A stretch of 56,640 nt of DNA from Blastococcus sp. (GTDB taxonomy: Bacteria; Actinomycetota; Actinomycetes; Mycobacteriales; Geodermatophilaceae): the NCBI GenBank assembly GCA_025465355.1, contig JAODNN010000113.1:1-56640 (forward strand). The letters are read 5' to 3'. The notes beneath the pieces were generated by a model. It was not told where the DNA came from. It did not search any database and saw only the letters and a list, made by a program, of their open reading frames with translations. The translations under genes were made by a program, and so were the position numbers. Of the stretch, positions 1 to 56,640 are shown piece after piece (within the stretch, counting starts at the first letter, position 1; each line of letters begins with the position of its first letter).

Positions 1-111
1 GACCACGAGCGGACGGTGCCCTCGTGGGCGCTGGCCTTCCAGTGGGACATCGTCCTGCGCGGCAAGGATCAGACCCCGTTCGAAACCGAGGACGACGGAG
101 ACATCGCCTGA
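1..111 (+). CDS. pcaH: Protocatechuate 3,4-dioxygenase beta subunit, C-terminal end (partial)
   Basis: The window opens inside an open frame whose last 36 codons encode a tail containing WDIVLRG and TPFE, which matches the usual C-terminus of the iron-binding beta subunit of protocatechuate 3,4-dioxygenase. The 5' part, including the iron ligands, lies outside the window. Its TGA stop shares one base with the ATG of the next gene, which encodes the alpha subunit, so the two halves of the enzyme are translationally coupled in the usual H-G order. The call rests on the short tail plus the strong context of pcaG, pcaB, pcaD and pcaC. Confidence 0.8.
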   Translation, partial: DHERTVPSWALAFQWDIVLRGKDQTPFETEDDGDIA

Positions 112-689
112 TGACCCTGCCCACCACCCCCAGGCCCACCACGCCCAGCTCGACCGTCGGGCCGTACCTCTCCATCGGGCTCACCTGGGGGGATGGCCCG
201 TACGCCGTCGAACCCGGCACGCCCGGCGCCTGCTGGCTGCGCGGCACGGTGTACGACGGCGCGGGCGACCCCGTACCCGACGCGATGGTCGAGACCTGGC
301 AGGCCGACCCGGACGGCCGGTTCGACCACCCGGACGACCCGCGCGGCGCGGTGGCGCGTCCCGGGTTCCGCGGCTTCGGCCGCTCGCACACCGTCGACGG
401 GGGCGAGTACGCCGTCCTCACCGTGAAGCCGGGCCGGCTCCCGGACGGCGACGGCGGCCTGCAGGCCCCGCACGTCGACGTCTCGGTGTTCGCCCGCGGG
501 CTGCTGGACCGGGTGGTCACCCGGATCTACTTCGCCGACGAGGCCGACGCCAACGCCGAGGACGCCGTGCTGCGCTCGCTGCCCGACGACGCTGCCCGGG
601 AGACCCTGATCGCCACGCCCACCGCGGACGGCTACCGGCTCGACATCCACCTCCAGGGCGACCGCGAGACGGTGTTCTTCGCCGTATGA
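111..689 (+). CDS. pcaG: Protocatechuate 3,4-dioxygenase alpha subunit
   Basis: This 192-aa protein is the structural partner of PcaH in the intradiol dioxygenase that opens protocatechuate to 3-carboxy-cis,cis-muconate in the cytoplasm. Family features are the N-terminal TVGPYLSIGL segment, a beta-rich core with PVPDAMVETWQAD, and a C-terminal RLDIHLQG stretch. The alpha subunit has the same fold as beta but does not bind catalytic iron. I chose the ATG at 111 because it overlaps the pcaH stop; the frame is open further upstream but would run into pcaH. Length is close to the usual 190-210 aa. Confidence 0.92.
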   Translation: MTLPTTPRPTTPSSTVGPYLSIGLTWGDGPYAVEPGTPGACWLRGTVYDGAGDPVPDAMVETWQADPDGRFDHPDDPRGAVARPGFRGFGRSHTVDGGEYAVLTVKPGRLPDGDGGLQAPHVDVSVFARGLLDRVVTRIYFADEADANAEDAVLRSLPDDAARETLIATPTADGYRLDIHLQGDRETVFFAV

Positions 690-726
690 GCAGTCCTGCC
701 CGGCAGCGCTCCGGTAGGAACAAGCC

Positions 727-2052
727 GTGACCAGCCTCTTCGACGGCACGTTCGCCCGCGGGGAAGCGGCGGCGGCCGTCTCCGACGCCGCCTGGTTCCG
801 CGCGCTGCTGGAGGTCGAGGCCGCCGTGAGCCGCGCGGCGGCCACGACCGGGCTGGTGCCGACGACGGCGGCCGACGCGGTGACCGCGGCCTGCGCCGAC
901 CCGGCAGGCCTGGACCTCGCCACGGTCGTGGCGCGGTCAGCTGACGCCGGGAACCCGGTGCCGCCGCTGGTGCGGGTGCTGCAGGCCGCGGTGGGGGAGC
1001 GGGACGCCGTCGCCGTGCACGTGGGCGCGACCAGCCAGGACGTCATGGACACCGCGCTGATGCTGCTGGCGAGGCGCGCCCTCGCGGCGATCCGGACCGA
1101 GCTCGCCGCGGCCGCCGACGCCGCGGCCGAGCTGGCCCGCAGTCACCGGAACGACGTCGTCATGGGCCGCACGCTCATGCAGCAGGCGCTGCCGACGACG
1201 TTCGGGCTCACCGCCGCCGGGTGGCTGACCGGCCTCGATGGCGCCCGAGCCCGGCTGCACGCCGTCGACGAGTCGCTGCCCGTGCAGTACGGCGGCGCGG
1301 TCGGCACGCTGGCCGCGAGCGGCGGGGCCGGTGTCGCGGTGCGCGACGCCCTCGCCGCCGAGCTGGGCCTCGCGACCACCCCCGTGGCCTGGCACACGAT
1401 GCGGCTCCCGGTCGCCGACCTCGCGGGCGCCCTTGGTGCGGCCGCCGGGGTGATCGCCACCGTCGCGCTCGACATCGTGCTGCTCGCCCAGACCGAGGTG
1501 GCCGAGGTCGCGGAGGGTGGCCCGGAGGGGCGCGGCGGTTCGTCGGCCATGCCGCACAAGCGCAACCCCGTCGCGGCCATCTCCGCCCGGGCCTGTGCGC
1601 GCCGCGCCCCCGGCCTGGTCGCCACCCTGATGGGCGCCATGGAACAGGAGCACGAGCGCGCCGCGGGCGCCTGGCACAGCGAGTGGCCGACGCTGACCGC
1701 ACTGCTCAGCACCGTCGGCTCGGCCGCCGCGTGGCTCACCGAGAGCCTCTCCGGCCTGCGCCCGGATCCCGGCCGGATGGCGGCGACCGTCCAGCTGTCG
1801 CGCGACCCCGAGCTGGCCGGTGCCCTGGCCGACGCGCTGGCCCCGACTCTGGGCCGGAGCGCAGCCCACGACGCCGCCGCCGACGCCGTGCGGGACGCGG
1901 CATCGACCGGCCGGCCGCTCGCCGAGGTGCTCGCCGCGCGAACGGATGTCCACGTCCCGCCCCTGGCCGGCACCGCGCCGGACGTCGGTGAGGCCGGCGT
2001 CCAGGTCGACGCAGCGCTGGCCGCGCACGCCGCCCGGGGGAGCACGCCATGA
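727..2052 (+). CDS. pcaB: 3-carboxy-cis,cis-muconate cycloisomerase
   Basis: This 441-aa enzyme of the fumarase/aspartase superfamily converts 3-carboxy-cis,cis-muconate to 4-carboxymuconolactone, the second step of protocatechuate breakdown. The superfamily signature GGSSAMPHKRNP lies at residues 270-281, and the N-terminal HVGATSQDVMDTA segment contributes to the shared active site. The GTG start at 727 follows a weak AGGAA ribosome site 38 bases after pcaG. The C-terminus overlaps pcaD by four bases (ATGA). Some actinobacterial PcaB proteins are longer than proteobacterial ones; this length is normal. Confidence 0.93.
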   Translation: MTSLFDGTFARGEAAAAVSDAAWFRALLEVEAAVSRAAATTGLVPTTAADAVTAACADPAGLDLATVVARSADAGNPVPPLVRVLQAAVGERDAVAVHVGATSQDVMDTALMLLARRALAAIRTELAAAADAAAELARSHRNDVVMGRTLMQQALPTTFGLTAAGWLTGLDGARARLHAVDESLPVQYGGAVGTLAASGGAGVAVRDALAAELGLATTPVAWHTMRLPVADLAGALGAAAGVIATVALDIVLLAQTEVAEVAEGGPEGRGGSSAMPHKRNPVAAISARACARRAPGLVATLMGAMEQEHERAAGAWHSEWPTLTALLSTVGSAAAWLTESLSGLRPDPGRMAATVQLSRDPELAGALADALAPTLGRSAAHDAAADAVRDAASTGRPLAEVLAARTDVHVPPLAGTAPDVGEAGVQVDAALAAHAARGSTP

Positions 2053-2855
2053 CCGCCGTCCCCGTCTCCTACCGCGCGGAGGGGGCGCTCGACGCGCCGG
2101 TGCTGCTGCTGGCCAACTCGCTCGGCGCCACCCGGGCCATGTGGGATGCGCAGGTACCGGCGCTGGCCGAGCGGTTCCGGGTGGTCACGTACGACGCCCG
2201 GGGGCACGGCGCCTCGCCGGTCCCCTCCGGGCCGTACTCGATCGACGACCTGGTGGACGACGTCGTCGCCGTGCTCGACGAACTCGGCGTGGAGCGGGCT
2301 CACCTCGCGGGGTTGTCGCTCGGGGGCATGACCGCGATGCGGCTCGCCGCCAGGGAGCCCGACCGCGTGGACCGGCTGGCGCTGCTGTGCACCGCCGTCC
2401 GGCTCGATGCCGATACCTACGCGGAGCGGGCGCGCACCGCGCGGACCGCGGGCACCGCCTCGTTCGCGGCCTCGGTCGTCAGCCGGTGGGTGACCCCGGG
2501 GTTCGCCGCCGAGCACCCCGACGTCGTCGCCGACCTCGAGGCGATGGTCGCCGCCACCCCCGACGAGGGCTATGCCGGCTGCGCCGAGGCGATCGCCGGC
2601 ATGGACCTGCGGGACGACCTGGCCGCCATCGCCGCGCCGACGCTCGTGATCGCCGGGGCGGATGACCCGGCGACGCCGCCGCCGCTCCTGCGGGACATCG
2701 CCGACGGCATCGCCGGTGCGCGTCTGCTGACCGTGGATTCAGCCGCCCACCTGGCCCCGGTCGAGCAGCCCGGCCGGATCACCGCGGCACTGCTCGCCCA
2801 TTTCGACGCGGCAGGTCCCGGCCGCACCGACCCCGCCGCCGGAGGCAGCCGATGA
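2049..2855 (+). CDS. pcaD: 3-oxoadipate enol-lactonase
   Basis: This 268-aa alpha/beta hydrolase opens 3-oxoadipate enol-lactone to 3-oxoadipate. The nucleophile elbow GLSLGG places the catalytic serine near residue 90. An acidic residue in AGADDPATPP and a histidine in SAAHLAPVEQP complete the triad. In many actinobacteria pcaD and pcaC are fused as pcaL; here they are separate genes joined only by a four-base overlap. It is also coupled to pcaB by ATGA. Function follows from the family plus pca context, since alpha/beta hydrolases are otherwise promiscuous. Confidence 0.92.
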   Translation: MTAVPVSYRAEGALDAPVLLLANSLGATRAMWDAQVPALAERFRVVTYDARGHGASPVPSGPYSIDDLVDDVVAVLDELGVERAHLAGLSLGGMTAMRLAAREPDRVDRLALLCTAVRLDADTYAERARTARTAGTASFAASVVSRWVTPGFAAEHPDVVADLEAMVAATPDEGYAGCAEAIAGMDLRDDLAAIAAPTLVIAGADDPATPPPLLRDIADGIAGARLLTVDSAAHLAPVEQPGRITAALLAHFDAAGPGRTDPAAGGSR

Positions 2856-3271
2856 CGACCCCCGTCGAACCGGAGAACGGCCCGACCACCGACGAGGAGC
2901 GCCGTGCCGCGGGGATGCGGACCCGCCGGGAGGTGCTGGGCGACGCCCACGTCGACCGGGCCGTCGCGGGCAGCACGCCGTTCACCGCCGGCTTCCAGGA
3001 CTTCATCACCCGCACCGCCTGGGGTGACGTGTGGCAGCGGCCCGGCCTGGCCCGCCGCGACCGCAGCCTGCTGACCCTGGCCATCACCGTCGCCCTGGGG
3101 CACTGGGACGAGTTCGCCCTGCACGTCCGGGCGGCCAAGAACAACGGGCTGACCGACGAGGAGATCGGTGAGGTTCTCCAGCACGCGGCGATCTACGCCG
3201 GTGTGCCCGCGGCCAACCACGCGTTCAAGGTCGCCGCCCCGATCCTCGAGGAGCTCCGCGGGCGGAAGTAA
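2852..3271 (+). CDS. pcaC: 4-carboxymuconolactone decarboxylase
   Basis: This 139-aa protein of the carboxymuconolactone decarboxylase family removes CO2 from 4-carboxymuconolactone to give 3-oxoadipate enol-lactone, the PcaD substrate. The AhpD-like helical fold is indicated by RSLLTLAITVALG and EVLQHAAIYAGVPAANHA. As usual for true PcaC rather than AhpD peroxidases, there is no CxxC redox motif. It is the last gene of the pca operon, overlaps pcaD by four bases, and is followed by a convergent hairpin region before pgi. Confidence 0.93.
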   Translation: MTTPVEPENGPTTDEERRAAGMRTRREVLGDAHVDRAVAGSTPFTAGFQDFITRTAWGDVWQRPGLARRDRSLLTLAITVALGHWDEFALHVRAAKNNGLTDEEIGEVLQHAAIYAGVPAANHAFKVAAPILEELRGRK

Positions 3272-3282
3272 GGTCCGTCCGG

Positions 3283-3343
3283 CCTGCCTGCAGGGTCCCG
3301 CCGCGAGCGTGCGAGCGGAGGGGGCAGGGGAGGTCCTTTCTCA
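3283..3343. terminator. Convergent-end GC hairpin repeat between pcaC and pgi
   Basis: The 69 bases between the convergent pcaC and pgi stops contain CCTGC and GCAGG arms with further partial G/C pairing, followed on the plus strand by CCTTTCTCAG. The TCA in that tail is the pgi stop codon. A related layout ending in the same CTTTCTCAG occurs before scoB at 11671-11730. I read it as a two-way transcription terminator. The pairing here is imperfect, so the structure is less certain than at the second copy. Confidence 0.45.
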
Positions 3344-4972
3344 GGCCGGGCGGCCGCGTTCCTCGCGCAGCAGCCGCACCAGCGCGTTGGTGGAGGAGTC
3401 CGAGTCGTAGTCCGGGGCCGACTCGCTCAGCAGCTTGGGCGCGAGCTGGGAGGCCATGACCTTGCCGAGCTCGACCCCCCACTGGTCGAAGGAGTTGATC
3501 CCCCAGACGACACCCTGGGTGAAGACCCGGTGCTCGTAGGTGGCGACCAGCTGGCCGAGCACGCTCGGCGTCAGCTTCGGCGCGATGATCGCGTTGGACG
3601 GGTGGTTGCCCGGCATCACCTTGTGCGGGACGACGTCGGGCGCGGTGCCCTCGGCGGCGACCTCCTCGGCCGTCCGGCCGAAGGCCAGCGCGCGCGGCTG
3701 GGCGAGGAAGTTGGCCAGCAAGAGGTCGTGCATGTCGTCGAGGTCGTGATGGGGCTGGGCGAAGGCCAGGAAGTCGGCGGGCACCAGCACCGTCCCCTGG
3801 TGCAGGAGTTGGTAGAAGGCGTGCTGGCCGTTGGTGCCGGGTTCCCCCCACACGATCTCGCCGGTGGGGACGTCCACCGCTGTGCCGTCGCGGGTCACCG
3901 ACTTGCCGTTGGACTCCATGCACAACTGCTGCAGGTAGGCGGGGAAGCGGGAGAGGTACTCCGCGTAGGGCAGCACCGCGTGCGTCTGCGCGCCGAAGAA
4001 GTCGATGTACCAGAGGGAGATCAGCCCGAGCAGGGCCGGCAGGTTCTGCTCGTACGGGGCGGTGCGGAAGTGCTCGTCGACCGTGTGGAACCCGTCGAGC
4101 ATCTCGCGGAAATGCGCCGGTCCGATCGCGACCATGAGCGAGAGCCCGATCGCTGACGTGTAGGAGTACCGGCCGCCGACCCAGTCCCAGAAACCGAACA
4201 TGTTGTCGGTGTCGATGCCGAATTCGGCGACCTTCTCGGCGTTGGTCGACACGGCCACGAAGTGCTTGGCGACGGCCTTGTCGTCGCCGCCGAGCCCGTC
4301 GAGGAGCCAGCGACGGGCCTCCCTCGCGTTGGTCAGCGTCTCCTGGGTGGTGAAGGTCTTCGATGCGACGATGAAGAGGGTGCTCGCAGGGTCCAGGTCG
4401 CGCGTTGCCTCGAAGAGGTCGGTCGGGTCGACGTTGGAGACGAACCGGAAGGTCAGTGACCGGTCGGAGTAGTCGCGTAGCGCCAGATAGGCCATCGCCG
4501 GACCCAGGTCGGAGCCGCCGATGCCGATGTTGACCACGGCCCGGATCCGCTCGCCGGTGTGCCCGGTCCACTCGCCGCTGCGCACGCGGTCCGCGAAAGC
4601 CGCCATGCGGTCGAGAACCTCGTGGACCTCGTGCCGCACGTCCTGCCCGTCGACCTCGAGGCCGCTGGTCGCGGGGTCCCGCAGGGCGACGTGCAGGACG
4701 GCGCGGTCCTCGGTGGTGTTGATGTGCCGGCCGCGGAACATCGCCTCGGTCTGCTCGCGAAGCCCGGCCCGCTCCGCCAGGGCCACGAGCAGCCGGATCG
4801 TCTCGGGGGTGAGCCGGTTCTTCGAGTAGTCGAGGTACAGATCGCCGGCGCGGCAGGTGAGTTGCTCGCCCCGGGCGGGATCCTCGGCGAACAGGTCCCG
4901 GAGATGGCGGTCGCGCACCTCCCGGTGGTGCTCGGCCAGTGCCTGCCATTCCGAGCTCTCGCTGATTCCCAC
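3341..4972 (-). CDS. pgi: Glucose-6-phosphate isomerase
   Basis: This 543-aa cytoplasmic isomerase interconverts glucose 6-phosphate and fructose 6-phosphate. Recognisable segments are [32 protein letters not shown], the [13 protein letters not shown] segment and the C-terminal GVELGKVMA region of the PGI signature. The frame stays open to 5179, but I placed the start at the GTG at 4972 because a near-perfect AGGAGG sits a few bases upstream and the resulting length matches the family. It stands alone with a glutamine amidotransferase gene upstream, not in the transketolase-transaldolase-pgi-zwf cluster common in actinobacteria. Confidence 0.93.
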
Positions 4973-5045
4973 GGGGTCCTCCTGTTCGATGCCGACGTCC
5001 GCCAGCTTTCCGCAGGACGGCGCCGCCGACGACCCCGGGGCCAGC

Positions 5046-5804
5046 TCAGGCGCGAACGCGGAGGCCGCCGCCGGTTCCGACGGTGGTCTCGAGGGTCCGA
5101 CGCGCGATGGTGAGCAGACTGCCGTTGGCCAGCTCCTGCCAGTTGCGGCCCCAGCCGCTCGAGGCGACGACGACCGCATCGTCGGTGACCCGGTACCGGA
5201 GGTCGTAGTACTCCGGATCGCCGTCCTCGGTCGGGCTGCCGGCGTCGAACCGGCAGTAGGCGTAGAGCCTGTCCGGGGTCAGCAGCAGGCAGTTGAGGCT
5301 GGTGGACGGGGTGGTGGCGGCGATGTCGTCCGCCGTCGTCAGCAGGGCCTCCTCCGGGGTGGCGCCGTCCCGGAGCAGCTGGGTGACGGCGAGGAAGTAG
5401 CGCTCGCTGTCGGTGTCTCCTCGCCGTTGCCGGCGGGCGCGGTCGGACAGCAGCGCGTCGAGCGCGGCGGGCGGGCGGATCGAGCCGTTGTGCGCGAAGG
5501 CCACGCGGCGGTCGGTGAACGGATGCGTGTTGTCCCGCCCGATGTCCAGGCCGAGCGTGGCCCACCGCAGGTGCACCAGGCCGGCGTCGGTCCGGCGACG
5601 GTGCGCCCAGCGGCTGAACCGAGGGCTCGTCCGGGCGGCGTCCGGGCGCTTGAGGACGGCGACCCGCCGGCGGGTGCTCCGCGCGACGCCCCAGCCGTCG
5701 CCGTGCCGGGCGGACAGCTCGGTGAAGTCGGTCAGGTCGTCCTCGCCCAGCAGCTCGGACAGGGTGGTGGGGACGCGGGTGGTCCAGCCCAGGAGTCGGC
5801 ACAT
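5046..5804 (-). CDS. Class II glutamine amidotransferase (YafJ/EgtC-like)
   Basis: The 252-aa protein starts Met-Cys-Arg-Leu-Leu-Gly; Cys2 is the N-terminal nucleophile of class II (Ntn) glutamine amidotransferases once Met is removed. DGWGVAR near residue 40 and [10 protein letters not shown] in the middle are further conserved active-site segments. There is no synthetase domain, so it resembles stand-alone YafJ-type proteins, whose substrate is unknown; EgtC is another possibility, but no other ergothioneine genes are nearby. The start at 5804 is fixed by the need for Cys2. It lies 73 bases upstream of pgi on the same strand and is divergent from vanA. Confidence 0.85.
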
Positions 5805-5931
5805 GCGGCGAACTGCTCCCTCGGGGAATGCGGAGGGGTGGTGCGGCTCCTGACGATGCCCGCCGTCCGCCCGGAATCCGGGGATGCGATGTCGCTCCGC
5901 GTGCCGTCCGCCCCGACGCCCGGCACGTTTG

Positions 5932-5950
5932 CCTTCCGTGTGGCGGAAGG
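5932..5950. promoter_or_regulatory. Palindromic operator candidate upstream of vanA
   Basis: CCTTCCG and CGGAAGG form a perfect 7-base inverted repeat with a 5-base spacer, about 70 bases before the vanA start. It sits in the 213-base gap between the divergent amidotransferase gene and vanA. The size and symmetry fit an IclR-type binding site, and an IclR regulator is encoded downstream of vanB. The pairing of this site with that regulator is an inference. No convincing -35/-10 pair was recognised next to it. Confidence 0.45.
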
Positions 5951-6017
5951 TTGGTGCACGGAGAGGGGTGACGGCAGTCACTCTCGGGCAAGGCTGGAAT
6001 CCCAGGGAGGCAGGGCA

Positions 6018-7079
6018 ATGACGTCCATCGTCCGGAACCAGTGGTACGTCGCGGCCTACGGCCGCGAGGTCGGCCGCGAGCTGTTCAGCCGCACTGTCTG
6101 CGGCGAGTCGATCCTGTTCTGGCGCACCGAGGCCGGGGACGTCACGGCGATGAGCGACCGCTGCGTGCACCGCCGGTTCCCGCTCTCGCAGGCGCCCAGC
6201 CACCTGGTGGGCGACGCGGTGGTCTGCGGCTACCACGGCTTCACCTACGGGGCCGACGGCGGCTGCGTCGCGGTGCCGGGCCAGACCCGAGTACCGCGAA
6301 CGGCGCGCCTGAAGGCCTATCCGGTCGTCGAGCAGGACAGCTTCGTGTGGGTCTTCATCGGCGAGGCGGAGAAGGCCGAGGTGACGGCGATCCCGCGCGC
6401 TCCGTGGCTGGACCAGGAGGGCTGGACGACGGTGTCCGGCATGGAGCCGCTGGCCGCGCGCGCCAGCCTGCTCGTCGACAACCTCATGGACCTCTCGCAC
6501 GAGACGTACCTGCACGGCGGCTACATCGGCACGCCGGAGGTCGCCGAGACGCCGATCACGACTGAGGTCGACGACGAGGCCGGCATCGTCTACGTCAGCC
6601 GGCACATGGCCGACGCCGAGTGCCCGCCGTTCTACGCGACGAGCACCGGCCTCCAGGGCCGGATCACCCGCTGGCAGGACATCGAGTTCGTCCCGCCGTG
6701 CCTCTACAAGCTGCACAGCCGGATCGCGCCGGTCGGCAGCGTGCCCAACCCGGACGGCACGGATCCGGACGCCTTCCACGTCGAGGTCGTGTACGCGATC
6801 ACCCCGGAGACGGAGAGCTCGACGCACGATTTCTGGGCGGTGGCCCGCGACTTCGCCCTGGACGACGAGGGGGTGTCGGCCTTCCTGCGCGAGAACAACC
6901 GCACCGTCGTCCTGCAGGACGTGGTGGCCCTTGATGTGCTCGAGCAGGTGCTCGCCGGCGAGCCCGACGGGTACCAGGAGCTCTCGATCAACATCGACAC
7001 CGGCGGGCTGGCCGCCCGGCGGTTGATCGCCCGCCTGGCCGGCGAGGGCGCCGGGGTCGCACCGGCCGTCGGCCGATGA
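6018..7079 (+). CDS. vanA: Vanillate O-demethylase oxygenase subunit (Rieske type)
   Basis: This 353-aa terminal oxygenase demethylates vanillate to protocatechuate and formaldehyde, using electrons from VanB. The Rieske 2Fe-2S ligands are Cys49-x-His51 and Cys70-x2-His73. The mononuclear iron site is seen as DNLMDLSHETYLH with His161 and His166. The ATG at 6018 follows AGGGAGG; the open frame extends much further upstream but without family similarity. The product feeds directly into the pca genes at the left of the window. Related aromatic O-demethylases share this architecture, so the exact methoxy substrate is inferred. Confidence 0.88.
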   Translation: MTSIVRNQWYVAAYGREVGRELFSRTVCGESILFWRTEAGDVTAMSDRCVHRRFPLSQAPSHLVGDAVVCGYHGFTYGADGGCVAVPGQTRVPRTARLKAYPVVEQDSFVWVFIGEAEKAEVTAIPRAPWLDQEGWTTVSGMEPLAARASLLVDNLMDLSHETYLHGGYIGTPEVAETPITTEVDDEAGIVYVSRHMADAECPPFYATSTGLQGRITRWQDIEFVPPCLYKLHSRIAPVGSVPNPDGTDPDAFHVEVVYAITPETESSTHDFWAVARDFALDDEGVSAFLRENNRTVVLQDVVALDVLEQVLAGEPDGYQELSINIDTGGLAARRLIARLAGEGAGVAPAVGR

Positions 7080-7336
7080 ACGACATGCTCGGCGGCGAGC
7101 GGGTGCTCCGGGTCAACTGGCTGCCCGGCTCGGACCGGCTCGTGGGCCGGTGCCACTGCGGCGCCGAGACCGAGGCCGAGGATCCCGTGCAGATGTGGGA
7201 GTGGCTGTTGGCCCATCCCGACCACTCGGCCGGCGGTGCCGGCTCGCCGGATCCGGTGGGCGAGCTGCCCCCGCCACCCGCGCACGTGATCACCGACCCG
7301 GCGGTGGTCCGAAGCCGAACGCCCGTCCTCGTCTGA
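7076..7336 (+). CDS. Unknown 86-aa Cys/His protein coupled to vanA
   Basis: I do not recognise this small protein. It overlaps the vanA stop by four bases, so it is almost certainly translated with it, and it precedes vanB. The middle has GRCHCG followed by a tryptophan-rich MWEWLLAHPDH segment, giving two cysteines and three histidines that could bind a metal. The C-terminal third is rich in proline and looks disordered. There is no signal peptide or membrane segment. Its position between the two halves of an oxygenase suggests an accessory or assembly role, but that is only inference from context. Confidence 0.75.
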   Translation: MNDMLGGERVLRVNWLPGSDRLVGRCHCGAETEAEDPVQMWEWLLAHPDHSAGGAGSPDPVGELPPPPAHVITDPAVVRSRTPVLV

Positions 7337-7358
7337 GGGCAGCCCCGGCCGCCCCGGA

Positions 7359-7395
7359 GGACTTTTCCCACGAAGTCTCCCGGGACTTTTCCCAC
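7359..7395. repeat. Direct repeat GGACTTTTCCCAC upstream of vanB
   Basis: The 13-mer GGACTTTTCCCAC occurs at 7359-7371 and again at 7383-7395, 24 bases start to start, in the short gap before vanB. Such AT-containing repeats stand out against the GC-rich background. The spacing is close to two helical turns, so it could be a paired protein-binding site or part of an internal promoter. The core ACTTTTCC also occurs inverted inside vanB near 8172, which may be chance. Confidence 0.6.
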
Positions 7396-7426
7396 AGTCC
7401 CGCTCTCGTCCGGAAGGAGCATCGCC

Positions 7427-8386
7427 GTGACCAGCACCTCCGACGAGGTGGACCTGCGCCTGCGGGTCGCCCGCCGGGTCGACGGCGCCGAAGGCGTCGT
7501 CGTCCTCTACCTGCGCGATCCGGACGGCGCGGATCTGCCGCCCTGGACGGCGGGGGCGCACGTCGACCTGCGGCTGCCCGGCGAGCTGACCCGTCAGTAC
7601 TCGCTGTGCGGTGACCCGGCCGAGCGGGACGTCTGGCGGATCGGCGTGTTGCGCGAGCCGGAGAGCCGCGGCGGCTCGGCGCACGTGCACGAGGAGCTGG
7701 TCGAGGGCGCCGAGGTCGAGGTCCGCGGCCCCCGCAACCACTTCCCGCTGGTGGCCGCCCCGCGGTACGTGTTCGTCGCCGGCGGCATCGGCATCACTCC
7801 GATCCTGCCGATGATCACCGCCGCGGTCGCCGCCGGCGCGGCCTGGGAGCTGCACTACGGCGGGCGCAGCCGCCGCTCGATGGCGTTCCTGGAGTCGCTG
7901 GAGCGGCTCAGCGGCCACCTCACGGTGCACCCCCAGGACGAGGTCGGCCTCATCGACCTCGACGCCATCCTCGGCACGCCCCGCCCGGACACGCTGGTCT
8001 ACTGTTGCGGCCCCGAGCCGCTGCTGCAGGCGGTGGAGCAGCGCTGCGCCGACTGGCCGGAGGGGTCGCTGCACCTGGAGCGGTTCGCCCCCAAGGACGT
8101 CGGGGAGCCCGTGCTCACCGGCGCGTTCGAGGTGGAGCTGAGCCTGAGCGGCTTGTCGCTGACGGTGCCTCCGGAAAAGTCTGTGCTGCAGGTCGTGGAG
8201 GAGGCCGCGGTCAGCGTGCTGTCCTCGTGCACGGAAGGGACGTGCGGAACGTGCGAGACGACGGTGCTGGCGGGCCAGGTCGATCACCGGGACTCGCTGC
8301 TCACGCCGGCCGAGCAGGCGGCGAACGACACGATGTTCATCTGCGTGTCCCGCGCCGCCTGCCCGAAACTGGTGCTCGAGCTCTGA
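7427..8386 (+). CDS. vanB: Vanillate O-demethylase reductase subunit
   Basis: This 319-aa phthalate dioxygenase reductase-type protein passes electrons from NAD(P)H to VanA. The order is an FMN-binding beta barrel (RQYSLCGDP), an NAD-binding domain (FVAGGIGITPILPM, then YCCGPEPLL), and a C-terminal plant-type 2Fe-2S ferredoxin domain with CTEGTCGTC and a fourth cysteine in MFICVSRA. The GTG at 7427 follows GAAGGAG. It is separated from vanA by the small unknown gene and a pair of direct repeats. Confidence 0.88.
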   Translation: MTSTSDEVDLRLRVARRVDGAEGVVVLYLRDPDGADLPPWTAGAHVDLRLPGELTRQYSLCGDPAERDVWRIGVLREPESRGGSAHVHEELVEGAEVEVRGPRNHFPLVAAPRYVFVAGGIGITPILPMITAAVAAGAAWELHYGGRSRRSMAFLESLERLSGHLTVHPQDEVGLIDLDAILGTPRPDTLVYCCGPEPLLQAVEQRCADWPEGSLHLERFAPKDVGEPVLTGAFEVELSLSGLSLTVPPEKSVLQVVEEAAVSVLSSCTEGTCGTCETTVLAGQVDHRDSLLTPAEQAANDTMFICVSRAACPKLVLEL

Positions 8387-8412
8387 CCGGCCGCCAGACG
8401 GCGGGAGGCAAG

Positions 8413-9141
8413 GTGCTCGCCGTCCTCGGGGCGTTCACCCGCGATCGGCCGGCCCTCACGCTGTCCGACCTGGCCCGGGCCGTCGACGTGCCGCTGTCCA
8501 CCGCGCACCGGCTGGTCGCCGAGCTCAGCGACTGGGGGGCCTTGGAGCGCGACGGCGACGGCCGCTACCGGATCGGCCTGCGGATCTGGGAGCTCGGTGC
8601 GCTCGCGCCGCGTGGGCTGGGGCTTCGGGAGGCCGCGCTGCCGTTCATGGAGGACCTGTACGAGGTCACCCACGAGAACGTGCAGCTCGCCGTCCGGGAC
8701 GACGACGAGGTCGTGTTCGTCGAGCGGTTCGCCGGCCGGGACGCCGTCGCCGTGCTGACCCAGGTGGGTGGCCGCTTCGCCCTCGCGCCGACGGGGGTGG
8801 GGCTGGTTCTGCTGGCGCACGCCCCGCTGGAGGTGCAGGAGCGGGTGCTGGCCGGCCCGCAGCGCCGCTACACCCCGTTCACGATCACCGATCCGCGCCA
8901 GCTGCGGCGGGTGCTCGCCGACGTGCGCCGGACCGGCGTGGCGATCAGCGACCGCCAGGTCACCACGGACGCCGTCTCGGTGGCCGCGCCGATCGAGGTG
9001 GCCGGCTCCGTGGTCGCGGCGCTGTCCGTCGTCGTCCGGGGCAGCTCACCGGCCGCCGTCCGCACCATGACTCCCGGCGTACGCGCCGCCGCCCGCGGGA
9101 TCTCCCGCACCCTGGACCGCAGTTCCGCCCCACCGAGCTGA
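8413..9141 (+). CDS. IclR-family transcriptional regulator (van cluster)
   Basis: The protein has an N-terminal winged helix (LTLSDLARAVDVPLSTAHRLVAEL) and a C-terminal IclR effector-binding domain. It is the likely regulator of the vanillate genes between which it sits. Start choice is uncertain: GTG at 8413 has GGGAGG four bases upstream and gives 242 aa but trims the first helix slightly. A CTG at 8383 overlapping the vanB stop would add ten residues. The palindrome at 5932-5950 is a candidate target. The effector is unknown; vanillate or protocatechuate would fit. Confidence 0.82.
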   Translation: MLAVLGAFTRDRPALTLSDLARAVDVPLSTAHRLVAELSDWGALERDGDGRYRIGLRIWELGALAPRGLGLREAALPFMEDLYEVTHENVQLAVRDDDEVVFVERFAGRDAVAVLTQVGGRFALAPTGVGLVLLAHAPLEVQERVLAGPQRRYTPFTITDPRQLRRVLADVRRTGVAISDRQVTTDAVSVAAPIEVAGSVVAALSVVVRGSSPAAVRTMTPGVRAAARGISRTLDRSSAPPS

Positions 9142-9202
9142 GCCACCCGGCCTCAGCGCCCATCCGGACCGCAGCTACGCGGCCGGCAACGAAGGAGACG
9201 AC

Positions 9203-10663
9203 ATGGCACTTCTGGACGACGGCGCCTGGCAGGGCAAGGTCTGGACCGGCTCGTGGGCCGACGGCAGCGGAGGCACCTACGACGCTGTGGAGCCGGCGAC
9301 CGGCGATGTGCTCGGTCAGGTGGGGAAGGCGACCACGGACGACGTCCACACCGCAGCCGTGCGGGCCGTCGAGGCGCAGCGATCCTGGGCGGCGCTGCCC
9401 TTCGAGGAGCGCGCGGCCGTTCTGCGCCGGGCCGGTGACGTGCTGATGGCCAACAGCGAGGAGATCAAGGGCTGGCTGGCCCGGGAGTCCGGGGCGATCC
9501 AGCCGTTCGGCGACTTCCAGGTGCACACCAGCGCTCAGGAGTGTTACGAGGCCTCGGCCCTGCCGTCGCATCCCTACGGCGAGCTGCTGCGCTCGGGTTC
9601 GCCGCGGCTGTCCTTCGCGCGGCGGGTGCCGGTCGGGGTCGTCGGCGTGATCTCGCCGTTCAACGTGCCGACCATCCTGGCGATCCGTGCTGTGGCCCCG
9701 GCGCTGGCCCTGGGCAACGCGGTGATCCTCAAGCCCGACCCCCGCACGGCGATCAGCGGGGGTGCGATGTTCGCTCGCGTCTTCGAGGAGGCTGGGCTGC
9801 CCGCCGGCGTCCTGCAGGTGCTCAACGGTGGCGCCGACATCGGGGAGGCGCTCGTCGTCGAGCCCGCCGTCCGGGTCATCGCCTTCACCGGGTCCACGAA
9901 GGCCGGGCGGGCGGTCGGGGCGCTCGCCGGACAGCATCTGAAGCGGGCCCATCTGGAACTCGGCGGGAACTCCGCGCTGATCGTGCTGCCGGACGTCGAC
10001 GTGACCGCGGCCGCGTCGGTGGGGGCGTGGGGCACGTTCTCCCACTCAGGCCAGATCTGCATGGCGACGTCGCGGCACCTGGTGCACGCCGACATCGCGG
10101 AGGAGTACACCGAAGTGCTGACGGAGAAGGTGGAGAAGCTGCCGGTCGGTGACCCGTTCCGCGAGCAGGTGGCGATGGGTCCGCTGATCGACGCCGGCCA
10201 GCGTGACCGGGTGCACGGCCTGGTGACGGCGTCCGTCGACGGCGGGGCCACGGTGCGCACCGGCGGCACCTTCGAGGGGCTCTTCTACCGGCCGACGGTG
10301 CTGTCCGGCGTCCCGGTCGAGGCTCCGGCGTACCGGGAGGAGATCTTCGGCCCGGTGGCGCCGGTGACGTCGTTCACCTCGCTGGACGAGGTCGTGGAGC
10401 TGGCGAGGGGCACCGAGTACGGCCTGTCGCTGGGCATCCTCACGCCGGACGTCTACGCCGGCCTCGAGTTGGCCGAGCGCATCCCGTCGGGGCTGGTGCA
10501 CATCAACGACCAGACGGTGAACGACGAGGCCGTCGCGCCGTTCGGCGGCGTCGGCGCCTCGGGCACCGGCTCCCGGCACGGCGGCCCGCAGGCCAACATC
10601 GAGGCGTTCACCGAGACCCAGTGGGTGACCGTCCGCGGCGACCTCCCGGCCTACCCCTTCTGA
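9203..10663 (+). CDS. Aromatic aldehyde (vanillin/benzaldehyde-type) dehydrogenase
   Basis: This 486-aa NAD(P)-dependent aldehyde dehydrogenase has the general base Glu252 in LELGGNSA and the nucleophile Cys286 in HSGQICMA. The cofactor segment is VISPFNVPTILAIRAVAPALALGN (shown only in part: ISPFNVPTILAIR). Overall it resembles the benzaldehyde/vanillin dehydrogenase group, which oxidises vanillin to vanillate, the VanAB substrate. GAAGGAG precedes the ATG. It lies 61 bases after the IclR gene in the same direction. Substrate assignment depends on context, because aldehyde dehydrogenases are broad. Confidence 0.82.
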   Translation: MALLDDGAWQGKVWTGSWADGSGGTYDAVEPATGDVLGQVGKATTDDVHTAAVRAVEAQRSWAALPFEERAAVLRRAGDVLMANSEEIKGWLARESGAIQPFGDFQVHTSAQECYEASALPSHPYGELLRSGSPRLSFARRVPVGVVGVISPFNVPTILAIRAVAPALALGNAVILKPDPRTAISGGAMFARVFEEAGLPAGVLQVLNGGADIGEALVVEPAVRVIAFTGSTKAGRAVGALAGQHLKRAHLELGGNSALIVLPDVDVTAAASVGAWGTFSHSGQICMATSRHLVHADIAEEYTEVLTEKVEKLPVGDPFREQVAMGPLIDAGQRDRVHGLVTASVDGGATVRTGGTFEGLFYRPTVLSGVPVEAPAYREEIFGPVAPVTSFTSLDEVVELARGTEYGLSLGILTPDVYAGLELAERIPSGLVHINDQTVNDEAVAPFGGVGASGTGSRHGGPQANIEAFTETQWVTVRGDLPAYPF

Positions 10664-10676
10664 CTCGTGAGCCGAG

Positions 10677-10725
10677 TGTCGACTTGTCGTCCTCTCGATT
10701 CGCCGGAGGGGGCGACAAGTCGACA
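10677..10725. terminator. Perfect 13-bp inverted repeat hairpin after the aldehyde dehydrogenase
   Basis: TGTCGACTTGTCG at 10677-10689 is repeated exactly inverted at 10713-10725, with a 23-base centre that itself holds CCTC and GAGG arms. It begins 13 bases after the aldehyde dehydrogenase stop. There is no T-run, so it may act as a rho-independent hairpin of the GC type, an RNA-stabilising structure, or be a dispersed palindromic repeat. The exact symmetry over 26 bases is far beyond chance. Confidence 0.65.
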
Positions 10726-10786
10726 GTCGCGGCCTGCCTGTGGATGACGCCAGCGGCGTCAGGTCCGAATTCGACAGGCTGCGGGC

Positions 10787-11779
10787 GTGCCCGTGTCCCC
10801 ACGCCGTCCGCCAGCGCTGCAGCGACGCATCTTCCGCGGTTCAGATGCCGTCGCGGCGGGGACGCTCACCCCGAAGGAGCTCCGGAGCCCGGCATGGCGT
10901 CGACTCTTCCGAGACGTCTACGCATGCGCCGAGCTACCCGTCACCCATCAGCTGAGAGTGGTCGCGGCCGGCCTGCTGGTGCCCGGGGGTGTGGTCAGCG
11001 GGCGCAGCGCCGCCGTGCTGTGGGGCCTTCCCGAGGCTGAGCGGGACGACGACGTCGAGCTCACGGTGCCGCCGGGCTCGACGGTGTGCCGCGTGTCCGG
11101 GATCCGGGTGCGCCGCCGAGTCCTGCGGCCCGAACAGATCGGGGAGCGGCGAGGCCTCCGAGTGACGACGGCGGAGACCACGGCGGTAGACCTGGCTCGC
11201 ACCGGCACACTCGATTCGGCGGTCGTGCTGATCGACCGGTTCGTCGCCGAGGGAGTGACCGACCTCGGCAGGGTGAGCGCGGCCGCGGAGGGCGGGTCCG
11301 GCCGGGGCTGCGGGCAGGCCCGGGAAGCCGCGGCCCTCGCTGACGGGCTTGCCGGATCACCGCAGGAGACGCGGCTGCGCCTTCTCCTGCGCCGATCGTC
11401 GCTGCCGAATCCCGTCGCCCAGTTCGTCGTGCGGAACGGCGTCACCTTCCTGGCTCGGGTGGACTTCGCCTGGCCGGAAGCGAAGATCGCGGTCGAGTAC
11501 CAAGGGATGTGGCACGGGGAGTCCCCGCAGCAGGTGGCCGCCGACCGCCGACGGCTCAACCGGCTCACGGCTGCCGGCTGGACGGTCATCTTCGTGACCG
11601 CGGCCGATCTGCACCGGCCGGACGAACTTCTCGCGCGCCTCGCGGCGGCGCTGGTGCGCTCATGCTTCTGGGGCCCCGTCCAGGGGCCCGCCCTGAGCTC
11701 GCGAAGGGTGGGGAGGACGGGGCCCTTTCTCAGACGTTGGCGGGGAGGGCCATCGTCGGGACGTCGTCCGGGACGATGA
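10787..11779 (+). CDS. DUF559/AbiEi-like domain protein
   Basis: The 330-aa frame encodes a family common in actinobacteria. The N-terminal half resembles the AbiEi-type winged-helix antitoxin region ([21 protein letters not shown], trimmed here to [19 protein letters not shown]; then [14 protein letters not shown]). The C-terminal half resembles a DUF559 endonuclease-like fold ([16 protein letters not shown], then VIFVTAADL). No toxin partner is adjacent and its function is unknown. Start is GTG at 10787, with another GTG two codons later. The last 50 bases overlap the convergent scoB gene and the tail passes through a terminator hairpin, so the C-terminus beyond about residue 295 is low-complexity Arg/Gly. 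Confidence 0.72.
11671..11728. terminator. Hairpin terminator at the DUF559/scoB convergence
   Basis: GGGCCCCGTCC (11671-11681) pairs perfectly with GGACGGGGCCC (11715-11725), followed by TTT on the plus strand, and the scoB stop TCA lies directly after. It would stop plus-strand transcription from the DUF559 gene. The layout and the tail CTTTCTCAG match the pcaC/pgi junction at 3283-3343. It lies inside the extended 3' end of the DUF559 frame. Confidence 0.65.
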
Positions 11780-12398
11780 GCGGGGCGCCGGTGGCGGCCA
11801 CCACCTCGTCCGTCGTCACGCCCGGCGCCACCTCGCGCAGGACCAGGCCGTCATCGGTGATGTCCATGACGGCGAGGTCGGTGATGATCCGGTCGACGCA
11901 GGCCTTGCCGGTGAGCGGCAGGGTGCACTCCTCGACGATCTTGGGAGACCCGTCGCGGGCCACGTGCTCCATCATGATGATCACCTCGCGGGCACCGTGG
12001 ACGAGGTCCATCGCGCCGCCCATGCCGTTGACCATCTTGCCGGGGATGAGCCAGTTCGCGAGGTCGCCGCGGGGGTTGACCTGCATGGCCCCGAGGACGG
12101 CGACGTCCAGGTGCTGGCCGCGGATCATGCCGAACGACAGCGCGGAGTCGAAGAAGCTCGCGCCGGGCAGGATCGTGACGGTCTCCTTGCCGGCGTTGAT
12201 CAGGTCGGCGTCCTCCTCACCCTCCAACGGGTAGGGGCCGACACCGAGGATGCCGTTCTCGCTGTGCAGGACGACGTGCACGCCGTCGGGCACGTAGTTG
12301 GGCACCAGCGTCGGCATGCCGATGCCGAGGTTGACGTACTGGCCGTCCTCGAGCTCGAGGGCCACGCGGGCGGCGAGCTGCTCGCGGGTCAGGGTCAT
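11730..12398 (-). CDS. 3-oxoacid (probably 3-oxoadipate) CoA-transferase subunit B
   Basis: This 222-aa beta subunit of a family I CoA-transferase carries the catalytic glutamate in the HSENGILG motif. [17 protein letters not shown] near the N-terminus and [19 protein letters not shown] are also conserved. The enzyme transfers CoA from succinyl-CoA to a 3-oxoacid. In this setting 3-oxoadipate (PcaJ role) is likely because pca genes lie 8 kb away and lack their own transferase, but acetoacetate (ScoB/AtoA role) cannot be excluded from sequence. The ATG shares one base with the stop of the alpha subunit gene. Confidence 0.88.
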
Positions 12399-13165
12399 CA
12401 GGCGGGTGCTCCCTCGCTGCGTGGCCGGGTGGTGCGCTTCTCGATCTTCTTGCCCTCGGTTCCGACGACCACGACCCGGTCGACGAACACTCCGGGCAGG
12501 TGGACGGACTCCGGCAGGATCTCGCCGGGCTCGACCAGCTCCTCGACCTCGGCGATGGTGATCCGGGCCGCCATGCCGGCGAGCGGGTTGAAGTTGCGGG
12601 CCGACTCGTGGAACACCAGGTTGCCGTGCCGGTCGCCGACCGCGGCCCGGACCAGGCCGAAGTCTGCCGTCAGGGCGGTCTCCAGCACGTACTGGCGGCC
12701 GTCGAAGACCCGCACCTCCTTGGGCTGGCTGGTCGCGACGACGTTGCCGTCGGCGTCGTAGCGCACCGGGATGCCGCCCTCGGCGACCAGCGTGCCGACG
12801 CCGGTGGGCGTGTAGAACGCCGGGATGCCCGTTCCGCCGGCCCGCAGTCGCTCGGCGAGGCTGCCCTGCGGCGTCAGCTCGACCTCGAGCTCGCCGGTGA
12901 GGTAGAGCCGCGCCAGCTCCTTGTTGCCGCCGACGAACGAGCTGATCGTCTTCGTGATCCGCCCGGCGTAGAGCAGGATGCCCAGCGCCTGGTCGTCGAC
13001 CCCGCAGTTGTTGGAGATGGTGGTCAGGTTGTCGGCGCCCTGTTCCAGCAGCGCGTCGATCAGCGCGATCGGCACCCCGCAGAGCCCGAAGCCGCCGACG
13101 GAGAGGGTGGCCCCCGCCGGGATGTCGGCGACGGCCTCGGCGGCCGAGGCGACGATCTTGTCCAT
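12398..13165 (-). CDS. 3-oxoacid (probably 3-oxoadipate) CoA-transferase subunit A
   Basis: This 255-aa alpha subunit has the [11 protein letters not shown] loop near residue 25, typical of family I CoA-transferase A chains, followed by [14 protein letters not shown] and SSFVGGNKE. With subunit B it forms the heteromer that makes 3-oxoadipyl-CoA or acetoacetyl-CoA at the cost of succinyl-CoA. GGAGGAG precedes the ATG. It is divergent from the succinate-semialdehyde dehydrogenase gene across a 234-base gap. PcaI and ScoA cannot be told apart by eye. Confidence 0.88.
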
Positions 13166-13245
13166 GGTTCAGCTCCTCCGGGCAGGCGTCGGCCCAGTAT
13201 CGCTGGTTGTCGTGTGCTCGGTTCAGGGGGTGGTGGAGCGGCCGC

Positions 13246-13304
13246 GGGCGGAGCCCGTAGCCCGCGACCGGATCGGTGGGGGGTCAGGTGCGCGGGCTCC
13301 GTCC
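13246..13304. repeat. Inverted repeat in the scoA/gabD divergent gap
   Basis: GGGCGGAGCCCG at 13246-13257 pairs with CGGGCTCCGTCC at 13293-13304 with one G-T wobble, around a 35-base centre. It lies in the shared upstream region of two divergent genes, where a terminator would be unusual. It could be a leader hairpin of either transcript or simply GC-rich chance pairing. I recognised no clear promoter hexamers in this gap. Confidence 0.35.
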
Positions 13305-13399
13305 CGAGCTGTGAACGGCGGGTCCCCGGGCGGTTTGCGCCGCGGCTGTCCGGGCAGGGGCAGGAGGAAGAGGTTCGGCACCACGACGGGAGACACACC

Positions 13400-14824
13400 A
13401 TGGCCATCGCCACGACCAACCCGGCCACCGGCGAGACGCTGAAGACCTTCGACCCGCTCTCCGAGGCCGCCGTCGAGGAGAAGATCGCCGCCGCTGCCGC
13501 GGCCTGGCAGAGCTACCGGCTGACGGCCCCGGAGCAGAGGGCCGGCTGGCTGCGGGCGGCCGCCGACGTGCTCGACGCCGACACCGACGCCGTCGCCGAG
13601 CTGATGACGACCGAGATGGGCAAGACGCTGGCTGCCGCCAAGGCGGAGGTGGGCAAGTGCGCGACGGCGCTGCGCTACTACGCCGAGCATGGCCCCGGCT
13701 TCCTGGAGCCGGAGCCACGGAACGCCGACGCCGTCGGCGCCACGGACGCCTACGTGGCCTACCAGCCCATCGGGGTCGTACTGGCGATCATGCCGTGGAA
13801 CTTCCCCATGTGGCAGGCCATGCGCTTCGCCGCCCCGGCGCTCATGGCCGGCAACGTCGGCCTGCTCAAGCACGCCAGCAACGTGCCGCAGACGGCGCTG
13901 TACCTGGAGGAGTTGTTCGTCAAGGCAGGTTTCCCCGACCACGTCTTCCAGACCCTGCTGATCGGCTCCGGGGACGTCGAGCGGGTGCTGCGCGACGACC
14001 GTGTCATGGCGGCGACGCTCACCGGCAGTGCGCCGGCAGGGCGGTCCGTGGCTGCCATTGCCGGCGACGTCATCAAGAAGACGGTGCTGGAACTGGGCGG
14101 CAGCGACCCGTTCATCGTCATGCCCTCGACCGATCTGGACCGCGCCGCCGATGTCGGCGTGACCAGTCGCTGCCAGAACAACGGGCAGAGCTGCATCTCC
14201 GCCAAGCGGTTCTTCGTGCACGCCGACGTCGCCGAGGAGTTCACCCGGCTGTTCGCGGAGAAGATGTCGGCGCTGAAGGTGGGCGACCCCATGGCCGAGG
14301 ACACCCAGGTCGGCCCGCTGGCTACGGAGCAGGGCCGCAAGGACGTCGAGGACTACGTGCGGGACGCCGTCGACAAGGGCGCGACCGTGGTCGTCGGCGG
14401 CGAGCGACTGGAGGGGCCCGGCTACTACTACCCGCCGACCCTGCTGACCGGCATCACGCCGGAGATGGCGATCTACCACGAGGAGGTCTTCGGCCCCGTC
14501 GCGGCGCTGTTCACCGTCTCGGGCCTGGACGAGGCGATCGAGATCGCCAACAGCCATCCGTACGGGCTCGGCTCCAACCTGTGGAGCGAGGACGAGGAGG
14601 AGCGCGCCCGGTTCGTGCGGGACATCGCCTCAGGCATGGCCTTCATCAACGGGATGACGACCAGCTACCCCGAGCTGCCGTTCGGTGGCGTCAAGCAGAG
14701 CGGCTACGGGCGCGAGCTGACCGAGCTGGGCATGCGCGAGTTCATGAACGCGAAGACGGTCTGGGTCGGTTCGAGTGCCGGAGAGAAGGGCAGCGGCGCC
14801 ACCGCCGGGAATGCTTCCGAATGA
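13400..14824 (+). CDS. Succinate-semialdehyde dehydrogenase (NAD(P)+)
   Basis: This 474-aa aldehyde dehydrogenase matches the GabD-like group. Glu231 in LELGGSDPF and Cys265 in NNGQSCISAKRF form the active site. The cofactor loop is IMPWNFPMWQ, and FINGMTTSYPELPFGG lies near the end. It oxidises succinic semialdehyde to succinate, or a related short-chain semialdehyde. The ATG at 13400 follows GGGAGA; the open frame continues upstream without similarity. No GABA aminotransferase is nearby, so its physiological substrate is open. Confidence 0.8.
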   Translation: MAIATTNPATGETLKTFDPLSEAAVEEKIAAAAAAWQSYRLTAPEQRAGWLRAAADVLDADTDAVAELMTTEMGKTLAAAKAEVGKCATALRYYAEHGPGFLEPEPRNADAVGATDAYVAYQPIGVVLAIMPWNFPMWQAMRFAAPALMAGNVGLLKHASNVPQTALYLEELFVKAGFPDHVFQTLLIGSGDVERVLRDDRVMAATLTGSAPAGRSVAAIAGDVIKKTVLELGGSDPFIVMPSTDLDRAADVGVTSRCQNNGQSCISAKRFFVHADVAEEFTRLFAEKMSALKVGDPMAEDTQVGPLATEQGRKDVEDYVRDAVDKGATVVVGGERLEGPGYYYPPTLLTGITPEMAIYHEEVFGPVAALFTVSGLDEAIEIANSHPYGLGSNLWSEDEEERARFVRDIASGMAFINGMTTSYPELPFGGVKQSGYGRELTELGMREFMNAKTVWVGSSAGEKGSGATAGNASE

Positions 14825-14833
14825 GGCGCGCGC

Positions 14834-15181
14834 TCAGTGCAGGTGGACCTGCCAGTCGGGAGGCACGCGGCCGCGCGGCCCGGGGACCGGTTGGTCGAGG
14901 GGATGGTGCTCCGGCGGGGCCAGCGGAGGGCCCGCGAGGGGCTGCTCGACGGTGAAGTCCCAGAACCAGTCCTCGCCGGGTTCGTAGCTCCGGACGATCG
15001 GGTGTCCCGAGGTGAACGCGTGCCCCCGGGCGTGCCGGCTGGGCGAGGAGTCGCAGCAGCCGACGTGACCGCACGCGGCGCACCGGCGGAGATGGAGCCA
15101 CCAGCCTCCCGTGGCGTCGCAGTCGATGCATCCCGGTCCGCTCGGCGGCACCGTCGGGTCGATCGCCACCGCGGCGGTCAT
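14834..15181 (-). CDS. UBP-type zinc finger protein
   Basis: This 115-aa protein is essentially one ZnF-UBP domain. CIDC near residue 18, CAACGHVGCCDSS and RHARGHAFTSGHPI supply the Cys/His ligands, and WFWDFTVEQ closes the domain. In eukaryotes this domain reads the free C-terminus of ubiquitin; the role of bacterial versions is unknown. It ends nine bases from the convergent gabD stop. It lies upstream of, and opposite to, the receiver/TrxR-like and kinase genes, which makes it a candidate partner of that module. The proline-rich tail is likely disordered. Confidence 0.85.
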   Translation of the reverse strand: MTAAVAIDPTVPPSGPGCIDCDATGGWWLHLRRCAACGHVGCCDSSPSRHARGHAFTSGHPIVRSYEPGEDWFWDFTVEQPLAGPPLAPPEHHPLDQPVPGPRGRVPPDWQVHLH

Positions 15182-15265
15182 CGGTCGACCGCGCAGAAAG
15201 GTTCTTGCGGGGTGTATATCGCGGTTACGGTCAACTCGTCACCTCGAAACCGGAGGGAGACCGGC

Positions 15266-15721
15266 ATGGAACCCGGCATCTACGGTACGGACGGCACCGA
15301 CCCGGAGGAAGCCTCCGGCGTCCTGGAACCGGAAGACACCCTCGACGGCGCGCGTGGCGTGCGAGACGTGCTGGACACCGGCTGGTCGCCGGCGGAGCGG
15401 CCCTGGGCGGTCGACGACTGGGGAACCACCGAGGCCGAGGAGTCCGCGGGCGAGAGCCTCGGCGGCAGGCTGGCCCGGGAGATCCCCGAGTTCGACGGCG
15501 ACGGCGTCGGCGACGGGCTCGGCGACGCGTCCGACACCGACGGTGAGCTCCTCGACGACGAGGTGGGGGACGCGCGCGCCGGGCGCCTGGTCGACAGCGG
15601 CGACGGCGGGACCGAGGACGCCGACGATGAGCTGTTCGCCAGGGACGAAGGCATCGACGGGGCGGCCGCCTCGGCGGAGGAGGCCGCGGTGCACATCGTC
15701 AGGGAGCCCGACCGGGGCTGA
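15266..15721 (+). CDS. DUF5709-type acidic protein
   Basis: This 151-aa, strongly acidic, Gly/Asp-rich protein fits the DUF5709 family known from actinobacteria. The pattern includes PEEASGVLEPEDTLDG, VLDTGWSPAERPWAVDDWGT and a C-terminal AASAEEAAVHIV. Its function is not known. No membrane segment or signal peptide is visible, and most of the chain looks disordered. GGAGGGAGA lies just before the ATG at 15266. It stands 116 bases before the receiver/TrxR fusion gene in the same direction. Confidence 0.78.
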   Translation: MEPGIYGTDGTDPEEASGVLEPEDTLDGARGVRDVLDTGWSPAERPWAVDDWGTTEAEESAGESLGGRLAREIPEFDGDGVGDGLGDASDTDGELLDDEVGDARAGRLVDSGDGGTEDADDELFARDEGIDGAAASAEEAAVHIVREPDRG

Positions 15722-15837
15722 TCGAGGGTCCCCCTGCCGCCGTTCCGCGACTAGCGTTGGCCCAGCAGTGCAATGGCTCACCGCCGCCGTCGGGCCTCGC
15801 CAGGTAGTCCGGCGATCACCGGTCAGGAGGCGGCCCT

Positions 15838-17496
15838 ATGGGCAAGCCCGTCCTGCTCAGCGTGGACGACGACCCCGGCGTCTCCCGGGCCGTCGCCCGT
15901 GACCTGCGCCGTCAGTACGGCGCGGACTTCCGGGTGCTGCGCGCATCGTCGGGCCGGGAGGCGCTCGAGGCACTGCGAGAGCTGAAGCTCCGTGGTGACA
16001 CCGTGGCCGCGTTCCTGGCCGACTACCGCATGCCGCAGATGAACGGCATCGAGTTCCTCGAGCAGGCGATGGACCTGTTCCCGCGTGCGCGGCGGGCGCT
16101 GCTCACCGCCTACGCCGACACCGAGGCCGCCATTCAGGCGATCAACATCGTGGACGTCGACTTCTACCTGCTCAAGCCGTGGGACCCGCCGGACGAGAAG
16201 CTCTATCCGGTCGTCGACCAGATGATCCAGGCCTGGCGGGACAGCCCGGAGGCGGTGGTCGACGACGTCAAGCTCATCGGGCACCGCTGGTCGGCGCCGT
16301 CGTTCCGGGCCCGCGACCTCCTGGCCCGTAACGCCGTGCCCTACCGCTGGTACAGCGTGGATGAGCCCGAGGGCCAGCGGCTGCTCGCCGCGGCCGATGC
16401 CGGTCGGGACGACGTGCCGGTGGTGATCACCCCCGACGGGGTCGTCCTGCGGTCGCCTACCGAGACGGAGCTCGCCGGGGTGGTGGGGCTCAGCGTCGAG
16501 CCCCAGGCGGACTTCTACGACCTGGTCGTGGTCGGTGGGGGGCCGGCCGGGCTGGGCGCGGCGGTGTACGGCGCCTCGGAAGGGCTCCGGACCGTGCTTG
16601 TGGAACGGGAGGCCACCGGGGGCCAGGCCGGTCAGAGCAGCCGGATCGAGAACTACCTCGGCTTCCCGGACGGGGTCTCCGGGGGGCAACTCGCCGAGCG
16701 GGCGCGGCGGCAGGCGGCGAAGTTCGGTGCCGAGCTGCTGCTGACGCGTGACTGCGTCGCCCTCGAGGCGCACGGGTCGAAGCGGGTGCTGCGCTTCGCC
16801 GACGGCAGCACGATCGCCGCGCACGCCGTCGTCCTCGCGACGGGAGTGTCGTACCGCAGCCTGGGCGTGGCCGGCGCGGACGACCTGACCGGGCGCGGCG
16901 TCTACTACGGGTCGGCGATGACCGAGGCGGCCGAGTGCGCCGACGAGAAGGTGTTCATCGTCGGGGGCGCGAACTCCGCCGGTCAGGCGGCGGCGTACTT
17001 CGCCCGGTACGCGAGTTCGGTCCACGTCCTCGTCCGCGGTCCGTCGCTCGAGGCGTCCATGTCGCACTACCTGGTCGAGCAGCTCGACGCGATCGCCAAC
17101 GTGCACGTCCATACCTGCACCCAGGTCGCCGAGGCGCACGGCACCGACCACCTGGAGCAGGTCACCCTCCGGGACGCCCGCACGGGTGAGCAGTCGACCT
17201 ATCCGGCCAGCCACCTGTTCGTCTTCATCGGCGGATTCCCGCGCACGCAGTGGCTGGACGGCGTCGTGGTCCGAGACGACCGGGGGTTCATCCCCACGGG
17301 CCCGAGCCTGCTCGAGGACGGCCGACGGCCGCACGGCTGGACCCTCGACCGTGACCCGTACTTCCTCGAGTCGAGCCTGCCCGGTGTGTTCGTCGCCGGT
17401 GACGCTCGGGCCGAGTCGGTGAAACGGGTGGCCTCGGCGGTCGGCGAGGGCGCCATGGCGGTGACCCTGGTGCACCGCTACCTGGGAGAGAGATGA
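15838..17496 (+). CDS. Fused response regulator receiver / thioredoxin reductase-like protein lacking CxxC
   Basis: This 552-aa protein has three parts. Residues 1-120 are a receiver domain with acidic pocket Asp10-12, phosphoacceptor Asp62 in LADYRMP, Thr90 and Lys113. Residues 145-222 look like a thioredoxin/glutaredoxin fold without redox cysteines (VPYRWYSVD, then VPVVITPDGVVLRSPT). Residues 226-552 are a thioredoxin reductase-like flavoprotein with FAD loop GGGPAGLG (233-240), NADPH loop GGANSAGQAA (376-385) and FAD closing motif GDARAESVKRVASAVGEG (521-538). Where TrxR has CATC, around residue 358, the sequence is YYGSAMTEA, so classic disulfide chemistry is impossible. The next gene, a histidine kinase, overlaps by four bases. 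Confidence 0.9.
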   Translation: MGKPVLLSVDDDPGVSRAVARDLRRQYGADFRVLRASSGREALEALRELKLRGDTVAAFLADYRMPQMNGIEFLEQAMDLFPRARRALLTAYADTEAAIQAINIVDVDFYLLKPWDPPDEKLYPVVDQMIQAWRDSPEAVVDDVKLIGHRWSAPSFRARDLLARNAVPYRWYSVDEPEGQRLLAAADAGRDDVPVVITPDGVVLRSPTETELAGVVGLSVEPQADFYDLVVVGGGPAGLGAAVYGASEGLRTVLVEREATGGQAGQSSRIENYLGFPDGVSGGQLAERARRQAAKFGAELLLTRDCVALEAHGSKRVLRFADGSTIAAHAVVLATGVSYRSLGVAGADDLTGRGVYYGSAMTEAAECADEKVFIVGGANSAGQAAAYFARYASSVHVLVRGPSLEASMSHYLVEQLDAIANVHVHTCTQVAEAHGTDHLEQVTLRDARTGEQSTYPASHLFVFIGGFPRTQWLDGVVVRDDRGFIPTGPSLLEDGRRPHGWTLDRDPYFLESSLPGVFVAGDARAESVKRVASAVGEGAMAVTLVHRYLGER

Positions 17497-18971
17497 CCAC
17501 GACCGAGCACAGGCTGGGGCCCGAGGAACTGCGCGAGCTCTTCCTCTTCGAGAACCTGACCGAGGCCCAGCTGGAGTGGGTGGCGGCCAACGGCGACGTC
17601 GTCGACGTCGCGGCGGGGACGGAGGTGTCGGTCGAGGGCGAGCCGGCCGACTGCTTCCACGTCCTGCTCTCGGGCGAGATCAGCATGTCCCGCATGGTCG
17701 GCGGCAGCGAGGTGGAGACCGTCCGGACGTCGTATCGCGGGGCGTACTCGGGTGCCGTCCAGTTCTACTTCGAGGACCGGCTCGAGCAGAAGTATCCCGC
17801 GACCGTCCGGGCGGTGGCCGACAGCCGCTTCCTCGCGCTGCCCGCCCAGCCCTTCGCCGCGGTGTTCCGGCAGTGGTACCCGATGGCGGTTCACCTGCTC
17901 GAGGGGCTGTTTCTCGGCAGTCGCCAGTCCAACGAGCTCGTCGGGCAGCGGGAGCGGTTGCTGGCGCTGGGCAAGCTGACCGCGGGGCTGACCCACGAGC
18001 TGAACAACCCCGCCGCGGCGGCTGCGCGGGCCACCTCGGCGCTGCGTGAACGGTTCGCCGGCATGCGGCACAAGCTCGCGATGCTCTCCGAGGGCACGAT
18101 CGACGCCGGGATGCTGCGGGCGCTCACCGGGCTCCAGGAGGAGTTCGTCGCACGGATCGGCGGCAGTGGGGAGCTGTCGGCACTGGAGCGGTCGGACCGC
18201 GAGGACGATCTCGGTGACTGGCTCGAGGGCCGCGACGTGACGCAGCCGTGGGAGCTGGCCGGGATCTTCGTCGCCGCCGGCCTCGGCCCCGCCGAGCTCG
18301 ATCGTGTGGCGGACACCGTGGCGCCGTCGTTCCTCGAACCGGCCCTGCGCTGGCTGGCCTACACGGTGGAGACCGAGCTGCTGCTGGCCGAGATCGCGGA
18401 CAGCACGGAACGGATCTCCTCCCTCGTCGACGCCGCGAAGCAGTACTCGCAGATGGACCGGACGCCGCACCAGCCGACCGATCTGCACGCCGGGCTCGAT
18501 GCCACCCTGGTCATGCTCAGCGCCAAGATCGGCCCGGACGTCACCGTCGTGAAGGACTATGACCGGAGCCTCCCGAAGGTCCCGGCCTACGCCGGCGAGC
18601 TCAACCAGGTGTGGACGAACCTCATCCACAACGCCCTCGATGCCATGGCGGGGGAGGGGACGCTCACCCTGCGCACGGGCGTGGACGGCGACTGCGCGCT
18701 CGTCGAGATCGGCGACACCGGGCCCGGCATCCCGAAGGATCTGCGCCGGCGGGTGTTCGAGCCCTTCTTCACCACCAAGCCCGTCGGGCAGGGGACCGGT
18801 CTGGGTCTGGACGTGTCGTGGCGGATCGTCGTCAAGCGGCACGGCGGGGACCTGCGGGTCTCCTCGACGCCGGGGGACACCCGCTTCCAGGTCCTGCTGC
18901 CGCTCGAGGTGCCGGTGGGCGACCCTGTCCGCGTGCCGGTGGGCGACCCTGCCCGCGCGGAGCCGGCGTGA
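17493..18971 (+). CDS. Sensor histidine kinase with cyclic nucleotide-binding-like domain
   Basis: This 492-aa cytoplasmic kinase starts with a cNMP-binding beta barrel (about residues 17-135), in which the usual phosphate-binding cassette is not clear. Next come a dimerisation helix with His168 in LTAGLTHELNNPAA and a divergent middle region. The C-terminal HATPase domain shows NLIHNALDAM, DTGPGIP, FEPFFTTK and GTGLGLD. No membrane segments are seen, so the signal is internal. The ATGA overlap with the receiver/TrxR fusion marks it as that protein's cognate kinase. The C-terminal tail contains a 24-base tandem repeat. Confidence 0.9.
   Translation: MTTTEHRLGPEELRELFLFENLTEAQLEWVAANGDVVDVAAGTEVSVEGEPADCFHVLLSGEISMSRMVGGSEVETVRTSYRGAYSGAVQFYFEDRLEQKYPATVRAVADSRFLALPAQPFAAVFRQWYPMAVHLLEGLFLGSRQSNELVGQRERLLALGKLTAGLTHELNNPAAAAARATSALRERFAGMRHKLAMLSEGTIDAGMLRALTGLQEEFVARIGGSGELSALERSDREDDLGDWLEGRDVTQPWELAGIFVAAGLGPAELDRVADTVAPSFLEPALRWLAYTVETELLLAEIADSTERISSLVDAAKQYSQMDRTPHQPTDLHAGLDATLVMLSAKIGPDVTVVKDYDRSLPKVPAYAGELNQVWTNLIHNALDAMAGEGTLTLRTGVDGDCALVEIGDTGPGIPKDLRRRVFEPFFTTKPVGQGTGLGLDVSWRIVVKRHGGDLRVSSTPGDTRFQVLLPLEVPVGDPVRVPVGDPARAEPA
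18909..18956 (+). repeat. 24-base tandem repeat in the kinase tail
   Basis: Two copies of a 24-base unit beginning GTGCCGGTGGGCGACCCTG encode VPVGDPVR and VPVGDPAR at the end of the histidine kinase. The in-frame duplication lengthens a proline-rich tail and probably arose by slippage. Confidence 0.8.
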
Positions 18972-19008
18972 CCGGCCTGGTCGTCCAGAGCTGACGAACG
19001 TGCCTCCG

Positions 19009-19434
19009 CTACAGCAGTGCGCGGCAGACGCCCGTCATGTCGACGAGCCCGACCAGGCTTCCGTCGCGCACGACCGGCAGGTGGTGCACATGCCCGGAGA
19101 GCATCAGCTCGGCCGCCTGGCGCAGCTCGGTGCCGACGTCGACGGTGAGCGGCTCGGCGGTGACGACCTGGTTGATCCGGGTGTCGCCCAGGTCCCGACC
19201 GTCGGCCACCGCCTGGGTGATGTCGGTGTCGGTGAGGATGGCGACCGGCCGACGGCTCCCGTCGTCGGTGGTGACGATCAGGGCGCTCGCGCCGTCCCGC
19301 TTCATCAGGTAGGCGGCGGCCGCCAGGTGTGCGGTGGGCTCGACCGTCGTCGTCGGCGGTCCCATCAGCTGTTCGACGGTCACTCGCGCGGGGGCGGCCG
19401 TGCCGGTGGTTTCCTGAGGACTGGTTGCGGACAT
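19009..19434 (-). CDS. CBS-domain protein
   Basis: This 141-aa protein consists of a tandem pair of CBS domains: VTVEQLMGPPTTTVEP to VAILTDTDITQAV, then INQVVTAEPLTVDV to LVGLVDMTGVCRALL. Such stand-alone Bateman modules bind adenine nucleotides and act as sensors for partner proteins. The start at 19434 (MSATSP) was chosen because GGAGAGGGG lies upstream and the longer frame adds only low-complexity sequence. It is convergent with the histidine kinase (37-base gap) and divergent from the following unknown gene. Confidence 0.85.
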   Translation of the reverse strand: MSATSPQETTGTAAPARVTVEQLMGPPTTTVEPTAHLAAAAYLMKRDGASALIVTTDDGSRRPVAILTDTDITQAVADGRDLGDTRINQVVTAEPLTVDVGTELRQAAELMLSGHVHHLPVVRDGSLVGLVDMTGVCRALL

Positions 19435-19528
19435 GTCCGCCCCTCTCCGAGGGTCTGACTGTGGTGCCGGCTCAACACCCGATGCCGGACGAGTGTTCCA
19501 GCCGATCGCTGCGGGAAGGAAGCCCTGC

Positions 19529-20419
19529 ATGTTCGAGGTCGACTGGATGGGCCTGCTCGGCCGCGAGGTCCTGCGCGAGCGCACCGCCGCGCTGGTTGCC
19601 GAGGCGTGTGCCTGGACGGTCGGCATGTCCGATCAGCCGCACCGCGTGCGCCGGGCGGGGCGGCTCGTCGCGACCGGCCTGACGGTGGGGGAGCGGGCCG
19701 CGGCCGGCCTCCCGCTCAGTGGTGAGGAGGACGGCCGGCTGGATCTGGGCGACGCCCGGCCGGGCAGCTTCCAGGACGCGCTGAACGCGGTGGACCGGGA
19801 CGGCGTCGTGCAGGCGGACCGCTTCGACGCGGAGGTGCTGGAACCGTTCGTGCGGGAGACCTGCCTGATGGCCGCGGACCGCGGACGGCGGAGCCGGCCC
19901 CGGGACTGGGCGGAGCTGGCCGACGACGTCGGCGAGGACGAGACCGACCTCGTCGCTGTGGTCGCGGCCGCGGGGTGGGAGGCGCCGCTGCGGATCGAGG
20001 CCGAGCACCTGGTCCTCGCCGCGCTGGGCGGCATGCCGCTGATCGAGGTGGAGGCGGAGGGGCTGCCGCTGTCGCTGGTCCGCGCGGCCGAGGCGGCCGC
20101 CCGCGCGGCAGTCCGCCCGCCGGAGCCGCCGTCGGGCACGGGGCAGGGCCAGGTGCAGGGCCAGGTGCAGGGCGACGTGCAGGGCGAGGCGCAGGACGAT
20201 GCGCTCGCGGGCGCGCGCTACCTCGCCCTGACGGCGCTCGGGGCTGCCCGGGTGACGGTCCCGGTCGCACCCGAGGAGGCGCGGCACCTGCTGGCCGAGC
20301 TGCTGGCACTCGGGCTCGAGCCCGAGGAGGTGACCGCCGTCCTGCCGGACCTGCCGCTGGCGCCCGGGACGAGCGAGGCGGTCGCTGCCCTGCTCGACGC
20401 CCGGCCTCCCGGCGGCTGA
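19529..20419 (+). CDS. Unknown 296-aa protein
   Basis: I do not recognise this protein. It starts MFEVDWMGLLGREVL after GGGAAGGAAG. It is mostly helical, acidic, and without membrane segments. Two alanine-rich segments (VAAAGWEAPLRIEAEHLVLAA and ARYLALTALGAARVTVPV) are separated by a Gln/Gly linker built from 12-base repeats; the first is quoted here only as an approximate region near residues 145-170. It is divergent from the CBS-domain gene and converges on prfC with nine bases between stops. Codon use looks native. Confidence 0.7.
   Translation: MFEVDWMGLLGREVLRERTAALVAEACAWTVGMSDQPHRVRRAGRLVATGLTVGERAAAGLPLSGEEDGRLDLGDARPGSFQDALNAVDRDGVVQADRFDAEVLEPFVRETCLMAADRGRRSRPRDWAELADDVGEDETDLVAVVAAAGWEAPLRIEAEHLVLAALGGMPLIEVEAEGLPLSLVRAAEAAARAAVRPPEPPSGTGQGQVQGQVQGDVQGEAQDDALAGARYLALTALGAARVTVPVAPEEARHLLAELLALGLEPEEVTAVLPDLPLAPGTSEAVAALLDARPPGG
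20146..20193 (+). repeat. 12-base tandem repeat encoding a Gly/Gln linker
   Basis: Four consecutive 12-base units, two identical (GGGCCAGGTGCA) and two diverged, encode a GQVQ/GDVQ-like linker in the unknown 296-aa protein. The unit length keeps the frame, so copy number could vary between strains without breaking the gene. Confidence 0.8.
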
Positions 20420-20428
20420 GGCCGGCCG

Positions 20429-22078
20429 TCAGGCCAGCTGGGCGGCGACCAGGGGTTCGAGCGTCAGCTCGGGCTTGTTCTGCTGGAGCACCCGGAGGCC
20501 CCATTTGTCGGTGAAGACACCGAGCAGGGTCCCGTCGGTCCGCTGGAGCACCTCGGCCCCGCGGGCGGCGGCGACGCCGGGCGCCGAGGCCTCGTCGGTG
20601 CGCAGGGCCAGGCTGTACGGGAGGCGCTCGAGCTCGATGGGGGCACCGAACTCGTGCTCCATGCGGTGCACGGCCACCTCGAACTGCATCGGCCCGACGG
20701 CGGCCAGCACCGGCGTGCCGTCCCCGCGGCGGTCCGAGCGCAGCACCTGGACGACGCCTTCCGAGTCGAGTTGCGCGATGCCCTTGCGGAACTGCTTGTG
20801 CTTGGCGGTGTCCCGGCTGTGGCAGACGGCGAAGTGCTCGGGCGCGAAGGTGGTGAGCGGGGGATAGGCGACCGGCCGCTCGGTGTAGAGGGTGTCGCCC
20901 ACGCCCAGGGCGGCGGCGTTGACCAGGCCGACGACGTCACCGGGGTAGGCGACGTCGATGCTCTCCCGCTCCCGGCCGAACACGTGCTGGGCGTACTTGG
21001 TCGCGAACGGGCGGCCGGTGCGGGCGTGCGTCACGACCATGCCGCGCTCGAACACCCCCGAGCAGATCCGGATGAAGGCCAGCCGGTCGCGGTGGGCGCT
21101 GTCCATCCCGGCCTGCACCTTGAAGACGAACGCGCTGAACGGCTCGGTCAGCTCGCGGATCACGCCGTTCTCGTCGGGCTGTCCGGAGGGCGCGGGGGAG
21201 AGGTCGACCAGGGTGTCGAGCAGGGCGCCGACACCGAAGTTGGAGACAGCCGAGGCGAACAGCACCGGGGTGGTGACGCCGGCCAGGAACAGCGACTGGT
21301 CGTGGTCGGCGCCCGTGGCGTCGAGCAGGTCCACCTCCTCGACCGCCTGCTGCCAGGCGCTGCCCTCGCGCTCGGCGGCCTGCTCGGCCGTCAGGGCCTC
21401 CTCGGGCGCGATCGTGGCGCCGCCCGCGGTGCGGGTGAACCGCCGGTAGCTGCCGTCGGAGCGGTCGAGCACGCCGCGGAAGTCACCGGCGATGCCGACC
21501 GGCCAGGTCAGCGGGGTCGGGGTCAGGCCGGTGCGCTCGGCGATCTCGTCGAGGAGCTCCAGGGCGTCCTTGCCCGGCCGGTCCCACTTGTTGACCACGG
21601 TGAGGACCGGGATGCCCCGGTGCCGGCAGACCGCGAACAGCTTCATGGTCTGGGCCTCGAGACCCTTCGCGGCGTCGATCAGCATCACCGCGGCGTCGAC
21701 CGCGGTGAGCACCCGGTAGGTGTCCTCCGAGAAGTCGGCGTGGCCGGGGGTGTCCAGCAGGTTGATCACGGCGTCGCCGTACTCGAACTGCAGCGCGGCC
21801 GAGGTGATCGAGATCCCGCGGGCGCGCTCCATGTCCATCCAGTCGGACACGGTGCCGCGGCGTCCGGCCTTGCCGTGCACCGCGCCGGCCTGCCCGATCA
21901 CCCGCGCGTGCAGGGCCAGGGCCTCGGTCAGGGTCGACTTCCCGGCGTCCGGGTGGCTGATCACGGCGAACGTGCGGCGCCGGCGGGCCTCACGGACGAC
22001 GTCCAGCGCGGCACGGTCAGGTCGGTCGTCGGACAGGGGTGGAGCGGGGGTTACTGCGCTCACCGGATCGCTGCCCAC
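20429..22078 (-). CDS. prfC: Peptide chain release factor 3
   Basis: This 549-aa translational GTPase removes RF1/RF2 from the ribosome after termination. The G1 motif is SHPDAGKST, followed by GISITSAA (G2), DTPGHADF (G3) and NKWD (G4). The RF3-specific C-terminal domains are present, with PMQFEVAVHRMEHEFG. The start is uncertain: GTG at 22078 has no clear ribosome site, and GTG at 22063 is a shorter option. It is divergent from the MshC-like gene over about 90 bases. RF3 is found in only some actinobacteria. Confidence 0.92.
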   Translation of the reverse strand: MGSDPVSAVTPAPPLSDDRPDRAALDVVREARRRRTFAVISHPDAGKSTLTEALALHARVIGQAGAVHGKAGRRGTVSDWMDMERARGISITSAALQFEYGDAVINLLDTPGHADFSEDTYRVLTAVDAAVMLIDAAKGLEAQTMKLFAVCRHRGIPVLTVVNKWDRPGKDALELLDEIAERTGLTPTPLTWPVGIAGDFRGVLDRSDGSYRRFTRTAGGATIAPEEALTAEQAAEREGSAWQQAVEEVDLLDATGADHDQSLFLAGVTTPVLFASAVSNFGVGALLDTLVDLSPAPSGQPDENGVIRELTEPFSAFVFKVQAGMDSAHRDRLAFIRICSGVFERGMVVTHARTGRPFATKYAQHVFGRERESIDVAYPGDVVGLVNAAALGVGDTLYTERPVAYPPLTTFAPEHFAVCHSRDTAKHKQFRKGIAQLDSEGVVQVLRSDRRGDGTPVLAAVGPMQFEVAVHRMEHEFGAPIELERLPYSLALRTDEASAPGVAAARGAEVLQRTDGTLLGVFTDKWGLRVLQQNKPELTLEPLVAAQLA

Positions 22079-22169
22079 CAGGTACGGAGTCGGTCGTCAG
22101 ACGCGGAGAGCACACCTCGACAGTAACCGCGTCGCTCGCCGTACCGGTGCGGACAGGCAGGATGAGGGC

Positions 22170-23363
22170 ATGGCGACGCTTCCCGTGCCCCCGATGTCCC
22201 CGTCCGGCGTGCTCGGCCTCACCGGGCGCGTGACCAGCCAGGGAGAGCCGCCGGCCCTGCGCACCGCCGACCTGTCGCTGGCCGGCGGGCCGCTGCCGGT
22301 GACCAGCCCGGCCCGGATCTATGTCTGCGGGATCACGCCCTACGACGTGACCCACCTGGGTCACGCGGCCACCTTCGTGTGGGCCGACGTCCTCGGGTCG
22401 GTGCTGCGGATGGCCGGGTCCGAGGCGGTCACCAGCCGCAACGTCACCGACGTCGACGACGTCCTGACCCGCGCCGCCGACGCCCGCGGGAGGCACTACG
22501 ACGAGTTCGCGCTCAGCCAGGAGTTCTCCTTCGAGCAGGACATGCGCGCGCTGGGGGTGCGGCCGCCCACCCATCAGCCGCGGGCCCGGCACCACATCCC
22601 GCACGTCCAGCAGCTCGCCGCCGCGTTGCTCGTCGACGACAACGCCTACGTGCGCGAGGGACACGTCTTCTTCCGCGCCGGCGACGTCGTGGGGCGGACG
22701 GGACTGGACGCGGCCCGGGCGCGGGAGCTGGCCGCGGAGTTCGGCGACGAGCCCGACGACCCGTTACGGGAGAGTCCCTTCGACGTGCCGGTGTGGCGGC
22801 CGTCGGGCGAGCACGACCCGGCGTGGCCGAGCCCGTGGGGCTGGGGGCGGCCGGGCTGGCACGCGGAGTGCGCGGCCATGGCACACGCGACCCTGGGCTC
22901 CGGGATCGATGTGCTGGTCGGCGGCGAGGATCTCGCGTTTCCGCACCATGCCCACCAGGTGGCCATGGCGGAAGCGGCGTCCGGGGTGGCGCCGTTCGCG
23001 CGGGCGCAGCTGCACGTCGGGGCGGTTCACCAGGGCGGCGCGAAGATGGCCAAGTCCACCGGCAACCTGACGCTGGTCGCCGATCTGCTGCGGGATCACC
23101 CCGGGACGGCGTTGCGGATGCTGCTGCTCGATCGCGCGTGGAACCAGTCCTGGGAGTTCGCGCCCGGACTGCTCGACGGGGCGCACGCCCGCCTGGACGC
23201 GCTCTACGCGGCGGCAGGGCGACCGGGGGCGTCGGCGGCCGCTGAGGCGGCGGTCGCCGACCGGCTGCTGGACGATCTCGACGTCCCCGGCGCGCTGGAC
23301 GTCGCGGTCGAGGCCGGCGGCGATGCGGCCCGGCTGCTGGTCCGCGTGCTCGCGTTGGGCTGA
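22170..23363 (+). CDS. MshC-like cysteine ligase (cysteinyl-tRNA synthetase family)
   Basis: This 397-aa class I ligase has the HIGH-type motif in YVCGITPYDVTHLGHAATF, NVTDVDDVL, GWHAECAAM zinc-site region, and a KMSKS-like KMAKSTGN. It is too short for cysteinyl-tRNA synthetase and lacks the C-terminal anticodon-binding part, which matches MshC, the mycothiol enzyme that joins cysteine to glucosaminyl-inositol. Compared with what I know of MshC the KMSKS motif is altered (Ser to Ala), and it could be a paralogue acting on another amine. The ATG at 22170 follows GAGGG closely. Mycothiol would help remove the formaldehyde made by VanAB, but linkage is not shown. Confidence 0.72.
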   Translation: MATLPVPPMSPSGVLGLTGRVTSQGEPPALRTADLSLAGGPLPVTSPARIYVCGITPYDVTHLGHAATFVWADVLGSVLRMAGSEAVTSRNVTDVDDVLTRAADARGRHYDEFALSQEFSFEQDMRALGVRPPTHQPRARHHIPHVQQLAAALLVDDNAYVREGHVFFRAGDVVGRTGLDAARARELAAEFGDEPDDPLRESPFDVPVWRPSGEHDPAWPSPWGWGRPGWHAECAAMAHATLGSGIDVLVGGEDLAFPHHAHQVAMAEAASGVAPFARAQLHVGAVHQGGAKMAKSTGNLTLVADLLRDHPGTALRMLLLDRAWNQSWEFAPGLLDGAHARLDALYAAAGRPGASAAAEAAVADRLLDDLDVPGALDVAVEAGGDAARLLVRVLALG

Positions 23364-23370
23364 GCGCCGC

Positions 23371-24222
23371 TCAGACCTCCTCCACCTCGAAGGTCCGGGT
23401 GGGGGAGACGAACTCGTCCTGGGCCGCGACCAGCAGGATCTCCCGCGAGCCGGCGTCCGCGGTCGCCTTCAGCAGCCCGAACACCGACGCCGCGGCCCGC
23501 CCCAGGGCCTCGCCGGCCGACCGTGTCTCGAGCCAGTGGGCGAGGAACAGCGCCGCGACGGCGTCTCCGGCGCCGTTGACCGAGACGCCGAGCTTCGGCG
23601 TCCGCACGCGGTAGTGCCGGCCGCCCTCGGACGCCAGCAGATCGATCGCGTCGTCCGGGGTCTCGCTGGTCTCCAGCGAGGTCGTGAGCACCACGCGCGG
23701 GCCGAGCGCCTGGACGGCGGCGACGGCGTCCTTCACGTCGCTCAGGGAGTGGGTCGTCGTCCCCGCGAGCAGGTCCAGCTCGAAATGATTGGGCGTGACG
23801 ATGTCCGCTGCCGGAACCGCGATGTCGCGCAGAAACTCCTCGATGCCCGGACGGACGAACACCCCGCGGCCGACGTCACCGATGACCGGGTCACAGCAGT
23901 ACACCGCCGCCGGGTTGGCCGCGCGCACGTTCGCGACGGTGGACACGACGGCGTGCCCGATGTCGGCCGAGCCCAGGTAGCCGGAGAGCACCGCGTCGCA
24001 GCTGCCGAGGACACCGCGATCGGTGATGCCCTCCACCACCTCCTCGACGGCCGGCCCGTCGAACACCCTGCCGCGCCACTCGCCGTAGCCAGTGTGGTTG
24101 GAGAACTGCACGGTGTGCACCGGCCAGACCTCGATACCGAGGCGCTGGAGCGGGAACACCGCCGAGGAGTTCCCGACATGGCCGTAGGCGACGTGGGACT
24201 GGATGGAGAGAACGGCGACCAT
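23371..24222 (-). CDS. pdxY: Pyridoxal kinase
   Basis: This 283-aa PfkB/ribokinase-like enzyme phosphorylates pyridoxal to PLP in the salvage pathway. Diagnostic parts are [20 protein letters not shown] at the N-terminus, [30 protein letters not shown] and the anion-hole/catalytic loop [15 protein letters not shown] with its aspartate. The length is typical. It converges on the MshC-like gene with seven bases between stops and lies 46 bases after the CoA-transferase gene on the same strand. Hut and aldehyde enzymes nearby do not need PLP, so no functional link is claimed. Confidence 0.93.
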
Positions 24223-24268
24223 GCCCGAACACTGGCATGCCTGGTCGAGCTCTCCGGGCGGGGGACCG

Positions 24269-25792
24269 TCACCCGGGCGGCATCATCGTCCCGGTCTCGA
24301 GGTACCGCGCGTGCCAGCTCAGCGACTCGCCGATGAGGTGCGGGGTCTGCAGGCCGTGGGAGCCGGCGAGCGCCCGCTCGAAGTAGTCGGTGAGCAGGGG
24401 CCGGTAGTCCGGGTGGGCGCAGCGCCCGATGATGAGCTCGGCCCGCCGGCGAGGTGGCAGCCCGCGCAGGTCGGCGAGGCCGTGCTCGGTGACGACGACG
24501 CTCACGTCGTGCTCGGTGTGGTCCACGTGGGACACCATCGGGACGATGGCGGAGATCGCTCCTCCCTTGGCCGTCGACGGCGTGAGGAAGAAGGAGATGT
24601 AGGCATTGCGGGCGAAGTCGCCCGAGCCGCCGATGCCGTTCTGGACCCGGCTGCCCATCACGTGCGTGGAGTTGACGTTCCCGTAGATGTCGGCCTCGAT
24701 CAGGCCGTTCATCGCCAGGACCCCCAGCCGGCGGACGAGTTCGGGGTGGTTGCTGATCTCCTGCGGCCGCAGCACGATCCGGTCGCGATAGGTCCGCGCG
24801 TCGGCGTTGAACTCCGCGACGGCGTCGGGGCTCAGCGAGAAGGCGGTCGCCGAGGCCATCGAGAGGGTGCCCGAGCGCAGCAGCCCGAGCATGCCGTCCT
24901 GGATCACCTCGGTGAAGGCGGTCAGGTTCTCGAACGCCGCCGTCCCGAGTTCGGCGAGGACGGCGTTGGCGACATTGCCCACGCCGGACTGCAGCGGGAG
25001 CAACTCCCGGGGCAGCCGCCCGCGGCGGACCTCGTGCTCGAGGAACTCGATGACGTGCCCGGCGATCCGGCGGGAGGACGCGTCGGGCGGCGCGAAGGGG
25101 GTGTTGCGGTCGGGCGCGTCGGTGCTGACCACGGCGACGATCTTCTCCGGCGGGCAGGACAGGTACGGCCGGCCGATCCGGTCGCCGGGGTGGGTGAGGG
25201 GGATCGGCCGCCGGGCCGGCGGCAGCGCCGTGCCGTAGTAGATGTCGTGCATCCCGTCGAGCTCGGCGCTCTGCCAGGAGTTCACCTCGAGGATCACGCG
25301 GTCGGCCTGCTCCAGCCAGGTCTTGTTGTTGCCCACCGACGACGATGGCACCAGCTGCCCGTCCTCCGTGATGCCGCTGACTTCGACCAGGGCGACGTCG
25401 AGGGGACCGAGGAAGCCCTCCCAGGCCAGCTGCGCCACGTGCGAGAGATGGACGTCGAGGTACTCCATCTGGGCCGCGTTGATCTTTTCCCGGCTGACCG
25501 GATCGGACTGGTAGGGCAGCCGGAGTTCGATCCCGTCGGCCGCGGCCAGGGCGCCGTCCAACTCCGGGGCGGTGGAGGCGCCGGTCCAGACGTTGATGCG
25601 GAACGGCGTCCCGGCCGCGTTCGCCTCGCCGATGCGGGCGGCCAGGGCCTGCGGTACGGCCTTCGGATATCCCGCGCCGGTGAAGCCGCTCATGCCGACC
25701 GTGTCGCCGGGCCTGATCATGGCGGCGGCGGCATCGGCGGGTACGACCTTTGCCGCGAGGCCCGGGTGGCGGATTCGTCCGTCGTCGGGCAT
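24269..25792 (-). CDS. Acetyl-CoA hydrolase / succinyl-CoA:acetate CoA-transferase family
   Basis: This 507-aa protein belongs to the Cat1/Ach1 group that moves CoA between succinyl-CoA and acetate or hydrolyses acetyl-CoA. Family segments are VGMSGFTGAGYPKAVP, RINVWTGAST, GVGNVANAVLAELG, GSGDFARNAYISFF and a C-terminal VVTEHGLADLRGLPPR. The active-site glutamate is expected in the region around residues 285-300 and was not assigned exactly. It starts at 25792. It may balance acetate and succinyl-CoA, which suits a strain using the beta-ketoadipate pathway. Confidence 0.87.
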   Translation of the reverse strand: MPDDGRIRHPGLAAKVVPADAAAAMIRPGDTVGMSGFTGAGYPKAVPQALAARIGEANAAGTPFRINVWTGASTAPELDGALAAADGIELRLPYQSDPVSREKINAAQMEYLDVHLSHVAQLAWEGFLGPLDVALVEVSGITEDGQLVPSSSVGNNKTWLEQADRVILEVNSWQSAELDGMHDIYYGTALPPARRPIPLTHPGDRIGRPYLSCPPEKIVAVVSTDAPDRNTPFAPPDASSRRIAGHVIEFLEHEVRRGRLPRELLPLQSGVGNVANAVLAELGTAAFENLTAFTEVIQDGMLGLLRSGTLSMASATAFSLSPDAVAEFNADARTYRDRIVLRPQEISNHPELVRRLGVLAMNGLIEADIYGNVNSTHVMGSRVQNGIGGSGDFARNAYISFFLTPSTAKGGAISAIVPMVSHVDHTEHDVSVVVTEHGLADLRGLPPRRRAELIIGRCAHPDYRPLLTDYFERALAGSHGLQTPHLIGESLSWHARYLETGTMMPPG

Positions 25793-25910
25793 CCGCCCGC
25801 GCTCCCTCCGGCGACGCGGCGCCTGCAGGGTGCCGGGCGGCGCGTTGCTCTGCGGGGGTCAGGTTACGCGCGGAACGCCGGCCGGCTTCCGGCTCGCGGG
25901 CCGCACCGTC

Positions 25911-26099
25911 CTAGGAGAGCCTCGCCTCGTTCCACATGTCGAGAATCGCGTCGATGGCGGCACGGCAGGCGATCAGCCGGGCTCGAGCGGTCGGGTCGTC
26001 CCGGACCCGCTGTGCCTCCTCGGCGTCGTGCAGGTCCGCGCAGGCCTGCTCGATGTCGAGGCGAATGCCTTCGGTGACGCTGTCGGACACGAGGATCAT
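25911..26099 (-). CDS. Small unknown 62-aa protein
   Basis: This short acidic, helical protein (MILVSDSVTEGIRLDIEQAC to MWNEARLS) is preceded by GGGAGG five bases before the ATG at 26099. No domain is recognised. The strong ribosome site and the lack of another plausible gene in the gap make it credible. It lies between hutI and the CoA-transferase gene on the same strand, so it may be cotranscribed with the tail of the hut operon. Confidence 0.6.
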   Translation of the reverse strand: MILVSDSVTEGIRLDIEQACADLHDAEEAQRVRDDPTARARLIACRAAIDAILDMWNEARLS

Positions 26100-26143
26100 G
26101 GGAACCTCCCGGTGGTGCGGCTCAACCGTATGCCGCAGTGACC

Positions 26144-27331
26144 TCAGCGGGAAGGGTGGCCGCTGCCGCTGTACCCCACGTTCAACGCCCGTACCAGCGG
26201 TACGCCCGGCCGGTAGGCGAGGTGCGTGAAGGACGGCGCCTCGAGGACGGCGAGGTCGGCCCGTGCCCCGGGGCACAGCCGCCCGACGTCGGTGCGGCGC
26301 AGCGCCGCGGCACCCCCGGCGGTCGCCGCCCACAGCGCCTCCGCGGCCGTCATGTGCATCTCGCGCACGGCCAGGGCGACGCAGAACGCCATCGACGAGG
26401 TGAAGCAGCTGCCCGGGTTGCAGTCGGTGGCCAGCGCCACGGTCACCCCGGCGGACAGCAGTCGCCGGGCGTCCGGATAGGGCGAGCGCGTGGAGAACTC
26501 GACCCCGGGCAGCAGGGTGGCGACCGTCGTTCCGCCCGCGAGCGCGTCGACGTCGTCATCGGTCAGATGCGTGCAGTGGTCGGCGCTGGCGGCGCCGAGC
26601 TCCACCGCGAGCCGGACGCCGGGCCCGGCCGAGAGCTGGTTGGCGTGCACCCGCAGCCCGAGCCCGGCGTCCCGGCCGGCGGTCAGCACGGCCCGCGCCG
26701 CCGCACCGTCGAAGGCGTGCGCCGACGCGGCCTCGCAGAAGACGTCGATCCAGCGGGCGTACGGCGCGCAGGCCGCGAGCATCGGGCCGGTCACCAGGTC
26801 GACGTACTCGTCGCGGCGGCCGGCGTACTCGGCGGGCACCACATGGGCGCCCAGGAAGGTGGTCTCGGGCGTGACCTCCGCGGCCAGCCGGAGGCAGCGG
26901 GCCTCGTCGTCCACGGTGAGCCCGTAACCGCTCTTGACCTCCACCGTCGTGGTGCCCTGGCCGCGCATCTCGGCAACGAGGCTGCGCAACCGCGCGCGGA
27001 GGGCGTCGTCCGACGCCTCGCGGGTGGCCGCCACGGTCGACCCGATACCGCCGCCGTCGTACCGCGCCCCGGACATCCGCGCCTCGAACTCCGCGGATCG
27101 GTCACCGGCGAAGACCAGGTGCGCGTGGCTGTCGACGAAGCCCGGGATCACCGCACGGCCGCCGACATCGACCCGCTCGTCGGCCTCGGGCGCCCGGGCG
27201 GCGGGCCCCACCCAGGCGACGGTGCCGCCGTCCACGACCACGGCCGCCTCGGAGACGAGGCCGAGCTGCCCGTCGCCCAGGGACGGGTCGTTCGTGACCA
27301 GTTCGGCGATCCCGGTGACCAGCGTGCTCAT
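26144..27331 (-). CDS. hutI: Imidazolonepropionase
   Basis: This 395-aa amidohydrolase opens 4-imidazolone-5-propionate to N-formimino-L-glutamate. Metal ligands lie in [11 protein letters not shown], and the conserved [17 protein letters not shown] and ATDCNPGS segments mark it as HutI. The ATG at 27331 overlaps the hutF stop by four bases. The frame is open far upstream only because the GC-rich antisense of hutF has few stops. It is the last clear gene of the histidine utilisation operon. Confidence 0.94.
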
Positions 27332-28650
27332 GTGTCTCCCCACAGCGGCTCGATGGCCGTACTCAACAGCCGTCCCACGTCGCCGAGCACGTGCCGCCCC
27401 TCGGTGACCACGACACGGCCGTCGGTGATCACGGTGTGCACGTCGGCGGCCGTGGCGGCCGCCGTCAGCTGGTCCGGGGCGCAGCCTGCCGTACGCGGGC
27501 TGTCGGTCCGGACGGCGACCAGGTCGGCCCGCTGGCCGGGGGCGATGCGTCCGGCGTCGGGCCAGCCCAGCGCCCGGTGCCCGGCGGCGGTGAGGGCGAC
27601 GACCAGCTCGGCCGGCCGGAAGTGCCCGCGCTCGCCGGTGACCAGGCGGGCGTGGGCCTCCAGCAACCGGGCCTCGCCGAGCAGGTCGGTCTGGACGTGC
27701 TGGTCGCTGCCGAGGCACAGCGGTGACCCGGCCGCGCCCAGCCGGGGGAACGGGCCGATGCCGTCGGCGAGGTCGGCCTCGGTGCTGGGGCAGGCGCAGA
27801 CGGCGGTGCCGGTCGCGCCGAGGATCGCGACGTCCTCGTCGGTGAGGTGGACGGCGTGCACCGCGGTGGTGGCCGCCCCGAGGACTCCTCGGCTTTCCAG
27901 CAGCCGGGCCGGGGTCGCGCCGTAGAAGGCGAGGCAGGCGGCGTTCTCGGCGGGCTGCTCGGAGAGGTGCACGTGCAGCGGCCGTCCCCGGGCCGCGTCG
28001 ACGACCGTGCCCAGCTGGTCGGCCGGCACCGCCCGCACGGAGTGCACGGCCGCCCCGACCCGGACGCCGTCCCGTTCCGGGAAGGAGGCCACCCGCTTCG
28101 CCCAGGCGTCGGCGTCGCCGTCGGAGAACCGGGCCTGGACGCCGTCCAGCGGAAGGTGACCGGCGGCTTCGAGACCCCCGGCGAGGTAGCACGCGTCGAG
28201 CAGGGTCAGCCGCACCCCGGCGTCGGCCGCGGCCTGCACGAGCGCCTCCGACATGGCGTTCGGGTCGTCGTACCGCCCGCCGCCGGGCGGGTGGTGCAGG
28301 TAGTGGAACTCGCCGACGCAGGTGACCCCGGCCAGTGCCATCTCCGCGTACGTGGCGCGGGCCAGGGCGAGGTAGCTGTCCGGGTCGAGCCGCCCGGCGA
28401 CGGCGTACATCTGCTGTCGCCACGTCCAGAACGAGCCGCCCCGGTCGGAGGTGCGGCCCCGCAGCGCGCGGTGGAAGGCGTGCGAGTGGGCGTTCGCGAA
28501 GCCGGGCAGCACGACGCCGGTCAGCCGGACGTCGCCGGGGGCTGCCGCGGTCCGGTCGACGGAGACGATCCGGCCGGCATCCTCGACCACGCGGACTCCC
28601 GGCACCGGGCCGCTCCCCAGCTCGGCGTACTGGCACCAGTAGGACGTCAC
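27328..28650 (-). CDS. hutF: Formimidoylglutamate deiminase
   Basis: This 440-aa amidohydrolase converts N-formimino-L-glutamate to N-formyl-L-glutamate and ammonia, the route that continues with a deformylase. [14 protein letters not shown] carries metal-binding histidines, FHYLHH follows, and [11 protein letters not shown] and GSDQHVQTD complete the site. The GTG start at 28650 overlaps the preceding stop by four bases (GTGA). Presence of HutF excludes the direct HutG formiminoglutamase branch and predicts a need for an N-formylglutamate hydrolase. Confidence 0.93.
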
Positions 28651-29860
28651 GCCAGCGCCTCCACCGCGCGGGCGAGGGCCTCGACGCCGGCGGAGCAGTC
28701 GTCCGGGTCGGCATGCTCGGCCGGGGAGTGCGAGACACCGGTGGGATTGCGCACGAACAGCATCGCCGTGGGGATGCCGGCGGCCGACAGGACGCCGGCG
28801 TCGTGGCCGGCCCCCGTGGGCAGCACGGGTGCCGGACGGCCGTCGGGATCCGCGAGCGCCGCGCTGAGCCGGTCGCGCAGCGCCGCGTCGAAGTCGGTCG
28901 ACGCGGTCCACGACTCCTCGACGGGGGCGGCCCCCGCCGCCGCACCGACGTCGGCGACGACGGCCCGCACCGCCTCCTCCCGGGGGCCGCGGGCGTCGAG
29001 CCACGCGGTCACCGACGAGGGGATCGCGTTCACCCCGTTCGGGCGGACCCGTACCTTCCCGACGGTGGCGACCGTGCCGTGGCGCTCGGCCGCGGCCCGT
29101 GCCCCGAGCACCGCCGCGGCGAGGGCGAGCATCGGGTCCTCCCGGTCGGCCAGCCGGGTGGTGCCGGCGTGATCGGCCCGGCCGCGCAGGTCCAGCCGCC
29201 AGCGGCCGTGCGGCCAGATCGAGGAGGCCACCCCGACCGCGGCGCCGTCGCCGTCGGTCGGGTCGGCCAGGGCGCGGCCCTGCTCGACGTGCAGCTCCAG
29301 AAACGTGCCGATCCGGCGCAGCGCCGCGTGGTCCGGGCCGAGGCCGGCGGCGTCGTGTCCCGCGGCGGCCATCGCCTCGGCCATGGTGGTGCCCTCGTCG
29401 TCGGTCAGCGAGCGGGCGCGGTCGGCGTCGAGCGCGCCGGTGAGCAGCCGGGATCCGGCGCAGGCGATGCCGAAGCGGGCGCCCTCCTCGTCGGCGAAGC
29501 AGGCGATGCCCAGTGGACGCCGCGGGGCGAAACCCCTCGCGCGCAGCAGGTCCAGCGCGGCGAACGCGGAGACGACGCCCAGCGGCCCGTCGAAGGCGCC
29601 GCCGTCGGGGACCGAGTCGAGGTGGCTGCCGAGAACGAGGCCCGGCTGTCCGGCGGCCGCCGCGGCGTCCGGATCAGCGGTCCAGGCCCAGAGGTTCCCG
29701 GCCCGGTCGGTGTCGACGTCCAGCCCGCGCTGTTCGCCCTCGCCGCGGAACCACTCCCGCAGGGCGGCGTCGGCCGCCGTCCACGCGTAGCGGCGGTAGC
29801 CCCCGGTTCCGGCGTCGCGGCCGACCGGGGCCAGGTCGCTCCACATGCTGTCGAACGAGC

Positions 29861-29864
<4 letters not shown>
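28647..29864 (-). CDS. M20 amidohydrolase in the HutG position (allantoate amidohydrolase-like)
   Basis: This 405-aa zinc hydrolase belongs to the hydantoinase/carbamoylase group of M20 peptidases. Metal-binding parts are [28 protein letters not shown] and [20 protein letters not shown] is in the lid domain and GAGHDAG is near the C-terminus. By sequence it is closest to allantoate amidohydrolases and N-carbamoyl amino acid amidases. No purine genes are present. It is translationally coupled to both hutU and hutF, so it probably removes formate from N-formylglutamate. That substrate is an inference from gene order. Confidence 0.85.
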
Positions 29865-31519
<1,655 letters not shown>

Positions 31520-31541
31520 GGAAGCGCTCCTTCAGCAGGGA

Positions 31542-33089
31542 TCAGGTCAGGGAAAGGCCGGTGGCGGCCAGCAGCGCGCCGTCGGCCACGAGGGCGACCA
31601 CGGTCTCGATCTCGGGGGCCAGGTGGCGGTCGGGTCCGGGGCCGCCGATCCCCGCCGCGCGGACGGCGTCCCGCACCGCCGCGGTCGGGGCGGCCGGCTG
31701 GAGCGGGGCACGCAGGTCGAGGGCCCGGGCCGCGGTGAGGATCTCGATGGCGAGGACGCGGGTGAGGCCGTCGACCGCCCGGCGGAGCTTGCGAGCGGCC
31801 GCCCAGCCCATCGAGACGTGGTCCTCCTGCATCGCCGACGACGGGATCGAGTCGACGCTGGCCGGCACCGCCAGCCGCTTGAGCTCGCTGACGATGCCGG
31901 CCGCCGTGTACTGCGCGATCATGTGCCCCGAGTCGACACCGGGGTCACCGGCCAGGAACGGCGGCAGCCCGTTGCTGCGGGCGACGTCGAGGAACCGGTC
32001 GGTGCGCCGCTCGCTCATGCTGGCCACGTCGGCGGTCGCGATCGCGAGGAAGTCGAGGACGTAGCCGACCGGGGCGCCATGGAAGTTGCCGTTGGACTCG
32101 ACACGACCGTCGAGCGTGATCACCGGGTTGTCGATCGCGGCGGCCAGCTCACGGCCCGCGACCGCGGCCGCGTGCGCCATCGTGTCGCGCGCGGCGCCGT
32201 GCACCTGGGGTGCGCAGCGGAGGGAGTAGGCGTCCTGGACGCGGGTGCACTCGGGCCCGCGGTGGCTGGCCATCACGCCGCTGCCGGCCAGGAGTGCCCG
32301 CAGGTTGGCGGCCGAGTCGGCCTGTCCCGGGTGTGGGCGGAGGGCCTGCAGGTCCGCGGCGAACACCGCGTCCGTGCCGAGGAGCGCCTCGACGCTCATG
32401 GCGGCGGCGACATCGGCCGTGGTCAGCAGCCGGCGGAGGTCGGCGAGGGCGAGCACCAGCATCCCCAGCATGCCGTCGGTGCCGTTGACGAGGGCGAGAC
32501 CTTCCTTCTCGGCCAGCTCGACCGGCTCGATGCCGTGCGCGCGCAGCGCCTGGTCGGCCGGGCGCAGCTCACCCACGCTGTTCCGGACCTGCCCTTCGCC
32601 CATCAGCGCCAGCGCGATGGAGGACAGCGGGGCCAGGTCGCCCGAGCAGCCCAGGGACCCGTACTCGTGCACGACCGGAGTGAGCCCGGCGTCGAGCATC
32701 GCGGCATAGGCCTGCGCGGTCACGACCCGCACGCCGGTCCGACCGGTGGCCAGCGTGGCGAGCCGCAGCAACATCAGCGCCCGCACCACCTCGCGCTCGA
32801 CCTCGGGCCCCGAGCCCGCCGCGTGCGAGCGGATCAGGCTGCGCTGCAGCTGGGCCCGCCGCTCCAGGGGGATGTGGGTCGTGGCCAGGGCACCGAAGCC
32901 GGTGGAGACCCCGTAGTGCGGCTGGTCGTCCTTGGCCAGCGCCTCGACGACGTCGCGGCTCCTGGCGATCTCGGCCAGGGCGTCGTCCGCCAGCCGCACG
33001 CCGTACCCGTCCCGGGCGACGCGCAGCACGTCGTCCGGGCTGACGGGGCCGGTGCCGACGACGACCTGATGCGAGTCCATGCAGGTCAT
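31542..33089 (-). CDS. hutH: Histidine ammonia-lyase
   Basis: This 515-aa enzyme removes ammonia from histidine to give urocanate. The MIO-forming tripeptide, normally Ala-Ser-Gly, reads Cys-Ser-Gly at 148-150 within GSLGCSGDLAPLS. Other family segments are YGVSTGFGAL and QDAYSLRC-like VQDAYSLRCAPQVHGA. The fold and length are normal, so it is expected to be active. Start is ATG at 33089, with a second ATG three codons later. It heads the enzyme part of the hut operon, 24 bases after the IclR gene. Confidence 0.94.
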   Translation of the reverse strand: MTCMDSHQVVVGTGPVSPDDVLRVARDGYGVRLADDALAEIARSRDVVEALAKDDQPHYGVSTGFGALATTHIPLERRAQLQRSLIRSHAAGSGPEVEREVVRALMLLRLATLATGRTGVRVVTAQAYAAMLDAGLTPVVHEYGSLGCSGDLAPLSSIALALMGEGQVRNSVGELRPADQALRAHGIEPVELAEKEGLALVNGTDGMLGMLVLALADLRRLLTTADVAAAMSVEALLGTDAVFAADLQALRPHPGQADSAANLRALLAGSGVMASHRGPECTRVQDAYSLRCAPQVHGAARDTMAHAAAVAGRELAAAIDNPVITLDGRVESNGNFHGAPVGYVLDFLAIATADVASMSERRTDRFLDVARSNGLPPFLAGDPGVDSGHMIAQYTAAGIVSELKRLAVPASVDSIPSSAMQEDHVSMGWAAARKLRRAVDGLTRVLAIEILTAARALDLRAPLQPAAPTAAVRDAVRAAGIGGPGPDRHLAPEIETVVALVADGALLAATGLSLT

Positions 33090-33113
33090 CGGACACCTCG
33101 CGGGCCCGCGAAC

Positions 33114-33923
33114 CTAGACCCCGGCAGGGGGAGTTGTCTGGGATCCGAGACGTTGCGGGGGCCGCCCGTTGATCCGGCGGGTCAGGTCGGCGGCAGCGCG
33201 GCTCACCCGCATGGTGAGCCCGCCCCGTGCCGCCGGGTCGACGTCGTCGGTGGGGAAGGTGACCGCGATCCCCGCCGCGGGCCGGCCGGCGTGGTCGTGG
33301 ACCGCCGCCGCCACGGACGCGAAGCCGGGGGTGACCTCGCCGTCCTCACTCGCGTACCCGGCGCGCCGGACGCCGGTCAGCAGCCGGCGCAGCTCGGAGA
33401 GCCGCCGCGGGCCGGCGCCGTGCCGGTCGACGAAGGCGTCGGCGTTCGGGAACAGGGCGCGGACCTGGGGGCCGGGAAGATCGGCGAGCAGCGCCCGCCC
33501 GCTGGCGGTCAGCTGGGCGGGCAGTCGCACGCCGACGTCCGTCACCAGTGGCGGCCGGCCGGGTGCCCGCTGCTCCACCACGTAGAGGACCTCGCGGCCG
33601 TGCAGCACGGCCAGGTGCGCCGAATGGCCCACCGCGTCGACCAGCCGGGCCAGCAGCGGCCTGGCCAGCCGGGCCAGCGGCTCCTGCCGGGAGTAGGCGC
33701 TGCCGATCTCGAAGGCGCTGACGCCCAGGCCGTAGCGGCGCTCCTCGGGCAGATGGACGACGAAGCCGGCGTCGATCAGCTCGGTGAGGAGGTGATAGGT
33801 CGAGGAGCGGGGCAGCCCCAGCTCGCGGGCGAGGGTGGCCGCGGGGACGGGCCCGGCCGACCGGGCGAGGGCCTGCAGCAGGGAGAGGGCGTGCCGGGCA
33901 GCGGGGACCCCGGGACGCGGCAT
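33114..33923 (-). CDS. IclR-family regulator of the hut operon
   Basis: This 269-aa protein has an N-terminal winged helix (ATLARELGLPRSSTYHLL) and an IclR effector domain (SAHLAVLHGREVLYV to GFASVAAAVHDHAGRPAAG). It lies directly before hutH on the same strand, so it probably controls histidine utilisation in response to a pathway intermediate such as urocanate. No operator could be picked out: the gaps on either side are only 24 and 9 bases, so the promoter may lie within the GH15 gene. Confidence 0.88.
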   Translation of the reverse strand: MPRPGVPAARHALSLLQALARSAGPVPAATLARELGLPRSSTYHLLTELIDAGFVVHLPEERRYGLGVSAFEIGSAYSRQEPLARLARPLLARLVDAVGHSAHLAVLHGREVLYVVEQRAPGRPPLVTDVGVRLPAQLTASGRALLADLPGPQVRALFPNADAFVDRHGAGPRRLSELRRLLTGVRRAGYASEDGEVTPGFASVAAAVHDHAGRPAAGIAVTFPTDDVDPAARGGLTMRVSRAAADLTRRINGRPPQRLGSQTTPPAGV

Positions 33924-33932
33924 GCGGGGAGC

Positions 33933-35783
33933 CTAGGTCGCCCCTGCTGTCGGCCGAGCCCGCTCCGCCTGGTCGATCGCCCACGCGGCGTTCACCAGCC
34001 CGATATGGCTGAACGCCTGTGGAAAGTTGCCCATGAGCTCCCCGGTGTCCGGGTCCACCTCCTCGGCGAGCAGGCCGATGTCGCTGACGAACGCGGCCGC
34101 CCGGGCGAACACCTCGCGGGCGCGCTCGACCTCACCGGCAAGGGCCAGCGCCTGCGCCAGCCAGAAGGTGCAGAGCAGGAAGGTGCCTTCCTTCCCGGCC
34201 AGCCCGTCGACCGCGTCGACCCCGTCGTCGGTGCGGTACCGGTACACGAGGCCACGGTCGTCGGTCAGCCGGTCGGCGATCGCCTCCACCGTGGCGATCA
34301 CCCGGGGATCGTCGGCGGGCAGGAAGCCGACGATCGGCAGCACGAGGTTCGAGGCATCCAGCGCCGAGGAGCCGAACGACTGGGTGAACGCGCCCGCCCG
34401 GTCGCTCCAGCCTTCCGCGAGAACGGTGGCGGCGACCTCCTCCCGGGCTTTCGTCCAGGAGGCCACCCGGTCCTCGGCGTGGAGCTGGGGGGCCAGGCCG
34501 ATGGCCCGGTCGAGGGCCACCCAGCACATGACCTTGGAGTAGACGAAGTGTCGCGGGGGTCCGCGCACTTCCCAGATTCCCTGGTCCGGCTCCCGCCACC
34601 GTGCGGCGGCGGCGTCGGCGCAGGCGACGAGGAACGTCCTGGTCTCCTCGTCCATGGCCCGGAGCTCGTCGGCCAGGCGTGCGGCGGACGCGAGCAGCTC
34701 GCCGTAGACGTCGAGCTGGCGCTGGTTCCACGCGCCGTTGCCCACCCGCACCGGCCGGCTGTCCCGCCAGCCTCGCAGGTGCGGCACGGTCCGCTCGGTC
34801 AGATCGTGTTCGCCCCCGACGCCGAACATGATCTGCAGGGGGTGCTCCGGGCCGACAGCGCCCGCCCCGGCAGTGGTCATGAAGGCGAAGAAGTCCGCGG
34901 CCTCGTCGGGGCAGGCGGCCACCCACAGCGCCAGCATCGTGAAACTGGCGTCGCGCACCCAGGCGTAGCGGTAGTCCCAGTTGCGCTCCCCGCCCACGCC
35001 CTCGGGAAGTGAGGTCGTGCCCGCCGCGACGATGGCGCCGCTCGGCTGGTACGACAGGCCGTGCAGCACCCGACCGCTGTGGTGCACCAGCTCCCGCCAC
35101 GCCCCCTCGTAGCTCTGGTGCAGCTCGCTCCACGACTCCCAGGCCGCCAGCGTGCTGTCCATCAGGTCGCCCAGGTCCGGTTGCGCCCAGACGTGAGCCG
35201 GGCGATCGCCCAGCGTGGTGCGCTGCAACGCGAGGTGGATGACGTCACCGGCGCGCAGGTGCAGGCGGGCGCGGGCCCGCCCGTCCGCCAGCTCCGCGTC
35301 GGCCGGCAGGGTGAGCACCAGCCAGTCGGCGCCGCCGCGGGCGGCCACCCCACCGTCCACCGCGGACAGCAGCGGCACGATCAACCCGTACTCCGGCCGC
35401 GGGCGGTAGTCCACGAGGACGTCGATCTGCCCGGAGGGGCACGCCAGCCGGCGCACCAGCAGGTGCGGGACGTCGCGCCCGAGGCGGTGCCCGCCGTTGT
35501 CCGGGCCGAGCCCCATCGCATCGGTGAGCAGCAGGACGCCGCCGGCCGTCGTGAACGACGTCTCCAACGCCAGACTGCGGCCGACGTACCGGCGGGTCGA
35601 CGTCCACTCCGCCTCCGGCCGCACCTGCCAGTGCCCCGCGTCGTCGTCGAGCAGCCGGCCGAAGACCGACGGGCCGTCGAAGCGCGGGAAACAGAGCCAC
35701 TCGACCGACCCGGCGCGGTCGACCAGGGCGCAGGAGTGCCGGTCGGAGAGGAAGGCAAGGTCGGCGATCGGAGTGGCGCTCAT
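33933..35783 (-). CDS. Glycoside hydrolase family 15 protein (glucoamylase/trehalase-like)
   Basis: This 616-aa protein starts IADLAFLSDRHSCALVDRAG and carries the GH15 core: NWDYRYAWVRDASFTMLAL, WNQRQLDVYGE, and GTFLLCTFWLAQAL near the C-terminus. Family members release glucose from alpha-glucans or split trehalose; actinobacterial homologues are often trehalases. No signal peptide is seen, so it acts inside the cell. ATG at 35783 is chosen over longer open frame. It runs into the IclR-hut genes with a nine-base gap, but no metabolic link is obvious. Confidence 0.88.
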   Translation of the reverse strand: MSATPIADLAFLSDRHSCALVDRAGSVEWLCFPRFDGPSVFGRLLDDDAGHWQVRPEAEWTSTRRYVGRSLALETSFTTAGGVLLLTDAMGLGPDNGGHRLGRDVPHLLVRRLACPSGQIDVLVDYRPRPEYGLIVPLLSAVDGGVAARGGADWLVLTLPADAELADGRARARLHLRAGDVIHLALQRTTLGDRPAHVWAQPDLGDLMDSTLAAWESWSELHQSYEGAWRELVHHSGRVLHGLSYQPSGAIVAAGTTSLPEGVGGERNWDYRYAWVRDASFTMLALWVAACPDEAADFFAFMTTAGAGAVGPEHPLQIMFGVGGEHDLTERTVPHLRGWRDSRPVRVGNGAWNQRQLDVYGELLASAARLADELRAMDEETRTFLVACADAAAARWREPDQGIWEVRGPPRHFVYSKVMCWVALDRAIGLAPQLHAEDRVASWTKAREEVAATVLAEGWSDRAGAFTQSFGSSALDASNLVLPIVGFLPADDPRVIATVEAIADRLTDDRGLVYRYRTDDGVDAVDGLAGKEGTFLLCTFWLAQALALAGEVERAREVFARAAAFVSDIGLLAEEVDPDTGELMGNFPQAFSHIGLVNAAWAIDQAERARPTAGAT

Positions 35784-35796
35784 GCTCGCCGGCCCC

Positions 35797-36267
35797 TCAC
35801 CCGGCCAGCTGTGCCCGCAGCGCCGCGACGACCATCCGGTGGTCGTCCAGCTGGGGCAGGCCCGAGACCACGACGACCCCGATCGGGCCCACCGACCGCA
35901 CCAGGATCGGGAAGCCGCCACCGTGGGCGGCGTACCGGTCCGGGTCGAGGCCGAAGTCCGCCTCGAACGTGGTGCCCCGTTCGATGCTCGACTGCCGCAT
36001 GTACAGGGTGCTGTGGCCGAACCGGTCGACCACCCGCCTCTTGCGCTGGATCCACGCGTCGTTGTCCGGGGTGGCCCCGGGTAGTGCCGCGTGGAACAGC
36101 TGGTGGTGGTTCCGGCTGATGTCGATCGCGATCGGTGCGGACTCCCGTCGGCCGGCCTCGACGAGGGCGGTCCCGAGCGCCCAGGCGTGATCGTTGGTGA
36201 AGCCGGCGAACTGCAGCTCGGCCTCCTCGGCGGCGAGCTCGGCCAGGGAGGGTGGGGTGTCGGCCAT
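35797..36267 (-). CDS. UPF0303/DUF336-type (heme-degrading domain) protein
   Basis: This 156-aa protein resembles the UPF0303 branch of the HbpS/DUF336 fold: IAIDISRNHHQLFHAALPGATPDND, WIQRKRRVVDRFGHST, and HGGGFPILVRSVGPIGVV. The first segment is given only by its key residues around 46-70. Related proteins bind heme or small cofactors or act as accessory subunits; the role of this branch is unsettled. It sits between an IclR regulator and the GH15 gene on the same strand, 13 bases before the latter. Confidence 0.78.
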   Translation of the reverse strand: MADTPPSLAELAAEEAELQFAGFTNDHAWALGTALVEAGRRESAPIAIDISRNHHQLFHAALPGATPDNDAWIQRKRRVVDRFGHSTLYMRQSSIERGTTFEADFGLDPDRYAAHGGGFPILVRSVGPIGVVVVSGLPQLDDHRMVVAALRAQLAG

Positions 36268-36276
36268 GGCGTAGTC

Positions 36277-37041
36277 CTACCGCGGCCCGGCCGTCCGCAC
36301 CGGCCAGCCCGGCGCGCCCAGTTCTCGCGAGATGGCCCGGGCGGCCTCCCGGACCGTGTCCTGCGCGGCCTGGTCGACGGGCCAGGCGGCGGAGGGGACC
36401 ACGATGCCGATCGCGCCCACCACGCCCGCGGTCGCGTCGAAGACCGGCGCGGCGACGCCGCACTCGCCCAGGAGCGCTTCCTCCTCCTCGAGCGCGAGAC
36501 CGGAGCCGCGCACGGACCCGAGCTGGGACGCCAGCGCCTTCGGCGACGTGACGGTCTCTCCGGTCATGCTGCGCAGCGTTCCCCGGGCCGCGGGCTGCTC
36601 GGCCTCGCCGCTGAAGGCCAGGATCGCCTTGCCGAGGGAACTCGCGTGTGCGGGGATGACGATGCCGACCTCGGGCATCTGCCGGCTTCCGTCCGGGCGT
36701 GGTTCGTGGTGGATGATCACGACGTCGTCGAGCAGCAGGACGGCCGTCCGTACCGCGAAGCCGGTGCGCCGGGCGACGTCCTCGGCCCACGGGATCGCCC
36801 GGGACCGCAGCTCGGTCGTGTCCAGGTAGACGTTCCCCAGCCGCAGCACGGCGGGCCCCAGCTGGTACCGCGTCGAGCCGCGCTCCTGGACCACCAGGCC
36901 GTGGGCCACCAGCGTCCGGACGAGCCCGTGCACGGTCGACGGCGGGAGCTCCAGCCGGGTCGCGAGCTCGGACAGCGCCATCCGGCGGGACCCCTGCAAT
37001 GCGGTCAACACGCGGATCGCCCGGTCGACGGACTGGATCAC
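36277..37041 (-). CDS. IclR-family regulator, divergent from dhaKLM
   Basis: This 254-aa protein has a winged helix (ALSELATRLELPPSTVHGLV) and an effector domain (VIIHHEPRPDGSRQ, then IPAHASSLGKAILAF and GAIGIVVPSAAWP). The GTG start at 37041 follows AAGGAG; a longer frame would run into the dha control region. It is transcribed away from the dihydroxyacetone kinase operon, and a strong palindrome in the shared gap is its probable target. It probably represses dhaK in the absence of a triose-related effector. Confidence 0.88.
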   Translation of the reverse strand: MIQSVDRAIRVLTALQGSRRMALSELATRLELPPSTVHGLVRTLVAHGLVVQERGSTRYQLGPAVLRLGNVYLDTTELRSRAIPWAEDVARRTGFAVRTAVLLLDDVVIIHHEPRPDGSRQMPEVGIVIPAHASSLGKAILAFSGEAEQPAARGTLRSMTGETVTSPKALASQLGSVRGSGLALEEEEALLGECGVAAPVFDATAGVVGAIGIVVPSAAWPVDQAAQDTVREAARAISRELGAPGWPVRTAGPR

Positions 37042-37115
37042 CGACGTTCTCCTTCCCCCGTTTGCACCCGGCCCGGAACGCCGGCCGGCGCGGCTGCGGA
37101 TCGCGTCCGGAGTGC

Positions 37116-37144
37116 TTGTCCCGGGTGAACCCAGGATGTAATCT
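37116..37144 (+). promoter_or_regulatory. Probable dhaK promoter
   Basis: TTGTCC (37116-37121) and TAATCT (37139-37144) are separated by 17 bases, close to an actinobacterial housekeeping sigma promoter. Transcription would start near 37151, about 70 bases before the dhaK ATG, and at the edge of the operator palindrome. Confidence 0.6.
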
Positions 37145-37152
37145 ACGTCACA

Positions 37153-37171
37153 CATTCGACATTGTCGAATG
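37153..37171. promoter_or_regulatory. Palindromic IclR-type operator for dha
   Basis: CATTCGAC and GTCGAATG form a perfect 8-base inverted repeat around ATT. It begins nine bases after the -10 element, so a bound protein would block transcription start. The adjacent divergent IclR gene supplies the likely binding protein. It is the most AT-rich stretch of the gap. Confidence 0.68.
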
Positions 37172-37219
37172 GTATTCGTGACGTGGGAAGTCCCCGCCAT
37201 CCTGGAAGGAACGGCCGTC

Positions 37220-38221
37220 ATGAAGAAGCTCATCAACGCCGCGGAGGACGTCGTCACCGAGGCGCTGCAGGGGATCGAGGCCGCGCACCCCGATCTCCGG
37301 GTCGACCTCGTCAACAAGATCGTCTACCGCGGTGACCTCCCACGCTCGGGCAAGGTCGGCGTCATCTCCGGGGGCGGATCCGGGCACGAGCCGATGCACG
37401 GCGGGTTCGTCGGGCTCGGCATGCTCGACGCCGCCTGCGCCGGGGAGGTGTTCACCTCGCCGGTGCCCGACCAGATGCTCGCCGCCACCAAGCTGGTCGA
37501 CGGCGGTGCCGGCGTGCTGCACGTGGTGAAGAACTACACCGGCGACGTCATGAACTTCGAGATGGGCGCCGAGCTCGCGGCGGCCGAGACCGGTGCCCGG
37601 GTCGTCGCGGTGGTCACCGACGACGACGTCGCCGTGCAGGACAGCACCTGGACGGCGGGCCGGCGCGGTGTCGGGGTCACGGTGCTGCTCGAGAAGATCG
37701 CCGGTGCCGCCGCCGAGCAGGGCCGCTCGCTCGACGAGGTCGCCGACGTCGCGCGCACGGTCAACGCCAACGGCCGCAGCATGGGCCTCGCGCTGACCAG
37801 CTGCACCGTGCCGGCGGTGGGCCATCCGACGTTCGACCTCGGTGAGGACGAGATGGAGCTCGGGGTCGGCATCCACGGCGAGCCCGGTCGCGAGCGCATC
37901 CCGCTGGCGCCCGCACGGGACATCGCCGCCCTACTGCTCGAGCCGATCCTCGCCGACCTGCCCTTCCGGGCGGGGGACGACGTCCTCTGTTTCGTCAACG
38001 GGCTCGGCGGTACACCGCTGCTCGAGCTGTACATCATGTTCAACGAGGTGAGCAAGATCCTTTCCGGCCACGGGGTGCGGATCGCCCGGTCGCTGGTCGG
38101 CAACTACATCACCTCCCTGGACATGGCCGGGACGTCGGTCACGCTGCTCCGGATGGACGACGACCTGCTGTCGCTCTGGGATGCCCCGGTCAAGACGCCG
38201 GCGCTGCGCTGGGGGATCTGA
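37220..38221 (+). CDS. dhaK: Dihydroxyacetone kinase subunit DhaK
   Basis: This 333-aa subunit binds dihydroxyacetone covalently through a histidine, His219 in GVGIHGEPG, and takes a phosphoryl group from DhaL-ADP. The N-terminal half shows [18 protein letters not shown] and [14 protein letters not shown]. The ATG at 37220 follows GGAAGGAA; a longer frame to 37169 would include the operator and is unlikely. First gene of a PTS-type dhaKLM operon making dihydroxyacetone phosphate. Confidence 0.93.
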
Positions 38222-38223
38222 GC

Positions 38224-38916
38224 ATGACCAACGGCGCCACGGTGGAGGACCTCCGGGAGTGGGTGCGCGCCTTCGCCCGACGGATCGAGAGCAACAAGGA
38301 CCTGCTGACCGAGCTCGATGCGGCCATCGGCGACGCCGACCACGGCGCCAACATGCACCGCGGGCTCACCGCCGTGGTGGCCGCCCTCGGGGATCCCGGC
38401 CTGGACACCCCCGCCGCGGTGGTCAAGAAGGTCGGCATGACGTTGGTGTCGACGGTCGGCGGGGCCAGCGGCCCGCTCTACGGCACGTTCTTCCTGCGGA
38501 TGGGAGGCGCCCTCGGCGACGCCCAGCCGGTGCCCCCCGAGACCCTCGCGGCGGCACTTCGGGCGGGCCTCGACGGCGTCGTGGCGCGGGGAAAGGCAGA
38601 GGCCGGCGACAAGACCATGTACGACGCGCTCGCGCCGGCACTCGACGCCCTCGATGAGGCCCTGGCCGCCGGCGAGCCCTGGCCGGCGGCCGTGCGGGCG
38701 GCGGCGGCCGCCGCCGAGGCGGGCCGCGACGCGACGACGCCGATGACCGCGCGGAAGGGACGGGCCAGTTACCTCGGCGAGCGCAGCGTCGGGCACCAGG
38801 ATCCCGGTGCGGCGAGCACGGCCCTCCTGATCGCGTCGGCCGTGGACGCACTCGGCGCAGACCGGGAGCGGTCCACGACGACGGCGGGGGCGGCCGGGGA
38901 CGACAGCGCTCCATGA
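38224..38916 (+). CDS. dhaL: Dihydroxyacetone kinase subunit DhaL (ADP-binding)
   Basis: This 230-aa subunit holds the bound ADP that shuttles phosphate between DhaM and DhaK. The Mg-ADP aspartates are in AAIGDADHGANMHRG, followed by GGASGPLYGTFF and KGRASYLGERSVGHQDPGA (key residues near the C-terminal third). It begins two bases after dhaK and overlaps dhaM by four. The C-terminal 25 residues are longer than in the E. coli protein and low in complexity. Confidence 0.93.
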   Translation: MTNGATVEDLREWVRAFARRIESNKDLLTELDAAIGDADHGANMHRGLTAVVAALGDPGLDTPAAVVKKVGMTLVSTVGGASGPLYGTFFLRMGGALGDAQPVPPETLAAALRAGLDGVVARGKAEAGDKTMYDALAPALDALDEALAAGEPWPAAVRAAAAAAEAGRDATTPMTARKGRASYLGERSVGHQDPGAASTALLIASAVDALGADRERSTTTAGAAGDDSAP

Positions 38917-39722
38917 CGGCGCCACCCGGTGGGGAAGAGCCCGGCGTCGGGATCGTCGTCGTCTCGCACAGCCGGGCACTGGCGGACGCGGCGGTCGCGC
39001 TGGCGGCGGAGATGCTGCACGGGCGGGAGCCACGGATCGCGGTCGCGGCCGGTATCGACGCCACCGCGTTCGGCACCGACGCCGTGCAGATCAAGGCGGC
39101 GATCGAGCGGGTGGACAGCGAGGCGGGTGTCGTCGTCCTCATGGACATGGGGAGTGCGGTGATGAGTGCCGAGCTCGCGCTCGACCTGCTGGAGGGCCCC
39201 GTCAGGAACCGGGTGCTCCTCTCGCCCGCGCCGCTGGTCGAGGGGCTGGTCGTCGCGGCGGTCGCCGCCGCGGGCGGTGCCGCACGGACGGAGGTCGCCG
39301 CCCAGGCCGACGCCGCCCTCCTCGGGAAGTCGGCTCACCTGGCGGCCGACGCACCTCCGGCCGACGCACCTCCGGCTGACGCGCCTCCGGCCGACGCCGC
39401 CGTCGACGGCGGCCCGTCGGTCGTCGGCACGTTCACGGTGGAGAACACCCAGGGCCTGCACGCGCGCCCGGCGGCAAGGCTGGTGGCCGAGGTGGGGAGC
39501 CTCGACGCGACGGTCACCCTGCGGAACCTCACGACCGGGAAGGGGCCGGTGCCGGCCGGGAACCTCCTGCGGGTGGCCACCCTCGCGGCGTCGCAGGGCC
39601 ACGTGATGGAGGTCGCCGTGTCCGGGCGGCAGGCGCAGGCCGCGCTCGACCACCTGCTGGCGCTCGCCCGGCGTCGGTTCGACGAGGAGCCGTCCACTCC
39701 CGGGCCGACCGACTCCCGCTGA
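38913..39722 (+). CDS. dhaM: Phosphotransferase subunit DhaM with HPr domain
   Basis: This 269-aa protein has an N-terminal EIIA-mannose-like domain with the phosphorylated His19 in VVVSHSRALAD and VVLMDMGSAVMSAELALD. An Ala/Pro-rich linker made of 15-base repeats leads to an HPr-like domain with His183 in GLHARPAARLV. The phosphate would come from EI and pass HPr to EIIA to DhaL. The separate EI is not in this window; the E. coli protein also carries an EI-like part, absent here. Confidence 0.92.
   Translation: MTAPPGGEEPGVGIVVVSHSRALADAAVALAAEMLHGREPRIAVAAGIDATAFGTDAVQIKAAIERVDSEAGVVVLMDMGSAVMSAELALDLLEGPVRNRVLLSPAPLVEGLVVAAVAAAGGAARTEVAAQADAALLGKSAHLAADAPPADAPPADAPPADAAVDGGPSVVGTFTVENTQGLHARPAARLVAEVGSLDATVTLRNLTTGKGPVPAGNLLRVATLAASQGHVMEVAVSGRQAQAALDHLLALARRRFDEEPSTPGPTDSR
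39345..39404 (+). repeat. 15-base tandem repeat in the DhaM linker
   Basis: Three near-identical 15-base units (GCCGACGCACCTCCG type) and a degenerate fourth encode ADAPP repeats joining the EIIA and HPr domains of DhaM. The unit keeps the frame, so linker length can change by slippage without loss of function. Confidence 0.85.
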
Positions 39723-39766
39723 CGCCCTGATTCCCGCTGACGCCGGGCCAGCGGGAGTCAGGCGTC
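39721..39766. terminator. Two-way hairpin between dhaM and the RNase J gene
   Basis: GACGC plus CTGATTCCCGCTG (39721-39739, one bulged C) pairs with CAGCGGGAGTCAG plus GCGTC (39749-39766), with a single G-T wobble and a 9-base loop. The arms contain or touch the stop codons of the two convergent genes. The first arm is also a near-direct repeat of the bases just before it, so the hairpin may have grown by local duplication. Confidence 0.7.
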
Positions 39767-41443
39767 GACGACGACGGGGATGACCATCGGGCTGCGCCGG
39801 TAGGCCTTGTGCGCCCAGGTGCCGACGGCCCGCTGGATCAGCTGCTCGAGCTGGAGCGCGGTGCCGACACCTTCCTCTGCAGCCCGGGCGAGGGCCTGCT
39901 CGATCAGCGGGACGACGGCGTCGAAGGTCGTCTCGTCGTGTACGAAGCCGCGGGCCAGGAAGTCCGGTGGCTCGACGAGCTTGCCGGTGTCGGCGTCGAC
40001 GATCGCCACGACGGTGATGACGCCCTCCTCGGCCAGCGTGCGCCGATCCTTCAGGGAGGCCTCGGTGACTCCACCGACCGTCATGCCGTCGACGAAGACG
40101 TTGCCGGCGGGCACCTTGCCGGTGATCGACACCCGGCCGCCGACCAGGTCGACCACGACGCCATCTTCGGCGACGACGACGCCCTTCGGGTGGACGCCGG
40201 TCTTGATCGCGAGGTCGGCGTTGGACCGCAGGTGCCGCCACTCGCCGTGCACCGGCATGACGTTGCGCGGCTTGACGATGTTGTAGCAGTAGACGAGCTC
40301 GCCGGCGCTGGCGTGCCCGGAGACGTGCACCTTGGCGTTCCCCTTGTGCACCACGTTGGCGCCCCAGCGGGTCAGCTCGTTGATGATCCGGTAGATCGCG
40401 TTCTCGTTGCCGGGGATCAGCGAGCTGGCCAGCAGGACCGTGTCGCCCTCCTCGATCCGGATGACGTGGTCGCGGTTGGCCATGCGGGCCAGGGCGGCCA
40501 TCGGCTCACCCTGGGAGCCGGTACAGATGACCGCCACCTTGTTCGCGGGCAGGTTCTCCAGCACCTTCAGGTCGACGACCAGGCCCTTGGGGATGTTGAG
40601 GTACCCCAGGTCGCGGGCGATGCCCATGTTCCGCACCATCGACCGGCCCACGAAGGCGACCTTGCGGCCGTGGTGGTGGGCGGCGTCGAGGACCTGCTGG
40701 ATGCGGTGCACGTGGCTGGCGAAGCTGGACACGATCACCCGCTTGGGCGCCGTCCGGAACACCTGGTCGATCGCCGGGGTCAGCTCCTCCTCGGACAGGG
40801 TGAAGCCGGGCACCTCGGCGTTGGTCGAGTCGGTGAGGAAGAGGTCGACCCCCTCCTCGCCGAGCCGCGCGAAGCCGCGCAGGTCGGTGATCCGCCGGTC
40901 CAGCGGGAACTGGTCCATCTTGAAGTCGCCCGTGTGCAGCACGAGGCCGGCGGCGGTGCGGATCGCGACGGCGAGCGCGTCGGGGATCGAGTGGTTGACC
41001 GCGAGGAACTCGAGGTCGAACGGCCCGAGCGTGAGTTCGTCGCCCTCGGCCACCTGGCGGGTGACCGGCTTGATCTTGTGCTCCTTGAGCTTGGCGTCGA
41101 TGAACGCCAGCGTCAGCTTGGAGCCGATCAGCGGGATGTCCCGCCGTTCCTGCAGCAGGTAGGGCACGCCACCGATGTGGTCCTCGTGGCCGTGGGTCAG
41201 CACGATCGCCACGACGTCGTCCATCCGGTCCCGGATCGAGGTGAAGTCGGGGAGGATGACGTCGACACCGGGCTGGTGCTCCTCGGGGAACAGCACGCCG
41301 CAGTCGACGATCAGCAGCTTGCCGGCGTGCTCGAAGACCGTCATGTTGCGGCCGATCTCGCCGAGGCCCCCGAGCGCGGTCACGCGCAAACCGTCGGCGG
41401 CCAGAGCCGGAGGGTTCCGGAGTTCAGGATGGGCGTGGCTCAT
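39758..41443 (-). CDS. rnj: Ribonuclease J
   Basis: This 561-aa metallo-beta-lactamase/beta-CASP nuclease acts as an endo- and 5'-3' exonuclease in RNA turnover. Zinc ligands lie in LTHGHEDHIGG (His84, His86, Asp88, His89), with ALGGLGEIGRN at the start, LHTGDFKMDQFP, FASHVHRIQQ and HVSGHASAGEL of the beta-CASP region. In many actinobacteria it is beside dapA; here it is beside dha genes. Its stop is inside the shared terminator hairpin. Confidence 0.94.
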   Translation of the reverse strand: MSHAHPELRNPPALAADGLRVTALGGLGEIGRNMTVFEHAGKLLIVDCGVLFPEEHQPGVDVILPDFTSIRDRMDDVVAIVLTHGHEDHIGGVPYLLQERRDIPLIGSKLTLAFIDAKLKEHKIKPVTRQVAEGDELTLGPFDLEFLAVNHSIPDALAVAIRTAAGLVLHTGDFKMDQFPLDRRITDLRGFARLGEEGVDLFLTDSTNAEVPGFTLSEEELTPAIDQVFRTAPKRVIVSSFASHVHRIQQVLDAAHHHGRKVAFVGRSMVRNMGIARDLGYLNIPKGLVVDLKVLENLPANKVAVICTGSQGEPMAALARMANRDHVIRIEEGDTVLLASSLIPGNENAIYRIINELTRWGANVVHKGNAKVHVSGHASAGELVYCYNIVKPRNVMPVHGEWRHLRSNADLAIKTGVHPKGVVVAEDGVVVDLVGGRVSITGKVPAGNVFVDGMTVGGVTEASLKDRRTLAEEGVITVVAIVDADTGKLVEPPDFLARGFVHDETTFDAVVPLIEQALARAAEEGVGTALQLEQLIQRAVGTWAHKAYRRSPMVIPVVVDA

Positions 41444-41545
41444 GCCGGTAAAACTACGGCGCGCCTCCGACCTCCCCTGACAGGCGGTTCGCCGGGGGGC
41501 GCCGTGCCCCGATCGGCTCCGATCCGAGTGGGGTCCCTCCGTTGC

Positions 41546-41551
41546 TACTGT
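41546..41551 (+). promoter_or_regulatory. Possible -10 element of a leaderless racemase transcript
   Basis: TACTGT fits the actinobacterial TANNNT -10 pattern and ends seven bases before the GTG at 41558, the spacing expected if transcription starts at the start codon. No ribosome site is visible and no good -35 is seen. Weak evidence. Confidence 0.35.
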
Positions 41552-41557
41552 GCGCCG

Positions 41558-42724
41558 GTGCAGCCGCCCTCGGGCCCCTTGACCGGGATCCGCATCGTCG
41601 AGCTGAGCGGCCTCGGCCCGGGCCCCTACGCGGGCATGCTGCTGGCCGAGCTGGGTGCCGACGTCCTCCGCGTGGACCGTCCCGGCGGCGGGTCGCTGGT
41701 GGTGCGGCCCGAGAACGACGTGCTGAACCGGAGCCGGCCGTGCGCCGCCGTCGACCTGAAGTCGCCCGGGGGGCGTGCGGTCCTCCTACGGCTGGTCGAG
41801 AGCGCCGACGTCCTCATCGAGGGGTTGCGGCCGGGCGTCACCGAGCGGCTGGGCATCGGCCCGGACGAGTGCCTCGCCCGGAATCCGCGGCTGGTCTACG
41901 CCCGGATGACCGGGTGGGGCCAGCAGGGCCCGCTCGCTCCCCGAGCCGGGCACGACATCAACTACCTCGGCCTGACCGGCGCCCTGCACGCCATCGGGAC
42001 GGCGGAGAAGCCGGTCGTCCCGCTCAACATCGGCGCCGACTTCGGTGGCGGGGCGATGTTCCTGGTGGTGGGGATCCTCGCGGCGCTGCTCGAACGCGCG
42101 ACCAGCGGGCACGGGCAGGTCGTGGACGCGGCCATGGTCGACGGCGCCAGCTCGCTGGCCACCATGATCTACGGGCTGCTCGGCGCCGGCCTGTGGCAGG
42201 ACCGCCGCGCGTCGAACCTGCTCGACGGCGGCGCCCCGTTCTACGACACGTACCCCTGCGCCGACGGGCGGCACGTCGCCGTCGGGGCGCTGGAGCCGCA
42301 GTTCTACGCGGCGCTGCTCGAGGGCCTGGGCCTCACCGGCGAGCTTCCCGGCCGCCAGCACGACGTCGAGCACTGGCCGGAGCACCGGCGCCGGATCGCG
42401 GAGGTGCTGGCCACCCGTACCCGCGACGAGTGGACGGCGGTCTTCGAGGGCAGCGACGCCTGCCTCACCCCGGTGCTGGGGCTCACCGAGGCACCCGCGC
42501 ACCCGCACCTGGCCGCCCGCGGCACCTTCGTCGAACAGGACGGCCGGATGCAGCCGGGGCCCGCACCGCGGTTCTCGCGGACGCCCGGGGCCGTGCGCGG
42601 CCGGCCGCGGCTGCCGGGCCAGGACACCCTCGCTGCGCTGGGGGAGTGGGGCTTCTCGGCCGAGGAGCTCGAGCGGCTGCGGCAGGCGGGCGCCATCGCC
42701 CAGACAGAAGAGGAGACCCGGTGA
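41558..42724 (+). CDS. Alpha-methylacyl-CoA racemase (CaiB/BaiF family III CoA-transferase)
   Basis: This 388-aa protein begins GIRIVELSGLGPGPYAGMLLAEL and has GHDINYLGLTGALHAIG, the catalytic His/Asp region of AMACR-type racemases, and DTYPCADGRHVAVGALEPQF (C-terminal half, residues near 230). It would interconvert R and S 2-methylacyl-CoA in branched fatty acid or sterol side-chain breakdown. GTG at 41558 is the likely start; another in-frame GTG lies at 41528. It overlaps the enoyl-CoA hydratase gene by four bases. Confidence 0.88.
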   Translation: MQPPSGPLTGIRIVELSGLGPGPYAGMLLAELGADVLRVDRPGGGSLVVRPENDVLNRSRPCAAVDLKSPGGRAVLLRLVESADVLIEGLRPGVTERLGIGPDECLARNPRLVYARMTGWGQQGPLAPRAGHDINYLGLTGALHAIGTAEKPVVPLNIGADFGGGAMFLVVGILAALLERATSGHGQVVDAAMVDGASSLATMIYGLLGAGLWQDRRASNLLDGGAPFYDTYPCADGRHVAVGALEPQFYAALLEGLGLTGELPGRQHDVEHWPEHRRRIAEVLATRTRDEWTAVFEGSDACLTPVLGLTEAPAHPHLAARGTFVEQDGRMQPGPAPRFSRTPGAVRGRPRLPGQDTLAALGEWGFSAEELERLRQAGAIAQTEEETR

Positions 42725-43485
42725 CGGACGAGGTGCTGGTCGAGCGGCGCGAGGGCATCCAGGTCATCACGATCAACAGGCCCGACGCGAAGAACGCGCT
42801 CAACCTGGCGGTGGCGCAGGCGATCGCGGCTGCCGTCGACGAGCTCGACCACTCCGACGACCTCCGGGTCGGCGTGCTGACCGGAGCCGGTGGCACCTTC
42901 TCGGCCGGGATGGACCTCAAGGCGTTCCTCCGCGGCGAGAGCCCGGCGATCGACGGCCGGGGCCTGTGCGGGATCACGCAGACGCCCCCGCGCAAGCCGC
43001 TGATCGCTGCGGTGGAGGGGTGGGCGCTCGCGGGAGGCTTCGAGCTGCTGCTCGCCTGCGACCTCGTCGTCGCCGCGGAGACCGCCCGGTTCGGCGTCCC
43101 CGAGGTCAAGCGTTCGCTGGTCGCGGCCGCCGGCGCAGCCCTGCAGCTGCCGCGGCGGGTGCCGTTCGCCGTCGCGATGGAGCTGCTGCTCACCGGTGAT
43201 CCGCTGACGGCGCCGCGCGCGGCCCAGATCGGCCTGATCAACCGGGTGACGGCCGAGGGTGCGGCGCTGGACGGCGCGCTCGAGCTCGCCGCGACGATCG
43301 CCCGGAACGGCCCGTTGGCGGTGGCGGCCACGAAGGCGATCGCACGCAACAGCACCGACTGGTCCTTCGCGGAGGGCTGGGAGCGGCAGGCCGAGCTGAT
43401 CGGCCCGGTGTTCGCCAGCGAGGACGCTCGGGAAGGGGCGACAGCCTTCGCGGAGAAGCGTGCCCCCGTGTGGGAGGGCCGCTGA
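42721..43485 (+). CDS. Enoyl-CoA hydratase/isomerase (crotonase family)
   Basis: This 254-aa crotonase has the oxyanion-hole segments GTFSAGMDLKAF and EGWALAGGFELLLACDLVVA. The usual second catalytic glutamate region reads GVPEVKRSLVAAAG, as in many hydratases of unknown substrate. The GTG start overlaps the racemase stop (GTGA). With the racemase before it and the thiolase after it, it looks like part of a beta-oxidation set. The exact acyl-CoA is unknown. Confidence 0.88.
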   Translation: MTDEVLVERREGIQVITINRPDAKNALNLAVAQAIAAAVDELDHSDDLRVGVLTGAGGTFSAGMDLKAFLRGESPAIDGRGLCGITQTPPRKPLIAAVEGWALAGGFELLLACDLVVAAETARFGVPEVKRSLVAAAGAALQLPRRVPFAVAMELLLTGDPLTAPRAAQIGLINRVTAEGAALDGALELAATIARNGPLAVAATKAIARNSTDWSFAEGWERQAELIGPVFASEDAREGATAFAEKRAPVWEGR

Positions 43486-43543
43486 GCACTCTGTCCACGC
43501 TCGCGTGGCATGGTGGCGGGCAGGCATCGGGAAGGGGCGGGAC

Positions 43544-44695
43544 ATGCGGGACGCAGTCATCGTGGAGGCCGTGCGGACGCCGGTCGGCAAGCGCAACGGA
43601 GGGCTGTCCGGGGTGCACCCCGCGGATCTGTCGGCCCATGTGCTCAACAGCCTCGTGCAGCGAGCGGGCGTGGATCCCGCCCTGGTGGACGACGTGATCT
43701 GGGGCTGTGTCAGCCAGGTCGGTGAGCAGACCTTCGACATCGGGCGCACGGCCGTGCTGACCGCAGGCTGGCCGGAGACGGTGACCGGCGTGACGATCGA
43801 CCGGCAGTGCGGCTCCTCCCAGCAGTCGGTGCACTTCGCGGCGGCCGGTCTGGTGGCCGGCCAGTACGACGTCGTGGTTGCCGGTGGGGTGGAGTCGATG
43901 AGCCGCGTGCCGATGGGCTCGACGCTGACGCCGGACGGTGGACGCCCGTACTCCCAGACCTACCTGGACCGCTACGACGGCGTGTTCCCCAACCAGGGCA
44001 TCGGCGCCGAGATGATCGCCGAGCGGTGGAGCCTCTCCCGTGAGCAGGTCGACGAGTTCTCCGTCGGCTCGCACGAGAAGGCCGCGGCCGCGCGGGACGA
44101 CGGCCGGTTCGAGGCGCAGATCGCACCGGTCACCCTGCCGGACGGCACCGTGGTGGCGCAGGACGAGGGCATCCGGCCGAGCAGCCTGGAGTCACTCGGC
44201 AAGCTCAAGACGGTGTTCAAGCCCGACGGCGGCGTCATCACTGCCGGGAACGCATCGCAGATCTCCGACGGCTCCGCCGCCCTGCTGATGATGACCGGTG
44301 AGAAGGCTCGGGAACTCGGCCTGACCCCGATCGCGCGGGTCCACACCGCGGTGCTGGCCGGCGCCGACCCGGTGATCATGCTGACCGCGCCGATCCCGGC
44401 GACGGAGAAGGCGCTGCGCACGTCCGGTCTGCGCATCGACGAGATCGGTGCCTTCGAGGTCAACGAGGCCTTCGCGCCGGTGCCGCTGGCCTGGCTGGCC
44501 GAGCTCGGTGCGGACACCAAGGCGCTCAATCCCAACGGCGGCGCGATCGCGCTGGGTCACCCGCTGGGCGGTTCGGGCGCCCGGCTCATGACGACGCTCG
44601 TGCACCACATGCGCGACAACGGCATCCGCTACGGCCTGCAGACGATGTGCGAGGGCGGCGGGCAGGCCAACGCCACCATCCTCGAACTGCTCTAG
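43544..44695 (+). CDS. Acetyl-CoA C-acyltransferase (thiolase)
   Basis: This 383-aa thiolase has the nucleophile Cys89 in DRQCGSSQQ, His339 in GHPLGGSGAR and the second Cys369 in CEGGGQAN; NEAF completes the pocket. It cleaves 3-ketoacyl-CoA. It is the only thiolase in the window and could serve either the neighbouring racemase/hydratase pair or, as PcaF, 3-oxoadipyl-CoA from the pca genes. Sequence alone does not decide. Its TAG is directly followed by the CTA of the convergent antiporter stop. Confidence 0.9.
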   Translation: MRDAVIVEAVRTPVGKRNGGLSGVHPADLSAHVLNSLVQRAGVDPALVDDVIWGCVSQVGEQTFDIGRTAVLTAGWPETVTGVTIDRQCGSSQQSVHFAAAGLVAGQYDVVVAGGVESMSRVPMGSTLTPDGGRPYSQTYLDRYDGVFPNQGIGAEMIAERWSLSREQVDEFSVGSHEKAAAARDDGRFEAQIAPVTLPDGTVVAQDEGIRPSSLESLGKLKTVFKPDGGVITAGNASQISDGSAALLMMTGEKARELGLTPIARVHTAVLAGADPVIMLTAPIPATEKALRTSGLRIDEIGAFEVNEAFAPVPLAWLAELGADTKALNPNGGAIALGHPLGGSGARLMTTLVHHMRDNGIRYGLQTMCEGGGQANATILELL

Positions 44696-46417
44696 CTAGC
44701 GCGGGCCGCGAGCGGGGAGCAGGCCCTCCTCGTGGTCCAGTTCGCGCTCGAGGATGCGCAGGCTCTCGTCGGGGAGCCGCCCGACGTCCCGCCAGTGCAG
44801 CAGTGATTCGCGCTGGGCGTCGAGGGCCGCTCGCCGGACACGGAGGTCAGCTTCGTACGTCGGCGACAGCGGGATCTCGCCGGCTTCGGAGGTGTCGAGC
44901 AGGGCCAGCCGCCTGCGGTAGCGGCGCTGCCGGGCGCGCAACTGGTCGCGGCTCCTGGCGATCGCCTGGTCGTCGAGGTCGTCGTGCTGCTCGGCCTCCA
45001 GCTCGTCCAGCCGGGCCACTGCCGCTTCCGCGGCGGCCACCCGTGCCTCGTTGCGCAACCGGGCTTCGTCGGCCCGGTCCACCCGCAGGCGCAGAGCCCG
45101 GGCCAGCGGGCCGAACGTGAGCCCCTGGCCGACCAGCGTCACGAGCACGGCGAGGAAGGCGCAGAACAGCAGCAGGTTCCGGTCGGGGAAGGGCGAGCCG
45201 TCCTCGGTCGTCGTCGGCAGGGTGAAGATGGCGGCCAGGGTGATGACCCCGCGGGTTCCGGCCCAGCTCAGGATCACGATCTCGCGGCCGCTGAGGCGGC
45301 CCGGTGCCGCGTGCGCCGCGGCCGCTCGCTCCGCCGCGCTCCCGGCTGCGGCCGCGTCCGCGTCGGTGTCCTCCTCGATCTCCTCGATGTCCTCCTCAGT
45401 GTCATCCCCTCCCAGGCGGGTGTGCAGCGCCTGCGGGAGATGCTCGGTGAGCCACAGCCACAGCGGCCGGAGGAGCAGGACCACGCCGAGGGTGATCGCC
45501 GCCGCGGTCGCGACCGTCGAGGGGGCGTACTCGTCCAGGCCGTGGATCACCGCGGGCAGCTGCTGGCCGATGAGCAGGAACACGAGGCCCTCGAGCAGGA
45601 AGTCGATCAGCCGCCACACCGCATCGGTCTGCAACCGGGTGGCACCGCTGGTCCAGTACGGCGAGTTGTGCCCGATGATCAGCCCGGCCACGACGACCGC
45701 CAGCACCCCGGAGACGTGCAGTTCCTCGCCCAGCAGGTAGGCCACGAACGGCGTGGCCAGCGAGATCGCATTCGACGACAGCGGATCCCGTCGCAACCGG
45801 CGCAGCGGCCGGATCGCGACCGCAACCGCGACGCCGACGGCGACGCCACCCACCGACGCGACGAGGAACTGACCGACCGCCCCGAGGAAGGAGAAACGGG
45901 CGCCGCTGGCCGACGCCACCGCGACGGAAAGGATCGTGAGGGCGGTGGCGTCGTTGAGCAGTCCCTCGCCCTGAATGAGGGTGATCAGGCGGCGCGGCAG
46001 ACCGACCCGGCGGCCCACCGAGAGCGCGGCAACCGGATCGGGCGGCGCCACGGCGGCTCCGAGCGCGATGCCGGCTGCCAGCGTCGCACCGGCCACGAAC
46101 AGGGAGAAGGCGACGCCGACCAGCAGGGCAGTGACCAGGACGAGGAGCACGGACAGGCTGACGACAGTGCGCAGATTGCGCCGGATCGCCAGCAGCGAGG
46201 AGTCCAGGGCGGCGCTGTAGAGCAGTGGCGGGAGCACAAGGGTCAGCACCAGTTGCGGGTCGAGCGTGATGTTCGGTCCCGGCAGGAACGCGTAACCGAT
46301 GCCGATGAGCGTCAGCAGCGCCGCGGCGGGCAGGCCCGTGTGCTCGGCGACCCAGCGGACCGCGACGATCACGGCGACGGCGGCCAGCACGAGCAGCAAG
46401 ATCGTCTGGGGGCTCAC
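44696..46417 (-). CDS. CPA1-family Na+/H+ antiporter
   Basis: This 573-aa membrane protein has about 12 hydrophobic helices, starting ILLLVLAAVAVIVAVRW. The ion site is visible as GLLNDATALTI, with APPDPVAAL before it and SWAGTRGVITLAA later. Between the helix blocks is an acidic, alanine-rich cytoplasmic insert (EEDIEEIEEDTDADAA). The last 130 residues form a charged, probably coiled-coil tail. The start at GTG 46417 begins right before the first helix; the frame extends to 46507 without similarity. It exchanges Na+ or K+ for H+. Confidence 0.9.
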   Translation of the reverse strand: MSPQTILLLVLAAVAVIVAVRWVAEHTGLPAAALLTLIGIGYAFLPGPNITLDPQLVLTLVLPPLLYSAALDSSLLAIRRNLRTVVSLSVLLVLVTALLVGVAFSLFVAGATLAAGIALGAAVAPPDPVAALSVGRRVGLPRRLITLIQGEGLLNDATALTILSVAVASASGARFSFLGAVGQFLVASVGGVAVGVAVAVAIRPLRRLRRDPLSSNAISLATPFVAYLLGEELHVSGVLAVVVAGLIIGHNSPYWTSGATRLQTDAVWRLIDFLLEGLVFLLIGQQLPAVIHGLDEYAPSTVATAAAITLGVVLLLRPLWLWLTEHLPQALHTRLGGDDTEEDIEEIEEDTDADAAAAGSAAERAAAAHAAPGRLSGREIVILSWAGTRGVITLAAIFTLPTTTEDGSPFPDRNLLLFCAFLAVLVTLVGQGLTFGPLARALRLRVDRADEARLRNEARVAAAEAAVARLDELEAEQHDDLDDQAIARSRDQLRARQRRYRRRLALLDTSEAGEIPLSPTYEADLRVRRAALDAQRESLLHWRDVGRLPDESLRILERELDHEEGLLPARGPR

Positions 46418-46515
46418 GTCCCCAGTCTCTCCGACGCTCCTGCCCCGGCCCGGGATCCGCGGCGACGACTCTGGCAGAGTGTCCGTAGAGTGAGATATCG
46501 ATCCCAAGGAGTGAG

Positions 46516-47475
46516 ATGCCCGCTGTCATGGCACCCGGTAGCCCGACGGACGTCGACGTCGCCGTCGTCGGTGGGAGTCTCGCGGGGCTGCAGACCGCGC
46601 TGACCCTGGGGCGAGCCTGCCGTCAGGTAGCGGTGTTCGACGACGGCCGCCCCCGGAACGCCCCGGCGGCGCACGTGCACAACTTCCTCGGCGTCGCCGC
46701 GACGCGGCCCGAGGACCTGCTGGCCGCGGCGCGACGCCTGCTCGACGACTACGACGTCACCGTCATCGGCAGCCGTGTGCGGACGGTGCAGCGGGAAGGC
46801 GATCGGTTCAGGGTCACGGCCGACGGGGGGACGGCGATGGCGCGATCTCTCGTCCTGGCGACCGGCCTGCACGACGAACTCCCGGAGGTGCCCGGCGTCC
46901 ACGAGTTGTGGGGCCGCGATGTGGTCGCCTGCCCGCACTGTCACGGCTGGGAGGTGCGCGGGCTTCCCCTGGCTCAGCTGGGGCGTCCCGGCATGGCCGC
47001 GCGTGCGGTCGAGCGTGCGGTGCTGCTCAGCCGGTGGAGCCCCGACGTCGTCCTCTTCACCGACGGCGACGAACTCCCAGCGGTGCTGCGCACGCGTCTC
47101 GACGCTGCCGGCGTGCGGGCGTGCACCGACCCGGTCCGCCGCCTCGTGCTGGCCGAGGGGCGGCTTCGGGCCGTGGAGTTGCGCGACGGGCGGACGATCG
47201 CCCGTAGCGCCGTGTTCGTCGTGACCCGCCAGCACCAGCAGAGCGATCTCGCGCAGCAGCTCGGCTGCGAGCACGTCACCGACGGGCCGGCCGCCGGAGC
47301 GGTCAGCACCGACAGCACGGGTGCGACCAGCGTTCCCGGGGTCTGGGCGGCCGGAACCGTTGCCGTCCCGGCGCTGCTGGCCATCGGCGCCGCAGGGCAC
47401 GCCAGCACCGTGGCGCTCGCCGTCCACAACCATCTGCTCGAGCGCGACCTCGCCGCCCCACGGGTCAGACGGTGA
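46516..47475 (+). CDS. GliT/TrxR-like FAD-dependent disulfide oxidoreductase
   Basis: This 319-aa flavoprotein has the FAD motif [12 protein letters not shown] and a redox-active CPHC in [11 protein letters not shown], the CxxC-HG-W/Y-E form found in GliT/HlmI-type disulfide oxidoreductases rather than classic CATC thioredoxin reductases. The NADPH loop is degenerate. AAGGAG lies before the ATG at 46516, with a second ATG four codons later. It is divergent from the antiporter gene and overlaps the convergent LLM gene by 11 bases. The substrate is unknown; a small disulfide such as mycothiol-related thiols is possible. Confidence 0.86.
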
Positions 47476-48472
47476 CCGGTCCCTCCAGCTGCATGGCCTC
47501 GGCGGTCAGCACGACCGACCGCAACCGGTCCTCCACGGTGGGGGACTGGTGGGCGGTGATCAGCTCGTCGGCGTCGGCGACCTTCCGGAAGTCCTCGAGG
47601 TAGGCCCGGACATCGGCCGGGGCGCCGAGGGCCGTGTACGTCAGCATCTGGTCGACGTGCGTCGCCGCGCCCTGCGCCAGCAACTGATCTGCCTGCTCGT
47701 CGGTGAAGGTCTGGCCGCGACCGAACAGGCTCGTGGCCCGGACCCGCCGGGCGGCCTCGAGCTGTTCCCGGGCCGCGGCCGTGGTGTCGGCGGCGAGAAC
47801 GTTGACGCCGGCGATCACGTACGGCTCCTGCTGCTGGACCGAGGGCTTGAACTCCCGCCGGTAGGTCGCCACGGCGGCCTCGAGCGCCTGGGGTGCGAAG
47901 TGCGAGGCGAACGCATACGGCAGGCCGAGCGCCGCGGCGAGTTTTGCGCCGAACAGGGAGGACCCGAGGATGTACAGCGGCACCCGGGAGCCCTTGCCGG
48001 GGACGGCGTCGACCCCCTGGATACGGGACTCACCCCAGAGATAGGCCTGCAACTCCAGGACGTCCTGCGGGAAGCGGTCGGCCGACGTCGGGTCGCGACG
48101 CAGCGCGTACATCGTGTTCTGGTCCGAGCCCGGCGCGCGGCCGAGCCCGAGGTCGATCCGCCCCGGGTACATGGCGGCGAGGGTGCCGAACTGCTCGGCG
48201 ATCGTCAGGGGCGAGTGGTTGGGCAGCATGACCCCCCCGGCGCCGAGCCGGATCCGGCTCGTCTTCGCGCCGACGTGAGCGATCAGCACGGAGGTCGCCG
48301 ACGAGGCGATGGAGGGCATGTTGTGGTGCTCGGCGTACCAGACCCGCAGGTAGCCGTGCTCTTCCGCGGTCTGGGCGAGGGCGACGCTGCCGGCGATGCT
48401 CTCACTCGCGGTCTCACCGCGGGTGATCGGCGCGAGGTCGAGGATGGACAGGGGGAACGGGGAGGTCAGCAT
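47465..48472 (-). CDS. LLM-class flavin-dependent oxidoreductase
   Basis: This 335-aa luciferase-like protein belongs to the YwcH/LuxA-related group (MsnO8-like), with [13 protein letters not shown] at the N-terminus, [30 protein letters not shown] and [12 protein letters not shown]. Members use FMNH2 or F420 to oxidise unknown small substrates. It converges on the disulfide oxidoreductase gene with an 11-base overlap. The substrate is not predicted. Confidence 0.9.
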
Positions 48473-48566
48473 CGGGAAAGCCCTTCAGATCGTGTCATCG
48501 GGCGGCAACACGGCCGGGGCTGAGGCGCTTCCCACAAGTATCACCCGAACAGGTCGAGGTCGCTGC

Positions 48567-50057
48567 TCACCCGGAGTGGCGCCAGCTCCGACCGTCACGC
48601 TCGATGAGCATGGTCGCCTCGGGTGGGCCCCAGGTCGCAGCCTGGTACAGCGGGATCGGTTGCGCGGCCCGGTCCCAGTACTTCAGCACCGGGTCCACGA
48701 TGCGCCAGGAGCGGCCGACCTCGTCGGCACGGATGAACAGGGTCGGATCGCCGATCAGGGCGTCGAGGAGCACCCGCTCGTACGCGTCGGGCGACTGCTG
48801 GACGAAGCTCTCGTAGGAGAAGTCCATCGACGCCTTCTCCACCGTGAACGCGTGGCCCGGGACCTTGGCGCCGAATCGCAGGCTGAGCCCCTCGTCGGGT
48901 GCCACCCGGACGATCAGGGCATCCCGCTGGAGATGGGCCGCCCCGCCGGGGAACAGCGGCAGTTGCGGCGGCTGGTGGAACTCGATGGCGACCTCGGTCA
49001 CCCGTGCGGGCAGCCGTTTGCCCGTGCGCACGTAGACAGGGACGCCGGTCCACCGCCAGTTGTCGATGTCGAGCCTCAGCGCGACGAAGGTCTCCGTCGA
49101 GCTGAGCGGGTCGACGCCGGCCTCTTCCCGGTAACCGGGCATCAGGTCCTCCCGCGTGCCACCGCGGGTGTACTGGCCGCGTACCGCGTTGGCGGCGATG
49201 TCCCGCTCGTCGTCCAGCGGGCGGATCGCGCGGAGCAACTTGACCTTCTCGTCCCGGATGGCCTCCGGGTGGAACGAGGTGGGGGGCTCCATCAGGAACA
49301 GGGACAGGACCTGCAGGACGTGGTTCTGCACGATGTCGCGCATGGCACCGGTCGTCTCGTAGAACCCGCCGCGGTCGCCGACACCGAGCGTCTCGGCGAC
49401 GGTGATCTGCACGTTGTCCACCCAGGTCCGGTTCCAGATCGGCTCGAAGATCGAGTTCGCGAACCGCAACGCGAGCAGGTTCTGCACCGTCTCCTTCGCC
49501 AGGTAGTGGTCGATCCGGAAGATCTGCTCCTCCTCGAAGGCGGACACGAGGTCGGCGTACAGCTCACGGGCGCTCTCCTCGTCCCAGCCGAACGGCTTCT
49601 CGATGACCGCCCGGACGAACCCGGCCCCCGACGGCTTGCTGAGCCCTGCCTTGCCCAGGTTGACCGCGAGCGGGCTGAACAGCCGGGGCGGCGTGGCGAA
49701 GTAGTAGAGCCGGTTGCCCGCGGTTCCGTACATGCGGTCGCTGTCGGCGAGCACCTCGCTCAATCGCTGGTAGGTCGCGGGGTCGTCGTAGCCGCCGTGC
49801 ACGTACCGCGCGGTGGCCGCCAGCTCCTTCCACCGGCTGTTGCCGTCGGCGGGAACGGTCCTGCGGCAGTACTCGCCGAACTCGTCGTCGGTCATGGCGG
49901 TTCGGGCCACGCCGACGAGGCGCACCTCCGGGGGAAGGCCCCCGAAGGCAGTCAGCCGCTCGAGGGCCGGCAGCAGCTTGCGTGCGGTGAGGTCTCCCGA
50001 GGCGCCGAAGATGACCAGCGCGCACGGAGGGGAGCGGCGATCCTGCTCGATGGTCAT
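48567..50057 (-). CDS. zwf: Glucose-6-phosphate dehydrogenase
   Basis: This 496-aa enzyme makes 6-phosphogluconolactone and NADPH. The N-terminal IFGASGDLTARKLLPAL binds NADP, and the substrate motif reads RIDHYLAKE (usual RIDHYLGKE). EKPFGWD and PVYVRTGKRLP are also conserved. Start at ATG 50057 follows GAGGGG. It stands apart from any opcA, tal or pgi gene, so it may be a second copy. It lies 35 bases after an alpha/beta hydrolase on the same strand. Confidence 0.93.
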   Translation of the reverse strand: MTIEQDRRSPPCALVIFGASGDLTARKLLPALERLTAFGGLPPEVRLVGVARTAMTDDEFGEYCRRTVPADGNSRWKELAATARYVHGGYDDPATYQRLSEVLADSDRMYGTAGNRLYYFATPPRLFSPLAVNLGKAGLSKPSGAGFVRAVIEKPFGWDEESARELYADLVSAFEEEQIFRIDHYLAKETVQNLLALRFANSIFEPIWNRTWVDNVQITVAETLGVGDRGGFYETTGAMRDIVQNHVLQVLSLFLMEPPTSFHPEAIRDEKVKLLRAIRPLDDERDIAANAVRGQYTRGGTREDLMPGYREEAGVDPLSSTETFVALRLDIDNWRWTGVPVYVRTGKRLPARVTEVAIEFHQPPQLPLFPGGAAHLQRDALIVRVAPDEGLSLRFGAKVPGHAFTVEKASMDFSYESFVQQSPDAYERVLLDALIGDPTLFIRADEVGRSWRIVDPVLKYWDRAAQPIPLYQAATWGPPEATMLIERDGRSWRHSG

Positions 50058-50092
50058 GTCGGCCACCCCTCGATGTATCGACCGGGCCCTTT

Positions 50093-50965
50093 CTACCCGT
50101 CCGTGGGCCAGACCGCGAGCAGCGTGCGCACCGCCGTCACCAGGGCGAGCGGCTGGTCGAGCATCGGGTGGTGACCGGCGTCGGGCAGGTCGACGACGGG
50201 CAGCCGTCCAGCGACGAGACCGGCCATCTCGGTGGCCATCTGCGGGCTGACGAGACCCTTCTCCGACCGGAAGAGGGCGACGGGGCCGCGCAGTTGCGGG
50301 AGCAGCTGGGCCAGCAGGGGGCGTTGCCCCCAGAGGTTCGGATCGAACTTCCAGGTCCAGCCGTCGTCGTCCTGGCGGAGCGACCCTCGGGCGATGTGCT
50401 CGCGGACGTAGGGCAGCACCACGTCCTGCGCCGGGAGGGTGCGGAAGTGTGCGATGGCCTCCTCCGCGGTCGGATACCGACGGTGCGGCCGCCTCCGGTC
50501 GCGCAGGCGCTCCTCCTCCGGCGGTTGCCGGTCGAGCGGGGAGTCGATGACGGCGACGGCCGAGACGGCCTCGGCGTGCTCGACGCCGGTGGTCAGGGCC
50601 ACCCACCCGCCCATGCTGTGGCCGAGGACGACGGGCCGGTCGAGGCCCTCGGCCGCGGCGACGCCGACGACCTCCCGGGCCCACATCTGCATGTCGTAGC
50701 TGTTCCGCCGGTCGCTGTCGCCGTGCCCGCTGAGGTCGAGCGCCACGACCCGGTGGGTGTGCAGCTGCGGAGCGATGTGGTCCCACCAGCCCGAGTGCGC
50801 GGCGCCACCGTGGACCAGCACGAGGCCGGGCAGCGCGGGTTTCCCCCACACCCGGTAATGGATGCGGGCGCCCTCGACGTCGACGTCCCGGTGCTCGGGG
50901 GTGATCGCCAGGGCCCGCTCGAGCCAGTCGGGGACGCCGGCCTGATCGGCTCCGGGGCGGGACAT
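50093..50965 (-). CDS. Alpha/beta hydrolase
   Basis: This 290-aa protein has the oxyanion segment LVHGGAAHSGWWDH, the nucleophile Ser117 in LGHSMGG, an acid residue in the later strands and the last histidine in AGHHPMLDQP. There is no signal peptide. Substrate is unknown; it resembles esterases and C-C hydrolases of soil bacteria. GAGGAG is placed six bases before the ATG at 50965. It is divergent from the aldo/keto reductase gene and upstream of zwf. Confidence 0.88.
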   Translation of the reverse strand: MSRPGADQAGVPDWLERALAITPEHRDVDVEGARIHYRVWGKPALPGLVLVHGGAAHSGWWDHIAPQLHTHRVVALDLSGHGDSDRRNSYDMQMWAREVVGVAAAEGLDRPVVLGHSMGGWVALTTGVEHAEAVSAVAVIDSPLDRQPPEEERLRDRRRPHRRYPTAEEAIAHFRTLPAQDVVLPYVREHIARGSLRQDDDGWTWKFDPNLWGQRPLLAQLLPQLRGPVALFRSEKGLVSPQMATEMAGLVAGRLPVVDLPDAGHHPMLDQPLALVTAVRTLLAVWPTDG

Positions 50966-51062
50966 GGAGAACTCCTCGTGTGGTGCTGATCCGGCCGGGC
51001 GGACGTTACGGCCGGACCGCCCCGGGTGGGCAACCCGCCTCCCGGCAAGGAAGGGTGGGGAC

Positions 51063-52034
51063 ATGGAGTACACCCGCCTCGGTACCACCGGCCTGAGCGT
51101 CTCGCGGATCTGCCTGGGGATGATGAGCTTCGGCGAGCCCGACCGCGGGAACCAGCCGTGGAGCCTGCCGGAGGAGGACAGCCGGCGGCTGATCGAGAAG
51201 GCGCTCGCCGCCGGCATCACCTTCTTCGACACGGCGAACGTCTACTCCGGCGGTTCCAGTGAGGAGATCACCGGCCGCGCCATCCGCGACTTCGCCGACC
51301 GGGAGGACGTCGTCCTCGCCACCAAGGTGCACGGCCGCATGCGTCCCGGCCCGAACGGCGCCGGGTTGTCCCGCAAGGCGATCCTGGCCGAGCTCGACGC
51401 GAGCCTGCGCCGGCTGGGCACCGACTACGTCGACCTCTACCAGATCCACCGGTGGGACCCGAACACGCCGGTCGAGGAGACCCTGGACGCGCTGGACTCC
51501 GCCGTGCGGTCGGGAAAGGTGCGCTACCTGGGGGCCTCCTCGATGTGGGCGTGGCAGTTCAGCAAGGCCCTCTACCTGGCCGGCGAGCACGGCTGGCACC
51601 GCTTCGTGTCGATGCAGGACCACTACAACCTGCTCAACCGCGAGGAGGAGCGGGAGATGCACCCGCTCTGCCTCGACCAGGGCGTCGGCGTGATCCCGTG
51701 GAGTCCGCTGGCCCGGGGCCGGCTCACCCGCGATTGGGACGAGGCGACGGCGCGCTCGGGCAGCGACGAGTTCGGCAAGCGGCTCTACGACGAGGCCAGT
51801 GACCGCGTGATCGTCGAGCGGGTCGCCGAGATCGCTGCCGAACGCGGGGTCTCGCGTGCCCAGGTGGCGCTCGCCTGGATGCTGGCCAAGCCGGTCGTCA
51901 CCGCACCGATCGTCGGCGTCACCAAGGACGCGCACCTCGACGATGCCGTCGCCGCCGTGGACCTGCACCTGAGCGACGAGGAGATCGCGCGGCTCGAGGA
52001 GCCCTACGTGCCGCATGCCGTCGCGGGGTTCTGA
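51063..52034 (+). CDS. Aldo/keto reductase
   Basis: This 323-aa NADPH-dependent oxidoreductase has the catalytic tetrad in FFDTANVYSGGSSEE (Asp, Tyr), VLATKVHG (Lys) and YQIHRWDP (His). It resembles the YajO/AKR11-like group. Start is the ATG at 51063 after GGAAGGG. It reduces aldehydes or ketones; the natural substrate is not known. It converges on the MFS transporter gene with a 23-base gap. Confidence 0.92.
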   Translation: MEYTRLGTTGLSVSRICLGMMSFGEPDRGNQPWSLPEEDSRRLIEKALAAGITFFDTANVYSGGSSEEITGRAIRDFADREDVVLATKVHGRMRPGPNGAGLSRKAILAELDASLRRLGTDYVDLYQIHRWDPNTPVEETLDALDSAVRSGKVRYLGASSMWAWQFSKALYLAGEHGWHRFVSMQDHYNLLNREEEREMHPLCLDQGVGVIPWSPLARGRLTRDWDEATARSGSDEFGKRLYDEASDRVIVERVAEIAAERGVSRAQVALAWMLAKPVVTAPIVGVTKDAHLDDAVAAVDLHLSDEEIARLEEPYVPHAVAGF

Positions 52035-52057
52035 GCAGGCTGCGTGGGGCGGGGCGC

Positions 52058-53278
52058 TCAGCGGCTCGCTCGGTGCCGGGTCACCACCGGCACCAGGAGG
52101 CCCAGTGCGACCGCCTGTACGGCCGCGACGACGAGGACGAGCGTGGTGACGGAGTGCTCGTAGAGCGCGCCCGCCGCCACGCCACCGACGAGGGCGCCCG
52201 CACCCTGCAGCGCCGCGAACACTCCGTAAGCCGTGGCGCGGCGATCCCGCGGCACGAGGTCGGCGACGAGTGCCTTCACCGTGGAGTCCTGCACACCCAC
52301 CGCGGCCCCCCACAGCAGCACCCCGAGAACCGCCGGGGTCAGTGAGGTGCCGAATGCCAGCGGCGGCACACCGGCGACCAGCAGCGGCAGGCTGAGCAGG
52401 ACACCGGGACCGACGCGGTCGTACACCTCGCCCGTGGCGAGCGCCGCCAGGGCCCCGGCCGCCATCGCCACCGCGTAGAGCAGCGGCGCGCCGGCCGTCG
52501 GGACGAGATGGCGGCCGACGAGGGAGAAGCTGATCAGCCCGAAGGTCACCAGGCCGGCGGTGCAGAGCGTCGTCCCCACGGCGAACCGGAGGAACAGCGG
52601 CGGCAGGGGCACCCGCGCCCGGCCCGACGAGGTTCCGGCGGCCGAGGGCCGGGAGTCCGGTCCGGGGGAGTCCGGCGCAGGCAGCCGCCGCCGGGTGATC
52701 ACGAGCAGCGCCATCGCCACGGCCCCGGGGAGGGCCAGGGCGAGCAGGCCGGGCCAGATCGCACCGCTCACCGCGATCAGGCCGGCGACCAGCAGCGGGC
52801 CGGCGAACGCACCGATCTGGTCCAGCGCCTTGTGCACGCCCAGTCCACGGCCCATGCCGACCTGCGCCGCCGCGTCGGCGAGCAGCGCGGACTTGGCGGG
52901 GCTGCGGACCGCCTTGCCGATCCGCTCGGCGAGGATCAGCACGGCGGCGCCCGTGAGCCCCGCACTGCCGAGCAGCGGGGCGACCGCGAGCAGCGGCACG
53001 CACACCGCGGTCAGCGCGTACCCGGCGATCGTGAGCGTCCAGTAGCGCCGGGTCCGGTCGGCGAGCGGGCCCGAGACCGCGCGGAAGATCAGCGCCGCGG
53101 CCTCGCCGGCGCCGGTGACGGCCCCCACCACCAGAGCGGAGGCACCGAGGGAGGCCAGCAGGGGCCCGTAGACCGACCGGGCGCCCTCGTAGACCATGTC
53201 CGCGGCCAGGCTGATGACGCCGAACCCGATGACGGCTCGCCAGGGGGACCAGGCCGGGGCGTCGGGAGGAGCTGCCAT
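52058..53278 (-). CDS. MFS transporter
   Basis: This 406-aa integral membrane protein has about 12 predicted helices and a short central charged loop (RRRLPAPDSPGPDSRPSAAG). The conserved loop after helix 2 reads GPLADRTRRYW, a typical MFS motif A variant. It would export or import a small compound by proton antiport or symport; the substrate cannot be read from sequence. It ends the run before the BlaR1-like gene, with the M56 gene 11 bases upstream on the same strand. Confidence 0.9.
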   Translation of the reverse strand: MAAPPDAPAWSPWRAVIGFGVISLAADMVYEGARSVYGPLLASLGASALVVGAVTGAGEAAALIFRAVSGPLADRTRRYWTLTIAGYALTAVCVPLLAVAPLLGSAGLTGAAVLILAERIGKAVRSPAKSALLADAAAQVGMGRGLGVHKALDQIGAFAGPLLVAGLIAVSGAIWPGLLALALPGAVAMALLVITRRRLPAPDSPGPDSRPSAAGTSSGRARVPLPPLFLRFAVGTTLCTAGLVTFGLISFSLVGRHLVPTAGAPLLYAVAMAAGALAALATGEVYDRVGPGVLLSLPLLVAGVPPLAFGTSLTPAVLGVLLWGAAVGVQDSTVKALVADLVPRDRRATAYGVFAALQGAGALVGGVAAGALYEHSVTTLVLVVAAVQAVALGLLVPVVTRHRASR

Positions 53279-53289
53279 CCAGCGGCCGG

Positions 53290-54225
53290 TCAGCTCGGAT
53301 CCGCGTAGGCGATCTGGGCGGTCTCGAACCGGTCCTCGGTGCTGCGCGCGGTGACCGTCGCTGCAGTGCCGGTGAGCAGGATCAGCCCGGCGATCGCAGC
53401 GGCGAGCAGTGGCCGGCGCCGGGCGGGTGCCGCCAGCAGCGCCCGCGTCCGCTCGACGAGATCACCCTCGACTCCGGGGAGCGCCAGGACGGGCCCGGGG
53501 GCGGTTCGTCCCGCGGCCGCGCGGGCCAGTGCGGCGTGGGCAAGGGCGCGAGCGGTCAGGTGCCGATCGCCGACCTGCTCGGCGGCCACCTCGTCGGCCC
53601 AGCGCTCCACCCCTCGGCGTACCGCGCGGGCGGCGGGCCGTAGCAGGGGGTCGGCCGCCGCGGCCAGCTCCGCGATCTGCACGTACAGGTGGTGCCGGTG
53701 GCGGAGGTGGGCGGCCTCATGGGCCAGGAGTACCCGTCGCTCGGCCGCGGGCAGCGCCCGGAGCATCGCGGTGGAGACCACGACGCGGCCGGTGATCCCC
53801 GGCAGCGCGTAGGCCTCGGGGGTGTCGTCGTCGACGACGACGAGCCCGGCGATCGCCGGACCGAGGGAGCGGCAGGCGCGTGCGGCGACCCGGAGCTCTC
53901 GCCCGGTGCGCGCGGCGCGGCGGACGGTGGCGACACCCAGCACGCCGACCGCCGCTGACGCCAGGCAGCCCGCGGCGAGTGGCACCGGGGCGCCGGCGGC
54001 CAGGGCAGCAGCCGACCACTCGCCCACGGCGGCGACCGGGGGCGCCTGCCCCACCACCAGGAGCGCGGCCACGCCGAGCACGAATCCGGTCGCGAGCGCG
54101 GTGATCACCATGGCAACGGTCAGGACCCGCACCGCGGTCGACGGCGGCAGCCGGCGTCCCACGGGCCCCGCGGTCGCCCAGAACAGGCCGCTCACGGCCA
54201 GCGGGGACCACATGACCCAGCTCAT
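53290..54225 (-). CDS. M56-family (BlaR1-like) membrane metalloprotease
   Basis: This 311-aa protein has three N-terminal membrane helices, a zinc protease site HEAAH at 169-173 with downstream glutamate in ERWADEVAAEQ, and a final C-terminal helix (LLAAAIAGLILLTGTA). It lacks the penicillin-binding sensor domain of true BlaR1, as is usual in actinobacteria. It would cleave BlaI or a similar repressor on an envelope signal. The ATG at 54225 overlaps the BlaI stop by four bases. Confidence 0.9.
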   Translation of the reverse strand: MSWVMWSPLAVSGLFWATAGPVGRRLPPSTAVRVLTVAMVITALATGFVLGVAALLVVGQAPPVAAVGEWSAAALAAGAPVPLAAGCLASAAVGVLGVATVRRAARTGRELRVAARACRSLGPAIAGLVVVDDDTPEAYALPGITGRVVVSTAMLRALPAAERRVLLAHEAAHLRHRHHLYVQIAELAAAADPLLRPAARAVRRGVERWADEVAAEQVGDRHLTARALAHAALARAAAGRTAPGPVLALPGVEGDLVERTRALLAAPARRRPLLAAAIAGLILLTGTAATVTARSTEDRFETAQIAYADPS

Positions 54226-54617
54226 CGGTCCGCCTGCTCCTGCGGACGGCTCGCGGCGGCGAGCAGGTCGGCGAGCAGTTGCTCGTCCTCCGGCGGCAGA
54301 TCGGCGACGAAGCGGGCCAGGACACCGGCCCGGTCGTCCCCGGCCTCGAGCAGCCGGCGCATCCGGTGCGCGGTCACCGACGCGCCGACCGACGCCGCGT
54401 CGCCGCGGAGGGAGTAGGCGTAGGCGCGCCCGGAGTGCTCGCGGGTCAGCCCGCCCTTGGCGTACAGCCGGCTCAACGTGGTCATGACGGTCGTGTAGGC
54501 CAGCCCGTCGCCCAGATCGGCGAGCACCTCGGCAGCGGTGAGCGGTCGCCCAGCGGCGGCGAGCGCCGCGAGCACCTCTTGTTCGAGTGCGCCCTTGCGA
54601 CGTCCTATCGTCGGCAT
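54222..54617 (-). CDS. BlaI/MecI-family transcriptional repressor
   Basis: This 131-aa repressor has the winged-helix GALEQEVLAALAAAGRPLT, the recognition region AYTTVMTTLSRLYAKGGL and a C-terminal dimer helix (LPPEDEQLLADLLAAA). GGAGGTGG precedes the ATG at 54617. It is the cognate regulator of the M56 protease gene it overlaps. A palindrome lies 24 bases upstream and should be its own operator. The divergent DedA operon starts beyond it. Confidence 0.92.
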   Translation of the reverse strand: MPTIGRRKGALEQEVLAALAAAGRPLTAAEVLADLGDGLAYTTVMTTLSRLYAKGGLTREHSGRAYAYSLRGDAASVGASVTAHRMRRLLEAGDDRAGVLARFVADLPPEDEQLLADLLAAASRPQEQADR

Positions 54618-54640
54618 CGGCCACCTCCAACCGGCGAATC

Positions 54641-54659
54641 TACTACAGTGGTCGTAGTA
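54641..54659. promoter_or_regulatory. BlaI-type operator between blaI and dedA
   Basis: TACTAC and GTAGTA form a perfect inverted repeat around seven bases, resembling the TACTACA/TGTAGTA boxes bound by BlaI/MecI repressors. It is shared by the blaI-blaR1 pair on one side and the DedA-PAP2-DedA operon on the other. Confidence 0.7.
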
Positions 54660-54728
54660 CACGACGCCCGTGGTAGTTGGCGTCTGCGGCGCAGATCCGA
54701 TGATCCACCCCTCAGGACGGAGACGACG

Positions 54729-55370
54729 ATGTCGTTCGCGGCCATGACCACCATGGCGCTGAACCCCCTCGACCCGCACAGCCTGCTGTCGACGTTCGGC
54801 GCGCTCGGGGTGTTCCTCGTCCTCTTCGCCGAGACCGGGTTGCTGATCGGCTTCTTCCTGCCGGGGGATTCGCTGCTGTTCACCGCCGGCCTGCTGTGCA
54901 CCACCAGCGCCGGCTCGGCCCTGCACCTGTCGCTACCGGCCGTCCTCGTGGCCGCCGCTGCCGGGGCGCTGCTCGGGGCTCAGGTGGGCTACCTCATCGG
55001 GCGCCGGGCCGGGCCGCGGATGCTCGACACTGCCGAGCGGCCGAAGCTGCAGCAGGCCGTCGTCCGTGCGCGGGAGGCCCTGGACAAGTACGGCACCGGC
55101 AAGGCCATCGTCCTCGCGCGGTTCATCCCGCTGGTCCGCACGGTGCTCAACCCGCTGGCCGGCACGGTGGGCGTCCCCGTCCGGGAGTTCACCCTCTGGC
55201 AGGTGATCGGCGGGCTGATCTGGTCGATCGGCGTCACCGTCGCCGGCTACGTCCTGGGCTCACGGATCCCGAACATCGACAAGTACCTGCTGCCGATCAT
55301 CGCGCTGATCGTGATCGTGTCGCTGATCCCCGTCGCGCTCGAGCTGCTCCGCAGCCGTCGGCGCGGCTGA
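54729..55370 (+). CDS. DedA-family membrane protein
   Basis: This 213-aa protein has about five hydrophobic segments, an N-terminal ETGLLIGFFLPGDSLLFTAG, a GAQVGYLIGRRAG segment and RFIPLVRTVLNPLAG, the re-entrant loop motif of DedA/VTT proteins. Family members in other bacteria flip undecaprenyl phosphate or phosphatidylethanolamine. It is first of three genes with a PAP2 phosphatase and a second DedA. Confidence 0.91.
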   Translation: MSFAAMTTMALNPLDPHSLLSTFGALGVFLVLFAETGLLIGFFLPGDSLLFTAGLLCTTSAGSALHLSLPAVLVAAAAGALLGAQVGYLIGRRAGPRMLDTAERPKLQQAVVRAREALDKYGTGKAIVLARFIPLVRTVLNPLAGTVGVPVREFTLWQVIGGLIWSIGVTVAGYVLGSRIPNIDKYLLPIIALIVIVSLIPVALELLRSRRRG

Positions 55371-55385
55371 GCCGGGAGGCCTGGC

Positions 55386-56033
55386 GTGGGCGGACTGCGT
55401 TCCTTTGACGACCGGCTGCTCCTCGATGCCAACGACCTGGCCCGGCACACCGGCTGGCTGCACCCGGCCGTCGTCGCCTACGCCGCGTATGGCGTGGTGC
55501 TCTTCGGCCTCCTGATGGTCGCCGCCGTGGTCGCTGCGCGGCGGGCCTCGGCGCGGACGCTGGCGGCCGCCGCATGGGCCCCCCTGGCGACCCTGCTGGC
55601 GGTCGGGCTCAACCAGCCGGTCGGCTCGGAGGTCGCCGAGGGGCGGCCCTACGCGCGGTTTCCCCACCTGCTGGTCCTGGCGACCCGGACCAGCGACTTC
55701 TCCTTCCCGAGCGACCACGCCGTCATGGCCGGCGCGGCGGCGACGGGCCTGCTCCTCGTGTCCCGCCGGCTCGGCGTGATCGCTGCCGTTGCGGCGCTGG
55801 TGATGGCGGCCGCCCGCGTCTACATCGCGGCGCACTACCCCTGGGACGTCGTCGCCGGGCTGGCGCTGGGCGCCGCCGTGGCGGGGCTCGGCTGGCTGGC
55901 CCTGCGGGTACCGCTGACCGCGGTGGCGGCGTGGCTGCGGGCGCAGCCGGGCCTGAGAACCTTCTTCGCCGAGGACCGGGAGCCCGGTGGTGGCGCCGGG
56001 ATCGGCACCTCATGGGGGCTCGTCCGGCCATGA
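55386..56033 (+). CDS. PAP2-family phosphatase (possible undecaprenyl-diphosphatase)
   Basis: This 215-aa membrane phosphatase has the motifs EGRPYAR (first motif, without the usual leading lysine), SFPSDHA (second) and ARVYIAAHYPWDV (third). The SDH form is seen in BcrC-type undecaprenyl pyrophosphate phosphatases. GTG at 55386 is the start, 15 bases after the first DedA. It overlaps the second DedA by four bases. It could also be a phosphatidic acid phosphatase. Confidence 0.88.
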   Translation: MGGLRSFDDRLLLDANDLARHTGWLHPAVVAYAAYGVVLFGLLMVAAVVAARRASARTLAAAAWAPLATLLAVGLNQPVGSEVAEGRPYARFPHLLVLATRTSDFSFPSDHAVMAGAAATGLLLVSRRLGVIAAVAALVMAAARVYIAAHYPWDVVAGLALGAAVAGLGWLALRVPLTAVAAWLRAQPGLRTFFAEDREPGGGAGIGTSWGLVRP

Positions 56034-56629
56034 GCGGCCTGGTCGAACGGCTGCTGGGCATCCCCGGGTGGGCTGTCCTGATCGCCGTCGGCCTGGTCGT
56101 CCTCGCCGAGGACGCCCTTTTCGTGGGATTCGTCCTGCCCGGGGAGACGGTCGCCATCCTGGGCGGCGTCTCGGCCAAGCTCGGGCACGTGTCGCTCTGG
56201 GCGGTCATGGCCGTGGTCATCGCCGCGGCCGTCGTCGGTGACAGCATCGGGTACGAGATCGGCCGGCGCTTCGGGTCTCGCGTGCTGCAGCACCCGTTCC
56301 TCGAGAAGCGCCGCGAGAGGCTGGACTCGGCCAGGGACTTCCTGGCCCGTCGCGGCGGCAGCGCGGTGTTCCTGGGCAGGTGGGTGGCCTTCTTCCGGGC
56401 GGTGATGCCGGGGCTGGCCGGTACGGCCCGGATGCCCTACGGCAAGTTCCTGCTGTTCAACGCCGCCGGCGGCATCGCGTGGGGCGCGGCCGTCGTCCTG
56501 CTCGGTTACGCCGCCGGTGCCTCGTACAAGACGATCGAGTCGAGATTCGGCGCGGGGTCGGCGCTCGTCGTGCTGGCTCTGGCGCTCGTCGCCCTCGTCG
56601 TCTGGCGCGTCCGCCGCGACCGCGGCTGA
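56030..56629 (+). CDS. Second DedA-family membrane protein
   Basis: This 199-aa protein shares the DedA plan with the first one: LAEDALFVGFVLPGETVAILGG, GDSIGYEIGRRFG and RWVAFFRAVMPGLAG. The ATG at 56030 overlaps the PAP2 stop; an ATG at 56012 would lie inside it. Sequence differs enough from the first DedA that they are not a recent duplicate. It is the last complete gene; only 11 bases follow. Confidence 0.91.
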   Translation: MSGLVERLLGIPGWAVLIAVGLVVLAEDALFVGFVLPGETVAILGGVSAKLGHVSLWAVMAVVIAAAVVGDSIGYEIGRRFGSRVLQHPFLEKRRERLDSARDFLARRGGSAVFLGRWVAFFRAVMPGLAGTARMPYGKFLLFNAAGGIAWGAAVVLLGYAAGASYKTIESRFGAGSALVVLALALVALVVWRVRRDRG

Positions 56630-56640
56630 GTCTCCAGGGC

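Follow-up and report, generated by a model that had tools for sequence, protein, structure and literature searches.

We propose that a small group of genes in Blastococcus sp. encodes a two-component pair that acts through a flavoenzyme rather than through DNA binding, with a UBP-type zinc finger protein as its adaptor. This is the best explanation of the data and, in our judgement, probably the right one. The domain architecture, its conservation, the co-occurrence of the genes and the retention of key residues are read directly from the genomes compared.

Organization of the locus

The window, i.e. the whole stretch of 56,640 nucleotides that was analysed, contains four neighbouring open reading frames, and Pfam matches confirmed the families that an earlier note had assigned to them. 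The UBP-type zinc finger gene (115 aa; 14834..15181, minus strand; PF02148, 46.8 bits, cut-off 22.7) is divergent from the other three, which all lie on the plus strand. These encode an acidic DUF5709 protein (15266..15721; PF18970, 66.5 bits, cut-off 27.5), a 552-aa fusion protein that starts 116 bases further on (15838..17496; PF00072, 48.3 bits; Pyr_redox_2, 113.8 bits) and a soluble CNB-fold histidine kinase of 492 aa (17493..18971; cNMP_binding, 41.8 bits). The four-base overlap claimed for the last two genes is indeed there, as the stop of the fusion and the start of the kinase share ATGA at 17493-17496.

The fusion begins with a receiver domain (aa 1-134, 15838..16239; PF00072) with the acceptor Asp62 at 16021-16023 and the further receiver residues D10, D11, T90 and K113. 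It continues with a Grx/GST-N-like middle domain (aa 144-215, 16267..16482), which has S-A-P-S at the C-x-x-C position of glutaredoxins, and ends with a TrxR-like FAD/NAD(P) domain (aa 222-552, 16501..17493; Pyr_redox_2), where G-S-A-M stands in place of CxxC (16909-16920) and a single cysteine, Cys367 (16936-16938), is frequently kept. The kinase comprises the CNB fold (17604-17870), the predicted phospho-acceptor His168 (17994-17996) and the HATPase (18597-18908; HATPase_c, 82.3 bits), while its HisKA match reaches 21.2 bits, under the Pfam cut-off of 26.9.

DUF5709, which the earlier note had listed beside the other genes, turned out to be a bystander: it occurs in 0/144 loci (L094-L237), and among the loci of relatives, with flanks of about 1.5 kb, it was found in the window's own genus only. 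A CBS-domain gene and an aldehyde-dehydrogenase gene of the neighbourhood were likewise dropped as components, each being present in 3/144 loci.

Kinase and receiver fusion are a conserved pair

Of 128 distinct full receiver fusions, 98 have a kinase on their own strand at a distance of at most 3.5 kb; it is downstream in 97 of these 98 and no more than 100 bases away in 94. Such loci span Actinomycetota, Deinococcota, Cyanobacteriota and Pseudomonadota, and in one of them (L175, Nostoc edaphicum) two other genes and 2.9 kb separate the kinase from the fusion. Kinase and receiver fusion are a conserved pair. The receiver residues D-D-D-T-K are complete in 98/98 kinase-paired fusions, the window included, versus 0/27 fusions without kinase, a comparison that amounts to a single event seen repeatedly, because kinase loss and receiver decay map to one change on the tree. 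The test for independence on the tree found a single pair, which precludes a p-value for the link between receiver and kinase. In three further fusions, two of which have an intact receiver, the flank is too short to judge the presence of a kinase.

The His168 equivalent is present in 33/33 aligned kinases, out of 111 kinase stretches. The proposed cNMP fold of the kinase stands as a fold, yet in the window A88 and Y101 occupy the positions of E72 and R82 of CRP, the residues of the phosphate-binding cassette that contact the nucleotide. In this gappy part of the alignment, the CRP-type Glu appears in 9/33 and the Arg in 5/33 kinases. As both are absent from the window kinase, a cyclic nucleotide was dropped as the obvious ligand.

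A flavoprotein without its dithiol centres

The fusion of receiver, thioredoxin-like and TrxR-like parts had been recognized correctly as an architecture, but its thioredoxin-like part proved to be a Grx/GST-N-like fold devoid of CxxC. The middle domain gives sub-threshold Pfam matches to GST_N_2 (E 0.027) and Glutaredoxin (E 0.033), and its secondary-structure order in the structure model of the fusion (pLDDT 82.6) is beta-alpha-beta-alpha-beta-beta-alpha. CxxC occurs in 0/111 rows of this domain; P194 and L162-A163-R164 are invariant in the 38 rows of alignment A5, which argues that the domain is not a decaying relic.

The label TrxR-like likewise holds for the fold, with an FAD/NAD(P) Rossmann fold present, and needs a qualifier, since the flavoprotein family lacks the catalytic CxxC. 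This motif is absent in 111/111 aligned rows and in 140 of 141 distinct loci (the set after merging two duplicates, nine of the loci being CNB-type, see below); the sole exception, L215, has CATC and neither a receiver nor a CNB domain, and is a stray canonical reductase. Together with a TIGR01292 (thioredoxin-disulfide reductase) score of 212.2 bits, below the NCBIfam cut-off of 343.45, and with CATC in 8/8 canonical reductase controls, this rules out that the fusion is an ordinary thioredoxin reductase. Of the HRRxxxR NADPH motif, R400 is invariant in alignment A5, and by our reading of the alignment the second Arg is replaced in the window. Both dithiol centres of the TrxR/glutaredoxin chain are absent, and electrons must therefore leave the flavin in some other way.

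A second form of the flavoprotein carries a CNB sensor domain fused directly to it and is also found beside UBP; the window genome has one such CNB-type gene with a UBP gene, at C64. Although the kinase and the CNB-type flavoprotein have mutually matching CNB domains, this does not support a special kinship of the two, because the CNB superfamily is large and the profile was built from its own matches. The one- and two-component forms, both beside UBP, would be sister versions of the same switch.

TrxR-fold enzymes with a single cysteine presumably operate via that cysteine and the flavin, and it is quite conceivable, though we lean against it, that the flavoprotein reduces thioredoxin or a low-molecular-weight disulfide via Cys367 and the flavin, which would make the module a kinase-regulated thiol reductase. 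Cys367 is kept in 96/112 aligned rows, and thioredoxin genes stand next to CNB-type genes in clpB-trx-UBP-CNB-flavoprotein clusters (C64, L209, L210, L212 and L226) and, together with clpB and with no UBP in the stretch examined, in L213. Moreover, the CNB-type relative ATII-TrxR is reported to reduce DTNB and a thioredoxin (PMC6544261), so that the absence of CxxC does not necessarily imply the absence of thiol chemistry. That enzyme, however, is of the CNB type and not of the receiver type, and host TrxR may have been carried over in the preparation tested. Furthermore, Cys367 is found in only 100 of the 141 deduplicated loci, being missing also in L222, L223 and L224, and tblastn with one query detected no thioredoxin in the flanks examined of kinase-type loci, many of which span only some 1.5 kb; a single query could also overlook distant thioredoxins.

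The loss of both dithiol sites with retention of the FAD and nucleotide folds would also suit a non-enzymatic protein that serves as an NAD(P)H/flavin redox sensor and signals back to the kinase or to a partner, with the receiver reporting its state. The structure model fits this as well, being closer to 5mh4, a TrxR structure labelled flavin-reducing (rmsd 2.6), than to 5mjk and 5w4c, labelled flavin-oxidising (8.4 and 6.4). Receivers, however, normally receive a signal and do not send it, and the CNB-type relative is reported to be catalytically active (PMC6544261); we regard a pure sensor as improbable and retain a flavoenzyme as the output of the two-component pair.

The UBP finger as a recurrent third gene

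The window UBP conforms to zf-UBP (PF02148) in domain score and fold. Residues C18, C21, C37, C42, C43, H50 and H54 (window numbering) are invariant in the 25 rows of alignment A6, and one clade also keeps a GRVPxDW tail at the C-terminus. The CGR of USP5 aligns with CGH in UBP, H39 being nearly invariant among the 25 bacterial fingers, and USP5 R221, presumably the Arg that grips the ubiquitin carboxylate, is not kept in the window protein.

The earlier note had named UBP as a possible partner, and UBP is a recurrent third gene. The note would have been refuted by the lack of a recurring neighbourhood, but the neighbourhood does recur: the kinase adjoins the 98 distinct fusions described above, and in 61 relatives UBP lay within 5 kb of 28/35 kinase-type fusions. 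In the same relatives it accompanied 6/7 CNB-type genes (excluding G045, a canonical reductase with CATC), 0/23 decayed-receiver fusions and 0/4 members of a divergent receiver group. Among the 60 UBP genes that occur in 198 genomes of the phylum, 14 have a TrxR-like member of the fusion's family no more than 5 kb away, two of the 14 belonging to the Blastococcus genome of the window itself; as 0.17 were expected, the association is not due to chance. At the level of these genomes, 31 have both genes, 8 the flavoprotein alone, 14 UBP alone and 145 neither. In Streptomyces fungicidicus and Tsukamurella, UBP lies downstream of the kinase and overlaps its end by 4 bp, and in one case (L219) it is fused to the kinase C-terminus; among the matches listed from 148 genomes of the class, none extends completely over both the kinase and the UBP part of this junction without a stop, although further fusions may exist.

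UBP has other uses, since no such flavoprotein is present in the flank examined for 41 of the 80 GTDB UBP loci listed, and it is missing from 14/45 UBP genomes of the phylum and 10/47 among the relatives. Nor is UBP strictly tied to the kinase: its companion is a decayed-receiver gene in L218 and a domain-less flavoprotein in each of L224 and L225. UBP might be an independent small zinc protein that shares the same stress operons but makes no contact with kinase or flavoprotein. Its position at the end of long putative antiporters and the plasmid records from Variovorax, Nostoc and Arthrobacter, with no such flavoprotein within 4 kb of UBP, are in line with this idea, which we nevertheless hold to be unlikely. 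UBP and flavoprotein stay together although the type of flavoprotein, the presence of the kinase, strand and side vary, giving 11 combinations; this is so in Actinomycetota, alpha- and beta-proteobacteria and Gemmatimonadota, and in Bacteroidota with a broken flavoprotein, and the L219 fusion joins UBP to the kinase itself. In the 41 flavoprotein-free loci, no neighbour cluster appears in more than 9/41, UBP and frames antisense to it aside, in a clustering that is noisy owing to shadow frames; an SRPBCC-like gene inside the antisense cluster is found in 7/41.

Proposed mechanism and known systems

For the two-component pair with UBP adaptor, we infer phosphotransfer, control of activity, chemistry and UBP binding from sequence, as follows. 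The soluble kinase would sense via its CNB fold and autophosphorylate on His168, from where the phosphate would pass to Asp62 of the receiver on the TrxR-fold flavoprotein. Phosphorylation of the receiver may then alter the NAD(P)H-dependent electron transfer of the flavoprotein, with electrons leaving the flavin to a substrate directly or via the single Cys367, and UBP may act as an adaptor that delivers the C-terminal tail of a partner protein to the kinase or the flavoprotein.

The closest described protein is ATII-TrxR, by its description a one-component form of the same family, with CNB and TrxR-like flavoprotein joined directly where the window has a receiver and a separate kinase. According to PMC6544261, this CNB-TrxR of 552 aa shares 87% identity with a protein of Cupriavidus metallidurans, binds FAD, has a Km of 5.2 uM for NADPH and 4.2 uM for NADH, and is assigned the redox cysteines Cys206-Cys223 and Cys376-Cys467 and no CxxC; in the main text of that paper, UBP is mentioned 0 times. 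Low-molecular-weight thioredoxin reductase and AhpF (TIGR01292, TIGR03140) differ from the fusion, which has no CxxC in either domain and a receiver in front. Among response regulators with enzymatic output, the combination of a receiver with a thioredoxin reductase domain has been predicted in archaeal metagenomes; in the portion of that work consulted (PMC5847659) it figures as a predicted domain only, with kinase pairing, missing CxxC and UBP unmentioned. The bacterial UBP finger RPA1320 (PDB 2IDA) was deposited as a hypothetical protein, and short bacterial zf-UBP proteins are listed as hypothetical in PMC2602986. Searches of the CC0, CC BY and CC BY-SA literature of PMC brought up no description of a kinase/flavoprotein/UBP module; the gene set is widespread and, by these searches, apparently undescribed. 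The public plasmid records examined, where annotated, call the genes "FAD-dependent oxidoreductase", "ATP-binding protein" and "UBP-type zinc finger"; some CNB forms are named "thioredoxin-disulfide reductase", which is questionable because CxxC is missing.

More speculatively, and with considerable doubt on our side, the genes may represent a hitherto undescribed signalling family with a single output, a TrxR-fold flavoenzyme devoid of dithiols, which is under the control either of a CNB sensor acting directly or of a CNB kinase with a receiver. A UBP adaptor shared by both forms would bind the free C-termini of proteins and thereby couple redox state to protein quality control. The clpB and trx genes in some of the same clusters provide a context for the latter. 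Such a family would give UBP fingers their first functional context in bacteria.

If the proposed mechanism is true, many bacteria of at least four phyla would possess a phosphorelay with a redox enzyme, not DNA, at its end, and a testable partner would be at hand for the UBP finger of bacteria. The one- and two-component forms would offer a clean case for how receivers replace direct sensors.

Gene content of the locus

The four genes described in the earlier note are borne out as open frames, each with a Pfam match: a UBP-type zinc finger (14834-15181, minus strand), divergent from the other three, and on the plus strand a DUF5709 gene (15266-15721), a receiver/Grx-like/TrxR-like fusion of 552 aa (15838-17496) and a CNB-fold histidine kinase of 492 aa (17493-18971), whose start shares ATGA with the stop of the fusion. 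The HisKA match of the kinase is sub-threshold in Pfam; the H-box histidine is invariant in all 33 aligned kinases. The proposal that these genes form one redox signalling module stood in part: the kinase-fusion pair is real and widespread and UBP is a recurrent third gene, while DUF5709 is not. Convergent with the kinase, 37 bases away, lies a two-CBS-domain gene (19009-19437, minus strand), which recurs in just 3 of the 144 other loci. By eye, positions 24-10663 appear to hold an aromatic-acid cluster (protocatechuate dioxygenase, muconate cycloisomerase, enol-lactonase, Rieske demethylase with its reductase, aldehyde dehydrogenase), with a glucose-6-phosphate isomerase gene inserted within.

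Pairing of kinase and fusion

The fusion is common among 61 relatives. Scanning the fetched loci with HMMs turned up 143 TrxR-like loci, 141 once duplicates were merged, of which 128 carry a full receiver, nine a CNB domain and three a partial domain, with one unassigned. A same-strand kinase lies within 3.5 kb of 98 of the 128 full-receiver fusions, downstream in 97 of these pairs and at most 100 bases away in 94; a further 27 have no kinase in an adequate flank, and in three the flank is too short to judge. The 98 pairs, which include plasmid records from Deinococcus, Nostoc, Gloeothece, Caballeronia and Paraburkholderia, should not be taken as randomly sampled, many loci having been chosen for holding UBP or the fusion.

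The five receiver phosphorylation residues, D-D-D-T-K, are intact in 98/98 kinase-adjacent fusions versus 0/27 of those without a kinase, whose sites show many different patterns of decay. When 95 rows are placed on a tree, the fusions lacking a kinase fall into a single clade, and kinase loss with receiver decay thus counts as one event, not 27. Even so, an intact receiver only beside a kinase is what a working kinase-receiver pair predicts, and the module, as read from these sequences, is a two-component system whose output, an enzyme, is unusual.

Some plasmid loci are more elaborate. In L176 and L179, on plasmids of Caballeronia and Paraburkholderia, one receiver-flavoprotein is flanked on both sides by a CNB-fold kinase, and there one receiver may be fed by two kinases. 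The Deinococcus locus L174 has a second kinase about 2.6 kb upstream. In the cyanobacterial plasmid loci L175, L177 and L180 the fusion follows glgX and an AGE-family epimerase gene; a low-temperature-requirement-A gene lies downstream in L175, L180 and L174.

UBP as third gene

Counted by coordinates in the 61 relatives, 28 of 35 kinase-type fusions have UBP no more than 5 kb away; the 35 include the window's own fusion, and a kinase is seen beside 32 of them, the remaining three loci being truncated or not fetched. The same holds for 6 of 7 CNB-type genes, in which a CNB domain is fused straight to the flavoprotein, but for none of 4 members of a divergent-receiver group (kinase seen in three) and none of 23 decayed-receiver fusions. 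Conversely, 35 of the 69 UBP genes in these relatives lie within 5 kb of such a flavoprotein gene. By genome, 37 relatives hold both, 10 UBP only, 2 the flavoprotein only and 12 neither. The corresponding figures for 198 phylum genomes are 31, 14, 8 and 145 (Fisher odds ratio 40, p 3e-18, uncorrected for kinship), and 14 of the 60 UBP genes there, two of them in the window's own genome, are within 5 kb of a flavoprotein, against 0.17 expected. This flavoprotein set leaves out seven rows of 37-39% identity; the five that were read (G062, G131, G152, G174, G238) all carry CATC, the CxxC redox motif of canonical thioredoxin reductases. At L256 (G083) the UBP gene behind the kinase is itself split over two frames and missing from the UBP family-search list, so the adjacency counts are slightly low.

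The best 80 UBP loci in GTDB genomes, biased toward fingers resembling the window's, have a flavoprotein in the examined flank in 39 cases (37 receiver plus kinase, one CNB type, one partial); in the other 41, no other neighbour was found in more than nine. Of 17 plasmid loci centred on the flavoprotein, 6 have an adjacent UBP gene, and of seven centred on UBP three hold a full flavoprotein and one a broken one.

We counted 11 combinations of UBP and flavoprotein arrangement. Where the best GTDB UBP loci have the flavoprotein, the genes usually run fusion, kinase, UBP along a single strand, whereas UBP is divergent in the window's close relatives. Four-base overlaps join the three genes in Streptomyces fungicidicus and Tsukamurella. 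At L219 (genome G155) the kinase itself carries UBP as its C-terminus, and a second UBP lies on the far side of that fusion. Elsewhere, a long protein at L042 and L123:10352-12226, sodium/proton antiporter-like by eye, ends C-terminally in a UBP finger, and two Deinococcus plasmid UBP matches fall within genes annotated cation:proton antiporter.

A TrxR-like flavoprotein without CxxC

At the CxxC position, 111 flavoprotein rows (not deduplicated, and containing copies of the window sequence) read GSAL, GSAM, GAAx, AATx and the like, with cysteine in none. In the middle domain the equivalent site carries SARS, SAPS or similar, with a lone cysteine in four rows and CxxC in none. Across the deduplicated loci, 140 of 141 lack cysteine at the TrxR CxxC site, whereas CATC is present in eight canonical reductases handled alike, including that of the own genome on contig C46. 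The exception, L215 (G045), has CATC and neither receiver nor CNB domain, and is a canonical reductase; being 41% identical to the window's flavoprotein, it may lie at the boundary where genuine reductases meet the family that lacks CxxC. Window Cys367 is common in the family, not universal: 96 of 112 rows have it, as do 100 of the 141 loci left after deduplication.

In the predicted model residues 144-215 take a Grx-order fold and residues 222-552 a TrxR fold, the latter closer to 5mh4, labelled flavin-reducing (rmsd 2.6), than to 5mjk and 5w4c, labelled flavin-oxidising (8.4 and 6.4). According to PMC6262447, the flavin-oxidising pose brings the CxxC over the flavin; a CxxC-less enzyme would thus not need that pose, as this one model suggests. 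Its residues set the flavoprotein apart from ordinary thioredoxin reductases, and whatever its chemistry may be, this cannot run through the usual CxxC.

One-component relatives

Contrary evidence comes from PMC6544261, in which a CNB-type enzyme is reported to accept both NADPH and NADH and to reduce DTNB as well as a thioredoxin; the redox cysteines named there include no CxxC. Hence one-component relatives may perform thiol chemistry; the window's flavoprotein, in contrast, is of the receiver type with a separate kinase. A thioredoxin gene is present in some CNB-type clusters, and a search with one thioredoxin query found none in the flanks of kinase-type loci.

In the nine CNB-type loci the CNB domain replaces the receiver, no kinase adjoins, and UBP lies within 5 kb in seven. 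One of them, on contig C64 of the own genome (L033:7391-12966, minus strand), runs clpB, zinc-ribbon thioredoxin, UBP and CNB-type flavoprotein, an order repeated in Rhodococcus pyridinivorans (L226). A third flavoprotein copy in this genome, on C93 (L034:8093-9748), has a decayed receiver without the acceptor Asp and no nearby kinase or UBP; orphan copies of this sort group as one clade on the tree. The CNB domains of kinases match those of CNB-type flavoproteins, as members of one large superfamily. We read the one-component CNB-type and the two-component receiver/kinase forms as what would be the same switch built two ways.
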